Part shown: positions 1-64,000 of the stretch, piece after piece
Layout of the letters: every line of letters starts with the position of its first letter
Numbering within the stretch: the stretch's first letter is position 1
The notes under the pieces: generated by a model
Told to the model about the DNA's origin: nothing
What the model saw: the letters and a program-made list of their open reading frames with translations, nothing else
Database searches by the model: none
Made by a program: the position numbers and the translations under genes
Assembly: GCA_029262455.1 (NCBI GenBank)
Contig: JAJCZJ010000085.1
Span: 1-64,000 of the forward strand
Length of the DNA: 64,000 nt
Direction of reading: 5' to 3'
DNA from: Deltaproteobacteria bacterium
GTDB taxonomy: Bacteria > Desulfobacterota > Binatia > HRBIN30 > CADEER01

Positions 1-13
1 ATTCGCAAAGCCG

Positions 14-3000
14 TTGACTGATGCGCCCGAGCGCGGCGAGACCCCGTCCGATTGGCAAAGCCAACTCGAAACATTCGTCGGTCGCGAAAGCGAGATGCAA
101 ATCCTGCGAACGCGCATCGACGAAGCACGCGCCGGCAAAGGAAGCCTGGTCCTGGTCAGCGGCGAACCCGGGATAGGAAAAACCCGCCTCCTAACCGAAG
201 CCGCCCGCTACGCCGAATCAACCGGCATGCCGGCGATTTGGGGACGGCCAGGGGACCAAAGTGCCCCCTCATTCTGGCCGTGGCGGCAAGTAGTCCGGGC
301 TATGGCCCAGGCCGGTTTTTTTGCGAGCAAACCGAGTTTCGTGGCAGATCTATTTCTGAACAAGAGCGCCCCGAAGCACGCCCCCGAAGACCGACACCTA
401 CTTCAGAGAAGTACTGACTATTCATCGGCCGCCCGCTTTCAGCTTCTCGACGAGATTGCAGCGATCATTCGCGAGGCGACCACGGGTAGCCCTCTTTCAA
501 TTTGGATCGATGATCTTCACTCAGTTGATTCGGAATCGATCGCGCTCCTGGAGTTTCTGGCGTCAGACCTCGATCGAGCAGCGCTTACGCTCGTATGCTG
601 CTACCGCACCGAGGAGGTCTGCGTGCGGCCAGGATTCGATCAAGCAGTACTGCCAATTATTCGCAACTGCCGACCAACACGAATCGAATTGGCGGGTCTG
701 TCGCCAACTCAAGTCGAGCAGATCGCATCCCAGCTCACCCCAAACTTCGCGCCGAATGAACAAACCTCGCAATCGCTCTATCAGCGCACATCGGGTAACC
801 CGTTCTTCATCGTCGAAACCTGCTTGTACCACCGGCAGAACCCCCAATCCGATCAGCTAGGCGCCCCGGCGGCTACGATTCGTTCCCTGATTCGAAGCCG
901 CCTAGCTAGACTACCCTCCTCGACCCAAGCCCTTCTTAGCGCCGCCGCAGTGTTAGGCAGTGAGTTTGATATCCGGATGGTCCATGAGATTTTGGCAGGA
1001 AAAAGCTCGATCGTCTCCGAAGACATCGAGATGGCGATCGACCATGGGTTGGTAAGGCGCCCTTCATTTCCAAAAACACTGCACCGGTTTGCGCACGACC
1101 TTGTTCATGAGAGCGTCTACCTTGAGACCCCAAGCGGCGACCGGCAAAGCCTCCACAAGCTTGCTGCAGACTGCCTTGAGTCACGCGCTGACAATACTGA
1201 CAAGGGGCACGACCAGCTGGCGCATCACATGTACTTCGCCGGTCCTCATGTCAGCCCGGAAAAAACGTTTACTCACTTACTGGAGGCCGGCCGCAGAGCC
1301 CTCGACAACCTAGCATACGAGAGCGCTGTGCGGCACTTTCTTCGGGCTCAAGAAGTTGTGCCTGGAGAGGCCAACTTAGGAGATCAGTGCACACTGCAAC
1401 TGCTGCTCGGTGAGGCCCAAACCAAAGCCGGGATGTGGACAGAAGGGCGAAAAACATTCGAGGAAGCTCTCCGAATATCCCGACAGTTGTGCTCACATCA
1501 AAAGTTCGCACACGCAGCAATCGGCATGAAGGGTATGACCCGGGGCACACTCCCTCCAGATTTGTCTGCTATCAAAGCCTTACGTGAGGCTCTATTGCTC
1601 GTCCCTGATGATGAGTTCGTCACGAAATCAAGGCTCTATACGGCTCTCTCGACCGCGCTGTACTTCGACCAGAACCGCGATCGTGCGGCGAGCCTTGCCT
1701 CTAGCGCCGTAAGCTACGCGAAAAAGTCCGAAGACCCCCTGGTGTTGGGCGACGCAATCGAGTCACAAATCGTGGCCGAGTACCGCTACGACCGCGCCGA
1801 CGAGATGTTGAGCCACTGCCATGAACTTGAGGAGCTCGGGAACAAAACCAGCCTCCCGGATCTTGTGTTCCGGTCCAAGATCTTCAAATACACGGCGCTC
1901 TGCCAATTGAAAGATCCAAGTGCCTCAACCGAACTAGAGACCTGCACTAATCTCGCCGAATCGCTGCGCCACCCAAGGTACCTATGGCAAGTCCACCTCG
2001 CCCGAGCAGCTCTCGCGATTTGCCGCGGCCAAGTCGAGGACGCGACTCGCCTTTACCAACAAACCCGAGAGCGGGGCAAACGTTTCCACGACCCCACCTC
2101 CCTTCAACATTTTATGCTGGCGCAATTCAACGAGGCTAGGCTTCGACAGAGATACAGGCCCATCATGACCGAAATCGAAGCGATGGTCTTGATCGCTCCC
2201 GAATATCCGCTTCCGCGGACAGGACTCGCATTTTTCTATGCAGCCACGGGCGATTGCGCGAAGGCAAAGTTCACGTTGGCTCCGATAGTATTGCCCGATC
2301 TTAAGGCGATAATTCCGGACGGTTTCGCACTCCAAGCGCTATGCATCCTCGCCGACTTGCTGCGGTTTCTCGGCACCGCCGAGTGGGTGGATGAACTCGA
2401 GGAGCGTCTGTCGCCCTTCGAGGACCAAATGGCAGTATCGGGCTGGGGCACGGTCCTCGACGGGTCGATCGCACACTTCCTCGCCCTAATCAAAGTCGCG
2501 AAAGGTGACCATTCAGCTGCGAAGAGGCTCCTCGCAAAAGCAATTGAGGTCAACAACGAGGCTCACCTTCCGATACTCGCTGCCCGAAGCCAGGTCGCTA
2601 TGGCTGCGGTATTCCGCAGGGAGGGTCTTGGGGACGAGGAGATAACCACGTTTGAACAAGCCCGGGCTACCTTTGAAAGCGCAGGCCTACCGACACCATC
2701 ATTTAAAGAACTCTACCAGGGCCAAGTTTCGACCAGCGTCTCGAGCGCGAAGCGCCAACTAAACCTCGCAGCGAGCTGCCCTAACCGTTTTGAGCTAAAC
2801 GGCGAATACTGGACGATAACCTTCGAAAACCGTCAAACAAGATTGAAGGACACGAAAGGGATTAGGCACCTTCACTCGCTGATCCGATGCCAAGGTCGAG
2901 AAATTCTCAGCTTAGAATTGGTCACAACCGGCCAACTTCCTGCCGGTAGATCACCCCTTCAAATCGAGCGGACTGAGCCAACGGTCGACAAGCGGACAAT

Positions 3001-3331
3001 CCGGGAATGTCAGATGCGACTGGCTGAGATCTCCTCTGAACTCGAGGATCTGGAAACCAACGGCGACCTCGGGCATGCAGAGCGAATTAGAGAGGAACAG
3101 TCAAAGATCCAATCGTTTCTTGAAAGCGAGACCGGCCTCTTCGGAACAGTGCGCCAAACAGGATCGAACTGGGAACGTGCCAGGATCAACGTGCGCAACG
3201 CAATCACAGCCGCAGTCAAGAGAATTCGCCAATCCGATGAAAGTCTGGCCCGTCACCTTGATCACTCGATTAGAACCGGCCGAAGCTGCATGTACAATCC
3301 CGAAACAACAACCCTTTGGGAGGTTCGATGA
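14..3331 (+). CDS. Large AAA/TPR regulatory ATPase (COG3899-like)
   Basis: Predicted signal-transducing P-loop ATPase. A Walker A GEPGIGKT lies at about residues 50-57 and a Walker B-like LSIWIDDLH at about 161-169, so residues 20-300 form an AAA module. The long middle part is helical and Ala/Leu-rich, consistent with TPR-type repeats. The last ~190 residues match the tail common to such proteins, with a YWTITFENRQTRLKDTKG stretch and a final SIRTGRSCMYNP motif. I see no LuxR helix-turn-helix, so the output is unknown. The first usable start is TTG at 14, but the frame is open to base 1, so the true start may lie outside the window. It ends 9 bases from the convergent acyl-AMP ligase gene and could regulate that cluster, which is inference. 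Confidence 0.8.
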   Translation: MTDAPERGETPSDWQSQLETFVGRESEMQILRTRIDEARAGKGSLVLVSGEPGIGKTRLLTEAARYAESTGMPAIWGRPGDQSAPSFWPWRQVVRAMAQAGFFASKPSFVADLFLNKSAPKHAPEDRHLLQRSTDYSSAARFQLLDEIAAIIREATTGSPLSIWIDDLHSVDSESIALLEFLASDLDRAALTLVCCYRTEEVCVRPGFDQAVLPIIRNCRPTRIELAGLSPTQVEQIASQLTPNFAPNEQTSQSLYQRTSGNPFFIVETCLYHRQNPQSDQLGAPAATIRSLIRSRLARLPSSTQALLSAAAVLGSEFDIRMVHEILAGKSSIVSEDIEMAIDHGLVRRPSFPKTLHRFAHDLVHESVYLETPSGDRQSLHKLAADCLESRADNTDKGHDQLAHHMYFAGPHVSPEKTFTHLLEAGRRALDNLAYESAVRHFLRAQEVVPGEANLGDQCTLQLLLGEAQTKAGMWTEGRKTFEEALRISRQLCSHQKFAHAAIGMKGMTRGTLPPDLSAIKALREALLLVPDDEFVTKSRLYTALSTALYFDQNRDRAASLASSAVSYAKKSEDPLVLGDAIESQIVAEYRYDRADEMLSHCHELEELGNKTSLPDLVFRSKIFKYTALCQLKDPSASTELETCTNLAESLRHPRYLWQVHLARAALAICRGQVEDATRLYQQTRERGKRFHDPTSLQHFMLAQFNEARLRQRYRPIMTEIEAMVLIAPEYPLPRTGLAFFYAATGDCAKAKFTLAPIVLPDLKAIIPDGFALQALCILADLLRFLGTAEWVDELEERLSPFEDQMAVSGWGTVLDGSIAHFLALIKVAKGDHSAAKRLLAKAIEVNNEAHLPILAARSQVAMAAVFRREGLGDEEITTFEQARATFESAGLPTPSFKELYQGQVSTSVSSAKRQLNLAASCPNRFELNGEYWTITFENRQTRLKDTKGIRHLHSLIRCQGREILSLELVTTGQLPAGRSPLQIERTEPTVDKRTIRECQMRLAEISSELEDLETNGDLGHAERIREEQSKIQSFLESETGLFGTVRQTGSNWERARINVRNAITAAVKRIRQSDESLARHLDHSIRTGRSCMYNPETTTLWEVR

Positions 3332-3340
3332 ATCCACCGC

Positions 3341-5026
3341 CTACGATCGTAGCGAGTCTTGCCGAGAGTCGAACATCACTTCCGCTGCGACGCTACCTTT
3401 CTGAATCGCAAGCCACATGTCACGCCGCCGCGGCTTGCCGCTTGAGGTGCGCATGATAAGCCCCGGCGGACCAGCCAGAATGAAGAAAGCGACATGCTGT
3501 CCGAGTTCACTTCGCAAGACAGCTGCAGCCGTGTCTACCCAATCCCGAGAGTCCAACTCCACAAGAAATGCCACGCTGCTCGCGTCACCGCCAGGACAGC
3601 TGATCACAGTGCAACGCCCGCTCCTAATTCCGGTCGCTCCCGTGATCTTTGCTTCAAGATCCTCAACGTAGATGCTTCGTCCACGGACTTTCAGACTGTC
3701 AGCGATTCGCCCGACGACGAAAACCTCGCCCTGCCGCAAAAAGCCAGCATCTCCTGTGAAGAGTTCGCCGTGAAGAAATCTCGTACTTGCGACCGGATCC
3801 ACCTCGCAATATCCGTCCGCGACCCACGGGCCGCTCACCACTATCTCTCCAAGGTACTCGTCGGGAAGATCGTTACCGTCTGCATCAACCACACGAATCG
3901 AACCGGGTTCATGAACGCGCCCCGAGGAAGTCAGCCATCCTCCCGTCTCGTCGATATCCCGATGCCCAAGTGACTCAAATCGAACAATTTCGACAGCCTG
4001 TCCGAACCGCGCCTCTGACCAATTCAGTTTCGCCGCCCTAGGGATCTCGTCGATCCTTGCTCCCGCGACAGTCAACGTCGCCTCGGCCAACCCATATGAT
4101 GGCATTATCATCGAACGCTTGAAACCAAAGTCAGACAAGAGCAAAGCGAAACTGTCCAGCACAACCGGGTTGATAGCCTCGGCGCCAACCACCATCGCTT
4201 TCACATTCGAAAAATCGCTACCCTCCAGCGACTCCCTCGACACCTTACTGGCAGCGTACCCGTATCCAAAGTTTGGCGAAGCGGTAAAGACAGCCTGACT
4301 TCTACCAAAGCAATCGATCCACCTACCTGGATTCCGCACGAACTGATCCGGCCTAAGGATACTCACCCCACTCTGACTTACGATCGGCATGAGCAGAGTA
4401 CCAATGAGTCCCATGTCATGATGCATTGGAAGCCAGGTCGCCACTTCGTCACCGGGCCCGAGGTGAAGCCACCTAATGATCGTATCAATATTCCTCTCTA
4501 GGTTCTCGGTTGTAACCCTGACTCCGCGAGGGTTACCGGTTGAACCCGACGTAAACTGAAGTAGTGCTATTTCGGGAAGAGGGGATCTCTCGAAATTGCC
4601 ATCGCATTCAACGATCTCGACAACCTTGCCGTCAATTTCGGCCATCGCGCAGGCACGCTTGACAACCTGCGAAAACTGACCTTCCGTAACGACCGCCGCA
4701 GGCTGGGCCTTGACCAGGATCCGCGACAGGTGGCCCACATATTCGTCCTCTTCCTCGAACAACTTTGGCGGAACGATCGGACAAATTGTGGCCCCGACAA
4801 GCCAAGTTCCAATAATCGACTCAACAAAGGACGGAGCAGAAGGTAGGATCGTACACACAACATCAGACGGAGAAAGCCCCGCGTCCAAGAGTAGGCAAGC
4901 AACAGACCTGGCATGAGTAGAGATGTCTGTATACGGGAGATGTTCCCACCCGCTCGCGTCATCCGCAAATCGAATTCCAGTCGTAGTCGAGGGATCTTCC
5001 CACCATGACAGCAAGCCACGCGTCAT
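3341..5026 (-). CDS. Fatty-acyl-AMP ligase (FAAL-type AMP-binding enzyme)
   Basis: ANL-superfamily adenylating enzyme of 561 aa. The core motif LLQFTSGSTGNPRGV is followed by TWLPMHHDMGLIGTLL, the 'W-L-P-x-x-H-D-M-G-L-I-G' signature of fatty-acyl-AMP ligases, and by MPSYGLAEATLTVAG. FAALs activate a fatty acid as acyl-AMP and pass it to an acyl carrier protein rather than to CoA. The gene overlaps the preceding ACP gene by four bases (ATGA), which suggests translational coupling and that this ACP is the acceptor. It is the last gene of the minus-strand block that starts at 8400. A CoA-ligase function cannot be excluded without checking for the FAAL-specific insertion. Confidence 0.88.
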   Translation of the reverse strand: MTRGLLSWWEDPSTTTGIRFADDASGWEHLPYTDISTHARSVACLLLDAGLSPSDVVCTILPSAPSFVESIIGTWLVGATICPIVPPKLFEEEDEYVGHLSRILVKAQPAAVVTEGQFSQVVKRACAMAEIDGKVVEIVECDGNFERSPLPEIALLQFTSGSTGNPRGVRVTTENLERNIDTIIRWLHLGPGDEVATWLPMHHDMGLIGTLLMPIVSQSGVSILRPDQFVRNPGRWIDCFGRSQAVFTASPNFGYGYAASKVSRESLEGSDFSNVKAMVVGAEAINPVVLDSFALLLSDFGFKRSMIMPSYGLAEATLTVAGARIDEIPRAAKLNWSEARFGQAVEIVRFESLGHRDIDETGGWLTSSGRVHEPGSIRVVDADGNDLPDEYLGEIVVSGPWVADGYCEVDPVASTRFLHGELFTGDAGFLRQGEVFVVGRIADSLKVRGRSIYVEDLEAKITGATGIRSGRCTVISCPGGDASSVAFLVELDSRDWVDTAAAVLRSELGQHVAFFILAGPPGLIMRTSSGKPRRRDMWLAIQKGSVAAEVMFDSRQDSLRS

Positions 5027-5271
5027 GAGTCGCCTCGCACCAACCGTTCAACCAACCCTTGAACATCTGCCACAGTCACTACAGAGCCGGTCTGGTCTCG
5101 AGAGATCTCTATTGAAAACTCTTCCTCGAGGGCAACCACTAATTCCATAAGGTCCACAGAGTTGAGGCGAAGATCGTCCTTCAATCTGTCGGTGGCGTTC
5201 ATGCCAGTTTCATTCTCGCTCAAATCCGAGAGCAGAGCCTTCACGCTCGTCTCAATGTCCTCGTCCGTCAT
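5023..5271 (-). CDS. Acyl carrier protein (partner of the FAAL)
   Basis: Small acidic 82-aa protein of standard ACP length. The phosphopantetheine-attachment region reads DDLRLNSVDLMELVVALEEE. The Ser lies in LNSVDL, where the usual motif is GxDSL, so the carrier function looks intact although Asp is replaced by Asn. The downstream helix EEEFSIEIS is typical. Its stop overlaps the ATG of the acyl-AMP ligase, and a 38-base gap separates it from the upstream histidine kinase gene. It most likely receives the acyl group made by the ligase. Confidence 0.9.
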   Translation of the reverse strand: MTDEDIETSVKALLSDLSENETGMNATDRLKDDLRLNSVDLMELVVALEEEFSIEISRDQTGSVVTVADVQGLVERLVRGDS

Positions 5272-5309
5272 AATCGAGACCTCGTCCCCGCTAGGTCAAG
5301 CGGCTTTCC

Positions 5310-7430
5310 TTACAACACACCAGCAGCACGCAACGGCTGCTCAATAGCCGGCAGGTGTACAACAAACTGGCTGCCCTTTGACTCCACGCTCTCCACATTG
5401 ATAAATCCACCGAGGTCTTGAATGATCCTGTGCGTTATCGCCAGCCCCAAACCGGTCCCCTCATCCTTGGTTGTAAAGAAGGGATCAAAAATCGCCTCAA
5501 GACGCTCCGCGGGGATTCCCCGCCCAGTATCGGCGACTCTTATCTCAGCGTAACAGCGTTCGCCCCGGTATTGCGTCGATCCCGAAACTACGACTTCCCC
5601 GCCCGGGTCGGTTGCTTCGAGGGCGTTGAGGGTGAGGTTGATAACCGCCTGCAGGAGCTGGTCTGCATCGACTTGAACCGAGGGAACGCTGTCATCCACA
5701 TCGGACCTCAAGTCCACCTTACCCTCCCTCGCATGCGGAGACAGGAGTGAAACCACTCTGTCTATCGTGTCAGACGGATCGATTTCAACGAGTTCGGGTT
5801 CCGCAGCCTTCGAGTACGACAAGAGATCATCGATCAGTCGACGGATTCGCGCGACCTCCTTATCGGCCAAGCTTAGAAAGGAGCTCATGAACTCCTCGTC
5901 ATCCAGCCTTTTTGGGGCCAGCTGAAAGAAAGTCTGCACTGTGACCAACGGGTTTCGGATCTCGTGAGCAATCCCGGCGGCCAGTGTCCCCAGCGAAGCG
6001 AGTCGGTCCGCACGATTGATTATCCTCTCGGACTTCCTTAACTCCTCATTCAGACGGGTGTTGTACAAGGCGATACTCGCCTCGGCAGCTACCGTAGTGA
6101 GAGTATCAACATCGGTCGTCACGTAGGGATTGAGGTCACACTTTCGTCCAAGCGCCAGGAGCCCATCGATCGCCCCATCTGCTGTTTGAAGCGGGAAACA
6201 AAGCTCCCATCCGTTTCGCAGATACAACTCACTGGCACCTTGCCCAATTAATCCTTTCTTGAAAGTGAAATCATCCACCTCCCCCTTCAATGCCGGCTCG
6301 TGGCGCTTGCGGATCCAGTCTACAAAGGGATCGTCGACCCTAATCACGTCATCTCCGATTGTCTCGCCAACGCTTCGCACGCGACGCAGAACTCGGTCTC
6401 TGGACCGCAAGAAAACACTTACCGAAACAGGGTCAAACTCCTCGCGCACCATTTCGGTAAGAAGATCTAGGATTCGATCTCTGTCCAGCACATTGACGAT
6501 TAAACGCGCGAAGGCTTGCAAGCGTCGCCGTTGCGCCTGCTTAACGCGAAGCAGTGAGGACTCAAGCAAGGACTCTGTCCAAGCCGTCGCTCTCGGCGCG
6601 GACAAGGTCAGGGCGACCATTCCCAGGCCAACCAGAAGCGTAAACTCGACACTCGTCGGCCCTAAGAATACAGTCTGCAGATAAGTAACTGCGACAACGG
6701 CTGGCGCGACGAGCGCAATCGACACCGCCAGATGGGCCAATCCCTTCGTGAGAAACACGTCAATGTCCATGAGGCGGTGTTTGACGATGCCGTAAGCCAC
6801 TAACCCAAGACAACTGGCCGTGCCCAGATTTCCGGGAGGATAGATCGGGACCCCGTAAACCGGCAAGAGATTGGTCAGAGCAAACACTGCGCTCCCAGCA
6901 GCACCAACAATCCAAAATTTGGTACGCAGGCGAGTGGAAGGGTCGATGATCTTGCCGTAGTTATAGAGGAGAAATGCTATTGCGCCAGATATATTCGAAA
7001 CGGCATATACTGTGAGTATGTGATAGTATGGGGTCGGTACCGTCGCAAAGCCCCAATCGTCGGGGTGCAGCCAGCACACAAAGACATCAAATACATTCAG
7101 TGCCGTAAATATCGCGGCCAACATGTAGTCCGCGACCAGTAGGCCGCGCAAACGGCTCTTCGTGGCACCGGTTAGGGAAAACACCAGATGCAAGAGCGCA
7201 GGTTGAACAAAGATGGTGCCCACCCGAAACACTCGAGTAGCCTCAAACGCCCACCAGATGTCAGTCGCCGAGTACAAGACAACGCTGAAAAGGTTCATCC
7301 CTACGCAAGCAAACGCAAGGAAAACGAAGACCTGGCCGAGTTCAGTCCTCCTCCCCTTGACGAACACAAACACCGACAGCAGCAAGCACAAAACAGCCGC
7401 AAGCCCGGGGATTAGCCAAGGCAGAATCAC
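5310..7430 (-). CDS. Membrane sensor histidine kinase with 7TM-like N-terminus and GAF domain
   Basis: 706-aa hybrid of a multi-pass membrane sensor and a kinase core. About seven hydrophobic segments fill residues 1-275, resembling histidine-kinase N-terminal 7TM regions and PrsK-like kinases. A GAF-like segment follows at about 305-455. The H-box [12 protein letters not shown] carries the phospho-accepting His at about 489, the N-box NLTLNALEA is at about 598-606, and [18 protein letters not shown] and GTGLGLAI complete the ATP lid. No receiver domain is fused and no response-regulator gene lies nearby, so its partner is elsewhere. It sits inside a set of acyl-transfer genes, 16 bases from the acyltransferase gene, so it may sense membrane state or the product made by its neighbours. 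Confidence 0.92.
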
Positions 7431-7446
7431 CTACCAACCACTCCCT

Positions 7447-8052
7447 TCATAGGCGAAAACTTGGCGGAGGCGCCTTGAGCAAGGCTTCTAAGAGAGGTGT
7501 GTTCACGGCATTCGCATCGCCAGCCTCAAGTCTTGTGATATCCATTTTCAGAAGTGACATCTCGCGACCAAAACTCGGAAAAACGAACTTCAGCTCAGTC
7601 AACTCAAATGAGGCGGACCGGTACAGGCGCTGGAGGCTCGGTAAGGAGTATATCACTAAATCAGTAAGCTTAAGTACTCGAGCTTTTTCGAAAGCCAGCT
7701 TAAGGAGGGCAAACTGCAAGAACAGATTCTTCGATATTCTTCTAAACTCCGGCGCAATGGCGAAGTGGTCCAAAAGTCCGACCGCTCGGTCAGCGCTCAA
7801 GATCGCCGCCAAATTCACATGATCTTCTACTGGAAACGGCCTGGCCTCAGCTCCAATCAAGCGAATCGTTCCAACCATCCGACCATTAGGAGTTAAAGCG
7901 ACAAGATGGTGGGCAACCGAGTCCATAGAGTCCGTCGGCACAAAACCGACGTCCGCAATATAGACTTCCCGGAAGAGAGAAATCGCCAAGCTGCGTTCCT
8001 CACCCAGGGCCTCCCGGAATTCTAACGCCCCGAACACCCGCCCCTCCGACAA
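7447..8052 (-). CDS. GNAT-fold N-acyltransferase (FeeM / N-acyl-amino-acid-synthase-like)
   Basis: 201-aa protein with the layout of acyl-ACP-dependent GNAT enzymes such as N-acyl amino acid synthase FeeM, LuxI-type synthases and exosortase-associated acyltransferases. An early LFREVYIADVGF segment is followed by the core strand MVGTIRLIGAEARPFPVEDH, LDHFAIAPEFRR with a weak acyl-donor-binding loop, and the C-terminal LYRSASFEL strand-helix. Sequence identity to any named member is unclear, so substrate is unknown. The chosen start is TTG, since an in-frame TAG lies only about five codons upstream. It lies between an ACP gene and a sensor kinase gene in one block, so acyl-ACP is the likely donor and a small amine the likely acceptor (inference). 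Confidence 0.7.
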   Translation of the reverse strand: MSEGRVFGALEFREALGEERSLAISLFREVYIADVGFVPTDSMDSVAHHLVALTPNGRMVGTIRLIGAEARPFPVEDHVNLAAILSADRAVGLLDHFAIAPEFRRISKNLFLQFALLKLAFEKARVLKLTDLVIYSLPSLQRLYRSASFELTELKFVFPSFGREMSLLKMDITRLEAGDANAVNTPLLEALLKAPPPSFRL

Positions 8053-8130
8053 ACACTTCGGCGACAGCTACGGACGGCGCAGCTCGTCGAGCCCCACTTC
8101 ATCGAATCTCACGTAATGCGAACCGACAAT

Positions 8131-8400
8131 TCACTGGCGTCCAACAGCCGCATCTCCAACATAGGCCGCAATTAGTCCCAAGCGATCAAGTTCGATCACA
8201 CGAACCGGGTCCAGTTCCACGTCAAATTCCTCCTCGACGGTAACAAGAACCTCCATGAGCGCAGCTGATTCGATATTGAGGTCCTCGCTGATGGAGAAAT
8301 CTTCGTACGCAGAGTCAACAGGAAGCCCTAAGACCTCACAGACCAAAGTAAAGAGCCAAGTTTGAACATCCTGTGAAGACAACGATCGTTCTGGTAGCAT
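8131..8400 (-). CDS. Second acyl-carrier-protein-like protein
   Basis: 89-aa acidic protein with ACP spacing. The carrier Ser is probably the one in DLNIESAALMEVLVTVEEEF, where ESA replaces the usual DSL. A start ATG with an upstream AGGTGGGG supports position 8400. It is the first gene of the minus-strand block and is divergent from the ketosynthase at 8644, with a 243-base shared promoter region. Possible roles are carrier for the ketosynthase or donor for the adjacent acyltransferase. Two distinct ACPs in one short cluster suggest a loading carrier and an elongation or transfer carrier, but this is inference. Confidence 0.8.
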   Translation of the reverse strand: MLPERSLSSQDVQTWLFTLVCEVLGLPVDSAYEDFSISEDLNIESAALMEVLVTVEEEFDVELDPVRVIELDRLGLIAAYVGDAAVGRQ

Positions 8401-8643
8401 TCGGCCCCACCTGGTTCAAAAAGTCAGTCCACCACAGCAAATGTGAAGTCAGAATAGGGGTTTGAGGCGCACTGTCAACCGACAAGGCAACTGAAACCAC
8501 GCGAAATAGAACAGGGTCTCGAAGCGGCGTAGGGTTCGACGGACACAACGGTAAAGAACTTTCTGGACAGCGACCAAGCGGTCCGCTTATTATCGACTTT
8601 TTCGCACTCGGGCGCGGGAAGTTTCGGACGGGGGAAGTTAGAC
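8401..8643. promoter_or_regulatory. Divergent intergenic region between ACP block and ketosynthase
   Basis: A 243-base stretch, somewhat richer in A/T than its surroundings, separates two divergently transcribed acyl-metabolism genes and must hold both promoters. I could not pick a confident -35/-10 pair. A GGGGGAAG ribosome-binding site precedes the ATG at 8644. Confidence 0.5.
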
Positions 8644-9900
8644 ATGGGTTTCAACAGCACAACCCAAGATCCGAATACGCCGGTCCTAACCGGGATCGGC
8701 ACGATTGCGGCAACTGGATTAGGAACAGATCAGTTTTGGGCTTGTTTGCTCGCAGGCGCAAGCAAGGTCGGGCAGATCACAAGATTCGACGCTAGTACTT
8801 TTCCTTGCAACTTGGCGGGTGAAGTTGCGGACAACTTGATCGCCAACCTCCTTCCCCCGCGAAAACTCAGGACAACAAGCCATGCCTCGCGCCTTGCATT
8901 GATCAGCACGGATCAGGCGCTTGCCGATGCGAGATTCGATTCACCCCAAGGGGACAACATCGGAGTTGTAGTCGCGACCGCACTCGGCGGGTGGATTGAC
9001 GCTGAGAAGCAATTCGCAACGATTCGGGAAAAGGGAGCCGGGCGCGTCAACCCGCTACTCGTAAGTGGCAGCGGATGCCATGCAGCCGCCGCGGAAATAG
9101 CTCAGTCCAAAAAGATGCTCGGCCCACAACATACCGTAAGCACAAGCTGTGCCGCATCGCTCCAAGCCTTATCCCTGGCATCTAACCTCATACGAGAGCG
9201 CGAAGTCGAGGTCTGCTTGGTATCCGGCTCAGAAAGCCCGCTGAGTCCGACTCTTCTGGCCGCAATGGGGAAGTCCGACGAACTGGCTCAAGGCCGGTCG
9301 GCGGACAAAGCGTCGCGGCCTTTTGATCGCGGACATTCCGGAATCATCCCGAGTGAGGGCGCTTGTACCGTCGTAGTAGAATCAGCCGAGCACGCACGCA
9401 ATCGGGGGGCAAAGGCCTACGCCGAAATTGCAGGCGCAGCGAGTTCAAGTGACTCGCTGGGAATGTTCGGGATCGACGAATCCGGTGAGTCTGGAGCACG
9501 TGCGATTCACCGGATGATCTCTCGGAGCCGAATCACTCCCGACCAAATCGACTACGTGTGTGCGCACGCCAACTCCTCTCCGGCGTTTGATCGGAAGGAG
9601 GCGATCGTATTGCGGAAGGCGTTTGGAGAATTTGCGGCCAAGATCCCCGTCAGTTCCATCAAGGGCGTATTGGGTCACCCGTTTGGTGCATCAGGCGCTT
9701 TTCAAACTGCCGCCGCCGCGTTGGCTATGAAGCACTCCCTAATTCCGCATACAGCCAACCTCGAGAATCCGGATCCTGAATGTGATCTCGATCTGGTGAT
9801 GGGTGAACCGCGACCTGCTGAGATTCGGCATGCTTTGATCACCAGCTACGGGTACGGCGGGGTCAACGCCTACTTGTTGCTCCGCAATCCGAACCTTTGA
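8644..9900 (+). CDS. Beta-ketoacyl-ACP synthase (KAS II/FabF-like)
   Basis: Condensing enzyme of 418 aa, the usual length. All three catalytic residues are visible: Cys at about 169 in STSCAASLQAL, the first His in CAHANSSPAFD and the second in KGVLGHPFGASG. The Cys and first-His neighbourhoods differ from housekeeping FabF (TACATG, HGTST), which points to a specialised member such as those of secondary-metabolite clusters. It is divergent from the ACP/acyltransferase/FAAL block and probably elongates or condenses an acyl chain carried by one of the two ACPs. No ketoreductase or dehydratase lies beside it. Confidence 0.9.
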   Translation: MGFNSTTQDPNTPVLTGIGTIAATGLGTDQFWACLLAGASKVGQITRFDASTFPCNLAGEVADNLIANLLPPRKLRTTSHASRLALISTDQALADARFDSPQGDNIGVVVATALGGWIDAEKQFATIREKGAGRVNPLLVSGSGCHAAAAEIAQSKKMLGPQHTVSTSCAASLQALSLASNLIREREVEVCLVSGSESPLSPTLLAAMGKSDELAQGRSADKASRPFDRGHSGIIPSEGACTVVVESAEHARNRGAKAYAEIAGAASSSDSLGMFGIDESGESGARAIHRMISRSRITPDQIDYVCAHANSSPAFDRKEAIVLRKAFGEFAAKIPVSSIKGVLGHPFGASGAFQTAAAALAMKHSLIPHTANLENPDPECDLDLVMGEPRPAEIRHALITSYGYGGVNAYLLLRNPNL

Positions 9901-9915
9901 CGTACGCGCCACGGC

Positions 9916-10656
9916 TCAGTTTTCGAACCTCAGTTCTTGCCACTCTTCATGTCGGTGGAAGCTCGGGCGCGATAGCGGGGCGCTGCAGCTGAGCTTTGGC
10001 TTGGACTCTTCCCGATTGCGGTAGTCGTATCGGCAAAGGTTGAACCGCCACACGTCGCCCGGTCGCGGGCGTCTACCCGTCGGCGCGAAATCCGTCCACG
10101 GGATTCGCCCCTCGACGCTCCACCCCGCCTCATCCCGGCGCACCGCCGTCTGCCAGTGGAACTCATTCGCCGTCGCCCAACGCTCGTACGCTTCGGCGGC
10201 GCGCCGCGGCAGGTACATGTCGAGGTGCGTGTTTGCCGGGTTCACCTGGAACTCGTAGTAGTCCGGCCGGTCCGACCGCGGCTTGAGGAATACTTCGAAG
10301 ACATCCCCCAACCACAACTTGTCGTCGTGCCTGCGCGATCCGGCCACGACATCCTCGTCTTCCATGATCGCGAAGAAATAGAGACCTTCATCATCCCACA
10401 ACAGTCGCACGTGCCCTTGGCTAACGTTCCTTGCTTCTGGGCGCCGCGGGACCGGAAGCATCTCGATCACCGAGGCTGCCCGCCAAGCTGCGTCGCCCAG
10501 CTGTCCATCGATCTCCGGGGGCGCCGACGCGCGTGCGCAGCGCGACACGCCCGGGTCACTGTCCACCTCCGGCGCCGCAGAGACAGCACAGGAAGCAACC
10601 ATGACCAACGGGCACAGCGACAGCCCGCGACGCCAATTTGGAAGGAATCTTGCCAC
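9916..10656 (-). CDS. CBM9-like lipoprotein
   Basis: Secreted protein with a lipobox (VMVASC) after a hydrophobic leader, followed by a family-9 carbohydrate-binding-like fold. Visible motifs are ASAPPEIDGQLGDAAWRAA, the strand HVRLLWDDEGLYFFAIMED, WLGDVFEVFLKPRSD, YYEFQVNPANT and WSVEGRIPW, which is the usual order in this family. I prefer GTG at 10656, because GAGG lies nine bases upstream of it and only three from the GTG at 10662. It follows the YhaN-like gene by about 17 bases and may only be co-transcribed. No glycoside hydrolase is nearby, so a sugar-binding function is unproven. Confidence 0.8.
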   Translation of the reverse strand: MARFLPNWRRGLSLCPLVMVASCAVSAAPEVDSDPGVSRCARASAPPEIDGQLGDAAWRAASVIEMLPVPRRPEARNVSQGHVRLLWDDEGLYFFAIMEDEDVVAGSRRHDDKLWLGDVFEVFLKPRSDRPDYYEFQVNPANTHLDMYLPRRAAEAYERWATANEFHWQTAVRRDEAGWSVEGRIPWTDFAPTGRRPRPGDVWRFNLCRYDYRNREESKPKLSCSAPLSRPSFHRHEEWQELRFEN

Positions 10657-10673
10657 ACCCACAGACCTCGGAA

Positions 10674-13600
10674 CTAAAGCCGCTTGTCACCTGCCCGCAT
10701 CGCCGCGAGGTCGTGCTCGACCCGGCGCTCGGAGGGGACGACGCGGCGCGCCAGCTCACGGAGCCGCTCGTGGTGCGTGAAGAACAGTACCTGGTTGGTG
10801 GCCGCGTACTCGCCCAGGACTTGCAACGCCGCCGCGGCACGCTCGTCGTCGAAGTGGATGAATACGTCGTCGAGTACCAGCGGCAACGGATCGTTGTTCT
10901 TGCCGAAGTATTCGAGCGTCGCCAAGCGCAATGCGAGATAGAGCTGGTCGCGCGTGCCATCGCTCAATGCCTCGACTCCGACCTCGGCGCCGTCGGCCCG
11001 CACACAGCGCAGCACTTCTTCGTCCCGATCATCGTAGCCGACCCGTAGCTCGCTGTAGCGGTCGAGCGTCAGCTTGGGAAACAGTTGATTCGCTCCGATC
11101 AAGATCGGGCCTTGATTGAGCTGACGGTATCGCTCGACCTCAGCATCTAATATCTCCGCGGCCAGCTTGACCCGCACATAGCGCTGCACGTGAGAACGCA
11201 ACCGCGCCAGGCTCTGTTGCTCCGCCTCTGCCGCACCAGCCGCCCCACGCTCATTCTCCAATACTCGTAGTCCTTCTTCCTTCGATCCAATCTCCAGGTC
11301 CGTACGGCGATTCTCCGCATCGAGAGCGTCGAGCTCATCCGCCAATTCATCGATGCGCGCGTAGACCTCATCGATCTCGATTCGACTCGTCTCCTCGATC
11401 AACTGATCGACATCTGCACCATCGCCACTTTCGAGTAGCTCCGTCTCAATTTCCTCGATCGCGCTATCGAGCTCAGCGGCCTTTTCTGAACGCCGCTCAG
11501 CTTCCTCGAGCCCAGCTACATTCGGCACCGCGGCCTCGAGTCGCAGCGCATCGAGCCGCCCTACGAGGTCATCGCTCTGGGCCGCCAACTCGCTGGCCTG
11601 CTCGCGTCGCTCGGCGATCTCCGTATCGATTCTGCGGCGTGCTTCGTCATCGGAGACGGCACGATGGTACCGCCGCACGAGATGCTCCGCCGCTTCCGCT
11701 GCCGACAGGCTTCCGAGCTCGGGCGAATGTCGAACAACAAGCTCTTCGATGTCTCGCTCGAATCGCTCCAAATCGAATTCGATCGCCGCCACTCGCTGCT
11801 GCATCGCCTCGGCTTCGGTCGCCTTGGATGAGAGGCTAACGAGGCTGTCGAGGACGGCAACTCCCTCCTCGACCGGCACATCTTCGGGCAGCCCAAGGTC
11901 AGCCATCGCCTTGTTCCACTCGCCACGCCACTGCTCGAGCAACGTATTCTGCTCTTCGAGCGAGCGCTCTTCGCGGGCGATCTCACCTGCTGCCGCATCC
12001 AACGAACGCAACAACAACTCACGATCGCGCGTAGCCTTGCTCCAATCTTCACAACAGGCAGCGGCCACTTGCACGAGGTCCGGCAGAGTCGCGCCGCTCT
12101 TCGCCTTCGCGCCAACCGCTGCCAGTTGCGCGCGCAAGTCATCGCGACTCTGCTCGAGTCTGGCCGATCGAACGCTGCGCTCTTCGGCCAATCCCTCAAC
12201 TTCGTCGGCACGTTGCAGTACATCCACAGCTCGCGCGTGCCAGTCCTTCATCTCCGCTGGTTTGTCGACCGATACGCAGCGCTGGTCTCGCCACCTCTTC
12301 TGCAATTCCTCGCGTTGCGCCAGCACATCCTCCGCCTCGCGATCGATGTCCTTTGACTCCTCATCGAGCAGCGCCGCATCCGCCTGCAATGAGGCGAGCT
12401 TCGCGCAGCGATCGGCTTCCCGTCGAAGCCGATCCGCAACCTCATCTGCTGCGCGCGTCGCGTTTTCAAAACCCTTTGCACTGCGAGCCGAGACAGCCTT
12501 CTCACTGTCGCGGATCTTGCTCCACAGCTCCTCCCGAAACGAGCGCGCCGACGCCAGGTCGCTCTCTCCCACCAAGGATCCGCCTTCCGACATCGCCTTT
12601 AAATCGCGACGGTTCACACGCTCGCGTCGCTGCTGATCGTTGCGCCTGCGCCCGATGTCAGCCTCGGCCGCCGACAATCGATCAAAGTCGCGGGAAAACC
12701 GCTCGATCGCTTCCGACGACAGGAGATGCAAGCGGCGCAGCTCGGTAACGCCGCCGCGAAACGGGTCGAGCTTGGCTAGGCTCCGGTCCAAGGCGCTCTC
12801 CAAACCCAGCAATTCGGCTTCGAGTCGATCGAGGTCGGCGTTTTGATCCATCGCTCCACGCGATTGGTTTAAGGAGCTCAACAAGGCCCTCGTATCGGGA
12901 CTCTCAGCACTGCGGGCCACATGGGCCTCGAGGTCCGCACCAGCCGCTTTGCGCTCGGCGAGCCGTCGTGTTCGATCTTCCACCCCGGAGTCGAGTGCCG
13001 CGCGTTTCGTCGCGAGCCTCCGAACAGACGCCTGGACCCGCACGCCGACGGTCGCCGCTGCCAACACCTCCGGCGTGGGATCGCGGTCGACCGCCACGCA
13101 CAAACGCGCCACCTCCGATTCGAGGGCGCGCAACTCGGCCACGCGCTTCGGCATATCGGCCTGCGCCTTTCGATAGCTTCCGAGCCGCCCCTGGATCTCC
13201 TCCACCACATCCACGCCGACCGCGAGCAGCGCCTCAGGGATCTCCAAGCCGTTGCGGGCGGCCTCGCGCTCCTCAATCTCGCGTTCGAGCCGCTGCACAT
13301 CCCGTTGGGCCTGCTCGAGCTCACGCTGCAAGCCGATCCGTACCTGCGACGCACCACGTTCCAGCCGTACAACATCACCCAAAGCCTCTCGCTCCGCGAT
13401 CCTTCCAGCGCGCTTTGCGAGCAACGGCAACACTCTGCGAGCACGCTGTAGTGCGCTCTGTTCGGCCGCCAATTCGCGACGCTTTGCGACGGCCTCCTGG
13501 CTCACCTTGCGCAGTCTCGCGATGTCCTCGGACTGCAACACCCAAGCCTCGGGTCGCACGCTGTCGCGATTGCGACGTTCGCGCGCCTCGCGAACCAAAC

Positions 13601-14156
13601 GAAGGGCCTCATTGATACTCTGGGTCCGGCCGCGCGGCCGAAATAGAGCATCGGCCTCCTCGCGCAGTTCGTGCAATGTCTTTTGAATCCCGCGACCACC
13701 CACGCCGGCGTCAAAAAGACTCTCGCCAACCGACCCGCGACCGTGCAACAGCGCTTCCGCACCCTGGCGCAGCGTGACGTGATCGAGTCCAAACATCGCA
13801 CGAAAGGTGGCCTCGTCTACGCCGCCCAACATTCCACGCAGGGTCAACTCGGACATTGGTTCGCGACTGTCCGCCGCGAGCAAAGTGTTCTTGTTCCCCT
13901 TGCGGCGCAGGACGTCGATAGAGGTTCCGTTCTTGGCCAAGACCCCGCCGATGAGCAAATCACGCATCTCGTGTACGTGCGCATCCCTCGTCGTCGCCGG
14001 GATCCCGTAGAGCAACCCTGTAATCGCGCGTAGCGCGGTACTCTTGCCAGCCTCGTTCGGCCCATAGATCACGTGCAGTGCCGGACCATCGCTGAAGTCG
14101 ATGTCGACATCGGTGAACGGACCGAAGGCTAGCAGCCTCAGACGACGAAACCTCAT
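10674..14156 (-). CDS. YhaN-type (SbcC/Rad50-like) AAA ATPase
   Basis: 1160-aa coiled-coil ATPase. Walker A GPNEAGKST is at about residues 32-40 and is followed by LLYGIP and the FGLDHVTLRQGAE segment typical of YhaN. Very long Glu/Arg/Leu coiled-coil arms fill roughly 190-1000. The C-terminal ABC signature LSDGTRDQLYLALRLA and Walker B LPLVLDDVFIHFDDE close the head domain. Such proteins pair with an Mre11/SbcD-like nuclease in DNA-end processing. Here the ATG overlaps the stop of the nuclease gene by four bases (ATGA), which supports a complex. Large ORFs on the opposite strand are by-products of coiled-coil codon use. Confidence 0.93.
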   Translation of the reverse strand: MRFRRLRLLAFGPFTDVDIDFSDGPALHVIYGPNEAGKSTALRAITGLLYGIPATTRDAHVHEMRDLLIGGVLAKNGTSIDVLRRKGNKNTLLAADSREPMSELTLRGMLGGVDEATFRAMFGLDHVTLRQGAEALLHGRGSVGESLFDAGVGGRGIQKTLHELREEADALFRPRGRTQSINEALRLVREARERRNRDSVRPEAWVLQSEDIARLRKVSQEAVAKRRELAAEQSALQRARRVLPLLAKRAGRIAEREALGDVVRLERGASQVRIGLQRELEQAQRDVQRLEREIEEREAARNGLEIPEALLAVGVDVVEEIQGRLGSYRKAQADMPKRVAELRALESEVARLCVAVDRDPTPEVLAAATVGVRVQASVRRLATKRAALDSGVEDRTRRLAERKAAGADLEAHVARSAESPDTRALLSSLNQSRGAMDQNADLDRLEAELLGLESALDRSLAKLDPFRGGVTELRRLHLLSSEAIERFSRDFDRLSAAEADIGRRRNDQQRRERVNRRDLKAMSEGGSLVGESDLASARSFREELWSKIRDSEKAVSARSAKGFENATRAADEVADRLRREADRCAKLASLQADAALLDEESKDIDREAEDVLAQREELQKRWRDQRCVSVDKPAEMKDWHARAVDVLQRADEVEGLAEERSVRSARLEQSRDDLRAQLAAVGAKAKSGATLPDLVQVAAACCEDWSKATRDRELLLRSLDAAAGEIAREERSLEEQNTLLEQWRGEWNKAMADLGLPEDVPVEEGVAVLDSLVSLSSKATEAEAMQQRVAAIEFDLERFERDIEELVVRHSPELGSLSAAEAAEHLVRRYHRAVSDDEARRRIDTEIAERREQASELAAQSDDLVGRLDALRLEAAVPNVAGLEEAERRSEKAAELDSAIEEIETELLESGDGADVDQLIEETSRIEIDEVYARIDELADELDALDAENRRTDLEIGSKEEGLRVLENERGAAGAAEAEQQSLARLRSHVQRYVRVKLAAEILDAEVERYRQLNQGPILIGANQLFPKLTLDRYSELRVGYDDRDEEVLRCVRADGAEVGVEALSDGTRDQLYLALRLATLEYFGKNNDPLPLVLDDVFIHFDDERAAAALQVLGEYAATNQVLFFTHHERLRELARRVVPSERRVEHDLAAMRAGDKRL

Positions 14157-15409
14157 TCGTTGTCCCCACCGCCGACGAGGCGCGACAACAACAAACGCTC
14201 CACGTCATCCACCGCCGCAGACAATGCGCTCTCTCCGAGCAGGTCGTCCTCCGGCGAACGCAGCTCGGGCGGCAACTTGCCACGAATGTCCGCGAACGAC
14301 TCAGCAAGCGCCGCAAGCCGATCGGGGTCAGCGCGAAGATCGCGTAGCGACCGCGCCAGCATTCCGATCGCATCCTCGCGCCCGCCGAGCGCAGACAGAT
14401 CGAGCAGCGGGTCGGTCGCGATTTCGATTTTCTCGAGCCAGACCGAGTCCGGAGCAATGTCGGTCGCGGACAACCGAAGCGCGTTCCGCCATCGTTCGAC
14501 ATCGCGCATCAATTCGTCGTGAGCCCGGCTCGCACCCGAAACGCGAACACGTGCCGCCAGCGGACGCCCCTCCGCATCGACAAGCTCGCTTTCCAATGCG
14601 ATGCGCACCAAGTCGACGACGTCATCGGCACTGACCGCCTCGGCGGCGTCCACCTCGACGCGAGCCCAACGCAGGACGTCGAGCGCCTGGTGGACGACGC
14701 TCTGCACAACGCCATCACGGACTTGCACGAGACTGGCACCCTTCGCACCCGTCTCGCGTACATGACGACCTTGCAAATTCCCCGGGAAGACAATCCACGG
14801 TCGCTCGTGCAAGACTTCCCGAGCGTGCACGTGACCGAGCGCCCAATAGTCATAGCCTTTGGCAACGAGAGTCTCGAGCCGACAGGGGGCGTACGGTTCG
14901 TGCCCCGGTCGTCCACTGACACAGGTGTGGAGCAACCCGATATTGAACAATCCATCGATTGGTTCCGGGTAGCCGCTGGCCAGATCATCCGTGACGGCTC
15001 GCTTTGAGAAGCCCTGCCCGTGCACCGCGACCCCAAGATCTTCCAGGATGCGCGTCTCCGCCTTGCGCGACGACAACTCGATTGAATTGGGCGGCAGACG
15101 GAGATGCTTGGTGATGATGCTCGCCGCGTCGTGATTGCCGCGCATCCACAACACCGGGACTTCGGCCTGACGCAACCGCGAGATTTGCGCAGCGAAAAAC
15201 AGACCCGTCGAATAGTCGCGCCAGTCGCCATCGTAGAGGTCGCCCGCGAGCAGCACAAAGTCGACCTCTTCGGCGAGGCAGAGGTCGACGAGATTCTCCA
15301 TCGCACCACGCGTCGCACCGCGAAGACGCTCGACGGGGGCACCTTCGTAGCGTTCCAACCCGCACAATGGGCTGTCGAGATGAAGGTCGGCGGCATGGAG
15401 GAACTTCAC
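14153..15409 (-). CDS. YhaO/SbcD-like metallophosphoesterase (DNA repair nuclease)
   Basis: 418-aa calcineurin-fold phosphoesterase. The metal-binding motifs are in order: FLHAADLHLDS, FVLLAGDLYDGD, WMRGNHDAAS, GLLHTCVSGR and WALGHVHARE. This is the Mre11/SbcD/YhaO set. The predicted start is GTG. The gene is coupled by a four-base overlap to the YhaN-type ATPase, so the two should form an SbcCD-like complex acting on DNA ends or hairpins. The preceding MBL-fold gene is only 46 bases upstream and may be co-transcribed. Confidence 0.93.
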   Translation of the reverse strand: MKFLHAADLHLDSPLCGLERYEGAPVERLRGATRGAMENLVDLCLAEEVDFVLLAGDLYDGDWRDYSTGLFFAAQISRLRQAEVPVLWMRGNHDAASIITKHLRLPPNSIELSSRKAETRILEDLGVAVHGQGFSKRAVTDDLASGYPEPIDGLFNIGLLHTCVSGRPGHEPYAPCRLETLVAKGYDYWALGHVHAREVLHERPWIVFPGNLQGRHVRETGAKGASLVQVRDGVVQSVVHQALDVLRWARVEVDAAEAVSADDVVDLVRIALESELVDAEGRPLAARVRVSGASRAHDELMRDVERWRNALRLSATDIAPDSVWLEKIEIATDPLLDLSALGGREDAIGMLARSLRDLRADPDRLAALAESFADIRGKLPPELRSPEDDLLGESALSAAVDDVERLLLSRLVGGGDNE

Positions 15410-15455
15410 AGCACAACCCTATGTCGGGACGCTCAGCGCCGCCAGCGCACCGCGA

Positions 15456-16427
15456 TCAGCGAAGAACCGAAACCGGCTTGGCGAGGGGCAACAACTCGAG
15501 CGTGAACCCGTCGCGCCGCGCCAGCACATCCAACTCCGACATGGTCACATCGAAGTCATCGAGCAAGCGAGGGGATATCGCCAAAGGCTCCGTCAGAGGT
15601 CGTGTAAAATCATCGTAGTGAATGGGGTAAACGGCCGCGGGACGTAAGTGGCCAAGAACTTCCCCGAAATAGGAAGATCGATATCCAACATCCTTTTTCC
15701 CAAGACCTCCGACTCCCAGCAACACAGCATCCGCTCGATAGTTGCTCAGCGATCCCTCGACGAAACCGGCGCTACCGACGATGGCCAATTCACCTGACGG
15801 GTGCGCCACGTGAAGAACGTAAGTCTTCCCTTCGAGATAATCGGTCGCACTCGCCGGTGGAATCAAGGGCTCGTCTATCGTCCCTTCCGCCATACCGTGT
15901 GGAAAATGACGCGACTCGATCAGAGTGACGACAAAGTCACCAAAGCTCAGAGGCACTTCGGGTTCCGGCACGATCATCTTGGAGCGAGGCAACCCCCAAC
16001 CGCGCGCAACGTTGGCAGTCGACGGTGAGCCGACCAGCACCGCCCCGGTTCTCTCGACGACGGCTGGCGCGTCCATGGAGTGGTCGTAGTGTGAATGCAG
16101 CACGAAAACAGCGGACAGCTCGTCGATGTTGGCCATGGCCAGACCAGCGGAGATCCTATCGAGATCCGGCTCGATCGAACCGACGGCGAGATCCCACAAA
16201 CCGGGCCGAGAAAAGAAGCCATCGGTCATCCAGTGCGTCACACCGTCAGAAATCAACAAGGTTGAAACACCGAGAAACGTCACCTGGACACCAGGTTCGC
16301 CCGCCCAAGCCGGCGCCATCGAATCGGAATAGGTGTCGAGACTCGGACGATCGTTCAGAAGGTATGTCAGGACCGCGCCGGCGACGACAATCACCAGGGC
16401 GAGCCCGATCAGTCCCTTACGCAGCAC
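15456..16427 (-). CDS. Membrane-anchored metallo-beta-lactamase-fold hydrolase
   Basis: 323-aa protein with one N-terminal hydrophobic segment (about residues 5-24) and an MBL domain. The zinc motif HSHYDHSMD, the upstream VTFLGVSTLLISDG and a late YPIHYDDFT histidine mark the fold. It resembles the UlaG/NAPE-PLD-like branch rather than true beta-lactamases. AGGAG lies seven bases before the GTG at 16427. Its substrate is unknown; the N-terminal segment suggests that it acts at the outer face of the membrane or in the periplasm. Confidence 0.82.
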   Translation of the reverse strand: MLRKGLIGLALVIVVAGAVLTYLLNDRPSLDTYSDSMAPAWAGEPGVQVTFLGVSTLLISDGVTHWMTDGFFSRPGLWDLAVGSIEPDLDRISAGLAMANIDELSAVFVLHSHYDHSMDAPAVVERTGAVLVGSPSTANVARGWGLPRSKMIVPEPEVPLSFGDFVVTLIESRHFPHGMAEGTIDEPLIPPASATDYLEGKTYVLHVAHPSGELAIVGSAGFVEGSLSNYRADAVLLGVGGLGKKDVGYRSSYFGEVLGHLRPAAVYPIHYDDFTRPLTEPLAISPRLLDDFDVTMSELDVLARRDGFTLELLPLAKPVSVLR

Positions 16428-16442
16428 TCACATGCTCCTGGA

Positions 16443-17816
16443 CTATGCGACCTCGGCGGGTGCCACGAGTTGAATCCACTCGCGATAGCCGCCCGAGTAC
16501 CCAACTTCGTCTTGGCGCGCACGGATCCGCTTCAGCAGCCCCTCCACCACAGAGGGCTCTAGCGGCGGTTTCGCCTCGACCCATCGGGCAACATTCTGGC
16601 CGGTGCGTCGCGCCTCAGCGGTAGCGCCGTCGAGCAATACGGCCTCACCATCGCGTGAGCCACCGCTTAATCCGAGGAAACTCTCAACAACGTACTCGGT
16701 AATCTCGATGCTGTGCTTGCGCGAGACTTTGATATTGCCCTTGCCGGTTACGACGTTACCAGTGCCAAAGACGCCCTCGAAGCCCTCCAGCCGACCGACG
16801 TCCCGATCGGCAAAGTCGTAAAGCTGCCCAGTCTGCGACACACCTTTTATCGGCTCCGGGATACTGCCGATCGAAGAGATCACGAGAGGTGACGATACGT
16901 CTTCGAACGCTCCGTCAATCCGAACCGCCGCACCGTCGCGAACTTCGGTGCGCTGGAACCGCATCCCCGTGAGACGAGCGCCGTCGGCCAGAATTTCCAC
17001 CGGAACATGCAAGGGGTGCACCTCGAAGCAATACTTCTGCTTCGCCTTGTCGAGAATCTTCCGCCGCGTCGATTCGACCTTGGCGCGCCGCGCTTCGTCG
17101 GCATCCGCCGCAAGATCGGCCAAGGGCATGTCCTCGACGCGCCGCCGGTAGTAAAGAGCGGCGCTGCGCAAGCCGAGATCGGGCCAAGTCAACTCGTACT
17201 TGGCCAGCGTCGCGACAACCCCCTTGTGCTCGATATCGAGAGAATCTTCGATGATCCCTCGTTCAGCCAGCGCCTTGCGCGTCATCTCGATCTGCAAAGC
17301 CTTCACCACGTCGATCGAAGCCAATCCGCCACCAATGACAATCGCCCCTGCGGCCACGTCGTAACTCGGCCCATCATAGTCGGCTTCGAGAAAGTGGTTG
17401 AACCAATAAATGAACGAATTCTGGTAAATTAGGCCTTGGCCAAGGAATCGTTCCGCTCCATCGATCGGCAACGGACGGTCACGCCAGGCTCCATTGGCGA
17501 GGATAACCGCAGAGAAACCCCAGGCCTCCGCCACTTCAGCCAAGTCCAAATCATGCCCAATCTTCGTCGACGGCACGAAGTGAATCAGCGGATGGTCGAG
17601 CTTGCCGTTGATCGCTCCGTATTCTTTCAGCCGCAACTTGTCGTGCCAACGCGGCAGACCGTCCTCGATTTTGCCATAGGGTCGGCGGTTCTGCTCGAAG
17701 ACCGCGCACAACACCCCGCGTTCGGCCAAGATCGAAGCAGCCTCGGCGCCGGCGGTTGCCCCACCGACGACCGCCACCGCATGTGTCGGTGTCTCAGAGT
17801 TTAACAAGATACCCAT
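16443..17816 (-). CDS. FAD/NAD(P)-dependent oxidoreductase
   Basis: 457-aa two-dinucleotide-fold flavoprotein. The N-terminal FAD-binding strand AVAVVGGATAGAEAASILAE and an internal NAD(P)-type GAIVIGGGLASIDVVKAL mark a fold like ferredoxin-NADP reductase or the small subunit of glutamate synthase. RRPYGKIEDGLPRWHDKL resembles the substrate-side loop of that family. The first glycine motif is VVGGATAG instead of GxGxxG, a mild deviation. It sits 15 bases upstream of the MBL gene on the same strand. The electron partner is not evident. Confidence 0.78.
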   Translation of the reverse strand: MGILLNSETPTHAVAVVGGATAGAEAASILAERGVLCAVFEQNRRPYGKIEDGLPRWHDKLRLKEYGAINGKLDHPLIHFVPSTKIGHDLDLAEVAEAWGFSAVILANGAWRDRPLPIDGAERFLGQGLIYQNSFIYWFNHFLEADYDGPSYDVAAGAIVIGGGLASIDVVKALQIEMTRKALAERGIIEDSLDIEHKGVVATLAKYELTWPDLGLRSAALYYRRRVEDMPLADLAADADEARRAKVESTRRKILDKAKQKYCFEVHPLHVPVEILADGARLTGMRFQRTEVRDGAAVRIDGAFEDVSSPLVISSIGSIPEPIKGVSQTGQLYDFADRDVGRLEGFEGVFGTGNVVTGKGNIKVSRKHSIEITEYVVESFLGLSGGSRDGEAVLLDGATAEARRTGQNVARWVEAKPPLEPSVVEGLLKRIRARQDEVGYSGGYREWIQLVAPAEVA

Positions 17817-17927
17817 GATCGAAGCGCCAATTCACTAGTGGAAGACCGCAGGGCTGGTCAAATGCTCTCCCCGCAGCCCGCCAAACTGGCTCGGCCGACC
17901 GTGACTACAACAACCCGGAGTGCGACG

Positions 17928-19262
17928 CTACTCCCGCGCGGCGCCGCGACGACGATCACTCGGCCCCGTGGTGCGACGCAGCGACAACGATCCGCCAGTT
18001 TGGAGCGGCCCGGCAACGACCAACGGGCTCGCATCGAGTTCTTGGGCGAAGCTGCCAAGATCGTATCCTGCTGGCAAAACAAAGCTTTCGGCGACGAACC
18101 AGTGGTTCCCGGCGTCAACGCCCCGCCAGTCGGTCAGAGAATACCCGACGCCAGGACGCTGCCCGGCGTGGCTCTCGGGCCCGTCGGCGGCGGACGATTC
18201 GCTGTAATAGAGCCCCTTCGATACGGACTCCAAAGTCGGACCGAGGCGCAATACGAGTGCGATCGTGGCGTCGCCCCCCTCGAGCGCCAACACGCCTGTC
18301 TCGATTGCCGAAAGCCGCTCCAATTCCGCCGCACCGGTCTTTCCTACCCTGACCTGGAATGGCAGGTCAGGGACCCAAAAGCGCCATTTTTCCAAATTGA
18401 CGAAGTCCAGTGCAGCACGCACCTCGATATGGGAGAGCAATTGAGCCGGAGCGAAGTTCAGCTTGAGCCGGACCGGCAACTGAACGTAATCCCGATAGAA
18501 CGTTGTTTCCGATCGAAGGTACGGAGTCCTGAAACCGAAGGCGAGTTCCATCCAGCGGCGCTCCAATCGAATGATCCGAATTGGACCGGTACTCCAAGCC
18601 TCGTAGACAGAGTTGATGTCGTCCTCATCTCGATAAAGAGGAAATACGCCGAAAAACCTTGCAGTCGCTCGGATCTTTAGGCGATCGAGCAAGTCCCGCC
18701 CGGTGGCTACGCCGGTGCGCAACGCGATCCCGCGCGGCGTCGGGCCGCCAAACGTCAGATCCGCGAGGCGACCGCGCATCCGATCGCCCGTGTGATCATA
18801 GGCCACATAGGCGCCCTCGGCGCGAGGAGCCGCCGTGGCGAAGCGGGCGACTCGCGCCCGACGGCGCTGCCCGGATAGATCGATTCGCAGCTCCTGAGTG
18901 CATAGAGCGCCCTCCGGCAAGAGGGCACTACGATCTTCGGCAGCGTCTGCCCACATGAACGAGATCTCGTCATTTGCGTCGATCAGGCCGCTGTCGGAAT
19001 CCTCCGTGGCACGCGGGCCTTCACGATACACTCGGCGACCCGTGGGATCGCGCTCATCGAGTTGCCAGCGGATCGGCAAACAACTGATGCGGCTGCACGC
19101 GAAGACCGCTGTGTTCTCCGGACTCGCGCCGTGCAGACACGAAAGCGTTTCGGCTGGCAGAACAACCGCCCTCCATTGGCCAGCGACGGCCCCTGGTGGC
19201 AACACCAAAGACCAACAAACAAAGGCCATCAAGGGCCAAAGGGTTGACAACTTCAAAGCCAT
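17928..19262 (-). CDS. Secreted protein of unknown function
   Basis: About 444 aa, starting with a signal-peptide-like MALKLSTLWPLMAFVCWSLV leader. I do not recognise the mature domain; it has several Cys near the N-terminus and a beta-rich body. An upstream in-frame extension to 19364 is rejected because it would run into the strongly supported start of the divergent porin-like gene at 19344 and lies before the leader. Only about 80 bases separate the two divergent starts, which suggests shared control with the envelope block. Confidence 0.65.
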   Translation of the reverse strand: MALKLSTLWPLMAFVCWSLVLPPGAVAGQWRAVVLPAETLSCLHGASPENTAVFACSRISCLPIRWQLDERDPTGRRVYREGPRATEDSDSGLIDANDEISFMWADAAEDRSALLPEGALCTQELRIDLSGQRRRARVARFATAAPRAEGAYVAYDHTGDRMRGRLADLTFGGPTPRGIALRTGVATGRDLLDRLKIRATARFFGVFPLYRDEDDINSVYEAWSTGPIRIIRLERRWMELAFGFRTPYLRSETTFYRDYVQLPVRLKLNFAPAQLLSHIEVRAALDFVNLEKWRFWVPDLPFQVRVGKTGAAELERLSAIETGVLALEGGDATIALVLRLGPTLESVSKGLYYSESSAADGPESHAGQRPGVGYSLTDWRGVDAGNHWFVAESFVLPAGYDLGSFAQELDASPLVVAGPLQTGGSLSLRRTTGPSDRRRGAARE

Positions 19263-19343
19263 TCGAATATGGGTCGCGCGGCGACCGAGCCACGAAACCC
19301 GGGGGGGTTTGGGCGACGAGGTCTCAAAAGGAGGGTCATCTGT

Positions 19344-21362
19344 ATGGTATGGCGCGTGTTGCAATTTCGGGCAGTTACCTACCTAGTCTTGCTAGCCGGA
19401 CTCATAGTTTTCGCAAGTCCTGCCCAAAGTGCCAGTCTCGACAAGAACGGCGAAATCAGCCTCGGGATGAGAGCCTACGCCTCGGCGAGAATCCAGGCTG
19501 AGGATACAGACCGTACTATCATCAAAGATGGCCCGGCGGAGAACTCACCACAGCTGTTGCGGAACTTGACCTTCCCGCATTCTTCGGCCGGCGAATTGCG
19601 CCAGGCCCGATACTTCATCGAAGTCGAGGCGAAGTGGAATCTCCAGCGCCTCTACGAGGAAGGCTTCGGTCCCCTCGCGCTGCTCCACATGCTGCCATTC
19701 GACATCAAGCGGATGCGCGTGCAAGCCATCTACCGCGGCGACGGTGACCTCAACTACGATTTCGGCTCGCGAGCCTTCCGAACCACGGATCAGTATCACC
19801 TGGCGGGAGACATCACACAGCCAAACGACAACGTCCCAGAATTTTCCGGCAACACAGTTCAAGCATCGATCAATCCCAACACCGGAAACGTGCGGTTGGC
19901 CGACTTCCGCAGAAAACTGCGGGACACGCTGTCAAATCGCAACCGGTTGTTCCAAGCCTTCATCGACTTCCAGATCGAAGATCTATTCGTCCGCGCCGGA
20001 CGTCAGATCCTGGTCTGGGGTGAAACAGACGCATTTCGGCTGATCGACAACATCAACCCGGTCGACAACGGCTTCGGCGGCTTCCTCATTCCACTCGACG
20101 AACGCCGCGTCCCGCTCGACATGCTGAGACTCAACTACTATCTCGGCGACTTCGACAAGATCGGCTTGCGTTCGATGGGCTTGAGCGAAGCCTACGTCGA
20201 AGCATACTGGGCGGTGGACAACGCCGTTGGCTGGTTCCCCGGCATCAACATCAAGGGATCGCCTTGGGCGCTTCCCAACCTCGGCGAACCGAGTGCCACG
20301 CAGTTTGACCTGCAAGCGGCACCAGCGCGTACGATCGAAAACTCGCGCGGTGGCGTTCAGTTCAAGTTCAACACCGAGCTACCGGGTATCGAAGAAGCCA
20401 CCTTCGGCTTCGCACACTATTACACCTTCTTCGACACACCACAGGTGCGCAGCTTTGTAGGGCAACAGTTCCCCTTGGGAATTGGCGCCGGCGTCGCCGC
20501 GCCAACCCAGGGACCAACCCTGGGCATTACCCTGCAAGAGGCGGTTAGAACACAGGTGACCGGCATGACCGGGACGTTCGCGGTCCCGGCCACGTTCGCC
20601 CGCTTGCTCGGCTTTAGCGGTGAGCCGATCGTCAGAACCGAGCTGGCCTATTTCAAGAACGAGCCGCGGCACCAGCAAGAACAGCTCGATCCCTTCACCT
20701 ACAGTCTCGGCGACACATGTGTCCCGGCCACAGGTCAGACGCGAACCGCGATCGGGTCCTACATCAATGACAAGGGATTGTGTACCGTTGACCCAAGGCC
20801 GGGCGACTCGTGGAACTTTGTACTCGGCGTCGATACCAACCAATTCATCCGCTGGCTGAACGATCGCAACTCGTTTTTCATCACGACACAGTTCTTCTAC
20901 AAGCATCTCAACGGAGCGTCGCAGCGTGAGACGCTCAACGAGCGCTTCGACAGGCTGGGCGTAGCCAACGTCGCCGATCTCACCCCATTCGGAGATCCGC
21001 AGAATCCGATCTACGCTGGCGAGGTGTTGCCTGTCCCGGCCTACCGTGTCCGATCATCGCGTGCGCCTGCTTCGCCAGTCGCCGGCCAGCCGGTCCTCGT
21101 GCACAGTTCGCGTGATCAATTCTTGCAGACGTTGCTGATCTCGACGGCGTATGCCAGCAGTCAGGTCGTTCCAACGTTGACCATGGTCTACGACTGGTCT
21201 GGGGCGTTCGCGGCCATCCCGCAGGTTACATTCCTCTACGACCCCTTCCGGTTGACGTTCAGCTACAGCTATCTCACCGCCAACAGCCTCAAAGGCAACG
21301 CCGGTGTCAGTCTGCTCCGCGACCGCGACAGCTTTCTGTTTCAGATCGAGTACGTCATCTAG
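19344..21362 (+). CDS. DUF1302 family outer-membrane porin-like protein
   Basis: About 672 aa. The start at 19344 is supported by AAAAGGAGG about nine bases upstream and by the leader FRAVTYLVLLAGLIVFASPA, ending near AQSA. The mature protein has alternating strands, many aromatic residues, and segments such as DLFVRAGRQILVWGETDAFR and GGVQFKFN. It ends in Phe-rich FLFQIEYVI, a typical outer-membrane beta-barrel end. DUF1302 proteins are often found with DUF1329, a Ycf48-like propeller and an MMPL transporter, as here. Transport of hydrophobic compounds is suspected for such sets, not proven. Confidence 0.85.
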   Translation: MVWRVLQFRAVTYLVLLAGLIVFASPAQSASLDKNGEISLGMRAYASARIQAEDTDRTIIKDGPAENSPQLLRNLTFPHSSAGELRQARYFIEVEAKWNLQRLYEEGFGPLALLHMLPFDIKRMRVQAIYRGDGDLNYDFGSRAFRTTDQYHLAGDITQPNDNVPEFSGNTVQASINPNTGNVRLADFRRKLRDTLSNRNRLFQAFIDFQIEDLFVRAGRQILVWGETDAFRLIDNINPVDNGFGGFLIPLDERRVPLDMLRLNYYLGDFDKIGLRSMGLSEAYVEAYWAVDNAVGWFPGINIKGSPWALPNLGEPSATQFDLQAAPARTIENSRGGVQFKFNTELPGIEEATFGFAHYYTFFDTPQVRSFVGQQFPLGIGAGVAAPTQGPTLGITLQEAVRTQVTGMTGTFAVPATFARLLGFSGEPIVRTELAYFKNEPRHQQEQLDPFTYSLGDTCVPATGQTRTAIGSYINDKGLCTVDPRPGDSWNFVLGVDTNQFIRWLNDRNSFFITTQFFYKHLNGASQRETLNERFDRLGVANVADLTPFGDPQNPIYAGEVLPVPAYRVRSSRAPASPVAGQPVLVHSSRDQFLQTLLISTAYASSQVVPTLTMVYDWSGAFAAIPQVTFLYDPFRLTFSYSYLTANSLKGNAGVSLLRDRDSFLFQIEYVI

Positions 21363-21410
21363 TTTGAGCCAACCTCTTCGGCTTTATTCAAGACAACGAA
21401 AAGGAAAATC

Positions 21411-22421
21411 GTGACACAGCGAACTGTCTGGCTGATCGCAGCACTCTTTTCTTTCGGCTTAGCCGGTGTCGTCGAGGCCCAACCAGTCTCACACACGAAC
21501 ATTCGGCAAAACCTCTTCTCGACCTGCACGGGCCCCGACGGCCAGCGCTGGGTCGTCGGTGAACTCGGTCGTATCTTCAACACCAAGGACAACGGACAGA
21601 CCGTCGTCCGCACCAGCGCCAACAGCCGGGAAGCCTTCTTGGACATCGCGTGCCCGCCTAGCGGGTCACTCTTCGTCACCGGACAGCACGGCAAGATCTG
21701 GCGGTCTCGCGACGACGGAGCGAGCTGGGAGCCAGTCAAGTCAGGGACCGAACGGACCCTGCTCGCGATCGCGTTCTCAGATGAGAATACCGGTATGGCG
21801 ATCGGAGATTACGGAACCATCGTGCGTACCGAGGACGGTGGTGACACTTGGAACACGGTCCCATTGCCAACCGATATCCCGCTTCCGGAAGATATCGCCG
21901 AGATCATCGAGCCCGGAGACGTACTTCTCTACGGCATCGACTTCATCAGCGAGACACAAGGCTGGATCGTCGGTGAGTTCGGGGTGATCCTAACGACCAA
22001 CGACGCCGGAGCTACTTGGGTTGCGCAGCAAAGTCCGGTTGAAACGACGCTCTTCGGCGTTTCGTTTGCCGACGCGCAGCGCGGTTGGGCGGTTGGGATC
22101 GAAGAAGTACTGCTGCAAACCGAAGACGGCGGCGCCACTTGGAAAGAGCAACGAGTGCCCAAGCGCAAAGGCTTCGTACTCGGGATCTACAACGTCGCCG
22201 TCAAGGGCAACTTTGGTTGGGCTGTGGGCGACAGCGGGTTCCTGCTGCGTTCGACCAACGGTGGCAGGAGTTGGGAGCGGATGCAGCTGCCCATCGAGCT
22301 AGCTGCCAATTGGCTCCGCGGCATCGAGCTCTCCGCCGACGGACAGCAAGGTCTGATCGTTGGGGGTAGCGGCATCATGATGTCCACCACCGGCGACCAG
22401 TACCGCAAATTGGGAAAATAA
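21411..22421 (+). CDS. Ycf48-like (BNR/Hcf136-type) beta-propeller protein
   Basis: 336-aa exported protein starting with GTG and an AAAAGGAAA ribosome-binding site. A leader (VWLIAALFSFGLAGVVEAQP) precedes repeated blades with WRSRDDGASWEPV, GMAIGDYGTIVRTEDGG, GWIVGEFGVILTTNDAGATW, GWAVGIEEVLLQTEDGGATW and GWAVGDSGFLLRSTNGGRSW. This is the Ycf48 or photosystem-assembly-like propeller, used in many bacteria as a periplasmic assembly or binding factor. It lies 48 bases after the porin gene and 69 before the RND gene. Confidence 0.9.
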   Translation: MTQRTVWLIAALFSFGLAGVVEAQPVSHTNIRQNLFSTCTGPDGQRWVVGELGRIFNTKDNGQTVVRTSANSREAFLDIACPPSGSLFVTGQHGKIWRSRDDGASWEPVKSGTERTLLAIAFSDENTGMAIGDYGTIVRTEDGGDTWNTVPLPTDIPLPEDIAEIIEPGDVLLYGIDFISETQGWIVGEFGVILTTNDAGATWVAQQSPVETTLFGVSFADAQRGWAVGIEEVLLQTEDGGATWKEQRVPKRKGFVLGIYNVAVKGNFGWAVGDSGFLLRSTNGGRSWERMQLPIELAANWLRGIELSADGQQGLIVGGSGIMMSTTGDQYRKLGK

Positions 22422-22490
22422 AATGCGATCGCCCTCAGGCGATGGCTCAAGCCGGTGCGCCTCCAGGCGCGCAATACCGGAGGGTGACCA

Positions 22491-25133
22491 ATGATTCCTC
22501 AATCTTGGATTGACGCGTACCTAAAGTTCCTTTTGAAGTACAGCGGGCTCACGACAGTCGTCGTCGCGCTGATCACCGGGTACTTCATGTTGGCGTTGGG
22601 CGATCTACGACTCCACACGGAGTTCTTCGACTTTTATCCGAAGTTCCGCACTTCATACGACGCTTACCAGAACTGTCGTGAAGAGACGGACAAGGGCGCT
22701 TTGTCGTGCCTCGGCGGGGCCATCTTCAACCCGGGACCGGACCCTTATATCCAGATCTACAACGACTTCCGGGAGATGTTCGGAAGCGCCAACACCATGG
22801 CGATCATCCTCGAGGTGAACGAAGGCGACATCTACAACCCCGAGACTCTGCAAGAGGTCGATCGCATCACTAAACACATCATCAAAGCGAAGGGCGTGGT
22901 ACCGTACCAGATTGCTTCGATCGCTCACCCCAAGGTTCGCTCGTTGACGACGCGTGCCGGTGCACTGCAAATTCGAGAGCTATACTACCCTGGCGTTCCG
23001 AAGACCCAAGAGGATGCCGAACGCGTCCGATTCGGCGTTTATTCGACCAAGGGAGTCCGCGGTCTCTACACCTCCATGGACGACACTGCAGCGGTGGTCC
23101 ACGCGGGGTTCTGGGAGGAAGAACTCGACTTCAACTCCCTTTACGCGCACATCAATGAACTGAAAGAATCGGTCGAGAAGAACCCAAACCACACGCTCTA
23201 CATCACGGGCTTTCCGTGGCTATACACGTCGGTGTTGCGCTACACACCGCAGGTCCTGATGGTCTTCGTCGCAACGACGGTGGCCCTATCATTCCTGCTT
23301 TTCGTGTATTTCCGTACCTGGACCGGCGTCTGGGTCCCAATTTTCTCAGGCCTCCTCTCGAGTATCTGGGGCCTCGGCATTGCTGTGCTGCTTGGATTCA
23401 ACCTCGATCCGCTGGTTTTGGTGATTCCAGTATTTTTAACAGCCCGGGCACTGTCGCATTCGGTGCAGTCGATGGACCGGTACCACGAGGAGTTTTACAA
23501 GTCCCACGACAAGGAAAAGGCGATCATCGATTCTTACGGTCACCTATTTCCGCCGGCAATCGCGTCGATCATCACGGACGGGATCGGCCTACTGGTCGTG
23601 GCCGTCGCACCAATTCCACTGATTCAAAAGGTTGCCATCTTCGCGAGCTTTTGGGTCGTTTCAATTTTCATTTCCGTGGTGACTTTGCACCCAATTATTC
23701 TCAAGGTGATCGACCCGCCGTCTGAAGAACATGAAATCAAGGTCGGGCCGATTCCGATGTCCCGCGGTGCGATGTACGTCGGTCTCAACTTTCTGATCGT
23801 GGCAGTGTTGGCCGCCATCAACGTAACCTATCCCGCACCCGACGTGATGGGCGGGGTCGGTAGCTTCCGCGGCGGGTTCTTTCTGCTCTGGTGCCTACCA
23901 GGAATTTGCTGGTTCTGGTTCTACTACGCAGAGAAGATCTACGCAGCCATCACCTGGGTCGTCATTCAGGGTAGTGAAGGCTGGCGCCGCTGGGCCATGG
24001 TCATCTTGACGGTCGTGCTACTGGTCGGCAGCGCTTGGATGGCGCGCCAACTGAAAGTAGGCGACATGTCGCCGGGTATGGCGCTGCTCTTCCCCGACCA
24101 CCCGTACAACGTCGGCTGGGAAAAGCTGAATAACAAGTTCCTCGGCGCGAGCCAGCTCATCGTCATCGCCGACACCAAACGACCGGACGGCATCAAAGAT
24201 TCCAAACCGCTGCAAGCGATCGAAGAATTTTCGAACTACATGCTCGGCGCCGAAGGCGCCAGCGAGTCGATCACCATCATTGATATCGTGAAGCGATTGG
24301 CACGCCTCTACCACGACGGCGATCCGCGCTGGGGTTTGATTCCCGACAATCCAAAGGAAATCGGACAGCTTTTTTACGTGTTCACCAACTCCTCGGCGCC
24401 AGGTGACCTCAACCGATTCATGGACACGTCGGGTCGCTACGCGACGGTGCTGACACTTTTCCGAGGCTACTCACACAAGATCATCACCGAGGCCATCGAT
24501 TACGGAAAAGAATTCGCCAAACACAATCAGACCGGCGATGTCGAGTTTAAGTTCGCCGGCGGCCTCTTCGGCATTCTCGCGGCGGTCAACGACGCGGTGG
24601 AGAGTTCGTATTGGACCAACATCTTCATGATTTGGTTCATCGTCTACATCTGTCTCTATCTGACCTACGGCACCTTCCTTTGCTGCGCCATCCTGATGAT
24701 CCCGGTGATCATGTCGCAGTTGGTCGCCGAGGCCTTGATGGTGATGATGAAGATCGACCTCAACGTGAACTCGCTGCCCATCGCAGCGGCCGGTGCAGGC
24801 GTCGGAGTCGACTATGGCATCTACCACTTCTCACGTATGATCGATTCATACGACGAGATCGGCGAGCTCGACGAAGCGGTCGACCACGCCACGGCGACGA
24901 CAGGGAAAGCCATCATCTTTACCGCTACGACCATGATCGCGGGAACCATTTTCTGGTGGTTCTCGGCGCTCAAGTTCCAGGCTGAGATGGGATTCCTGCT
25001 AGCCCTGCTGATGGCATTCAACACATTCGGCGGATTGGTCGTTGTCCCCTCGTGGGTTAAGGTTGTGCGACCGACATTTTTCACGAAAAGAGTGCCGCAG
25101 CGCCTGGGCCAACATCTACCGAACAGGGCGTAA
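22491..25133 (+). CDS. RND/MMPL family transporter
   Basis: 880-aa membrane protein, shorter than classical RND pumps and matching the MMPL/hopanoid-RND-type length. A first TM segment (about 17-36) is followed by a large periplasmic loop, a cluster of helices (about 245-410), a second loop, and a final bundle (about 690-865). The TM helices near VGVDYGIYHFSRMIDSY hold conserved polar residues typical of the proton relay. GGAGGGTGACCA precedes the ATG. It is the inner-membrane partner of the neighbouring DUF1302 and DUF1329 proteins and probably moves lipid-like substrates. Confidence 0.9.
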   Translation: MIPQSWIDAYLKFLLKYSGLTTVVVALITGYFMLALGDLRLHTEFFDFYPKFRTSYDAYQNCREETDKGALSCLGGAIFNPGPDPYIQIYNDFREMFGSANTMAIILEVNEGDIYNPETLQEVDRITKHIIKAKGVVPYQIASIAHPKVRSLTTRAGALQIRELYYPGVPKTQEDAERVRFGVYSTKGVRGLYTSMDDTAAVVHAGFWEEELDFNSLYAHINELKESVEKNPNHTLYITGFPWLYTSVLRYTPQVLMVFVATTVALSFLLFVYFRTWTGVWVPIFSGLLSSIWGLGIAVLLGFNLDPLVLVIPVFLTARALSHSVQSMDRYHEEFYKSHDKEKAIIDSYGHLFPPAIASIITDGIGLLVVAVAPIPLIQKVAIFASFWVVSIFISVVTLHPIILKVIDPPSEEHEIKVGPIPMSRGAMYVGLNFLIVAVLAAINVTYPAPDVMGGVGSFRGGFFLLWCLPGICWFWFYYAEKIYAAITWVVIQGSEGWRRWAMVILTVVLLVGSAWMARQLKVGDMSPGMALLFPDHPYNVGWEKLNNKFLGASQLIVIADTKRPDGIKDSKPLQAIEEFSNYMLGAEGASESITIIDIVKRLARLYHDGDPRWGLIPDNPKEIGQLFYVFTNSSAPGDLNRFMDTSGRYATVLTLFRGYSHKIITEAIDYGKEFAKHNQTGDVEFKFAGGLFGILAAVNDAVESSYWTNIFMIWFIVYICLYLTYGTFLCCAILMIPVIMSQLVAEALMVMMKIDLNVNSLPIAAAGAGVGVDYGIYHFSRMIDSYDEIGELDEAVDHATATTGKAIIFTATTMIAGTIFWWFSALKFQAEMGFLLALLMAFNTFGGLVVVPSWVKVVRPTFFTKRVPQRLGQHLPNRA

Positions 25134-25276
25134 ATCACTCTTTTGAAGGGCATTAAGACAATAATAAGCAAGTCCGACACAAGTGACGGTAGCGACTGGC
25201 ACGACAGGTGCCCGTTCGCTAGGCTGATCGAAGAGGACGGATCGTCGGCAACGCTGGCGACCAAAAGGAGGCATTC

Positions 25277-26554
25277 ATGAAAAGGACATGGGCATTAGCA
25301 CTCGGCTTGGCCTTGTCCATCGGCGCGGTGACACCGGCCATGGCGGAGGACCCAACTTGGGTTCTCGACAGCAACAATTGGCAACAGGGCAAGGATCTAC
25401 TGCCCGAGGTTGTTCTCAATCGCGTCAAGAGCGGCGACTATTCCTACGACGTGTATGACGTCGATCCAGCCAAGTTCAAGCAAAACTACTCGCAAGCCTT
25501 TTGGGCGGCGAGTGAAGCCAACGCTGGCAAGTTCGATGTCGATCCGGACACGTGTGGTCTCAAAGACGTCAAGACCGGCAAGGTTCCGACCTACTACTAC
25601 GGCCTCCCGTTTCCGAATGTGAGCAAGGACGAGAAGTTCGCTGCATGCAAGATGGCGTGGAACTTTCAATCGGCCAACGGCATGGGCGGCGGTCAGGGCG
25701 CCTCTTTTACCTTAAACGGGATCGACAGCAGCGGTGAGTTCAAACGCATCAAGCTTTGGCTCCACACCTTGGCCTACCTCGGTCGTCCGAAGCCGCTCGA
25801 GAATCCCGATGAACTGCGCGGCACGACGTTGACCAACGTTCTCGAGCCTCTCGATGTCGATGGCGTCGGCGGTTTGACCAAGCGTTCCAACGACTGGGAG
25901 TCGCAGGACAAGTCCTGGTTCTTCGTCCCGGCAACGCGCCGTGTGCGACGCGTCAACGCTGCGACGCGGTCCGATCCAGTAGCCGGACTCGACATCTTCT
26001 CCGACGATCTGAACTGCTACGGCGGCAAGATCGAGTACTACAAGTGGGAACTCGCCGGGGAAGGGAAAATCCTCGCGCCAGTGCTCGAAACGTTCCCAAT
26101 CCCGATGAAGAAGGCGAGCGAAACTCGCTGGGACGTCGAAATTCCTTACTTCAAAGGCGCCTACGAAACCCCAGGCGCCAAGGGGATTCCATGGCTAGTC
26201 GTCGAGAACTTGAAGATGGTCCCGCGTGAAGTATGGATCCTGCACGGCCAGTCTGAAGATCCGTACTACAACTTCGGCAAGGTCATCATGTACATGGACA
26301 AGGTGATGTACCGCATTTGGTGGAAGCTGGTGCACAACCGCGCCGGAGAGTACTTCTACAACGCGATGTGCGCGTACCAGTTCTCGCAGACGCCGGACGG
26401 CTCCTTCAAGACGGTATCACCGAACATGGTGGTCGGGGTGAACGACAAGACCAACCGCGCTTGTCTCGCCGGGCGCTACAGCTCGCTGTTCATCGAGGAA
26501 AACTATCCAAGCGACTACTTCACCCTGCGAACGCTGACCAGGCTATCTGACTGA
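25277..26554 (+). CDS. DUF1329 family periplasmic/envelope protein
   Basis: 425-aa secreted protein with the signal peptide RTWALALGLALSIGAVTPAM and an AAAAGGAGG ribosome-binding site. The mature part begins with the typical DUF1329 stretch after the leader, with GKDLLPEVVLNRVKSGDY, FNVSKDEKFAACKMAWNF-like motifs, SWFFVPATRRVRRV and NFGKVIMYMDKVMYR. DUF1329 proteins have an LolB-like fold and are often next to DUF1302 and RND genes. It is the last gene of the envelope block and is closed by the terminator at 26578-26609. Confidence 0.9.
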   Translation: MKRTWALALGLALSIGAVTPAMAEDPTWVLDSNNWQQGKDLLPEVVLNRVKSGDYSYDVYDVDPAKFKQNYSQAFWAASEANAGKFDVDPDTCGLKDVKTGKVPTYYYGLPFPNVSKDEKFAACKMAWNFQSANGMGGGQGASFTLNGIDSSGEFKRIKLWLHTLAYLGRPKPLENPDELRGTTLTNVLEPLDVDGVGGLTKRSNDWESQDKSWFFVPATRRVRRVNAATRSDPVAGLDIFSDDLNCYGGKIEYYKWELAGEGKILAPVLETFPIPMKKASETRWDVEIPYFKGAYETPGAKGIPWLVVENLKMVPREVWILHGQSEDPYYNFGKVIMYMDKVMYRIWWKLVHNRAGEYFYNAMCAYQFSQTPDGSFKTVSPNMVVGVNDKTNRACLAGRYSSLFIEENYPSDYFTLRTLTRLSD

Positions 26555-26574
26555 TCGTCAGTCACAGGGGCAGA

Positions 26575-26748
26575 TCAAAGGGGGAGCGGATGACCGCTCC
26601 CCTTTTTTTCGCCCTCAGTCTTGCCGTCTTGATCGCGCTTCAGTTTCTCGAGTAGCTCGCGATCACGGCGCGCGAAGTAGTCATCCTCACGCGCTTTTTC
26701 GAGGTCGCGCAACTTATCGCCCAACCGGTCTTTGCTGTCGTTTCCCAT
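26575..26748 (-). CDS. Small IF1-like (ATPase inhibitor-like) protein
   Basis: 57-aa charged helical protein. GGAGG eight bases before the ATG at 26748 fixes the start; a longer frame to 26781 is less likely. The core DLEKAREDDYFARRDRELLE resembles the inhibitory segment of the mitochondrial F1-ATPase inhibitor IF1, including an E-x-A-x-E-x-x-Y-F pattern whose Tyr-Phe pair lines up with the inhibitory Tyr-Phe of bovine IF1. Its C-terminus GSGHPLPL is encoded by the terminator hairpin of the facing gene. It is divergent from clpB. Binding to F1 is inference from a short motif. Confidence 0.6.
   Translation of the reverse strand: MGNDSKDRLGDKLRDLEKAREDDYFARRDRELLEKLKRDQDGKTEGEKKGSGHPLPL
26578..26609 (+). 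terminator. Rho-independent terminator after the DUF1329 gene
   Basis: GGGGAGCGG (26581-26589), loop ATGA, CCGCTCCCC (26594-26602) and then seven Ts. The stem is a perfect nine pairs. It overlaps the last codons of the small minus-strand gene at 26575-26748. Confidence 0.9.
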
Positions 26749-26881
26749 CGGCAGACCCTCCGTACTCCCAGAATAGCCCACCGCTCAGAGGAGACAAACT
26801 TGCACATCCCCAATTCGTGCTTAGGTTTCTCTCCGACTCAGCACAAAGGCAGCAAACAACTACGTTTTCTGGGAGTATCGA

Positions 26882-29503
26882 ATGGATTTCAATCGACTGA
26901 CTGACCGCTCGAAAGACGCTGTACGCGAGGCACAATCCATCGCTTCGCGAGCCCAGCAGCAAGGCGTCGATGTCGAGCACTTGATGTCTGCGCTTCTAGC
27001 GCACGGCGAAGGCATTTCCCGCCCTGTCCTCGAAGCGGCCGGGGCCAACATCGATCAGCTCACCGACGCCCTCACCAAAGAGATCGAGCGCTTACCGAAG
27101 GTATCAGGCCCCGCAGCTTCACCCGAGCAGGTTTTCATCACGCCCCGACTCAACGCCCTGTTTGCCAACGCCGAAAAGGAAGCCGCTCAGCTCAAAGACG
27201 ATTACACGAGCGTCGAGCACTTTCTCATTGCGGCCACGACCGACAACGGCGCAACCGGCAAACTACTGCGCGCGAATGGAGTCCAACGCGACCAGATCCT
27301 CGCCGCCCTACAAAAGATCCGCGGCAACCAACGTGTGGCCTCGCAAAACCCCGAGGACACCTACCAGTCGTTGGAGAAGTACGGCCGCGACCTGACGAAG
27401 TTGGCAAGCCAAGACAAGCTCGATCCTGTCATCGGCCGAGACGAGGAAATCCGCCGCGTGATCCAGGTGTTGTCACGGCGCACGAAAAACAACCCTGTCC
27501 TGATCGGTGAGCCCGGCGTCGGTAAGACGGCGATCGTCGAGGGTTTGGCCCGACGTATCGTAGACAAGGATGTCCCGGAAGGGCTCAAAAATCGCCGCCT
27601 CGTTGCGCTCGACATGGGGGCGCTCATCGCCGGGGCAAAGTTTCGTGGGGAATTCGAGGAACGCCTCAAGGCCGTACTGAAAGAGGTCCAGGAGGCTGCC
27701 GGCGAAGTCATTCTCTTCATCGACGAGCTTCACACAGTGGTCGGCGCTGGCGCCGCCGAGGGGGCAATGGACGCTGGCAACCTGTTGAAGCCGATGCTCG
27801 CCCGAGGAGAACTCCACTGCCTCGGAGCGACGACGCTCGACGAGTACCGCAAGTATATCGAGAAGGACGCGGCGCTCGAGCGCCGTTTTCAGCCGGTAAC
27901 GGTCGATCAGCCCTCAGTCGAAGATACGATCTCGATCTTGCGCGGGTTGCGTGAGCGCTACGAAGTCCATCACGGCGTCCGCATCAAGGACAGCGCGCTG
28001 GTGACCGCAGCAGTCCTTTCGAACCGCTACATCACCGACCGGTTTCTGCCCGACAAGGCGATCGACTTAGTGGATGAAGCTGGTGCGAAGTTGCGCACCG
28101 AAATCGATTCGATGCCGGCCGAGCTCGACGAGGTTTCGCGCCGCGTGATGCAGTTGGAGATCGAACGCGAGGCTCTCAAGAAGGAGACCGATCAGGCGTC
28201 GAAGGATCGCCTCGCGAAACTCGAGAAAGAACTCGCCGAGCTCAACGAACAAGCCAATTCGTTGAAGGCACGATGGCAGAGCGAAAAGGACAGCATCACG
28301 ACTCTGCGCACCTTGCGTGAAGACATCGAGACTACGAGGCGCGAGATCGAACACGCCGAACGCGAATACGACCTCAACCGCGCTGCCGAGCTCAAATACG
28401 GCAAGTTGACCGAGCTAGAGAAGCGACTAAACCAAGAGGAATCCGACCTTTCCGAACAAAATGGCGCCAGCCGCCTGATGAAAGAAGAGGTCGACGAAGA
28501 GGACATCGCGGAGGTCGTCGCGCGCTGGACCAAGATCCCAGTCAGCCGGCTGATGCAGGGCGAGGTGGAAAAACTGCTCAACCTCGATTCTCACCTACAC
28601 CGCCGAGTCGTCGGCCAAGACGAAGCGATTCGTGCAGTTTCCGACGCGGTGATCAGGGCACGTTCCGGCCTGAACGACCCTGACAAGCCACTTGGATCGT
28701 TCATCTTCCTGGGACCAACCGGAGTCGGCAAGACCGAAGTAGCGCGAGCCCTCGCCGAGTTCCTCTTCGACGACGAGCAAGCGATGGTCCGCATCGACAT
28801 GTCCGAGTATATGGAGAAACACGCGGTAGCCCGACTGATCGGTGCTCCGCCGGGCTACGTCGGCTACGACGAAGGTGGGCAGCTCACCGAGGCCGTGCGC
28901 CGCAGGCCCTACAGCGTCCTGTTGTTCGACGAAATCGAGAAGGCTCACCCCGATGTGTTCAACGTCCTCCTGCAGCTCCTCGACGACGGGCGGCTGACCG
29001 ACGCACAAGGGCGAACGGTGGATTTCAAGAACACGGTGGTCATCATGACCTCCAATGTCGGCAGCCAGTTGATCCTCGACTCGCGGGGCGGCGATACGGA
29101 AGAAGGCTACGCGCAGATGCGCGAAGACGTTCTCGGGTCGCTGCGCCAACACTTCCGTCCCGAGTTCCTCAACCGAATCGACGAAGTGGTCGTCTTCCAC
29201 TCTCTGACTCGCGAGCAGCTCAAGCAGATCGTCGAGATCCAGCTCGGGCGACTGCGCAGCAGACTAGCAGAGCGCAAGATCGAGCTGGTTCTCACTGACC
29301 AAGCCCTCGACCACTTTGCAACCGCGGGATTCGACCCGGTCTACGGAGCTCGCCCGCTCAAACGCCTCCTGCAAAAGGAGCTCGAGACCGTGCTCGGTCG
29401 CAAGATCCTCGCCGGCGACATTCACGACAACAGTCGGATCACGATCGACGCAGAAAACGGCGAAGTCTCTTATCAGGCACAAGACCTGCCCCGCGCCGCA
29501 TAG
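26882..29503 (+). CDS. clpB: ClpB disaggregase
   Basis: 873-aa Hsp100 chaperone that threads aggregated proteins with DnaK. The N-domain is [20 protein letters not shown], followed by AAA1 with GEPGVGKT and the [20 protein letters not shown] region, a long coiled-coil middle domain (about 400-530) and AAA2 with [14 protein letters not shown] and [17 protein letters not shown]. The pore loop GYVG is intact. Length and order are normal. A GGGAG ribosome-binding site lies before the ATG. I saw no CIRCE element and no convincing heat-shock promoter in the 133-base upstream gap. Confidence 0.97.
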
Positions 29504-29545
29504 CAGTCCAAGCAGTAGCGCCGCGATCGCGAGCGACGAGGTCCC

Positions 29546-29574
29546 GGAGTCGCGCCCCATGGGGGCGCGACTCC
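29546..29574. repeat. GC-rich hairpin between clpB and the lytic transglycosylase gene
   Basis: A perfect 13-base stem (GGAGTCGCGCCCC at 29546-29558 with its complement at 29562-29574) with an ATG loop lies between convergent genes. A second small hairpin, CCCCGTAGGGG, follows near 29585. No T-run follows, so it is either a factor-dependent stop or a repeat-type palindrome similar to the one at 31340. Confidence 0.7.
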
Positions 29575-29627
29575 CTACCACTGACCCCGTAGGGGCGACA
29601 CTCGAGCCGCGGCCCTATCAGCCGTCC

Positions 29628-30470
29628 TCACCGACTCGCAATGTCGGCAATCATTCCCACCGACGGCATCATCACCGCAGGGAAACGGCGACGGTAAGCA
29701 CCGTGGAGATCCATCACCCTGTCGACGTATTCGACCACACTGCGGCCCTGGGCGAAGCCGTAGGCCAACTCCTCGTAGACTGCAGGCTGCTCCATCAGAG
29801 GCACCACCGAGGCTACAGAGCCCTCCCAGGAGAGCGGCGGATACCCGAGGTCCGCCGCCAGCGCACGCGCGTCACGCAAGTGCCCTGGCCCCATATTGTA
29901 GGCCGCCAACATCATGGCGGTTCGGTCCGGCGAGGTAGCTCCTGGAAACGCGGCTCGCATCGCCGCCAAATAGCGCACTCCGGCCTTTATATTGGAATCC
30001 GGGTCGTCGTACGGAAAAACCCCCACCTCGCGCGCCGCCTCTTCCTTCACCTGCATCAGCCCGAACGCCCCGGCAGTACTCAAGGCACCAGGCATGAAGG
30101 CTGACTCAACGGAAATCACCGCCGCGACCAGACGCCAGTCGATCGACTCCTCGTCGGCATAGGTCCCGATCGAGTCGGCGTACAGCGCCAATCGATCGAG
30201 GCGCAGATCGCCCCATTCACCATCGGCCATACCCGCCCCGGAAAGCGCCGTGCGGTCTACGACGACTCCGTCCACCTCGATGCGCCAACCATCAACGCCG
30301 ACCGCCCATTCTGTCGCAGGCATTGCCGGCGGAGGAGAAAGTGGCGCCACTTCCGCCACCGTGGTCTCCGAGCGGCGGTTGTCACCGCCGCGCACGGCAA
30401 AGACAACCAGGGTGGCCAACACCACGAAGCCCAGGACAAGCCGCAATCCGGCGGCGCCACTGTTTGACAT
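29628..30470 (-). CDS. Lytic transglycosylase (SLT domain, membrane-anchored)
   Basis: 280 aa with one N-terminal membrane helix (about residues 9-26) and an SLT fold. The catalytic Glu is about 122 in VAAVISVESAFMPGALS, followed by GAFGLMQV and MMLAAYNMGPGH, the classic three motifs. It cleaves the glycan strands of peptidoglycan in the periplasm. It points away from the TetR gene, with about 50 bases between the two starts, and is convergent with clpB. Confidence 0.92.
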   Translation of the reverse strand: MSNSGAAGLRLVLGFVVLATLVVFAVRGGDNRRSETTVAEVAPLSPPPAMPATEWAVGVDGWRIEVDGVVVDRTALSGAGMADGEWGDLRLDRLALYADSIGTYADEESIDWRLVAAVISVESAFMPGALSTAGAFGLMQVKEEAAREVGVFPYDDPDSNIKAGVRYLAAMRAAFPGATSPDRTAMMLAAYNMGPGHLRDARALAADLGYPPLSWEGSVASVVPLMEQPAVYEELAYGFAQGRSVVEYVDRVMDLHGAYRRRFPAVMMPSVGMIADIASR

Positions 30471-30522
30471 CGACTTCAGCTTTCCTCTACGGGTATTGGC
30501 GTTGACAGGGCATGAGAAGACA

Positions 30523-31122
30523 GTGACTGAGGCTTCGCCCCAGGGGAATCGAACCCGAGACAGAATTCTGGCAACCGCCGCGAGGCTTTTTTCTCAGCAC
30601 GGGTACGACCATACACCTCTGTCACTCGTAGCTCGGGAAGCCGAGGTCAGCAAGGCGCTAATCCTCTGGCATTTCGAGTCGAAACAGGATCTCTTCCGCG
30701 CCGCGCTGGGCCGGACGCTCGAGCCGTACTACATCGATGTCGGTGATATCGGCTCGCTCGACGAATACGAGCAGATCAAGCGGCTCGTCGATCTATATTT
30801 CAAGTTCGTTCGAGCCAACGGGTACTCAGTGCGCTTCATCCTCGACATGATGGTCAGCGAGTCGGCCCCAGACGAGGTCACCAGCCACGTCAACCGACTC
30901 TATTCCTTGTTTCGAGAAATGCTCACCAAAGCCATCACCCAAGGTCGTGACAACGGCCGGTTTCGCTCCGATGTACGGCCGGATCTCGACGCTGCGCTCA
31001 TCCTGACGGCACTCGACGGGATCTTGATGGAGCAGTTTCTAAACCAGGCAACGCCGACCAACACTTCGGAAGAGCTCCTCGAGCATCTCAAGAATACAGC
31101 TCTCGAACGACTTCTCTCCTGA
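30523..31122 (+). CDS. TetR family transcriptional regulator
   Basis: About 199 aa. The N-terminal HTH is RDRILATAARLFSQHGYDHT followed by LSLVAREAEVSKALILWHF, a full TetR DNA-binding motif. The C-terminal ligand domain begins at DLFRAALGRTLEPYY. I chose GTG at 30523 because the usual leader of the family is short; TTG at 30502 or 30496 is possible. A long upstream extension in frame is rejected, as it overlaps the divergent lytic transglycosylase gene. The target is unknown; a divergent position suggests control of that gene or of itself. Confidence 0.88.
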   Translation: MTEASPQGNRTRDRILATAARLFSQHGYDHTPLSLVAREAEVSKALILWHFESKQDLFRAALGRTLEPYYIDVGDIGSLDEYEQIKRLVDLYFKFVRANGYSVRFILDMMVSESAPDEVTSHVNRLYSLFREMLTKAITQGRDNGRFRSDVRPDLDAALILTALDGILMEQFLNQATPTNTSEELLEHLKNTALERLLS

Positions 31123-31250
31123 CCCACCTCGATCGGGTTGAGACCAGGATGGGCGTTCACTCGGAAGATCAGTAGAACCCCGTACCCCAGGCACTAAAGT
31201 CCCATCAGGACGAACAGCTAAGTATTGGGAATTGTTACACTACAGCCGCA

Positions 31251-31284
31251 GCAAAACGCCGTTTGGCCGGTTTTGCCCTTTTTT
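31251..31284 (+). terminator. Rho-independent terminator after the TetR gene
   Basis: GCAAAAC at 31251-31257 pairs with GTTTTGC at 31269-31275, enclosing GCC-GTTT-GGC, and is followed by CCTTTTTT. An outer GCCGCA/TGCGGC pair (31245-31250 with 31288-31293) adds to the fold. It lies about 130 bases after the TetR stop. Confidence 0.8.
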
Positions 31285-31339
31285 ACTTGCGGCGGCTAAG
31301 GTCTAGCCCTATACTCCGCCGCCGGTGGGAAACCACCCC

Positions 31340-31367
31340 CACGGGGCGCCCCTAGGGGCGCCCCGTG
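31340..31367. repeat. Perfect 28-base GC-rich palindrome
   Basis: CACGGGGCGCCCCT joined directly to its own complement, without a spacer, so the DNA is fully self-complementary across 28 bases. It lies beyond the terminator of the TetR gene and downstream of nrdJ. It shares the GGGGCGC/GCGCCCC core with the hairpin at 29546. Confidence 0.85.
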
Positions 31368-31459
31368 CCGGCTCTCCACCCGGCCACCACACCACACCAC
31401 AATTCGAGGGCCCACTCCTCAACCCAACCCAACAACGCCCTCGAACCTTTCCAGCAGCT

Positions 31460-34195
31460 CTATGAGCACCCGCTCGTCGAGCCGCAATTGAGACATTTGT
31501 AGCAGCTGCCATTGCGGATCATGATGGCGCCACAGTCCGCGCAGCTTGGCGCGTCTGATTGTGGGCTAAAGCCCAGCGCCGCATTGGCGGCGTCGCTGAC
31601 CGCATCAACAATTCCCTCAGCGATCACGTCGCCTTCTTGGGGGTGAATGCCGGCAGCAGCGCGTTGATCGGAGTCGAGGAACTTCGACCCGAGAAAACGA
31701 AAGACGTAGTCGATCAGAGACTTCGCGATCGGAATCTCCGGATTCTTCGTGAACCCAGACGGTTCGAAGCGGACATGGCTGAACTTGTTGACCAAGACAT
31801 CCAGGGGCACCCCATACTGCATTGCCATCGATGTCAGGATGCCAATCGTATCCATCAGCCCGGCGATCGTGCTCCCCTCCTTGGCGATCTTGATGAAGAT
31901 CTCGCCCGGGGTTCCATCCTCGTACATTCCGACGTGGATGTAGCCTTCGTGGCCAACGATATCGAACTTGTGACGCAGCGAACGACAATCCTGCGGCAGT
32001 TTCCGCCGCGTCGGCTTTGCTTCCGGCGTCGCGCCGCGCTTAGACTCCGTGGTCTCCGACCTAGAGGTATTGAGCGGTTGCGTCATCTTGCAACCGTCGC
32101 GGTAAATCGCGACTGCCTTCACGCCCAACCGCCACGCCTCGCGGTACGCATCCATGATCTCGTCGACCGTCGCATCGGTCGGCATATTGATCGTCTTCGA
32201 GATCGCACCCGAGATGAACGGCTGTACGGCACCCATCATTCGCAGATGGCCAAGAGGATGAATCGTACGCGTTCCGTTCGCCGCTTGGAACGCGCAATCG
32301 AAAACCGACAAGTCCTCGTCGCGCAGACCGGGTGCGCCTTCAATCGTGTCGTTGGTGGTGATGAAGTCGATGATCTCCTCGACCTCGGAACTCTCGTAGC
32401 CCAGTCTTCTCAACGCTCGAGGCACCGTGTTGTTGACGATCTTCAGCATTCCACCGCCAACTAGCTTCTTGTACTTGACTAGGGCGATATCGGGCTCGAC
32501 TCCGGTGGTGTCGCAATCCATCATGAAGGCGATGGTACCGGTCGGCGCCAAAACCGTTGCCTGCGAGTTGCGGAAGCCACTGGCCTGGCCCAACGAGTAA
32601 GCATCGTCCCAGGCGCCGCGCGCCGCCGTCAGCAAGTCCAGCGGAACATAGGCCGGATCGATCTTGTAGGCATGGCTACGATGCTTGCCGACGACTTCCT
32701 GCATCGGCTTAGCGTTGACTTCGTATCCCGAGAACGCACCCTTGTGCTCGGCAACGCGCGCCGACTGCGCGTACGCCTCTCCACACATCAGAGCGGTCAC
32801 TGCGCCCGCGTACTGCCGACCGGCCTCGGAATCGTACGGTAGACCGAGCGACATCAGCAAAGCACCGAGATTGGCGTAGCCTAGTCCGAGTTCGCGAAAC
32901 GCCTTGGCGTTCTCCGTGATCTTCTCTGTCGGGTAGCTCGACTTGTCCACGACGATGTCCTGCGCCGTAATGACGACATCGACCGAGTGACGGAACGCGT
33001 CACTGTCGAAGTCCCCCGCTTCGCTGATGAACTTGAGTAGATTGAGCGATGCGAGGTTGCACGCCGAATCGTCGAGGTGCATGTACTCGGAACATGGATT
33101 CGAGGCGTTGATCCGCCCGCTGTTGGGACACGTGTGCCACGCGTTGATCGTCGAGTCGAACTGCATCCCCGGGTCACCACATAGGTGCGTCGCTTCGGCA
33201 ATCTCGCGCAACAGCGCACGTGCCGAAAACGTGTCCGCCACTGACCCATCCATCACGTATCGGGTACTCCACGGCTTGTCGTCTTCGACCGCTTGCATGA
33301 ACTCGTCACTGGCCCGAACCGAGTTGTTGGCGTTTTGAAAGAAGACCGAACCATACGCCGGACCGTCGAGTGACGAATCGTAGCCCGCTTCGATCAGCGC
33401 CCACGCCTTGGCTTCCTCTTCAGACTTGCAGCGCACGAACTCGAGAATGTCGGGATGCTCCGTGTCAAGGATGACCATCTTCGCGGCGCGCCGCGTCTTG
33501 CCACCAGACTTGATGACACCCGCCGATGCGTCGGCTGCCTTCATGAAGGAAACCGGTCCCGAAGCCGTGCCTCCGCCAGCGAGGTGCTCCTTCGAAGAGC
33601 GAATCTTCGACAAGTTGACCCCCGAGCCAGATCCGCCTTTGAAAATGACTCCCTCGTTGCGATACCAGCCCAAGATCGAATCCATCGTGTCTTCGACCGA
33701 AAGAATGAAACATGCCGAACACTGCGGATGGGCCTCAATGCCGACGTTGAACCAAACCGGGCTATTGAACGATACCTTCTGATGCAGCAACAGGTGCTTG
33801 AGCTCATTCGAAAAGGCGTCGGCATCCTCTTCGGACGCGAAGTAGCCCTGCTGGTCGCCCCAGCCGCGGATCGTGTTGACGACGCGACCGATCATTTGGC
33901 GCACGCTCTTCTCGCGTTCAGGCTTGCCTAGGGCGCCGCGAAAGTACTTGGAGACGACGACGTTGGTCGCGAGTTGCGACCAGGCTTCCGGGATCTCGAC
34001 ATCGCGCTGCTCGAAAACCGTATTGCCTTTTTCGTCCTGGATGACCGCGTTGCGCGTGCTCCATTCGACCTCGTCAAACGGATCCGACCCCGGAGTCGAG
34101 AAGAGACGGGTGATCTGAACACCGCCAGCTTTCGCCTGTTCTTCGCCTGCCGGCTGGCTCGCCTCTTTCGTCCGCTTTGTCGCGCGTTCTGCCAT
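31460..34195 (-). CDS. nrdJ: Adenosylcobalamin-dependent (class II) ribonucleotide reductase
   Basis: About 911 aa. It makes deoxynucleotides using B12. Motifs include LLLHQKVSFNSPVWFNVG, CSACFILSVEDTMDSIL, FKGGSGSGVNLSKIRS, the catalytic INASNPCSEYMHLDDSACN and LAPTGTIAFMMDCDTTG. The C-terminus ends in zinc-finger-like Cys pairs, CADCGAI and CYKCLNCGSTSGCS, which may supply the redox thiols. GGAGG seven bases before ATG 34195 fixes the start; the frame also opens with GTG and TTG just upstream. No cobalamin riboswitch was recognised; an inverted repeat at 34256-34270 may serve as a regulator site. Confidence 0.95.
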   Translation of the reverse strand: MAERATKRTKEASQPAGEEQAKAGGVQITRLFSTPGSDPFDEVEWSTRNAVIQDEKGNTVFEQRDVEIPEAWSQLATNVVVSKYFRGALGKPEREKSVRQMIGRVVNTIRGWGDQQGYFASEEDADAFSNELKHLLLHQKVSFNSPVWFNVGIEAHPQCSACFILSVEDTMDSILGWYRNEGVIFKGGSGSGVNLSKIRSSKEHLAGGGTASGPVSFMKAADASAGVIKSGGKTRRAAKMVILDTEHPDILEFVRCKSEEEAKAWALIEAGYDSSLDGPAYGSVFFQNANNSVRASDEFMQAVEDDKPWSTRYVMDGSVADTFSARALLREIAEATHLCGDPGMQFDSTINAWHTCPNSGRINASNPCSEYMHLDDSACNLASLNLLKFISEAGDFDSDAFRHSVDVVITAQDIVVDKSSYPTEKITENAKAFRELGLGYANLGALLMSLGLPYDSEAGRQYAGAVTALMCGEAYAQSARVAEHKGAFSGYEVNAKPMQEVVGKHRSHAYKIDPAYVPLDLLTAARGAWDDAYSLGQASGFRNSQATVLAPTGTIAFMMDCDTTGVEPDIALVKYKKLVGGGMLKIVNNTVPRALRRLGYESSEVEEIIDFITTNDTIEGAPGLRDEDLSVFDCAFQAANGTRTIHPLGHLRMMGAVQPFISGAISKTINMPTDATVDEIMDAYREAWRLGVKAVAIYRDGCKMTQPLNTSRSETTESKRGATPEAKPTRRKLPQDCRSLRHKFDIVGHEGYIHVGMYEDGTPGEIFIKIAKEGSTIAGLMDTIGILTSMAMQYGVPLDVLVNKFSHVRFEPSGFTKNPEIPIAKSLIDYVFRFLGSKFLDSDQRAAAGIHPQEGDVIAEGIVDAVSDAANAALGFSPQSDAPSCADCGAIMIRNGSCYKCLNCGSTSGCS

Positions 34196-34255
34196 CAACA
34201 CCCCTCCCCATTACACTCGCAGGTATCCACATATCGTAGCGCGGTGGAGTCCCGA

Positions 34256-34270
34256 CCCACAAGATGTGGG
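34256..34270. promoter_or_regulatory. Inverted repeat upstream of nrdJ, NrdR-box-like
   Basis: CCCACA-AGA-TGTGGG, a perfect 6-3-6 inverted repeat, lies about 60 bases upstream of the nrdJ start. It partly resembles NrdR boxes, which usually come in pairs. A much weaker TCCACATATCGTAG sits about 31 bases nearer the gene. Spacing fits, but the match to the consensus is imperfect. Confidence 0.3.
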
Positions 34271-34405
34271 GGTATGAGATACAATCGTCGCGGCCTGGCT
34301 GTCAAGAACAAAGTGAACGTCCAACCCGCCGATCGGACCGAGTCGACCGAACAGAATGTTCATTCACCCCTGTCTGAGCAAGGTTCGCGGCCTTTCCGCC
34401 ACCGC

Positions 34406-34429
34406 CGCAAAAATGTAAGATTTTTTGCG
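34406..34429 (+). promoter_or_regulatory. Hairpin immediately before the DciA-like start codon
   Basis: CGCAAAAA (34406-34413) pairs with TTTTTGCG (34422-34429), ending one base before the ATG at 34430. In RNA it would place the start codon at the base of a stem, and no Shine-Dalgarno is seen in between. A role in translation control is inference. Confidence 0.35.
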
Positions 34430-34876
34430 ATGGCCGGACAAAGACCAACGAGGGTCAACGAGACGCTCGAGCGAGTTCTGCAGCGCTACGACCCGCATCG
34501 ACGGATGAAAGCCTACAAGGTTTGGACCTTTTGGGCCGATGAGGTCGGGAAATCGGTCGCCGCCCACGCCGAGCCGGCCGGCTTTCGCGAAGGAGTGCTG
34601 TCGGTAAGGGTCGACAGCCCGACCTGGATGCAAGAACTCCAGTTCCAGAAGGAAAGTATGCGCGACCGCCTCAACCAGCGCCTCGGCGAACCGCTGATCC
34701 GAGACATCTATTTCGTCTCGGGCGGCAAGATCCAAAAGGCGCCCGAAAAACAGGAAATCGTCAGGACCGCGCCCAAGGCCAAACCCGCCGCAATGCCGCG
34801 AATCCGCGACGCTGAGCTCGCCGACGTCTTCGGTAGATTGGCGCAAGCCCAAGCGAAGAACCGGCGCCGCGACTAA
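34430..34876 (+). CDS. DUF721/DciA-like protein
   Basis: 148 aa with the DUF721 fold. VNETLERVLQRYDPHRRMKA is followed by VWTFWADEVGKSVAAHAEP, the strand GVLSVRVDSPTWMQELQFQK and a Lys/Pro-rich tail. DUF721 includes DciA, a loader of the DnaB helicase, and small RNA-binding-like proteins. The long in-frame N-terminal extension to 33974 lies antisense to nrdJ and is rejected. The start at 34430 fits the conserved region but lacks a clear ribosome-binding site. It is divergent from nrdJ, a plausible functional pairing around DNA replication. Confidence 0.8.
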   Translation: MAGQRPTRVNETLERVLQRYDPHRRMKAYKVWTFWADEVGKSVAAHAEPAGFREGVLSVRVDSPTWMQELQFQKESMRDRLNQRLGEPLIRDIYFVSGGKIQKAPEKQEIVRTAPKAKPAAMPRIRDAELADVFGRLAQAQAKNRRRD

Positions 34877-35017
34877 GACCGCAGCGCACGCGCTCCAATC
34901 GCCGCCGGCGCAGAAGTATCTCCCTCCAGGAACTCGACAAGCAAGCACCACTCCGCACTTGACGGCCTCTCGGATTTCTGGGAAAAAATCTAGACGATCT
35001 GGATTATTTAGAATCTC

Positions 35018-35257
35018 ATGGACTGGCAACTTTCAGAAGCGAAGAATCGATTCAGCGAGCTTGTGCGACGCGCTCTCGCTGAAGGGCCGCAGCGCATTCG
35101 CCGCCGCCACGACTCGGTGGTCGTCATGTCGGAAAAGGACTTCCAAGAACTGACCGGTACAAGGCTAGGGTTTGTCGATTTTCTACGCCAAGCACCTGAC
35201 TTGTCCACTATCGACCTCGCCCGCGATCCATCCTCAATGCGGGATCCCGAGCTTTGA
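35018..35257 (+). CDS. Phd/YefM-type antitoxin
   Basis: 79-aa protein starting MDWQLSEAKNRFSELVRRAL, which is a Phd/YefM N-terminal fold. The partner-binding tail ends in PDLSTIDLARDPSSMRDPE. Its stop overlaps the TTG start of the PIN toxin gene (TTGA), typical of translational coupling in toxin-antitoxin pairs. An A/T-rich stretch just upstream (about 34980-35015) may be its operator. Confidence 0.88.
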   Translation: MDWQLSEAKNRFSELVRRALAEGPQRIRRRHDSVVVMSEKDFQELTGTRLGFVDFLRQAPDLSTIDLARDPSSMRDPEL

Positions 35258-35676
35258 GAGTCTTGCTCGACACCTGCGTTCTCTCGGAACTCACCCGACC
35301 TCAGTCCCACGCCCCGGTCGTCGAAGCGATCGACAGCTTGCCCGATGAGAACCTGTTCGTCAGCGTTCTGACGCTCGGCGAAATAGCCAAGGGCATCGCG
35401 CTGCTCAACCAAACCAAGCGACGAAACAGCCTGCTCAATTGGCTTGTCAGCTTGCAGAGCGAGTACGCCGATAGGATCCTCGATGTCGACACCGACACAG
35501 CAAAGATCTGGGGCGAGCTGACAGCTGCCGCCAAAAAGAAGGGCTGCGCCGTTGGCGCAGTCGATGGCCTGATCGCCGCAACCGCCCGCCGCCACGGCCT
35601 CCACATCATGACTCGCAATGTGTCCGACTTCGAGCCGACGGGAGCGCTTCTGATCAACCCCTGGGAAAAGGGCTGA
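35254..35676 (+). CDS. PIN-domain toxin (VapC/FitB-like RNase)
   Basis: 140-aa PIN RNase starting TTG. Acidic residues of the active site are visible: RVLLDTCVLSELTRPQ, the internal SVLTLGEIAKGI Glu, AVDGLIAATA and a late TRNVSDFE Asp. These match VapC/FitB toxins, which cut tRNA or other RNA. It overlaps the Phd-type antitoxin by four bases, a known Phd-PIN combination. It ends about 45 bases before the 3' end of the RNase D gene on the opposite strand. Confidence 0.9.
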   Translation: MRVLLDTCVLSELTRPQSHAPVVEAIDSLPDENLFVSVLTLGEIAKGIALLNQTKRRNSLLNWLVSLQSEYADRILDVDTDTAKIWGELTAAAKKKGCAVGAVDGLIAATARRHGLHIMTRNVSDFEPTGALLINPWEKG

Positions 35677-35723
35677 GGGGAAACGGCGTCCTGCGAACCG
35701 CAGCCACCCGCCTCGGGTTGGTT

Positions 35724-36959
35724 TTACTTCGGCGCCGCGGCCGTAGACTTGCGGCCGCGCACGCGCAAACGGCGCGTCGAGGGATCGACCGAAACCGTCG
35801 CCTTGCCCTCGAGCACGGATACCAGGTGCGCGCCGACGATTTGCTGGCGCCAGCCCTGCATCAGGCGCAGCTCGTGCACGCCGTCGCCTTGGTTGTGGCG
35901 AGCGGCGAGCCGCTGCAGCTCGGCTTGGGTTGCCAACATCGTCGCCGACACCGAGTGCTCGTCGGCAAATTGTCGTACGACCGACTGCAACAACTCCACT
36001 ACGCCAGGCGCCGCCGAAGGCCCTTGCGACGGCTGCGGCTGCGGCCACTCTTCCTTGGGTAACGCTAGAGCTGCTTGGACGCGTTCGATCACAGCCTCGG
36101 CTTGCCGTTCGACCTCGCGCGAACGCACTGCCCGCAAACCGCGCAGGCCGCTGACCGCCGTCGGCGCCTTACGCGATATTTCGACCAACGCCTCATCGCG
36201 CGCGACACTGACACGAGGCTTGTTGCGCTCGCGTGCCAAATGCTCGCGCCAGGCGGCCAGTTCGCGCAACACCGCCAAGCCTTTCGGGCGTAGCGAACCG
36301 CGACCGCGCACCCGCAGGTAGGCCTCCTCGGGCTCGACCGTCAGACCGCGCGACTGCTTCTCAAAACGTGCGCATTCTTCCTTGACCCAGTCCCAGCGCT
36401 CCAGCTCGGTCAGCCGCGCCCGCAGCTTCTCGTAGAGCGGCAGCAGATAACGCACATCGTCGACCGCGTAGGAAACCTGGGCCTTGGTCAAAGGACGCCG
36501 CGACCAATCGGACAGCGTCTCACTCTTCTCCAGCGTAACTCCGAGGAGCTTCTCGAGCAGCTGTGCGTACCCAACCTGTGCTCCGTAACCAGCCAGCGCG
36601 GAGGCAATCTGTGTGTCGATCACCGGCTTCGGCAGTTGGCCGGTAATACTCTCGAACAACTCGACGTCCTGCTGCGCCGCGTGCAGCACCTTCTGGATAC
36701 GTCGGTTGGCGAGGAGCTCGAAGAACGGATCGAGCTTATCCACCGCTCGGCAGTCAATGATCGCCACCTGCTCGCGGCTCGCCACCTGGATGACTTCGAG
36801 CTTCGGGTAATACGTGCGCTCACCAACGAACTCCGTGTCGAGGGCGAATCGTCGAACCCCGGAGAGGTGCTCGCAGATCTGCCCTAAAGCCTTCGCATTA
36901 TCAACGTAGACAACAGGGAGCTCCTCGGGGGAGCTACTCTTGCGGGTCCGGCTGCTCAA
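35724..36959 (-). CDS. rnd: Ribonuclease D
   Basis: 3'-5' exoribonuclease of about 411 aa. DEDD motifs are RFALDTEFVGER, KVLHAAQQDVELF, and QVSYAVDDVRYLLPLYEKL (Tyr-x3-Asp). An HRDC domain follows with LRELAAWREHLARERNKPR and VSGLRGLRAVRSREVE. The frame continues into the end of the neighbouring EgtD gene, so a downstream TTG at 36959 is the likeliest start; there is no strong ribosome-binding site and ATG at 37031 remains possible. Ala/Pro-rich tail beyond the HRDC. Confidence 0.88.
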   Translation of the reverse strand: MSSRTRKSSSPEELPVVYVDNAKALGQICEHLSGVRRFALDTEFVGERTYYPKLEVIQVASREQVAIIDCRAVDKLDPFFELLANRRIQKVLHAAQQDVELFESITGQLPKPVIDTQIASALAGYGAQVGYAQLLEKLLGVTLEKSETLSDWSRRPLTKAQVSYAVDDVRYLLPLYEKLRARLTELERWDWVKEECARFEKQSRGLTVEPEEAYLRVRGRGSLRPKGLAVLRELAAWREHLARERNKPRVSVARDEALVEISRKAPTAVSGLRGLRAVRSREVERQAEAVIERVQAALALPKEEWPQPQPSQGPSAAPGVVELLQSVVRQFADEHSVSATMLATQAELQRLAARHNQGDGVHELRLMQGWRQQIVGAHLVSVLEGKATVSVDPSTRRLRVRGRKSTAAAPK

Positions 36960-36972
36960 GGTGGCCAGAGAG

Positions 36973-38010
36973 CTACACGACCGGGCCGGCAAGCGCCAGC
37001 GCGAGGCCAAAATACCCGTTTTCCGGCTCATACCACCGGTCAGGAGCGAATCCGCCAGACCGCAATAGGGTCTCGGCGCGGCTGCGAGTGAACTTGCGAC
37101 TGATTTCAGTCCGCACCGACTCACCCGCGGCAAAGTTCACCGATAAATCGGCCCCTTCGATACGAACCTCTTGGCGGCGCGTCGGCCGCAGGTGCATTTC
37201 AATCTGAGACTCGCGCTCGTTGAAGAACGCTTCGTGCTCAAAAGCGGCGACGTCAAAGTCCGCGTCGAGTTCGCGATTGATCACGTTCAGGACATTGAGA
37301 TTGAAGCGCGCCGTGACCCCGGCAGCGTCATTGTAGGCAGCATTCAGAACTTCGGTCGCTTTGACCAGGTCAAAGCCGATCAAGAACGCATCCCCTTCTG
37401 CCAGCTGGCCTCGCACGGCGCGCAGAAACTGCCGCGCTTGGATATCCGAGAAGTTGCCAATGGTGCTGCCGAGAAACGCGACCATCCGGTCCTGCGATGG
37501 CGGCAAGTGGCGCAGATGGTGCTCGTAGTCCCCAACAATGCCGTGAACCTGGAGCGCTGGATATGCCAACGCGAGGGCGTTGGCGCTGCCGCGCAGCATC
37601 TCCTCCGCTACGTCCACCGGGACATAGCTCGGGTCGTTGGCACTGCCGACGAGCGCGTCGAGCAATGTACGGGTCTTGCGCGAGGCACCGCTGCCGAGCT
37701 CGACCAACTGCTCCGGCTGATACCTGTCGATCAGATCACCCGCGATCTCCACTAAGAGCGCATCTTCGGTTCTCGTCGGATAGTACTCCGGCTGATCGCA
37801 AATCTCGTCAAAAAGCTGCGCACCTACTTCATCGTATAGATACTTCGGCGGCAGCGTCTTCGGAAATCCACTCAGACCACGTCGTACATCGGCGATCATC
37901 GCCTCGCGGCGGTCGCCAAGAGTGTAGGCATCAACACGCAGCCCTGCCGCCGCCAAATCACGGCCACGGCCTAGCCGGTCACTTTCCTGTTTTCGTCGTA
38001 TCTGGCCCAC
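36973..38010 (-). CDS. egtD: EgtD-type histidine N-alpha-methyltransferase
   Basis: About 345 aa. It matches the SAM-dependent enzyme that trimethylates histidine to hercynine in ergothioneine synthesis. Visible are GFPKTLPPKYLYDEVGAQLF, CDQPEYYPTRTEDALL, the SAM site VELGSGASRKTRTLLDAL, YVPVDVAEEML, and FLGSTIGNFSD. The open frame extends to 38298, but the first ~95 codons look random and overlap the divergent transporter gene, so I take GTG at 38010. No egtB gene is in the window, so the full pathway cannot be claimed. It is divergent from a betaine/EgtU-type ABC transporter. Confidence 0.85.
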   Translation of the reverse strand: MGQIRRKQESDRLGRGRDLAAAGLRVDAYTLGDRREAMIADVRRGLSGFPKTLPPKYLYDEVGAQLFDEICDQPEYYPTRTEDALLVEIAGDLIDRYQPEQLVELGSGASRKTRTLLDALVGSANDPSYVPVDVAEEMLRGSANALALAYPALQVHGIVGDYEHHLRHLPPSQDRMVAFLGSTIGNFSDIQARQFLRAVRGQLAEGDAFLIGFDLVKATEVLNAAYNDAAGVTARFNLNVLNVINRELDADFDVAAFEHEAFFNERESQIEMHLRPTRRQEVRIEGADLSVNFAAGESVRTEISRKFTRSRAETLLRSGGFAPDRWYEPENGYFGLALALAGPVV

Positions 38011-38306
38011 GGGGTCGCCTCTGGCGATTGAATTGCAGCCTTTCAAAACGAAGTCGGAACAGGGAAATCCAGCCCAAGAGCGCCAAGCGACCGCAGAAAG
38101 ACAATAGGCATGCGCCCCGGGCAGCGCAAGGGCGGCCCCTCTCTGTGCGCGACAACCCCGGCCGAGCCGGCAATTCGTACCGCCGGAAACAGTCTCCCTG
38201 AAATACTCCCAGCCGAGGCTCTGACACAGCATTCTGCTCTGATCGCCAACGGGTATCGCGGCGTTGCCGTGTCCTCGCGCCGCGATCTGTGGTTTCAATA
38301 CGCGCC

Positions 38307-39032
38307 ATGATCGCTCTCGAGTCCGTGTCGAAGACCTACCCCGGCGGTCATCAGGCGCTGTCCGACGTCAGTCTCGAAATCAACGACGGCGAGACTCTGG
38401 CACTGCTGGGAACCTCGGGATGCGGCAAGACCACGACCCTGCGCCTGATCAACCGGCTGATCGAGGCAAGCGCAGGGCGGATTTCGATCGGCGGTCGCGA
38501 CATCGAGACCCTCGACCCGATCGAGCTACGCCGCAACATCGGCTACGTCGTGCAGGAGGCCGGCCTCTTTCCCCACATGACGGCGCGGCTCAACGTCGAA
38601 ACGGTGCCCCGGCTGCTCGGGTGGTCCCCCCAACGGCGGAGCGAGCGCAGCCGCGAGCTCTTCGCGCTCGTCGGGCTCGACTTCACGACCCTGGCCGATC
38701 GCTACCCGAACCAACTCAGCGGCGGCCAACGACAGCGAGTCGGACTCGCCCGCGCGCTGGCCGCCGATCCTCCGGTCGTCCTGATGGACGAGCCCTACGG
38801 TGCCCTCGACCCGATCACCCGACGGCAGCTGCAAACCCACTTCCTGGACCTGAAAGCCCGGCTCAAGAAGACCATGGTCCTGGTTACCCACGACGTCGAG
38901 GAAGCTCTCCGTCTGGCCGATACCGTCGCGATCCTGGTCGACGGGCACGTAGCGGAGATCGGCACTCCAAAAGGCCTGCGGGCAACCGAAAGCAGCCTGG
39001 TCAACACTTTCCTGCGCGGAGGCGATGCGTAG
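38307..39032 (+). CDS. ABC transporter ATPase (osmoprotectant/EgtV-type)
   Basis: About 241 aa of a glycine-betaine-type ATPase. Walker A is LLGTSGCGKTTT, with IGYVVQEAGLFPHMTA, signature LSGGQRQRVGLARAL and Walker B VLMDEPYGALDP. The start ATG at 38307 begins a normal family N-terminus (IALESVSKTYPGGHQAL); a GTG at 38289 is possible. The following gene begins immediately after its stop, so the two encode one importer. Related ATPases serve OpuC-like and EgtUV ergothioneine transporters. Confidence 0.93.
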   Translation: MIALESVSKTYPGGHQALSDVSLEINDGETLALLGTSGCGKTTTLRLINRLIEASAGRISIGGRDIETLDPIELRRNIGYVVQEAGLFPHMTARLNVETVPRLLGWSPQRRSERSRELFALVGLDFTTLADRYPNQLSGGQRQRVGLARALAADPPVVLMDEPYGALDPITRRQLQTHFLDLKARLKKTMVLVTHDVEEALRLADTVAILVDGHVAEIGTPKGLRATESSLVNTFLRGGDA

Positions 39033-40589
39033 ATGAGTTGCCGGCTCACAAGGGTCGCGAGGGCGACCGCCATAGCGGTCTACTTGCTGGTGACTTCGGA
39101 CGGCGCCGCCGGCCAAACAACCAAGATTGCGGTTGGCGCGAAGCCCTTTACAGAAAGCGCGGTCTTGGCCGAAGTGATGGCGCAGACGATCGAAGCTTAC
39201 ACCGACATCGTCGTCGAGCGACGCCTCAACCTCGCCGGAACCCACGTCTGCCTCGCCGCCTTGCGCGGCGGCGAAATCGACCTCTACGCCGAATACACCG
39301 GGACCGGCCTGCGCGACATCTTGGGCGACAAGTCGGAAAGGATCTCGCCCGGACTCGCTTTCGCGACGGTCGCCAAAGAGTTCGCCCGCCGCTTCGATCT
39401 CGAGTGGCTGGCACCCTTTGGTTTCGACAACACTTATGTCCTGTTGATGCGCCCGCAACACGCAGCCGAGCTGGCAGTTACCAAGGTGAGTGATCTCAGC
39501 GAACACCCGCTGCGCTTCGGGGTCTCACACGAGTTCCTCAGCCGCCCCGACGGCCTACCCGGACTGCGCAAGGTCTACACTTTCCAGGAGAGCCATACCG
39601 TCGGCATGGCGCACGACCTCGCCTATCAAGGTCTTGTCGAAGGCTCGATCGACGTCACCGACGGCTACTCGACGGACGCCAAGATTCTGCGCTACGGCCT
39701 GGCCACACTCGCGGACGACCGCCACTTCTTTCCCCCGTACGAAGCCGCGCCACTGGCGCGCCGCGATCTGGCCGAACGCGTCCCGGAGGCGTACGAAGCC
39801 CTCCGCCTGCTCGCCGGACGTATCGATGCTGCCGCAATGCGCGATATGAACTTCCAAGTCGAGCAAAAGCGCCGCGCCCCCGCCGCCGTCGCCGCAGACT
39901 TCCTCGGATCACTGGGGATCGTCGCCGACCGGAAGGTTCACAGCGAGCGCGAGACGGGTGTGTTCCGCCTGCTGTACCAACGTCGATGGAAGACCCTCGA
40001 CCTCGCCAGCCGGCATTTGATGCTGGCCGGCGGCGCGGTTCTCGCAGCCTGTCTGATCGGCATCCCACTCGGCATCGCGGTCAGCCGCCGGCCGGCCCTG
40101 GCGAAGATCGTTCTGGGATTCGCCAGTGTGCTGCAAACCATCCCATCGATCGCTCTGCTCGCTTTCATGCTGCCACTCTTCGGGATCGGCGTTGCACCGG
40201 CGTTGGTCGCGCTCTTTCTCTACGGCCTCTTGCCGATCATGCGAAACACCGTCACCGGCCTTCATTCGATCGAAGACCGGCTGCTCGATGTCGGTCGCGG
40301 CCTCGGCATGACCGATAGCCAAATCCTTCAACAGGTAGAGCTGCCGCTCGCCGCCCCAGTGCTGATGGCCGGGGTCCGCACAGCGACCGTCATCACCGTC
40401 GGCACAGCAACGCTCGCCGCATTCATCGGTGCCGGCGGTCTCGGCGACCCGATCGTCACCGGTCTGGCGACAACCGACTACGCACTCGTTCTGTGCGGTG
40501 CACTCCCGGCAGCCGCCCTGGCCATCGCGCTCGACTGGATTCTCGGACAAGTCGAGCGCTGGGTCACCCCAAGTGGGCTACGCGAATGA
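39033..40589 (+). CDS. Fused substrate-binding protein and permease of an osmoprotectant/EgtU-type ABC importer
   Basis: 518 aa. A signal-like segment is followed by a type II substrate-binding domain, with KIAVGAKPFTESAVLAEVMA, GGEIDLYAEYTGTGL and VTDGYSTDAKI. From about 325 a permease follows, with AGGAVLAACLIGIPLGIAVS, VLQTIPSIALLAFMLPLFGI and the EAA-like loop VGRGLGMTDSQILQQVELP. Fusions of this family usually place the permease first; here the binding domain is first. Beside an EgtD gene, the cargo could be ergothioneine, hercynine or betaine, which is inference. The 3' end lies in a 15-base tandem repeat. Confidence 0.88.
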   Translation: MSCRLTRVARATAIAVYLLVTSDGAAGQTTKIAVGAKPFTESAVLAEVMAQTIEAYTDIVVERRLNLAGTHVCLAALRGGEIDLYAEYTGTGLRDILGDKSERISPGLAFATVAKEFARRFDLEWLAPFGFDNTYVLLMRPQHAAELAVTKVSDLSEHPLRFGVSHEFLSRPDGLPGLRKVYTFQESHTVGMAHDLAYQGLVEGSIDVTDGYSTDAKILRYGLATLADDRHFFPPYEAAPLARRDLAERVPEAYEALRLLAGRIDAAAMRDMNFQVEQKRRAPAAVAADFLGSLGIVADRKVHSERETGVFRLLYQRRWKTLDLASRHLMLAGGAVLAACLIGIPLGIAVSRRPALAKIVLGFASVLQTIPSIALLAFMLPLFGIGVAPALVALFLYGLLPIMRNTVTGLHSIEDRLLDVGRGLGMTDSQILQQVELPLAAPVLMAGVRTATVITVGTATLAAFIGAGGLGDPIVTGLATTDYALVLCGALPAAALAIALDWILGQVERWVTPSGLRE

Positions 40590-40651
40590 CGGCTACGCGA
40601 ATGACGGTTACGCGAATGACGGTTACGCGAATGTCGGTTACGCGAATGTCG
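40577..40651. repeat. Five tandem 15-base repeats at the transporter 3' end
   Basis: Unit GCTACGCGAATGACG, with copies at 40577, 40592, 40607, 40622 and 40637. Copies 3-5 read GTT, and copies 4-5 have GTCG at the end. In the frame of the upstream gene the first three copies carry TGA, which gives stops in tandem. Confidence 0.9.
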
Positions 40652-40702
40652 CCTGCGTCGCCTGCGCGATGACGCCTGCGAACAACGCCGCTGCGAAAAA
40701 TA

Positions 40703-40769
40703 GGGAAGGCGAGGCTCATCCGAGCCGCGTTGGCTTGAGCGCGCGGCTCGGACGAAGCCTCGCCTTCCC
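40703..40769. terminator. Long hairpin between convergent genes
   Basis: GGGAAGGCGAGGCT at 40703-40716 pairs with 40756-40769 (14 pairs). After a small internal loop, TCCGAGCCGCG at 40719-40729 pairs with 40742-40752 (11 pairs), with a 12-base loop. It lies between the importer (+) and the DHH gene (-). It could stop both transcripts, although no T-run follows. Confidence 0.7.
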
Positions 40770-40783
40770 GAACTACCGGTCTC

Positions 40784-41917
40784 TTACGTCGTTGATTCTT
40801 GTCCGATCGCTTCGAGAAACTTTTCGTGGATGATCTCGCACGCCAACCGATAGAGCTGCTCGCGGTCGTTGTGTTGCGCGAGGAAGCCGATCGGAATCTG
40901 GAACGCACCCTTGTCGCGAACGTTGCCGCCGCCGTAGTGAGATCCACGCTCCTCGTCGATGCCAAAAGCCTTCTTTAGGAAGGCATCGGGGTTTACAGTG
41001 TCACTGCGCGTACGCAACGAACCATCGATGGTTCGACCGTCGACGACCCCGAAGACCAACACCGTATCAATCCCCGAACGCGTCAATAAAAAGTCCGCCG
41101 CTTGCGGAATGCCGTCGCGGTTCTCTTTGCGCACAAAGCCGACATCACTGAACAAAAAGTTATCGTACACGCGGCGTCGTTCGAGCGCCGATTGGATCAT
41201 GTCCATAACCGCGGGGCTCAGGGACTGAGCGGAGATCTTGCGCAGCAGCGCTTGATCGACCGCTGGCCACAGATAGGCCGATGCGATGAAGTCGAGCTGG
41301 CAAGCTTCGAGGTACAGGTGCGTGTCGGAGCGAACTCCATGCATCAAAGCGGTTGCCAGCTTCTCGTGCTCGGGCTCGTTCGGATTCAACCCATCTGGGA
41401 AGGCCTCGCGCAGATACTCGGCGAAGATCCCGCAGGTCGAACCAGCATCCTCTCGCACATCAATGAAATCGGCCTCGATGTCGTTGAGTCGCTTGTGGTG
41501 ATCGACGACAGCGACGAGCCTCATCTTTGCGAGATCATCCTCGATCGGAGTGCTTTCGGAACGCTGCGTATCGACCAACGCGTACATGTCGTAGCCGGAA
41601 AGATCCGTGCGCTCGTCGTAGAGCCAGATGTCGAGCTCGAGCTGCTTGACCAGAGCGCGATTCTCCTGGTGGCTGACCTCGTGAAACGACAGAATATTCG
41701 TCTCAATGCCGAAATCGCGCGCCAGCAGCTGAAGGGCCAATCCGGACCCGATATTGTCCGGATCGGGGTATCCGACCAACACGACCAATAGCTTCTTGTC
41801 GCGGTTACTCTCTAAAACAGTGGCCAGCTCGGACCAGCGGCTGGCCGTTTCGGTCACTTCCGGCTTAACAGCCCTAAGTCGCGGTTCGCCCGGTGTATCG
41901 ATCAATGGATCCGCCAT
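40784..41917 (-). CDS. DHH-family phosphoesterase (NrnA/oligoribonuclease-like)
   Basis: About 377 aa. The DHH core shows VVLVGYPDPDNIGSGLALQL, YALVDTQRSES and VVDHHKRLND; the DHHA1 domain has DGSLRTRSDTVNP and GSHYGGGNVRDKGAFQIP. Such enzymes degrade short RNAs or dinucleotides, or pAp. AGGAGG four bases before the ATG at 41917 fixes the start; the 37-codon extension upstream is rejected. A large gap of about 680 bases lies upstream. Confidence 0.88.
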   Translation of the reverse strand: MADPLIDTPGEPRLRAVKPEVTETASRWSELATVLESNRDKKLLVVLVGYPDPDNIGSGLALQLLARDFGIETNILSFHEVSHQENRALVKQLELDIWLYDERTDLSGYDMYALVDTQRSESTPIEDDLAKMRLVAVVDHHKRLNDIEADFIDVREDAGSTCGIFAEYLREAFPDGLNPNEPEHEKLATALMHGVRSDTHLYLEACQLDFIASAYLWPAVDQALLRKISAQSLSPAVMDMIQSALERRRVYDNFLFSDVGFVRKENRDGIPQAADFLLTRSGIDTVLVFGVVDGRTIDGSLRTRSDTVNPDAFLKKAFGIDEERGSHYGGGNVRDKGAFQIPIGFLAQHNDREQLYRLACEIIHEKFLEAIGQESTT

Positions 41918-42602
41918 TATCCCTCCTCGCGCCCGGTTTGATCCAGGCGTCGGCCCACTCGGAGCCGAAGCAGGTATCGCAGCTACGCGTCCAGACCAGG
42001 TTCCTGCAAACACCCAGGACTGATCCACACACGCTCCGCACGATGTATGTCATTTTTGAATTCGGCCGCATCGGCCGGGAGGTCGCGTATCGACCCGGTA
42101 TGCGCGCCGTGACCGGCGCACCCTGTGCTCAGCCCACAACCTACCATTTGCTCACCACCGTTCCAAGCAACCACAGCCCGCCATTAACCCGCACTCAGCC
42201 GTGGGGCAACTGTTTTTATCCGAAACGCGGTCTCGGTCGATCGCTTGATCGACAGAAAAAGCCCTAAAAACCGATACCTATGGCATGCAAACATTGTTTT
42301 GGAATGGTCATTAGAATCTCGCCTGGGGCGAGGACCGATGCCGTTGCACCCCATCCGCCGGTTTGGTCATCCCTTGAGAATAAGGCTGCGGGCGAACATG
42401 GGGAGTATGGGGAGTATGGGGACTATGGGGATAACGGGGATCTTCTTGCGAAGGCTAGGCGGCGAACCGGGTTATCCACCAAAGCCTCGACCGAGGCGCG
42501 AGGTAAAGCCCAAAGCTTCTGTTGAGGATTCACCACTGCCGCGGTGGCACGACAAGACTATTTGCAGCGCGTGCCCCGTTTTTTCAGCGGCCTGCCATTA
42601 GG
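41918..42602. other. 685-base intergenic stretch with a G-quadruplex motif
   Basis: No credible gene. It must hold the DHH-gene promoter (minus strand) and the serS transcript end. Visible are a GTCGATC-GCTT-GATCGAC hairpin at 42236-42253, the five-run G-tract motif at 42400-42439 and a small GCCTG/CAGGC stem at 42590-42608. Short ORFs here have no recognisable product. Confidence 0.6.
42400..42439 (+). other. Predicted G-quadruplex motif
   Basis: Five runs of GGGG start at 42400, 42409, 42418, 42427 and 42436, each separated by exactly five bases (AGTAT, AGTAT, ACTAT, ATAAC). This exceeds the four-run minimum for an intramolecular G-quadruplex. The G-rich strand is plus, so it is the template strand for minus-strand transcription from serS toward the DHH gene. 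Confidence 0.8.
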
Positions 42603-43874
42603 TCAGGCAGAGATGCGTTTCGCACCGCCCATGTACGGGCGAAGCACCTCGGGGATTTCCACGCTCCCATCGGCCTGTTGGTAGGTCTCCAACACCGCGA
42701 TTAGAACACGCGGCAGGGCTAAGCCAGATCCGTTGAGCGTGTGAACCAACTCCGGTTTGGCGCGCGCCTCACGCCGAAAGCGGATGCGCGCTCGCCTGGC
42801 CTGGAAGTCCCTGAAGTTCGAGCACGAGCTGACCTCCAGCCACTCGTCGCAGCCCGGCGCCCAGACCTCGACGTCGTACTTGAGCGCAGCCACAAAACTC
42901 AGGTCGCCCGTACACATTTGAATGACCCGATGCCGCAGTCCAAGGCGGCGACACACATCCTCGGCGTCATCGAGCAGCGCGAGCAGTTCGCTGTCCGACG
43001 TCTCAGGCTCGACGAACTTGACCATCTCGACCTTGTCGAACTGATGCCCGCGCTTGATGCCGCGCACATCCCGTCCCGCAGACATCTTCTCGCGGCGAAA
43101 GCAGGGAGAATAGGCGACGTGGCGAACCGGAAGCTGCCCGGGCTCGAAAACCTCGTCGCGATAGAGGTTGGTGACCGGCACTTCGGCAGTCGGCACAAAC
43201 CAGTAGTCTTCTTCCACGTCCCGGTAGATGTTGTCGCCGAACTTCGGCAAGTTGCCGGTCCCAACCAAGCACTCCTTACGCACCATTGCCGGCGGGTACA
43301 CCTCGGAGTAGCCGTGCTCGGTCGTATGCAGATCCAACATCCAGTTGATCAGCGCCCGTTGAAGCCGGGCACCTTGAGATCGCAGAACGTAGAAGCGCGA
43401 TCCCGAGACCTTGACACCTCGTTCGAAGTCGATGATCCCAAGCTTCTCCCCGAGATCCCAATGGGGCTGTGGTTCGAAATCAAAACCCGGCGCATCGCCG
43501 ACCTCGCGCAGGACGACATTCTCCGACTCGTCGGGCCCAACCGGAACATCCGGATGGGGAATGTTCGGCAACAGCAGCATGGCCGCCTCAAACTCTTCTT
43601 CGGCGACGGCGAGTTGCTTTTCTAGTTCGCCGATACGATCCCCGAGGGCCCGCATCTCGGCAACCAACGGCTCGCGCTCCTCCGCTGACATCTTGCCGAT
43701 GCGCTTCGAAGCTTCGCCACGCTCGTTGCGCAGCTGCTCCACTTCGCCGATCAGCGCGCGGCGACGCGCGTCGCGCTGGAGAACCTCATCGACCTCGGCG
43801 GCATCCACTCCTACGGTAGCCAGTGAGGCCTTGACCGGGTCCGGGGAATCTCGAATCAGACGAATGTCGAGCAT
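42603..43874 (-). CDS. serS: Seryl-tRNA synthetase
   Basis: 423-aa class II aminoacyl-tRNA synthetase. It has the N-terminal coiled-coil arm that binds the tRNA-Ser long variable arm (about 30-110), then motif 2 [20 protein letters not shown] and motif 3 [19 protein letters not shown]. The length is normal. It follows yraN by 60 bases on the same strand. No tRNA gene was found near it. Confidence 0.97.
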
Positions 43875-43934
43875 CCGATGCCGGTACCACGCATGGGGTG
43901 CAGGGAAAAGGGGCCAGGGGCCACGACTGTCCGA

Positions 43935-44321
43935 TCACCAGGGCCGGCGCGGAGGCGGCAAATCGTCGAGATCGAAAGCATTCCGCATTAGCTGGCAAGT
44001 CAGCACACCTACATCGTCAATCACCGCGACGACGTCAAAGCGCATCGGGTGATCGTGGAGACGACGGCGCAACGCAAAATGCTTCGCCGCCGTCACGATC
44101 CGCCTGCGCTTGTTGCCGTCGATGCTTTCGACCGGGTGGACCAGGCTCGTTGCGGCTCGCCGACGCACCTCGACGAAGGCGACCGTCCCGCGTTCGATTG
44201 CCACGAGGTCGATCTCGCCGCCCCGGCAGCGGTAGTTGCGCTCGACGACCGAGTATCCCTGTGCCAGCAGATGGCGCTCCGCCGCCCGCTCGCCGGCGTT
44301 GCCGGAATCGCGTCGATCCAT
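43935..44321 (-). CDS. yraN: YraN family (UPF0102) nuclease-like protein
   Basis: 128 aa with a restriction-endonuclease-like fold. GNAGERAAERHLLAQGYSVV is followed by ERNYRCRGGEIDLVAIERGT and VAFVEVRRR, which is the D-x(n)-ExK-like active site with Arg in place of the usual Lys. Family members are linked to DNA uptake or repair, but the activity is unknown. It is divergent from gatC. Confidence 0.9.
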   Translation of the reverse strand: MDRRDSGNAGERAAERHLLAQGYSVVERNYRCRGGEIDLVAIERGTVAFVEVRRRAATSLVHPVESIDGNKRRRIVTAAKHFALRRRLHDHPMRFDVVAVIDDVGVLTCQLMRNAFDLDDLPPPRRPW

Positions 44322-44413
44322 CCTCAGAGCGTACGTAGGCGCCGTGCAATGCGCAAAATCCTCACGGAAAACACCACATTGAACGGCCCTACCCCCTGTG
44401 TTAGCTGACGCTG

Positions 44414-44701
44414 ATGCCCATCACCCGCGACGACGTCCGCCACGTCGCTCTGCTCGCTCGTTTGGAAATCACCGAAAACGAAGAGCAGGAGCTCGCGGCG
44501 CAGCTCGACCAAATCATTGCGTACGTTGAGGTTCTCGAAAAATTGGATACCGAAGACGTCGAACCCACGTCCTACATCACGCCGATGGAGACTCCCTTTC
44601 GCGAAGACGTCGTGTCGACGACACCCGACACCGAGCGCTGGCTGGCCAACGCCCCTGCGACCGACGGTAGGCACTTTCGAGTGCCGAAAATCATCGAATG
44701 A
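44414..44701 (+). CDS. gatC: Asp/Glu-tRNA amidotransferase subunit C
   Basis: 95 aa, the normal GatC length. Motifs are VRHVALLARLEITENEEQEL, then a helix to QLDQIIAYVEVLEKLDTEDV, and the late VVSTTPDTERWLANAPATD segment. GatC wraps around GatA and stabilises the amidotransferase. The gatA gene follows after about 120 bases. Confidence 0.95.
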   Translation: MPITRDDVRHVALLARLEITENEEQELAAQLDQIIAYVEVLEKLDTEDVEPTSYITPMETPFREDVVSTTPDTERWLANAPATDGRHFRVPKIIE

Positions 44702-44822
44702 TGGGTAGTGGTTTGACGTTTCTTCGTGGGACCACGGGTCTGGGTTCTCGGGACGAGCACCCCCTAGCCCCTTCGAAATCTGCATTGATCGACAGTCTCT
44801 TGGCCAGGAGGGGGGTCCGCTG

Positions 44823-46280
44823 ATGAGCGATCTGATTTCCCTTTCGATCGACGAGGCGCGGCGACGGCTCGATGCGCGCGAGATTTCCTCGCTCGAGCTG
44901 ACAGAAGCTTTCCTGGCGCGCATCGAGGCTACGCAGGGCAAGCTGAATACCTTCATTTCGACCACTCCGGAGATGGCGCGGGCTCAGGCCGAAGAAGCGG
45001 ATCGCCGCATCGCGAGCGGCGACGCCGGGCCACTTTGCGGGATCCCGGTCGGAGTCAAGGACATCATCTTAGCGCGCGGCACACGCACCACCGCCGCCTC
45101 CGCTATTCTCAAATCGTATGAAGCACCGTACGACGCGACGGTCGTTGCCCGCATGCGCGCCGCTGGCGCAGTCTTGGTCGGTAAGCTCAACTGCGACGAG
45201 TTCGCAATGGGTTCGTCCAACGAAAACTCCGCCTATGGCCTAACCCGCAACCCGTGGGACACCGATCGAGTTCCAGGAGGTTCTTCCGGTGGCTCTGCGG
45301 CAGCAGTTGCCGCCCGACAATGTATTGTATCGCTCGGGACTGACACGGGTGGGTCGATTCGACAGCCCGCGGCCTTCTGCGGCGTGACCGGGCTCAAACC
45401 AACATACGGGCGAGTTAGCCGCTACGGCGTCATCGCTTTCGCATCGTCGCTCGATCAGGTCGGCCCGATCGGACGCAGCGTCCGCGACGCGGCCCACTTG
45501 CTCAGGACGATCGCCGGTCACGATCGGCTGGACTCCACTTCGGTCGACAATCCGGTGCCCGACTACTGCTCAGCTCTCACTGGCGACGTGCGCGGCCTGC
45601 GTGTCGCATTGCCACGTGAATACTTCGCCGACGGGCTCGATGACGATGTTCGCCGCGCGGTCCAGGCCGCTGCACAGCAACTCCAGTCGCTCGGCGCGAC
45701 GCTCGAGGATGTCTCACTACCGCACACCGAGTACGCCATCGCAACGTACTATTTAATCGCCACTGCCGAAGCCAGTTCGAATCTCGCCCGCTACGACGGG
45801 ACGCGTTACGGCGTGCGCCTCGGCAACGATTCAGGACTACTCGGTATGTATCGCAAGACCCGGGCCGGCGGCTTCGGCCCGGAGGTAAAGCGCCGCATCA
45901 TGCTCGGCACGCACGCTCTCTCGGCGGGCTACTACGACGCCTACTACGCCAAGGCACAGAAGGTTCGGACCCTGATTCGGCGCGACTTCAATTCTGTTTT
46001 CGCCAACTACGACCTGATCCTGGCGCCGACGACACCGACACCGGCATTCAAGATCGGCGAAAAAACCGATGACCCACTCCAAATGTACCTGACGGATATC
46101 TTCACCATTTCGGCCAACCTCGCAGGCCTACCGGGATTGGCACTGCCCTGCGGCAGTAGCGCCGACGGCCTGCCGATCGGCTTCCAGCTCATCGGCAAGC
46201 CGTTCGATGAAGAAACTGTGCTTCGCGCCGGCGACGCCTATCAACGCGACACCGACTGGCACACGAGGTTGCCTCAATGA
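44823..46280 (+). CDS. gatA: Asp/Glu-tRNA amidotransferase subunit A
   Basis: 485-aa amidase-signature protein that releases ammonia from Gln. The Lys-Ser-Ser triad is visible: GVKDIIL (Lys), [13 protein letters not shown] (nucleophile-side Ser region) and [12 protein letters not shown] (Ser). A long GGAGGGGGG run lies 10-15 bases before the ATG. It ends 24 bases before gatB, so the two are translated together. Confidence 0.97.
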
Positions 46281-46304
46281 GGTCAGCGTCCGAGGGGAAG
46301 GCCC

Positions 46305-47759
46305 ATGACTGACTTCGAAGCGGTGATCGGGCTCGAGGTTCACGCCGAACTACTCACAGCGTCGAAGATTTTCTGCGGCTGCTCCGCCAAGTTCGGCGCA
46401 GCTCCAAACGAGAACACGTGTCCGCTGTGCATCGGAATGCCAGGCGTCCTGCCGGTATTGAACCGCCAAGTCGTCGAGTTCGGCATTAAAACTGGCCTGG
46501 CGATCCACTGCGAAATTCAGCAACGCAGCCGCTGGTCGCGCAAAAACTACTTCTATCCAGATCTGCCGAAAGGCTATCAAATCACCCAGTACGATCTGCC
46601 GATCTGCCTCGGCGGACACGTCGACATCCGACTCGAAGGCGAAGATCAAGATCGCTCGATCCCTCTCACGCGCATCCACATGGAAGAGGACACCGGCAAG
46701 AACATTCACGACGCACACACCGACGCCAGCCTGGTCGACTACAACCGATGCGGGGTGCCGCTCCTCGAGATCGTCAGCGAACCAGACCTTCGCTCGTCCG
46801 CCGAAGCGGGCGCGTATCTCCGGAAATTGCGCGCCATCCTGCAGTACCTCCAGGTCTGCGACGGCAACATGGAAGAAGGTAGCTTCCGCTGCGACGCCAA
46901 CATTTCGATCCGGCCGCAGGGCGCTACCGAGCTCGGAACCAAGGCGGAGATCAAGAACCTCAACTCGTTCCGCTCGGTCGAGCGCGCCATCGACTATGAG
47001 ATCGAGCGCCAGACCAAAGCGATTCGCGCTGGAGAGTCCATCGTGCAAGAAACCCGCCTTTGGGACACCGACCGCGAAGTGACCCGCTCGATGCGATCGA
47101 AAGAGTCGGCGCACGACTATCGCTACTTTTCGGAGCCTGACCTGCTGCCACTCGACGTTTCCGCCGATTGGATCGAACGCGTCAAGGGCGAGCTGCCCGA
47201 GTTACCCGATGAGCGAAGCGCCCGCTTCGTCTCCGAATACGAGCTCCCGGCCTACGACGCCGAGGTCCTGACCGCGCGCAAGGACGTCGCCGACTACTTC
47301 GAGGCCGCTGTCGGCATCCATCGCAACCCAAAGGCTGTCAGCAATTGGGTCATGGGCGAGGTCCTACGTATCGTCAACGACCGCAAGCTCGACCAGGAGC
47401 TGGTCATCGAAGCTTGGCCGGTATCGGCCCAACAGCTCGCCGGCCTGATCGCCCTCATCGACGACGGTACCATCAGCGGCAAGATCGCCAAATCGGTCTT
47501 TGAAGACCTCCTCGACAACGACAAGAGCCCCGCGTCCGTGGTCGAAGAAAAGGGCCTGAGCCAGGTTAGCGACAGTGCCGAGCTCGAGTCGATCGTCGAC
47601 GGCGTGCTCGCCGGCCAGGACGACAAGATCGCGGAATACCGCGCCGGCAAAGAGAAAATGCTCGGATTCTTCGTCGGCCAGATCATGAAAAAGACACAGG
47701 GCAAGGCAAATCCCAAGCTGGTCAACGAGATCCTACGCAAGCGGCTCCAGTCCAATTGA
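46305..47759 (+). CDS. gatB: Asp/Glu-tRNA amidotransferase subunit B
   Basis: 484 aa. The N-terminal kinase-like domain has [20 protein letters not shown] and the zinc cysteines CGCSAKF and [34 protein letters not shown] follows, and a C-terminal YqeY-like tail ends [11 protein letters not shown]. It activates the tRNA-bound Asp or Glu for amidation. It completes the GatCAB set, so tRNA-dependent Gln or Asn formation is expected. Confidence 0.97.
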
Positions 47760-47873
47760 GATACGCCATCGCAGCTTTCAGCGCCTCTGATGCTAAAAAG
47801 TGGCGACGCGGCGACTTGACTTTGGCCGCCAACATTAAGGACACTGCCCGCTGCGGCGCCGGTGAGGGGAAGG

Positions 47874-49580
47874 ATGTTTCGACAACTTATGGTCCCATTG
47901 AGTAACGACGGGTGGTGGCGGCGTTCGCGCGGCGCAAGATGGCTGGCCTGCTGCCTTGTTGGAGCGCTCGCTTCGGCTCCCCTTATTGGCGGTTCCGCCT
48001 TCGCCCAATCGATCGAGATTGTCAGCCAGAGCTTTCGCGGCACCAGCGCCGAGGGACGCAGCAATGCTCCGTCGCTGAGTTTCGACGGCCGGGTGGTGGC
48101 CTTCGGCTCCACAGGGCTCGATCTCGTTGCGCCGGCCCGTGAAATCCACCGCTCCGACGTGTTTGTCAGAACCCGCGGCGAGGGCGCTTCCACCCAGCGA
48201 ATTGTGGTTGGCATCGACGGCGAAGTCGATGGAGCCAGCCAGGTCGGTGGGTTCGCCCCGTCGATCTCTGACGATGGCCGATTTGTAGCCTTCTCGTCCG
48301 GCGCGACGAACCTCGTCAATGGCGACGACAACGACGCCGATGACATCTTCGTCTACAACCGCGACGACGGTACGACCACCCGCATCGAGGGGGTCAACGG
48401 TCAGCCCGACGCTGGTAGCTCTTTTCCGCGCTTGAGCGCCGATGGGCGCTGGCTGGTGTTCACATCGCAAGCCGCCAATCTCGTCGACGGCGACGACAAC
48501 GAGTCCAACGACATCTTCCTCGTCGACCGCGACAGCGGCGCCATCCGCCGCGTCAGCGTCGCCACCGACGGCACACAAGCTGATGGCAGCAGCCGCACGC
48601 CTGCTATTAGCGCCGACGGCCGTATCGTCGCTTTCATCTCGGAGGCCACCAACCTGGTCGAACGCAACACAAACGGGGCCGAGCAAGTCTACGTCCACGA
48701 CGTGGAGTCGGGCCAGACTGGGATCGTCAGCGTAACCACCATCGGGGAAGCTTCCGACGGCGACTGCTTCCTGCCAGATTTGAGCGGTGACGGAAGAATT
48801 GTCGCCTTCAAGTCCCTTGGCTCGAACCTAGTCGCCAACGACACAAACGGCGTCCCAGACGTCTTTGTGCACGATCGCTCCGACGGCACCACCGAGCGGA
48901 TCAGCGTCGATAGTTTCGGCAACCAGTCCAACGGCTTGGGCGGCGGACCCGGGATCAGTGACGACGGCCGCTATGTTGCGTTCATGTCCTTCGACTCCAC
49001 TTTCGACCCCGACGACGGCAACGGATTCTCCGATGTGTTTGTCGTCGACCGAGAGGCGGACAGAGACTCGATCAAACGCGTCACGATCGAATTGACCTCT
49101 TCACCACGACCCGGCGGCAACGTGCCGGACTTCCCGGTCACCATGAGTGGCAACGGTCACTGGATCGGCTTCGCATCCGCCGCCGAGAATTTGGCCGAGA
49201 ACGACATCAACAACCAAGTCGACGCCTTCGTAGCGTGCAACCCCTTCGAGTCTGAAAACTGCACCCTGACCCTGCCAACGGAAACACCGACATCGACAGT
49301 AACTCCGACTCCGACTCCGGGCCCAGCGGCCTGCACAGGCGACTGCAACGGCGACGGCGACGTAAGCATCAGCGAACTCGTTCGCATGACCAACATCGCC
49401 CTTGGCATTAGCATTTGCGGCGACGGCACCGTCGCCGCCTGCCCAGCTGGCGACGCCAACGGAGACTGCTCAATCACCGTCGAGGAATTGATCCGCGCGG
49501 TCGGCAATAGCCTCAACGGGTGCACCCGATTTGGAGAACTTCCGCTCGACGTAATCATCGGGATCTGCTGCCCGCTCTAA
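47874..49580 (+). CDS. Secreted beta-propeller protein with C-terminal dockerin-like domain
   Basis: About 568 aa. A long basic N-region and signal peptide (LACCLVGALASAPLIGG, ending SAFAQ) precede some seven TolB/PD40-like blades with FAPSISDDGRFVAFSSGATN, FPRLSADGRWLVFTSQAANL and DVFVHDRSDGTTERIS. A PTPTPTP-type linker (about 470-485) leads to two EF-hand-like units, GDCNGDGDVSISELVRM and GDANGDCSITVEELIRAV, with ligands D-x-N-x-D-x-[DS]. This is dockerin-like. GAGG upstream favours ATG 47874 over GTG 47862. The cohesin-like gene follows 42 bases later. Confidence 0.8.
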   Translation: MFRQLMVPLSNDGWWRRSRGARWLACCLVGALASAPLIGGSAFAQSIEIVSQSFRGTSAEGRSNAPSLSFDGRVVAFGSTGLDLVAPAREIHRSDVFVRTRGEGASTQRIVVGIDGEVDGASQVGGFAPSISDDGRFVAFSSGATNLVNGDDNDADDIFVYNRDDGTTTRIEGVNGQPDAGSSFPRLSADGRWLVFTSQAANLVDGDDNESNDIFLVDRDSGAIRRVSVATDGTQADGSSRTPAISADGRIVAFISEATNLVERNTNGAEQVYVHDVESGQTGIVSVTTIGEASDGDCFLPDLSGDGRIVAFKSLGSNLVANDTNGVPDVFVHDRSDGTTERISVDSFGNQSNGLGGGPGISDDGRYVAFMSFDSTFDPDDGNGFSDVFVVDREADRDSIKRVTIELTSSPRPGGNVPDFPVTMSGNGHWIGFASAAENLAENDINNQVDAFVACNPFESENCTLTLPTETPTSTVTPTPTPGPAACTGDCNGDGDVSISELVRMTNIALGISICGDGTVAACPAGDANGDCSITVEELIRAVGNSLNGCTRFGELPLDVIIGICCPL

Positions 49581-49622
49581 GCGGCACTCACCCGCCACAC
49601 AGCATCTACGGAGGTTGCGCCA

Positions 49623-50738
49623 ATGCGCCGATGTCATTCGACAACCGCAGGACTCATCGCACTCATCCTGACTGCCATGCCGGCGGCTGCGGTCGTCATC
49701 GATTGCGAACCAGCATCCGGCCCGGCAGGTGGCCAGATCGTTGTTACGATTCGGGTTGCTAGCCAAGAGGGGGAGGTCGTCGGAGGCACCCAAAACCTTC
49801 TCTCCTTTGACAACACAATTCTCGACGCTTCGGCCCCTAACGAGGGGTCACCAAACTGCGAGATCAACCCGGACATCGGCTTCGGCACAGGCCCCGACAA
49901 GATCCTCGCCAGCAGCTTCCCTCCCGCAACACCAGACAATGTCCTCGGAATCGTGTTTGCGCAGAACAATCAGTCCGCCATTCCCGACGGCGCACTGTAC
50001 TCGTGCATTTTACAAGTCGCCGCCAACGCGCCGCTCGGGACAAGCTCGGTCGAGATCCTGGATCCTATCGCAAGTGATCCAGCAGGCGATCGCCTGCCAG
50101 CCACGGCGATGGGATGTCAGCTCGAAATCACCGACCCCCCGACCCCGACCAGCACGCCAACGCCCGAAGGATTCTGCGAAGAAGACGGAGACTGCCCGGA
50201 CGATCAAGTCTGTGTCGGTAACCAATGCGCTACGCCGACACCACCCGGGTTCTGTCGGGACACGAGCGACTGTCCCGTCGGCGAGGTTTGTCTCGGCGAA
50301 CGCTGCGCGACTCTCACTCCGACGCTAACGCCGTCTCCGCCGCCGACGTCGACACCGACGCAGGAAGGATTTTGCCAAGGTGACGGCGATTGTCCGGATG
50401 GCGGCGTCTGTGTTGACAACAGCTGCGCAACTCCGACTCCGGAAGGCTTCTGTGAGAGCAACGAGAGCTGCGATCAGGGCGAACTCTGCGTGGAGAACCG
50501 ATGCCAGGTCATCACGCCCACACCGATCGGTTTTTGCGAGAACGACCAACAGTGCCTCAGCGGTGAGCGTTGCATCGACAACCAATGCACAGAGCCAACC
50601 CCGACAGTCGTCGGCGGCGGTGGCGGTAGCTGCAGTTGCAGTGTGGATCCGGACCCACCGGCACGGGCAATGTTGAACGTCTTGCTTGCGCTACTACCGG
50701 TCGTTTGGCTCCGCTACGTGCGACGCAAACCCTGCTAG
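49623..50738 (+). CDS. Cohesin-like, cysteine-repeat surface protein with MYXO-CTERM-like anchor
   Basis: 371 aa. A signal peptide (LIALILTAMPAAAVVIDC) leads into a cohesin-type beta-sandwich with VIDCEPASGPAGGQIVVTIR, FDNTILDAS and an LQVAANAPLGTSSVEILD end. Then five short repeats of the type C-x5-C-P-x-G/D-x3-C-x5-C, joined by Pro/Thr linkers, follow. A Gly-rich GGGGGSCSCS, a hydrophobic helix (ARAMLNVLLALLPVVWL) and RYVRRK end the protein, like MYXO-CTERM sorting tails. A strong GGAGG precedes the ATG. A cell-surface scaffold for the neighbouring dockerin-like protein is a natural inference. Confidence 0.75.
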   Translation: MRRCHSTTAGLIALILTAMPAAAVVIDCEPASGPAGGQIVVTIRVASQEGEVVGGTQNLLSFDNTILDASAPNEGSPNCEINPDIGFGTGPDKILASSFPPATPDNVLGIVFAQNNQSAIPDGALYSCILQVAANAPLGTSSVEILDPIASDPAGDRLPATAMGCQLEITDPPTPTSTPTPEGFCEEDGDCPDDQVCVGNQCATPTPPGFCRDTSDCPVGEVCLGERCATLTPTLTPSPPPTSTPTQEGFCQGDGDCPDGGVCVDNSCATPTPEGFCESNESCDQGELCVENRCQVITPTPIGFCENDQQCLSGERCIDNQCTEPTPTVVGGGGGSCSCSVDPDPPARAMLNVLLALLPVVWLRYVRRKPC

Positions 50739-50761
50739 TCCGGCGGCATCGCGACCGGACT
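50737..50761 (+). terminator. Weak hairpin after the cohesin-like gene
   Basis: AGTCCGG at 50737-50743 pairs with CCGGACT at 50755-50761 around an 11-base loop, overlapping the stop codon. Only TTGG follows, so a classical terminator is unlikely. Confidence 0.35.
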
Positions 50762-50930
50762 TGGCTTACCGCTATTGTCAGGCTGAATCCGGCCGAAAAC
50801 TGACCTACGACGACGACAGATCTACGGGCACGTCCTCATTGACGCGCCAGCCATGTGGGTTCGGCGTCAGATACCCGCTGCTCATCAGGTTGTCTCCGCC
50901 ACTCCTGCCCCTTGGCAAAGAAACCAGGTG

Positions 50931-51233
50931 CTAGTGTCCGGCACTTCCCACAGCAACGTAGTGCTCGACCACGGGGAACGGGTCGTAGAAGTGGTGCAGC
51001 AGAGCCTTCCACTCCTGATACTCAGGGGAACCGCGAAACCCTTCGGTGTGATCCTCGAGGGTATCCCACCAGACCAGTAGCAAGTACCGGTGGTCCGCTT
51101 CCAGGCACCGCCGCAGCTCGTGCTTCTGATATCCCTTCATCGAAGAGATAATCGACTCCGCCTTTCGGAACGCTGCTTCGAAGTCGAGCGCCGAGCCGGG
51201 ACGAACTTCTAATACGGCAACTTCCAAAATCAT
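50931..51233 (-). CDS. Small ABM-fold (dimeric alpha-beta barrel) protein
   Basis: About 100 aa, starting at the ATG at 51233. ILEVAVLEVRPGSALDFEAA, RKAESIISSMKGYQKHELRR and YLLLVWWDTLEDHTEGFRGS form an antibiotic-biosynthesis-monooxygenase-type fold. Such proteins may be small monooxygenases, isomerases or heme-degrading-like. It is the last gene of a three-gene minus-strand block with the FadD3-like ligase and LLM oxidoreductase, 42 bases from the ligase stop. Its function in that block is unknown. Confidence 0.75.
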   Translation of the reverse strand: MILEVAVLEVRPGSALDFEAAFRKAESIISSMKGYQKHELRRCLEADHRYLLLVWWDTLEDHTEGFRGSPEYQEWKALLHHFYDPFPVVEHYVAVGSAGH

Positions 51234-51275
51234 CGACCTGCCATACACGTTGCAACGCAAGGCTGCACGCGACTT

Positions 51276-52865
51276 CTACTCTTGGAGAATCTCAGTCGCC
51301 CGCTCGCGCAACACATACTTCATCACTTTGTTGGAGGCGTTCAGCGGCAGATCAGTCACCACTTCCACATAGCGCGGCACCTTGTAGTTGGCCATGTTGT
51401 CTCGGCACCAGGCGATGATCGCATCTGCCTTCGGAGCACAACCTGCCGCCGGCACGACAAAGGCCATCCCCACCTCACCCATGCGCCCGTCCGGCACACC
51501 AATCACCGCCGCCTGCGCGACCTCTTCGTGGTTGAAGAGCAGGTTCTCGATCTCGGCCGGATAGCAGTTGAAACCGCCCATGATGAACATGTCCTTCATG
51601 CGATCGGTGATCCGGATGTACCCCTTCTCGTCCATCACCCCGATGTCCCCGGTGTGGAGCCAGCCATCGGCATCGATCGTATCGCGCGTCGCCTCTTCAT
51701 CTTCGAAGTAGCCGCGCATGACATTGTAGCCACGCACGACAATCTCGCCGGGTTCCCCACGGGCAACCTCGTTCCCTTCCGGGTCCACACAAACCACTTC
51801 GACATCGTCGATCGCTCGCCCCGAAGTCGTCGCAATCGTTTCCGGCTCATCGTCGTAGCGACACATTGTCGCGATGCCACACACCTCCGTCAGGCCATAG
51901 CCGGTAATCACTGTTTCAAAGCCGAGCACGTCGCGCATCTGGTGGATCAATTCGACCGGCGTCGGAGCCGCACCAGTCACCGCAAGGCGCAGACTCGAGA
52001 TGTCGTACTTCGCAAGATCCGGATGCGCCAGGATGGTTTGGTACAACGCCGGTGGCCCGGGCAGGACGCTCACCTGCTCGGTGCCGGCGCGGGCCAGCAC
52101 GGCGGGAACATCGAACACCGCATGCGGCAGAATCGTCGCACCGCGCATCAGGCAAGACATCCACCCCGCCTTGTAACCAAAGGCATGGAAGAAAGGATTG
52201 ACGATGAGATAGCGGTCTCCGGCACGCATCCCGATCACACTGGTCCAGGAAGCGAAGGCCTTGAGGTTTTGCCCGTGAGTCGTCATGACACCCTTCGGCT
52301 TACCGGTGGTGCCCGAGGTAAAGAGAATGTCCGAAAGATCCTCAGGTCGAACCGCCGCGAGCGCGCGCCGCGCCTCATCTTCGCCGACAGCCGCGCCGCC
52401 AGCGAGGAACGCTTGCCAAGAAACCGCGCCCGAAGATTCACCCCGCAGAGAGACCATTTTCTCGAGCGCAGGCAGATCTTGCCCGCGCAGCATCGCAACG
52501 TAATCGGTATCCAGGAAATCACCGACCGTGCACAAGATCCGAGCGCGACTCTTCTGCAGAATGTAAGCAGCTTCGTTGCCCTTCATCCGTGTGTTCAGCG
52601 GTACCAACACCGCCCCAACCGCCTGTAATCCCAGAGCCGCGAGAATCCACTCATGGATATTGGGAGCCCAAACCGCGACCCGATCACCTGGCTTGATGCC
52701 GGCGGCGAGAAACGCCCGGGTCGACTCGACAGCCGCATCGGCGAGTTCGACGAAATTGAGACGCGTCTCCCCGTCTTCGATCGCGCTTGCACTTCCAAAG
52801 CGCTCCGCGGCGGCCATCGCCAGACCGGGGATCGTCATTTTCGATAGATCTACTTCAGTGGACAT
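51276..52865 (-). CDS. fadD3: FadD3-like acyl-CoA ligase (HIP-CoA ligase family)
   Basis: 529-aa AMP-forming ligase. P-loop ILFTSGTTGKPKGVMTTHGQ, FHAFGYKAGWMSCLMRGATI, SVLPGPPALYQTILAHPDL, YGLTEVCGIATMCR and the hinge/lysine loop ITDRMKDMFIMGGFNCYPAE are all present. NPFFHAFGYKAG and VLPGPP resemble mycobacterial FadD3, which activates the steroid C/D-ring fragment HIP. GAGGAGAG precedes the ATG. Nearby ipdA, ipdB, ipdC and echA20 genes make this role likely, but other bulky-acid substrates are possible. Confidence 0.85.
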   Translation of the reverse strand: MSTEVDLSKMTIPGLAMAAAERFGSASAIEDGETRLNFVELADAAVESTRAFLAAGIKPGDRVAVWAPNIHEWILAALGLQAVGAVLVPLNTRMKGNEAAYILQKSRARILCTVGDFLDTDYVAMLRGQDLPALEKMVSLRGESSGAVSWQAFLAGGAAVGEDEARRALAAVRPEDLSDILFTSGTTGKPKGVMTTHGQNLKAFASWTSVIGMRAGDRYLIVNPFFHAFGYKAGWMSCLMRGATILPHAVFDVPAVLARAGTEQVSVLPGPPALYQTILAHPDLAKYDISSLRLAVTGAAPTPVELIHQMRDVLGFETVITGYGLTEVCGIATMCRYDDEPETIATTSGRAIDDVEVVCVDPEGNEVARGEPGEIVVRGYNVMRGYFEDEEATRDTIDADGWLHTGDIGVMDEKGYIRITDRMKDMFIMGGFNCYPAEIENLLFNHEEVAQAAVIGVPDGRMGEVGMAFVVPAAGCAPKADAIIAWCRDNMANYKVPRYVEVVTDLPLNASNKVMKYVLRERATEILQE

Positions 52866-52896
52866 TGCTCAACTCTCCTCACATCCCAACCACGAA

Positions 52897-53733
52897 TCAC
52901 GCAACGAAGGCCGCGTATCGGTCGAGAAGCGGCATCACACCGTCCGCACCGACAGACGGAAGTCGCAGCACGACCTCTTCGATCCCCAGTGATTCGTAGT
53001 AGTCCAGCTTTTCCGGCTTCGGCACCGTTCCAAACGGAACGACGCGCGCGTCCTTCGGGTCGCGCCCCGCCCGCTCCATCGCCGCCCGCAGCTCGGGCAA
53101 CGCCTTGGCTACGCCGGCGCCACCGATCGGTATCCAGCCGTCCGCGTACTCGGCTATGTGCTCGAACAATTTCGGCCCGGCGGCAGCGCCAATGAGAATC
53201 GGCGGGTGTGGTTTCCGCACCGGCTTCGGCCACGACCAGCTATCCTCGAAGTGGACGAAGTCGCCTGAAAACGACGCCGCTTCTTCCGTCCATAATTTCT
53301 TCGTCGCGATGATTTTCTCGCGCACCATCGCCCGACGACTGCGAAACTCAACGCCGTGGTGAGACATCTCCTCGCGGTTCCATCCGAAGCCAATACCGAG
53401 CACAAAACGCCCGGCCGAGCACAGGTCCAGGGTCGCGCACTCCTTGGCCAGCAAGATGGGATCGCGCTGCGCAACCAGGCAGATACCGGTCCCCAACTCG
53501 ATCTTCGAGGTGACCGCCGCTGCTGCCCCCAGGGCCACGAAAGGATCCAGGGTTCTCCGGTACTCCTCCGGCAACACAGCATCACCGGTCGGCGCCGGTG
53601 TACGCCGACTCGCCGGAATGTGCGTGTGCTCGGGCAGGTAGAGCGACGAGTAGCCACGCTCTTCAACGGCTCGCGCGAGATCGACCACATTCATGGATCG
53701 ATCCGTGGCAAACATGGTGATTCCCAGCTTCAT
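52897..53733 (-). CDS. LLM-class F420-dependent oxidoreductase
   Basis: About 278 aa of the luciferase-like fold, TIGR03619-type. MKLGITMFATDRSMNVVDLA, GYSSLYLPEHTHIP, SKIELGTGICLVAQRDPILL, GIGFGWNREEMSHHGV and HPPILIGAAAGPKLFEHIA are the usual landmarks. Such enzymes use F420 or FMN. ATG at 53733 is used; the track start six codons upstream lacks support. It lies 31 bases upstream of the FadD3-like gene and is probably co-transcribed; a related Rv3520c-type enzyme occurs in the mycobacterial cholesterol region. Confidence 0.85.
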   Translation of the reverse strand: MKLGITMFATDRSMNVVDLARAVEERGYSSLYLPEHTHIPASRRTPAPTGDAVLPEEYRRTLDPFVALGAAAAVTSKIELGTGICLVAQRDPILLAKECATLDLCSAGRFVLGIGFGWNREEMSHHGVEFRSRRAMVREKIIATKKLWTEEAASFSGDFVHFEDSWSWPKPVRKPHPPILIGAAAGPKLFEHIAEYADGWIPIGGAGVAKALPELRAAMERAGRDPKDARVVPFGTVPKPEKLDYYESLGIEEVVLRLPSVGADGVMPLLDRYAAFVA

Positions 53734-53854
53734 AGCGAGCAACACCACCACAGAAATGACGTCGGGCCAAGCCAGACGACAATCGCCGGGGCCGATCCGT
53801 TGATGACAATCCTAGCGCAAGATCTATCGGCGGAATCGTGACCAGGACAACCGA

Positions 53855-54982
53855 TCAGTAATCTTTCGTATGCGGACGACCCTCCAACAGGTCTTTCGCC
53901 TGGGCGATCCAGGCGTCGCGCTGCAGACGGCCCTGGTAGTCTTCAAGTTGCGCATCGAGATGCTCAGCCTCATCGGCCCCGAGTGATGCCACCTGCTCGA
54001 AGTAAAAGACGCCCAAGGCGTTCAACGCTCGCTCGAGTTTTGGGCCGATGCCGTTGATCTGCTTCAGGTCGTCCGGTGTGCGCTTACCGCGCCGCGCCGC
54101 TCTTCCAGAGCCTACCACCGAACCGTTGCGATGACCATTGGTCGGTCTTGGCGCCGGGGGCGCCGATTCTGCGGGCTCTTCGGCTTTTGCGCTGGCCGCC
54201 TTGAGCGCTGCAACCTCGTCGCGCAGAGAGAGGATCTTGTCACGTAGCGCCGAGAACGCAAAGTCACAATCCGCATGCACAGATTCGAGCTCTTCTAGCC
54301 GCGCCTTCGTGCTCTCGTGGGCAGATCGCTCGACGTCGATTCCAAGACTCGCGGCGCGCAGAGTAGCAACCTCCTCGCTCATCGTGCCGAGCCGCGTCTC
54401 ACTCTCAGCCACGGTGTCGGCGAGTGCAGCGATGCGCCCCTCGGCCAAGCGCGTCGCCTCGGCTGACTCCGCAACCAGGCCTTCCGCCTCGGCGCATCGT
54501 ACCCGCAAGAGCTCGGCTTCGTGCTGGCTCTCGTCCAGATCGATCTTCAGTTGCTCGGCCTGCTGGGCGGCAGCGACCGCCTCTGCCCGCAATCGTTCCG
54601 CGTCTTTGCGGATTTGTCCCGCCTCCTCGCGGCTCTGCGCCGCCTTCTCATAGGAGTGTCGGAGCTCTTCGACCTGCTCAAGCTGCGCCTCCAATTCCTT
54701 TCGATCTCGCTCTGCTGCAGTCTCGGCGGACTCCAACGCTGACGCCAGCTCGCGCTTTTCGGTCTCGAGCTGCGCCACCCGAGGCTCGAGCAGCAGCGAC
54801 TGTGGCCCGACTTCACGTAGCTTCGCCTCGAGCTCCGCTACGTCGCGCTTGGCGCGCCGAAGTTCTCGAGCGTCACCTGTCCCCGCACTGGCCCTCAGCG
54901 CCCGCATCCACCAACCGATCGCAACGCCGATCAGCGACGCCAAAGCCAGCGAAAATACGATTTGCCAGACTAGATACAACAT
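53855..54982 (-). CDS. Membrane-anchored coiled-coil protein with C-terminal helix-hairpin-helix domain
   Basis: 375 aa: an N-terminal TM helix (IVFSLALASLIGVAIGWWM, about 8-26), a long Ala/Glu/Arg coiled coil (about 40-275), a Pro/Arg linker (about 275-305), and a helix-hairpin-helix fold KQINGIGPKLERALNALGVF. The last domain is like the small HhH domain used in many bacterial envelope or DNA-linked proteins. It follows the BON gene by 25 bases and is probably co-transcribed. Its function is unknown; a link between membrane and DNA or another polymer is possible. Confidence 0.75.
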   Translation of the reverse strand: MLYLVWQIVFSLALASLIGVAIGWWMRALRASAGTGDARELRRAKRDVAELEAKLREVGPQSLLLEPRVAQLETEKRELASALESAETAAERDRKELEAQLEQVEELRHSYEKAAQSREEAGQIRKDAERLRAEAVAAAQQAEQLKIDLDESQHEAELLRVRCAEAEGLVAESAEATRLAEGRIAALADTVAESETRLGTMSEEVATLRAASLGIDVERSAHESTKARLEELESVHADCDFAFSALRDKILSLRDEVAALKAASAKAEEPAESAPPAPRPTNGHRNGSVVGSGRAARRGKRTPDDLKQINGIGPKLERALNALGVFYFEQVASLGADEAEHLDAQLEDYQGRLQRDAWIAQAKDLLEGRPHTKDY

Positions 54983-55007
54983 GAAGACTCCAAACTACCC
55001 ATTGCTA

Positions 55008-56165
55008 TCATCCGTCCCCCCGCCGAGCGGCCGGCGCAGCCAATCTAGCCAAGTCCAGCGTGCAACCAACCGCCTCGAGATCCGACCGGAGATTGTCGTA
55101 GTCTTCGCGATTCGCCGTTTTGCCCGAAACGCGAACGACCTTGGGGCTCACTTCTACCCTGCCGTTTTTGAGTTTGCCGACCCACGGGATCGCACTCATC
55201 AGGCAAGTACCGTAACCTGCTGGCGGCTTGATCGAAGCGACACGAAGGCGATCCCGAACTCGCGCCGGAGAATAGATTTCGCCGGCCTTGCCGAGCCAAG
55301 CCTGCTTCATGTCTTCACTGGCCACCACACCGCTGAGGATTACCGAGTCATCGCGACCCCGCGAAAGCATCGAACGCACGACAGTCGTCCGCACTTCGGC
55401 CACCGGAGCCGGCGAGTATACATCCACGGCCAACTTCATGCCGGAAGGTAACACAGCTGCCAAACTCTCCCGGATTTTTTCCTCGGTTTCCTCCGTCGAC
55501 GCCTTTCCGCTGACGCGCAGGCGCGACATCGTGGCACTCAAACGGCCCTCTTGCAGGTCGCGCAGCGATGCCAATCCCGCAGTGACCGCAACCACCATGC
55601 GTTCGCCCTCTTCGGTCGGTTCGACCATCAAGCGATCGCGCAGCTGCCCGTCCGGAAACAACTCGAGTGCCTTGGCGAGCCAGGTGTCCTTAGCGCGCTC
55701 AGACGGAGCGTGGCCGGTGAACGTCAATGTGCGATCGGCGCTCAACTCAGCCGTGACACGATGAACCGACGAAGCCCGCGGCGCCGCCGGCCCCTGGTCA
55801 ACGGCCGGCTTGGGAGGAATTGGCCGAGCTTGCCCCACTTCCTCTCCCAACGGCGCAATCGACGCTAAGGGCCCCGGGTTGTGACGGGAGCCGACACCTA
55901 GTTCGTTGAAGACCCTACGCACTCCCCGGATTTCGCGCACCAGCTCCCCAGCGCGTTGCTGCGCTACATCGCCCTGCACTCGCCCGCGCAAGTAGACATC
56001 GCGACCACTGACGCTGACCCGCGCCGCCAGCCCTTGCTGGCTCAGGCTGAGTTCGATCTTCTGCGACAAATCGCGCTCGATCGAGTCGACATGTCGCGGC
56101 ACGACCGACACAGCAAGCGCCGCGAACAATAGCACACCGACAAGGATGGGCGTTCTTGTAGTCAC
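55008..56165 (-). CDS. BON-domain envelope protein
   Basis: About 385 aa. A hydrophobic segment (TPILVGVLLFAALAVSVVP) is followed by BON-like repeats, of which the first is IELSLSQQGLAARVSVSGRD with GRVQGDVAQQRAGELVREI, then others near 155-250 and 265-320. BON domains bind membranes or phospholipids; repeats of this type occur in ArfA/OsmY-like proteins. The start is uncertain: GTG at 56165 precedes the hydrophobic leader, while GTG at 56222 gives 19 extra residues without a ribosome-binding site. It is followed by the coiled-coil gene. Confidence 0.7.
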   Translation of the reverse strand: MTTRTPILVGVLLFAALAVSVVPRHVDSIERDLSQKIELSLSQQGLAARVSVSGRDVYLRGRVQGDVAQQRAGELVREIRGVRRVFNELGVGSRHNPGPLASIAPLGEEVGQARPIPPKPAVDQGPAAPRASSVHRVTAELSADRTLTFTGHAPSERAKDTWLAKALELFPDGQLRDRLMVEPTEEGERMVVAVTAGLASLRDLQEGRLSATMSRLRVSGKASTEETEEKIRESLAAVLPSGMKLAVDVYSPAPVAEVRTTVVRSMLSRGRDDSVILSGVVASEDMKQAWLGKAGEIYSPARVRDRLRVASIKPPAGYGTCLMSAIPWVGKLKNGRVEVSPKVVRVSGKTANREDYDNLRSDLEAVGCTLDLARLAAPAARRGDG

Positions 56166-56551
56166 GTTTGGTTCATCTTCTTCAGCGAATTGGACTCGAT
56201 GTGTTTTCAGTCGCCGAACCACATCTGGCGAACATCAACGAGAGACTGACAATCCTTCTTTAAGTTAGCCCACTTGGCAACATCAAATGTCATTACCGGG
56301 GTCGTAAAAACGACAAAACCAGGGACTGGCCTACGACCTTATATTCCGCCGGTGGCGCACCGTTGACACTTTTCCACGCAAGCCGCGGAGCGAGACAAAC
56401 GACCGTTTGACAAGATATGGGCGGTCTGCGAGACACAGAAGTCCCAGCGCGCCTCCCCGATTCCGGGCCAAGGCCGTGTTTTAAAACAATAATGCAAGCG
56501 TCTGTGACGTCCTGGTTCGGGCTCGTCCCAGAACAGAACAGGGGTAATCTG
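56166..56551. other. 386-base divergent intergenic region before ipdA
   Basis: No gene. It contains promoters for the BON block (minus) and the ipdA operon (plus). Two TTGACA hexamers (56363 and 56407) lack a good -10 partner. A GTCGT-AAAA-ACGAC hairpin lies at 56301-56314 and a perfect TGTTTTAAAACA palindrome at 56477-56488. Confidence 0.5.
56477..56488. promoter_or_regulatory. TGTTTTAAAACA palindrome upstream of ipdA
   Basis: A 12-base perfect palindrome, 64 bases before the ipdA GTG. It could be an operator for a dimeric regulator, but its short A/T core also fits chance. It does not match the KstR2-type CAAG/CTTG operator as I remember it. Confidence 0.25.
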
Positions 56552-57430
56552 GTGAACAAACGGATGTCGGCCGCCGATGTCGTCAGCGAGCTGCGAAGCG
56601 GCATGACGATCGGAATCGGGGGTTGGGGCGCACGCCGCAAACCGATGGCTCTGGTGCGCGAGCTGGTCCGCTCTGACGTGACCGACCTGACCATTGTCGC
56701 CTATGGCGGTCCCGACGTCGGCATGCTCTGCGCCGCCGGGAAGGTCCGCAAACTCATCTTCGGGTTCGTTTCGCTCGACGTCATCCCCCTCGAAGCACAC
56801 TTCCGAAAGGCCCGCCAAGCCGGCCAGATCGAGGTCATGGAACTGGACGAGGGTATGCTTCAATGGGGACTGCGCGCTGCGTGCTATCGCCTCCCCTTTC
56901 TGCCCATTCGCGCTGGGTTGGCAACCGATATCCAGACCCTCAACACTGAGCTGCGGACGGTACAGTCTCCGTACGCCGACGGCGAAACTCTTCTAGCGAT
57001 GCCGGCGCTGAATCTCGATGCTGCTCTGGTTCATGTCGATCAAGCCGACGAACGCGGCAACGGCCAGGTCCTGGGACCTGACCCATACTTCGACGACCTG
57101 TACTGCGGTGCCGCGAAGCGACGCTACGTGAGCTGCGAACGTATCGTCGACACCGCCGCAATGACCGACTCCGGCTGCGTCCACACTCTCCTGCTCGACC
57201 GCGGTCTGGTCGATGGCGTCGTCGAGGCACCGTTCGGTGCTCATCCGACATCGTGCTCGCCGAACTACGGAATCGACGCCGAGCATCTTCGCACCTACTC
57301 GGCGTCGGCCAAGGAGGAAACCGGCTGGGCCGATTATCGAGCCAAGTTTGTCGATGTAGACGACGCTTCTTATGTCAACGCTGTCGGTGGCGCCGAAAAG
57401 GTGTCCTCGATCCCGCACACGATCTTCTAA
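56552..57430 (+). CDS. ipdA: IpdA-like CoA-transferase-family hydrolase alpha subunit
   Basis: About 292 aa from GTG 56552, preceded by AGGGG seven bases upstream. The ORF extends further, but that part lacks family similarity. VSELRSGMTIGIGGWGARRK, DLTIVAYGGPDVGMLCAAGK, MELDEGMLQWGLRAACYRLP and FLPIRAGLATDI closely follow mycobacterial IpdA, the alpha subunit of the ring-opening COCHEA-CoA hydrolase in steroid C/D-ring degradation. The gene is directly followed by ipdB (14 bases). IpdA/IpdB act as a heterodimer without CoA-transferase activity in mycobacteria. Confidence 0.88.
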   Translation: MNKRMSAADVVSELRSGMTIGIGGWGARRKPMALVRELVRSDVTDLTIVAYGGPDVGMLCAAGKVRKLIFGFVSLDVIPLEAHFRKARQAGQIEVMELDEGMLQWGLRAACYRLPFLPIRAGLATDIQTLNTELRTVQSPYADGETLLAMPALNLDAALVHVDQADERGNGQVLGPDPYFDDLYCGAAKRRYVSCERIVDTAAMTDSGCVHTLLLDRGLVDGVVEAPFGAHPTSCSPNYGIDAEHLRTYSASAKEETGWADYRAKFVDVDDASYVNAVGGAEKVSSIPHTIF

Positions 57431-57444
57431 AGGCGAGAAACTCC

Positions 57445-58212
57445 ATGGCAAACGTTGACTACACCCTGGCCGATCTCTGTATCACCGCCGCCGCCGAGGC
57501 CTGGCGCGGCGACGGCGAGATCCTCGCATCCGGTATCGGCATCGTGCCCCGCCTCGCCGCCGGACTGGCGTGGCGCACCCATAGTCCGGACCTCATGATG
57601 ACCGACAGCGAGTCAGTGCTGGTCTCGGAGCCGGTCCCCGTCGGCCCGCGCGACGGCTACGAGCCAAAGGTCGAAGGCTGGATGCCGTTTCGCCGCGTTT
57701 TCGACATTCTATGGAGCGGTCGCCGCCACGCCATGACCAGCCCGACGCAGCTCGACCGCCGCGGCAACATCAACATTTCCTTCATTGGCGACCCCAAGCG
57801 ACCAAAGGTGCAACTGCTCGGCGCGCGCGGCATTCCGGGCAACACGATCAACCACGCCTGCTCGTTCTTTGTCCCCAGCCATACGCAGCGCACCTTCGTC
57901 GAACGGGTCGACATGGCCTCGGGAGTCGGATTCGACGACTCCCGATGGGACAAGGGCACGCGGCGCGATTGGATGGATCTACGCCTGGTCGTCAGCAACT
58001 TGGCGGTCATGGACTTCAAGGGGCCCAACAACCGCCTCCGCATCCTCTCAACCCACCCAGGAGTCAGCGTCCAGCAAGTTCAGGAGCAGACCGCTTTCGA
58101 TCTGTGCGTTGCCGAGAATGTTGGCGAAACGCCCACACCATCCGCCGAGCAAACGGCAATCCTCAACGAATTAGACCCGCACGGGCAGCGCGCCGCAACG
58201 GTGAAAGCCTAG
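57445..58212 (+). CDS. ipdB: IpdB-like CoA-transferase-family hydrolase beta subunit
   Basis: About 255 aa from ATG 57445, with AAAGGCGAG about nine bases upstream. The pattern VEGWMPFRRVFDILWSGRRH, QLDRRGNINISFIGD and ARGIPGNTINHACSFFV matches the IpdB core, as do LRLVVSNLAVMDFKGPNN and LSTHPGVSVQQVQEQT. With IpdA it would open the last steroid ring (COCHEA-CoA). The stop TAG abuts the ATG of ipdC with no gap. Confidence 0.88.
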   Translation: MANVDYTLADLCITAAAEAWRGDGEILASGIGIVPRLAAGLAWRTHSPDLMMTDSESVLVSEPVPVGPRDGYEPKVEGWMPFRRVFDILWSGRRHAMTSPTQLDRRGNINISFIGDPKRPKVQLLGARGIPGNTINHACSFFVPSHTQRTFVERVDMASGVGFDDSRWDKGTRRDWMDLRLVVSNLAVMDFKGPNNRLRILSTHPGVSVQQVQEQTAFDLCVAENVGETPTPSAEQTAILNELDPHGQRAATVKA

Positions 58213-59268
58213 ATGCCGTCAGCGGTTCTCAACACCGCGCTCTGCGAAACGCTCGGCTGTCGATTTCCCATCATCCAGACCGCGATGGGTTGGGTAGCGA
58301 CCCCCGAGTTGGTCGCCGGCACCTGCAATGGCGGAGGTTTCGGGTTCCTCGCTGCAGCGACATCGAGACCGGAGCAGGCCGAAGCGGATATTGAGAAGGT
58401 TAAGAATCTTACGGATAAGCCGTTCGGAGTGAACTTCCTCATGGAGCAGCCCGGCGCGGCTGCGATCGTCGATTCGATCATCCGCCACGGCGCCAAGGCC
58501 GCCAGCTACAGCCGCTCGCCGAACAAGGATTTCATCCAGAAGTTCAAAGACGCCGGCATTCTATGTGTTCCAACCGTAGGCGCAGCGCGCCACGCTGAAA
58601 AGGCAGTCGAACTCGGCGCCGACATGATCGTCGCACAAGGCGGCGAAGGTGGCGGCCATACCGGCAGCGTCCCAACCTCGCTTCTGCTTCCGCAAGTCGT
58701 CGCCGCCGTCGAGGTGCCGGTCGTCGCTGCCGGCGGCTTTCACAGCGGCCAGGGCCTGGTCGCGGCACTCGCCTATGGCGCGGTCGGCATTGCGATGGGC
58801 ACTCGCTTCCTTCTCACCAAAGAAAGCCCCGTCCCCGAAGACACGGCCAAACGATACTTCGCCGCCTCGGTGATGGACGTCCCGATCACCACACAAGTCG
58901 ACGGCTTACCGCAACGGGTCGTACGCAACGAGCTCGTGCAAGAACTCGAAGCGAGCAACTCGGCGACGCTGCTGATCCGCGCACTGCGCAGTGCTCTCGA
59001 GTATCGGAAGATGACCGGCGCATCGATCAGCGAGCTACTATCGGCCGCGTTCTCCATGCAGAAGAACGACAAACTCACCCGCGCGCAGATGATCATGGCG
59101 GCAAACGCGCCGATTTTGATCCGCCGCGCGATGGTCGAAGGCGTCCCCTCGGAGGGCGTTCTGCCGAGCGGCCAGGTCACCGGGCTCATCGAAGACCAAC
59201 CTAGCTGCGAAGAACTGCTGTCGCGTATCATGAGCGAAGCTGAAGAAGCGCTCGCTCGCCTGCGTTGA
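58213..59268 (+). CDS. ipdC: IpdC-like nitronate-monooxygenase-fold reductase
   Basis: 351-aa TIM-barrel flavoprotein. FPIIQTAMGWVATPELVAGT, KNLTDKPFGVNFLMEQPG, VPTVGAARHAEKAVELGAD, IVAQGGEGGGHTGSVPTSLL and GVLPSGQVTGLIEDQPSCEE correspond to mycobacterial IpdC, a double-bond reductase of HIP catabolism. Family name aside, nitronate oxidation is unlikely in this operon. It starts right after ipdB and overlaps the open frame of echA20. Confidence 0.87.
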   Translation: MPSAVLNTALCETLGCRFPIIQTAMGWVATPELVAGTCNGGGFGFLAAATSRPEQAEADIEKVKNLTDKPFGVNFLMEQPGAAAIVDSIIRHGAKAASYSRSPNKDFIQKFKDAGILCVPTVGAARHAEKAVELGADMIVAQGGEGGGHTGSVPTSLLLPQVVAAVEVPVVAAGGFHSGQGLVAALAYGAVGIAMGTRFLLTKESPVPEDTAKRYFAASVMDVPITTQVDGLPQRVVRNELVQELEASNSATLLIRALRSALEYRKMTGASISELLSAAFSMQKNDKLTRAQMIMAANAPILIRRAMVEGVPSEGVLPSGQVTGLIEDQPSCEELLSRIMSEAEEALARLR

Positions 59269-59282
59269 AGAAGGAGGATGTC

Positions 59283-60035
59283 GTGTCATTTCACACTACC
59301 GTAGATGAAGGTCTGGCCGACCTCGTACTGGATCACCCTCCCGTCAACGCCTTTGACAGCGACGGATGGATCAACCTGTCCAAGGAGATCAAGTCCATCG
59401 GACAGCGCGAAGACGTCAACTGTATCCTCATCTCGGCGAAAGGCCGCGGCTTCTGTGCCGGCGTCGATATCAAGGAGCTCGCCAAAGACGGTACGATCAT
59501 CACCAAGGTCAACCACGGCTGCTACGAGACCTTCGCCGCGATTCACGATTGCCCCGTCCCAGTCATCTCGGCTGCTCACGGCTTCGTCCTCGGCGGTGGC
59601 ATCGGCATCGTCGGTGCATCGGACATCATCATCGCATCCGAGGACGCGACCTTCGGATTGCCCGAGATCGATCGCGGCGCCCTCGGCGCGGCGACCCATT
59701 TGCTGCGGATGTTCCCGATTCAAAAGGTCCGCCGCATGCTCTACTCGGGCGAACCCATCACCGCCCAGGAAGCCTATCGCCTCGGAGCCCTCGAGTCGGT
59801 GGTGCCCGCCGACCAGTTGATGCCAACCGCACACGAGCTCGCAAAAAAGATCGCCGCCAAGAGCGCCAAAGCACTGCGGCTCGCCAAGGAGTCGCTGAAC
59901 GGCATCGAGCTGCTCGATATCAAGCGCAGTTACCGCTACGAGCAGGGCTTCACTCTCGAACTCTACACCAACAAAGATTCCCAAGAGGCACGCGACGCCT
60001 TCGTCGAGAAGCGCGAAGCCAAGTTCGAGAAATGA
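59283..60035 (+). CDS. echA20: EchA20-like enoyl-CoA hydratase/hydrolase
   Basis: About 250 aa of the crotonase fold. I place the start at GTG 59283, because AAGGAGG lies five bases upstream; the frame also opens at TTG 59265. DHPPVNAFDSDGW, ILISAKGRGFCAGVDIKELA, GFVLGGGIGIVGASDIIIA and the run ASEDATFGLPEIDRGALGAA match mycobacterial EchA20, which hydrolyses a ring in HIP degradation. The last Lys-rich residues are ordinary. A 49-base gap precedes the next gene. Confidence 0.88.
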   Translation: MSFHTTVDEGLADLVLDHPPVNAFDSDGWINLSKEIKSIGQREDVNCILISAKGRGFCAGVDIKELAKDGTIITKVNHGCYETFAAIHDCPVPVISAAHGFVLGGGIGIVGASDIIIASEDATFGLPEIDRGALGAATHLLRMFPIQKVRRMLYSGEPITAQEAYRLGALESVVPADQLMPTAHELAKKIAAKSAKALRLAKESLNGIELLDIKRSYRYEQGFTLELYTNKDSQEARDAFVEKREAKFEK

Positions 60036-60084
60036 GCGAAGCGAGCTCATCGGAGCGCGAAGCGCGCACGGGAGCGAATTCATA

Positions 60085-61242
60085 ATGGAATTGTCGTTTA
60101 GTCCGCAGCTACAAGCATTCCGCGCGGAAGCGCGGACCTGGTTAGACGCCAACGTCCCCGACCCGGCGCTGCCTTCGCTCGATACGGCCGAAGGGTTCGC
60201 CCTTCACCGCGGGTGGGAACGCAAGCTCAACGAAGGCCGGTGGGCGATGGTGCCTTGGCCGGTCGAGTACGGCGGTCGCGGGGCCAACCTCATCGAGTGG
60301 CTGGTATTCGAAGAGGAGTACTACCGCGCCGGCGCGCCGTTGCGGGTCAATCAGAACGGCATCTTCCTGCTCGGCCCGACTCTGATGGAATACGGTACGC
60401 CCGAGCAGAAAGCGCGCTTTCTGCCCAAAATGGCGTCCGGCGAAGAGATCTGGGCGCAGGGCTGGTCCGAACCCAACGCCGGTAGCGATATGGCGGCGAT
60501 TCGGTCGACCGCCCGTCGTGAAGGAGACTTTTTCGTCCTCAACGGACAGAAGACCTGGGCGTCGCGCGGCGCTTTCGCCGATTGGCTGTTCGGCATCTTC
60601 CGCACCGACCCCGACTCTGAGCGGCACCGCGGCCTCACGTTCATCCTGATCCCGCTCGACGCTCCCGGCGTCAACGTACGACCGATCGCCCAGCTCGACG
60701 GCGAGACCGGCTTTGCCGAGGTTTTCTTCGACGAAGCCAAGGTGCATGTCGAGAATCAACTCGGCGATGAAGGCGGAGGTTGGAAGGTCGCGATGGCGAC
60801 GGCCGGCTTCGAGCGCGGGTTGATGTTGCGCTCACCCGCACGCTTTCAAGCGACGGCGGCGCGCCTGGTCGAGCTCTACCGCGAAGTCGGAGACAGCGCC
60901 GACCCGGCCCTGCGCGACGCTGTCGGCAGAGCTTGGACCAGCGCCGAAGCGTACTGCTTGAACACCTACCAAACAGCGTCGCGCCTGATCGCCGGCGGCA
61001 GTATCGGATCCGAAGCCAGCTTGAACAAGATCTTCTGGTCCGAAATGGACGTCCACATGCACGAGACAGCCCTGTCCTTGCTCGGCGCTCGCTCGCAACT
61101 CTTGCCGCACGCACCCGAGGCCGGAAACGTCGGCAGCTGGCTCGACGGTTTCCTCTTTTCGCTCGCCGGTCCGATCTACGCCGGGACCAACGAAATTCAA
61201 CGCAATGTCATCGCCGAGCGCCTGCTCGGATTGCCTCGATAA
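60085..61242 (+). CDS. Acyl-CoA dehydrogenase (steroid-type FadE)
   Basis: 385-aa FAD enzyme. WAQGWSEPNAGSDMAAIRST and FVLNGQKTWASRGAFADWLF lie in the FAD/CoA region. At the usual catalytic-Glu position near the C-terminus it reads IYAGTNEIQRNVIAERLLGL, with Ala where MCAD has Glu; a Glu in the AGFERGLML helix is the likelier base, as in isovaleryl-type enzymes. Together with the next gene it may form the mixed alpha/beta enzymes seen in steroid catabolism (FadE31/32/33-like). Which steroid acyl-CoA it acts on is unknown. Confidence 0.88.
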   Translation: MELSFSPQLQAFRAEARTWLDANVPDPALPSLDTAEGFALHRGWERKLNEGRWAMVPWPVEYGGRGANLIEWLVFEEEYYRAGAPLRVNQNGIFLLGPTLMEYGTPEQKARFLPKMASGEEIWAQGWSEPNAGSDMAAIRSTARREGDFFVLNGQKTWASRGAFADWLFGIFRTDPDSERHRGLTFILIPLDAPGVNVRPIAQLDGETGFAEVFFDEAKVHVENQLGDEGGGWKVAMATAGFERGLMLRSPARFQATAARLVELYREVGDSADPALRDAVGRAWTSAEAYCLNTYQTASRLIAGGSIGSEASLNKIFWSEMDVHMHETALSLLGARSQLLPHAPEAGNVGSWLDGFLFSLAGPIYAGTNEIQRNVIAERLLGLPR

Positions 61243-61271
61243 CCGCCAAACCCAACAGCGAAGACTGACAA

Positions 61272-62333
61272 ATGGATTTCACTTTCAGCGAAGATCACGC
61301 AATGTTCCGCGACAGCGTTCGCGGCCTACTCGAACGCGAGTGCACGCCGGAACGAGTCCGAACCCTTTGGCAACCAAGCGACTCGCCCGGGAGTCGTGTG
61401 CTTTGGGGCAAGCTCGCCGAGCTCGGCATCTTCGGCATGATGGCGCCGGAAAACGCCGGCGGACTGGCGATGAACGAGGTCGATCTGGTCCTCCCGCTCA
61501 TCGAAACCGGCAGAGCCGCCTTCCCGGGCCCGGTCGTCGAATGTGCGGCCGTCGCGGTCCCAGCATTGCGCGACCTCGGCGACGAAGCTCTGCAGGAACT
61601 TTGGCTAGCCGGTGTCGCGAGCGGCGACACGATTCTCGGCTTCGCTCACGCGGCAAACAACCTCGTCGCCGACGCCGATGTCGTCGACGCACTCCTGGTC
61701 GGACAGGGTAGCGAACTCCATCTCTTTCCGTCCGATCAATTGAGCTTGACTCACCAGCCGGCAAACGACCCGGGCCGGCGACTCTTCAAGGTCGACGTCT
61801 CCTCGGGCTCGGCAGACACCCGCATCGCCGGCGGACAAGCAGCGAGCAGCTTGATCGCCGACGCATTGGACCGCGGCGCGTTCGGAACGGCCGCCCAGCT
61901 CGTCGGCGTCGCGCAGCAGCTCGTCGACATCGCGGTTACCTACGCAACGCAACGCGAACAGTTCGGCAAGCCCATTGGTTCGTTCCAAGCGATCAAACAC
62001 GCACTCGCTACCGTCCAGGTGAAGATCGAGTTCGCCAAGCCCCTGCTCTATCGAGCCGCCAACTCACTGGCGACCCGAGCCGATACTCGATCGGCCGACG
62101 TCTCACAGGCCAAGGCCGGCGCGGGAGAAGCCGCCACCGCGGCCGCCAAGACATCCCTGCAAGTCCACGGCGCGATCGGCTATACCTGGGAGTGCGATCT
62201 ACAGATCTGGATGAAGCGCGCCTGGTCTCTCGACCTCGCGTGGGGCAGCGCGGCGTTTCACCGCGGACGTGTTGCCGACGCAATCATCGATGGGAGTAGC
62301 CCGGCACGCAGTTTCGGATTCGAGGCGCGCTAG
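61272..62333 (+). CDS. Second acyl-CoA dehydrogenase (FadE beta-type)
   Basis: 353 aa, shorter than the first. MDFTFSEDHAMFRDSVRGLL, LAELGIFGMMAPENAGGLAM, QREQFGKPIGSFQAIKHALA and SLQVHGAIGYTWECDLQIWM fit the fold, but the middle beta domain is reduced and the EGT-type Glu is absent. This fits the partner subunit of steroid-type alpha2-beta2 dehydrogenases. It lies 29 bases after the first dehydrogenase gene. Confidence 0.85.
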   Translation: MDFTFSEDHAMFRDSVRGLLERECTPERVRTLWQPSDSPGSRVLWGKLAELGIFGMMAPENAGGLAMNEVDLVLPLIETGRAAFPGPVVECAAVAVPALRDLGDEALQELWLAGVASGDTILGFAHAANNLVADADVVDALLVGQGSELHLFPSDQLSLTHQPANDPGRRLFKVDVSSGSADTRIAGGQAASSLIADALDRGAFGTAAQLVGVAQQLVDIAVTYATQREQFGKPIGSFQAIKHALATVQVKIEFAKPLLYRAANSLATRADTRSADVSQAKAGAGEAATAAAKTSLQVHGAIGYTWECDLQIWMKRAWSLDLAWGSAAFHRGRVADAIIDGSSPARSFGFEAR

Positions 62334-62439
62334 CAACTGTTACCACACGAAATTCACGATACACTTACAAGAAGAGTCTCACAGCAGGCGTCGGCAGACG
62401 CCGGTCGAGGAATAGTCGCAGCTTCAGGAGTATAGATCG

Positions 62440-62871
62440 ATGGCGAAGACGAAGGTTCCCGCAATAGACGATTGGTTTCGGATGGACTTTGCCGAACCAC
62501 AATTACTCGGAAGCCGCTGTACCGAGTGCGGCACTTACTTTTTCCCAAAGGAGTCCCATTTTTGCCGCAATCCCAATTGCTCGGGGACGAACTTCGAAGA
62601 AGCCCCGCTGTCGCCACGCGGCAAGCTGTGGTCGTTCACCAACAACTGCTATCCACCGCCAAAACCCTACATGGCGCCGGACCCGTTCGTCCCCTACATC
62701 GTCGCCGCCGTCGAGCTCGAGCGCGAGAAGATGGTCGTCCTCGGCCAGGTCGAGGCAAGCGTAAAGATCAACGAGCTCTCGGCCGGGATGGACATGGAAC
62801 TCTACTTGGAGACGTTGTTCGAAGACGACGACAACGAATACATCGTCTGGAAATGGCGCCCGGTCGCGTGA
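62440..62871 (+). CDS. Zn-ribbon/OB-fold (DUF35) protein
   Basis: 143 aa. Cys pairs SRCTECGTYFFP and CRNPNCSG form a zinc ribbon, followed by an OB-fold with SPRGKLWSFTNNCYPPPKPY and DPFVPYIVAAVELEREKMVV. DUF35 proteins are partners of thiolase-fold lipid-transfer proteins and acyl-CoA aldolases (e.g. ChsH2 with Ltp2). It lies 22 bases before the Ltp-type gene. A CAGGAG is about ten bases before the ATG. Confidence 0.9.
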   Translation: MAKTKVPAIDDWFRMDFAEPQLLGSRCTECGTYFFPKESHFCRNPNCSGTNFEEAPLSPRGKLWSFTNNCYPPPKPYMAPDPFVPYIVAAVELEREKMVVLGQVEASVKINELSAGMDMELYLETLFEDDDNEYIVWKWRPVA

Positions 62872-62893
62872 CCGGCTTCGAAAGGACAATCAG

Positions 62894-64000
62894 ATGACGA
62901 AAGAAGTCGCGGTTCTCGGAGTCGGGATGCACCCGTGGGGCAAGTGGGGAAAGAACTTTGTCGAGTACGGAGTCAAAGCGGCGCGCGACGCGTTGGCCGA
63001 TGCCGGCATCGAATGGAAGGACGTCCAGTTCGTTTCCGGCGGAGACACCATCCGCAATGGCTATCCGGGCTACGTCGCCGGTGCGACCTTCTGTCAGGCC
63101 ATGGGCTGGAGCGGCGCCCGCGTCGCGAGTTCTTACGGCGCCTGCGCCTCCGGGTCACAAGCCATCAACAACGCTCGTGCGCAGATCCTCGCCGGACTCT
63201 GTGACGTCGCCTTGGTCGTCGGCGCCGACGCCGCGCCGAAAGGATTCTTCGCTCCGCAGGGCGGCGATCGCCCGGACGATCCGGATTGGTTGCGCTTCCG
63301 ATTGATTGGAGCGACGAACCCGATCTACTTCGGCCTCTACGCGCGGCGCCGGATGGAGATCTACGGCGCTACCGAACAGGACTTTGCCAAGGTCAAAGTG
63401 AAGAACTCTCGCCACGGACTGAACAATCCAAACGCGCGCTACCGCAAGGAAGTCGCGAAGGAAGACGTGCTGTCGTCTGCGATCGTATCGGATCCACTGC
63501 ACCTGCTCGAGATCTGCGCCACCAGCGACGGCGGCGCGGCGATGGTACTCACCAGCATGGAATACGCCCGCAAGCACGCGACCGACCCGGTGAAGATTGC
63601 CGGGGTATCCACCGTAACTCCCAACTTCCCCAATACTGTGATCGAGATGCCGAATTTTGCGACGGATTCGGCCGCCGCGGTGGCACCGCCTGAGACACCG
63701 TTCAAAGACTCGATCACCAAGCTCGCCTATGAAGAAGCAGGCCTCGGCCCCGAGGACATGAGCATGGCCGAAGTCTACGACCTCTCGACTGCACTCGAGC
63801 TCGACTGGTACGAAAACATCGGCCTGTGTAAGCCCGGCGAAGCGGAGAAGCTGCTCAACGACGGTCACACCACCCTGGGCGGACGGGTTCCCGTCAATCC
63901 GAGTGGCGGCCTCGCCTGTTTCGGGGAGGCGGTACCGGCACAGGCGATCGCGCAGGTCTGCGAGCTCACCTGGCAGCTGCGCGGCCAAGCAGAGGGCCGG
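62894..64000 (+). CDS. Thiolase-fold lipid-transfer protein (Ltp-type), partial
   Basis: Runs off the window end after 369 codons, all open. AAAGGA about eight bases before the ATG supports the start. YGACASGSQAINNARAQIL contains the thiolase nucleophile Cys, GFFAPQGGDRPDDPDWLRFR follows, and GGRVPVNPSGGLACFGEAVP holds the late thiolase region. The pattern is very like mycobacterial Ltp4/Ltp3. With the DUF35 partner it may cut a steroid-derived acyl-CoA by thiolysis or retro-aldol cleavage. Confidence 0.88.
   Translation, partial: MTKEVAVLGVGMHPWGKWGKNFVEYGVKAARDALADAGIEWKDVQFVSGGDTIRNGYPGYVAGATFCQAMGWSGARVASSYGACASGSQAINNARAQILAGLCDVALVVGADAAPKGFFAPQGGDRPDDPDWLRFRLIGATNPIYFGLYARRRMEIYGATEQDFAKVKVKNSRHGLNNPNARYRKEVAKEDVLSSAIVSDPLHLLEICATSDGGAAMVLTSMEYARKHATDPVKIAGVSTVTPNFPNTVIEMPNFATDSAAAVAPPETPFKDSITKLAYEEAGLGPEDMSMAEVYDLSTALELDWYENIGLCKPGEAEKLLNDGHTTLGGRVPVNPSGGLACFGEAVPAQAIAQVCELTWQLRGQAEGR

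Follow-up and report, generated by a model that had tools for sequence, protein, structure and literature searches.

A cluster of genes predicted to degrade the C/D-ring fragment HIP lies at the end of the 64,000-nucleotide stretch of DNA analysed here (the window, positions 1–64000 of contig C85, total 120,352). It raises the question of what its host consumes: sterols, as an earlier note proposed by stating that such a set would widen the range of sterol degraders, or only the bicyclic fragment. The assignment to HIP catabolism is well supported, with FadD3, IpdA, IpdB, IpdC and EchA20 clustered and further HIP genes present in the genome. The locus is not evidence of sterol degradation via the 9,10-seco route, because the 22 genomes of the host class with IpdAB show no HsaC at E ≤ 1e-40 and the HsaA and KshA matches of the host itself are distant. 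From gene content and order, we consider it probable that the locus is a chromosomal scd/ipd cluster degrading HIP or a close perhydroindane acid. Contamination as the source of contig C85 was ruled out, its GatB being 83% identical to that of a same-genus genome and 73% to that of a same-family genome. A viral scan with the IpdB query gave no relative.

Genes of the locus and proposed pathway

The minus strand carries the genes for an ABM-domain protein (50931–51260; PF03992, 55.8 bits), downstream of FadD3, for FadD3/ScdA itself, the HIP-CoA ligase (51276–52865; NF005801, 741.8 bits, cut-off 657; 50.2% identical to pNL2 FadD3), and for an LLM-class F420-type oxidoreductase (52897–53751; TIGR03619, 257.8 bits over the cut-off of 166.9), relatives of which (61–68%) are found near ipdA in L072, L129 and G463. 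Repeat proteins encoded at 47862–50738 may point to a Binatia-like host class. Two other genes (53855–54982 and 55008–56222) intervene between the FadD3/LLM pair and ipdA, from which point the genes described within the window are on the plus strand. IpdA/ScdL1, a subunit of the ring-opening hydrolase, is encoded in an ORF spanning 56417–57430, but matches begin at residue 46 (approx. 56552), so that the GTG at 56552 is the likely start (56552–57430). Its best PDB match is 6co6_A (331.7 bits, versus 97.1 bits for the glutaconate CoA-transferase 1poi_A), and IpdB/ScdL2 (57439–58212) similarly scores 204.3 bits with 6co6_B and 56.1 with glutaconate CoA-transferase; with bit scores to IpdAB 3.4 and 3.6 times greater, an ordinary glutaconate-type CoA-transferase was ruled out. 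The Glu of the IpdA ‘DEGM’ motif is retained, the same site being Ala in 6coj_A.

IpdC/ScdK, an NMO-family oxidoreductase (58213–59268; PF03060, 246.4 bits), is 50–52% identical to the products of three ipdAB-adjoining genes (pNL2, pVa1 and Tsukamurella) annotated as nitronate monooxygenase. It is followed by EchA20/ScdY, the D-ring hydrolase with a crotonase fold (59265–60035; NF005925, 357.5 bits, cut-off 260), 59.7% identical to the Vibrio protein encoded in the same position and 47.8% to that of the Tsukamurella gene adjoining ipdA; the latter match excludes a crotonase other than EchA20. Confusion with the extra crotonase of the proteobacterial clusters (PRK08290) was likewise discarded, since that protein holds the place of ScdN. 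Two acyl-CoA dehydrogenases come next, one of the ScdM1 type (60085–61242; 60–67% to the same-position pNL2, Vibrio and Burkholderia genes) and one of the ScdM2 type (61272–62333; 40–41% to the same-position pNL2 and Vibrio genes), and then a DUF35 protein (62440–62871; PF12172 and PF01796 above cut-off, namely a zinc ribbon and a ChsH2 OB-fold) with its partner, the SCP2-thiolase-like Ltp (62894–64054, running beyond the window end; 6hsj, 162.9 bits; BbsB, 7pxp, 148.3 bits).

FadA6, a third acyl-CoA dehydrogenase, an SDR and a MaoC protein are encoded just beyond the window end in an operon that extends to approximately 68064. IpdF and FadE30 lie some 25 kb farther along, the IpdF-type SDR gene (92944–93705; 68%) adjoining that of the FadE30 type, so that FadA6, MaoC, FadE30 and IpdF are all on the contig that carries ipdAB. 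ScdE is absent from its usual position in this species, where there is a 347-bp gap with repeats, and the best ScdE-type SDR of the genome (59%) is on contig C119. Along with the gap at the ScdE position, the failure to find a ScdN-type hydratase in the genome (NF006140, E ≤ 1e-60) or ScdJ on contig C85 (best match, 34%) counts against the pathway reading. The enzymes named by the earlier note, namely the FadD3-like ligase, IpdA, IpdB, IpdC, EchA20, two FadE, the Ltp/DUF35 pair and the LLM/F420-type enzyme, are all present by family, structure and identity matches, and the other HIP genes whose genome-wide absence would have spoken against it were found. Its set of approximately 13 kb is indeed a grouping of genes, but not one operon, with FadD3 and the LLM enzyme on the opposite strand and two genes in between.

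With HIP as the putative substrate and degradation as the likely direction, FadD3 would form the CoA thioester of HIP, and its propionate side chain would be shortened by the FadE30-type and partner dehydrogenases, MaoC, SDR and FadA6. The bicycle would be prepared by IpdF and IpdC, ring D would be opened by EchA20 and ring C by IpdAB, and the chain would be finished by ScdM1M2 and a thiolase-fold step. DUF35–Ltp probably takes the final steps in this lineage, where proteobacteria use ScdN (perhaps ScdJ). HIP, or a late intermediate, is probably supplied by other microbes, or may be made by an HsaC-free route.

Ring A/B genes and the source of HIP

The earlier note suggested a search for kstD, hsaC and kshA in the same genome. 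HsaC was not found in the host genome, reported to be 100% complete: the Vibrio HsaC query yielded 25.9 bits and the family search, with 12 of 12 candidates scored, a best E of 2.3e-8. The best HsaA match reached 4e-44 in the host genome, versus 3.2e-117 or better in six class genomes with KshA and HsaC, and a KshA_C-family Rieske protein on contig C30 (115.1 bits) was rejected as KshA, being 30–33% identical to same-class KshA proteins that score 251–264 bits. A KstD-like gene is present on C85 (49.7% to B. arboris KstD; 647.9 bits to NF009478, under the cut-off of 789), its best match being 7p18 (601.6 bits), a 3-oxosteroid 1-dehydrogenase from Sterolibacterium. The KstD-like protein encoded on C85 and the C30 Rieske protein would favour an aerobic 9,10-seco steroid degrader, but the failure to find HsaC in such a complete genome largely refutes this reading, and with HsaA and KshA matches so distant it is very improbable; the widening of the range of sterol degraders through the known aerobic route is not borne out.

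The KstD-like gene also counts against pure HIP consumption, since an organism living on HIP alone would have no use for KstD. It could instead belong to an organism degrading steroids through a different upstream route, either the oxygen-independent 2,3-seco route (AtcABC) or a new ring A/B path combining KstD with a divergent dioxygenase. A divergent VOC protein on contig C87, with a C-terminal half matching extradiol dioxygenases and metal ligands apparently retained, could be a ring-cleaving dioxygenase of a new type. A review describes the 9,10-seco and 2,3-seco routes as converging at HIP, and the latter is likewise described as ending in HIP, IpdAB and IpdC. However, the C85 ORFs that were read showed no evident AtcABC, a Δ1-dehydrogenase by itself is weak evidence, and this explanation appears unlikely. 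Degradation of a non-steroid bicyclic acid (another terpenoid or hydrindane) in place of HIP would agree with the failure to find ring A/B enzymes and with the lineage-specific DUF35–Ltp and LLM enzymes, but IpdA, IpdC, EchA20, FadD3 and FadA6 are approximately 48–70% identical to steroid-cluster genes with the order kept, which makes it quite improbable. Returning to a HIP-degrading cluster, the presence of C/D-ring genes along with the failure to find the known genes for the first two rings suggests that the organism may feed on a steroid fragment that others leave behind.

The distribution of these genes in the class was also considered. IpdA is found in 22 of 148 genomes, with IpdB adjacent in all 22. 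HsaC (E ≤ 1e-40; at most 14 candidates per genome scored, some of the 22 having more) occurs in 49 of the 148. The 22 IpdAB genomes are not among these (best, 4.8e-9), a zero overlap with P 6e-5, though the families are not independent. Six other class genomes contain KshA, HsaA and HsaC without IpdA, and a seventh (G442) KshA and HsaC with no HsaA seen; the zero overlap of the 22 IpdAB genomes with these KshA genomes is at chance level (P 0.32 for the seven and 0.37 for the six with all three). HsaA-like proteins (344–349 bits) are present in two of the 22 (G483 and G484). HIP genes without HsaC are not a general rule, since HsaC-family matches (E ≤ 1e-40) were obtained in 8 of 16 Myxococcota-labelled IpdA genomes; among six named genomes bearing DUF35–Ltp that were searched, one (G544) has such a match. 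A split of the class into ring A/B openers without IpdA and 22 HIP-only degraders, in which DUF35–Ltp would be an unrecognised terminal C–C-cleaving enzyme, is offered as a speculation that we consider unlikely; if true, steroid mineralisation in their habitats would pass via exchanged HIP.

In the survey of PMC5790920, which also cites an earlier RefSeq survey by the same authors, 9,10-seco degraders are confined to Actinobacteria and Proteobacteria, and no hsaC is reported from other phyla. If only HIP genes served as markers, screens could count too many organisms as sterol degraders, since IpdAB clusters are found in 22 of 148 class genomes, all without clear HsaC. The locus also gives a lead to possible consumers of HIP and a candidate new enzyme pair.

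The DUF35–Ltp pair

DUF35–Ltp is a trait of this lineage: 14 of the 16 covered class loci have the pair inserted between ScdM2 and ScdF (the exceptions being G243 and G473; G323, G453, G459, G469, G480 and G485, 6 of 22, fall outside coverage), as do seven named loci, five of them Myxococcota-labelled, and ScdN is beside none of these 14 and seven. Across 62 covered loci, ScdN is missing from all 20 that carry DUF35–Ltp and present in 23 of the 42 others (Fisher p 1e-5), and 19 loci have neither. However, the contrast comprises only two independent pairs on well-supported branches, too few to prove a replacement. ScdN (NF006140, E ≤ 1e-60) is present in three of the 22 IpdAB class genomes, and is not universal in HIP clusters, the Nocardia stretch L043 having none above 29%.

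In SCP2-thiolase/Ltp enzymes the nucleophilic Cys and the His of the GHP motif are important. The Cys is retained here, but all 14 aligned HIP-locus copies carry GEA instead of GHP, and the second Ltp of C85 shows the same change; without the GHP His, the match to SCP2-thiolase is in fold only.

Comparison with known systems

The host is likely, on indirect grounds, to lie outside actinobacteria and proteobacteria, the phyla best known for steroid use, as proposed earlier: the class IpdA forms a group apart from both actinobacterial and proteobacterial IpdA in the tree, and in a phylum sample (n = 395) no genome beyond the host class contained IpdA above 148 bits. Although the IpdA of L072 (OFTM108) is 70% identical, this is no ground for placing L072 in the class, its GatB being only 51% identical, versus 57–59% in the three phylum mates and at least 56% in the class genomes searched. 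Of the phylogenies called for, that of IpdA places the protein beside Pseudomonadota, with G459 and G463 carrying IpdA of the Myxococcota type, whereas the FastTree trees of FadA6 and ACAD1 split the class instead of recovering it as a single group.

The order IpdA–IpdB–IpdC–EchA20–ACAD–ACAD–FadA6 recurs in Novosphingobium pNL2, Vibrio alfacsensis pVa1 and Burkholderia arboris, with one additional crotonase after IpdB, and is therefore more than a chance grouping; it is the order that PMC13101464 gives for the scd genes of Comamonas testosteroni. By comparison through these relatives, not TA441 itself, the locus has counterparts of the C. testosteroni genes L1, L2, K, Y, M1, M2, F, C1 and D in the same order, with those of C2 and G elsewhere on C85, but it differs in having no adjoining ScdN or ScdJ, in the DUF35–Ltp pair between M2 and F, in ScdE being out of its place and in tesB/HsaC not being found. 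The same enzyme set forms the actinobacterial KstR2 regulon (fadD3, ipdABC, echA20, ipdF, fadE30 and fadA6), and solved IpdAB structures are the best matches of IpdA and IpdB. Here, however, IpdA groups beside Pseudomonadota, which rules out gain from actinobacteria, and in the actinobacterial loci examined (Tsukamurella and Nocardia) echA20 precedes ipdA. L041–L043, which bear no annotation in the stretch concerned, were read as DNA. Thus, the close match to the mycobacterial KstR2/KstR regulons claimed earlier was not upheld, gene order and the IpdA tree being nearer the proteobacterial scd/ipd cluster.

With Ltp2–ChsH2 and BbsAB the locus shares a DUF35 plus thiolase-fold pair, Ltp scoring 113.9 bits to 6ok1, presumably Ltp2, and 148.3 to 7pxp. 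It differs from both in the position of the pair within a HIP operon, in the change of GHP to GEA in the HIP-locus copies and in a DUF35 protein in which only zinc-ribbon and OB-fold domains were found.

The HIP gene set and its continuation

The window's gene set is a genuine locus for degradation of the steroid C/D-ring fragment HIP, and the genes that the earlier note had named from motifs were recovered when the window's ORFs were listed and ten proteins were compared with NCBIfam and Pfam. FadD3, EchA20 and the LLM enzyme exceeded curated NCBIfam cut-offs; IpdC, for which no NCBIfam model scored above cut-off, is 50–52% identical to three genes adjoining ipdAB in other genomes. IpdA and IpdB were identified from solved structures (331.7 and 204.3 bits, respectively, to 6co6 versus 97.1 and 56.1 to the glutaconate CoA-transferase 1poi), and the window IpdA retains a glutamate at the position that is Ala in the 6coj chain. 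The FadD3, LLM and ABM genes lie on the minus strand, separated from ipdA by two further genes.

The run of HIP genes extends past the window end, with FadA6 (C85:64108–65259; NF005865, 716.7 bits, cut-off 591), a third acyl-CoA dehydrogenase (C85:65607–66761), an SDR (C85:~66787–67557) and a MaoC hydratase (C85:67570–68064); an IpdF-type SDR (C85:92944–93705, minus strand; 68% to a Novosphingobium gene) adjoins a FadE30-type dehydrogenase (C85:93920–95182, minus strand; 57.7%, likewise to a Novosphingobium gene). In relatives an ScdE-type SDR separates FadA6 from the third dehydrogenase. On C85 this gene is absent from that place, also beyond the window, and a 347-bp gap (C85:65260–65606) is found there, in which a short GC-rich repeat is seen by eye in two copies; the closest ScdE relative in the genome (59%) is at C119:41378–42259.

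Elsewhere in the window (47862–50738), two proteins with TP-rich linkers adjoin gatAB, and by inspection the first of them contains a dockerin-like repeat. A second acyl-CoA island beyond the window (C85:100212–118634) contains dehydrogenases, an LLM enzyme, a crotonase, a further DUF35-Ltp pair, a TonB-receptor-like gene and, solely by inspection, ETF- and CaiB-like genes.

Ring A/B enzymes and the possible source of HIP

The window (C85:1–64000) belongs to a genome of 7.34 Mb in 127 contigs (reported completeness 100%, contamination 1.63%). The search for hsaC, kshA and kstD that the earlier note had proposed yielded a KstD-like gene (C85:97747–99477; 49.7% to Burkholderia arboris KstD, 601.6 bits to 7p18), whereas HsaC was not found and the KshA_C match is distant (115.1 bits versus 251–264 in seven genomes of family f5). 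The best HsaC-family E value in the genome was 2.3e-8, and that for HsaA 4e-44. With the Vibrio HsaC as query, the best match (25.9 bits) is part of a 311-residue divergent VOC protein (C87:64036–64971; L230:9036–9971), whose C-terminal half resembles extradiol dioxygenases (3b59, 73.8 bits; 2zi8, which we take to be HsaC, 28.2 bits) and which, judged from sequence, may be a dioxygenase of a new type.

Among the 148 class genomes, 49 (hand count from the table) have HsaC-family matches at E≤1e-40, and none of the 22 genomes with IpdAB does (best 4.8e-9). Six of the seven f5 KshA genomes (G411, G413, G424, G425, G440 and G441) show both HsaA (≤3.2e-117) and HsaC (≤3.9e-55), the seventh (G442, 53% complete) having HsaC and no HsaA match. 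The three f5 loci read as DNA (G424:C18, L208/L209; G440, L210; G411, L211) carry KshA, then HsaA (56–60% to B. arboris) and KstD (57–60%), with HsaC (60%) approximately 5 kb further on in G424; no class IpdA match (E≤1e-50) comes from any of the seven. Half of the 16 Myxococcota-labelled IpdA genomes have HsaC-family matches at E≤1e-40, none above the curated cut-off.

The proposal of steroid degradation stands as regards the HIP locus. A complete sterol route of the known aerobic kind was not recovered from this genome. The reading that we favour is that the organism scavenges HIP or a late intermediate; the main rival is that the locus is fed by a 2,3-seco or novel upstream route. Aerobic and anaerobic steroid routes converge at HIP, and cross-feeding is mentioned, in the portions available of PMC8399759 and PMC6208644.

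Distribution and phylogeny of IpdA

The IpdA query matched 24 of the 148 class genomes at E≤1e-50; since the matches in G198 and G501 are only 41–43% identical and have no adjoining IpdB, these two were set aside, and in all of the remaining 22 IpdB adjoins IpdA. Of 395 genomes sampled from the phylum, 39 matched at E≤1e-30, of which just four (this genome, G243, G323 and G360, all class members) reached at least 465 bits, the other 35 being at or below 204 bits; at 23 of the 26 loci examined from these 35, the partner subunit is 26–37% like IpdB.

From named genomes, the best 80 of at least 591 confirmed IpdA stretches were used, 16 of them Myxococcota-labelled. The IpdA tree, from which the fragment of G485 was left out, places 19 of the 21 class rows together with L072 in one group (SH-aLRT 96), which adjoins a Pseudomonadota group (joint branch 99), while G459 and G463 fall with Myxococcota. 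FastTree recovered the class as one group for IpdC (9 rows, 96) and not for FadA6 or ACAD1. Judging by the IpdA grouping and the phylum sample, the phylum of the class would be neither Actinomycetota nor Pseudomonadota. Holert 2018, in the part available, reports steroid degraders solely from Actinobacteria and Proteobacteria, and other phyla without hsaC (PMC5790920). Among the matches listed, in which subscription journals are scarcely covered, no paper dealt with HIP genes in Binatota, Myxococcota, Deltaproteobacteria, Desulfobacterota or Binatia; sterol synthesis genes, Binatia included, are the subject of PMC9531527, seen in part.

The L072 genome (OFTM108, labelled Myxococcota) is distant from the class by GatB and has its IpdA within the class group (70%), probably through transfer; it also has an HsaC-family match (336.7 bits) and an LLM gene 61–62% like that of the window. 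A HIP cluster is also present on L096 (CAMAXE010000024.1), a contig titled as a Klebsiella pneumoniae MAG; its IpdA groups with the gammaproteobacterial MAG L092, and the label may be wrong.

The DUF35-Ltp pair and comparison with proteobacterial clusters

In class loci, DUF35-Ltp is placed between the second dehydrogenase and FadA6, being found there in 14 of the 16 loci covering the place (the present one and 13 others, Ltp 76–93%) and absent from two f7 loci. Named loci L074, L077, L079, L086, L088, L103 and L129 also have it (68–79%). Over 62 loci covering the operon, ScdN (≥55%) occurs in 0 of 20 with DUF35-Ltp versus 23 of 42 without, a contrast that comprises just two independent pairs on well-supported branches and is therefore a lineage association rather than proof. 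At E≤1e-60, ScdN was not found anywhere in this genome and was found in three of the 22 IpdAB genomes (G482, G483 and G485). The GHP motif is meaningful for thiolases. All 14 aligned HIP-locus copies of Ltp retain the Cys with GHP replaced by GEA, as does a second Ltp on C85 (113723–114901), so that an aldolase-like or otherwise altered C–C cleavage would be expected rather than that of a standard thiolase.

Novosphingobium pNL2 and Vibrio alfacsensis pVa1 were compared through annotation and B. arboris as DNA. The Vibrio cluster (L039, NZ_CP032095.1), with HsaC-like, IpdAB, IpdC and EchA20 genes, is plasmid-borne, and toxin-antitoxin genes lie approximately 2 kb downstream. The common order is VOC-IpdA-IpdB-crotonase-IpdC-EchA20-ACAD-ACAD-thiolase-SDR, pNL2 departing from it in that a small NTF2-like gene precedes the SDR. 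The VOC gene matches HsaC in NCBIfam with 311 bits in B. arboris and 280 in Vibrio, both below the cut-off of 450, and the Vibrio crotonase matches PRK08290. From the part of PMC5380842 available, 5-OH HIC-CoA is the substrate of IpdF and IpdC, the five-membered ring is opened by EchA20 and the six-membered ring by IpdAB. The gene order of the three clusters is that of Comamonas testosteroni, given in the part available of PMC13101464 as scdL1L2, N, K, Y, M1M2, F, E, C1C2, G, D, J, and by order and similarity the window genes would map onto this scd set, the scd names being inferred accordingly (L1L2 to IpdAB, K to IpdC, Y to EchA20, M1M2 to the dehydrogenase pair).
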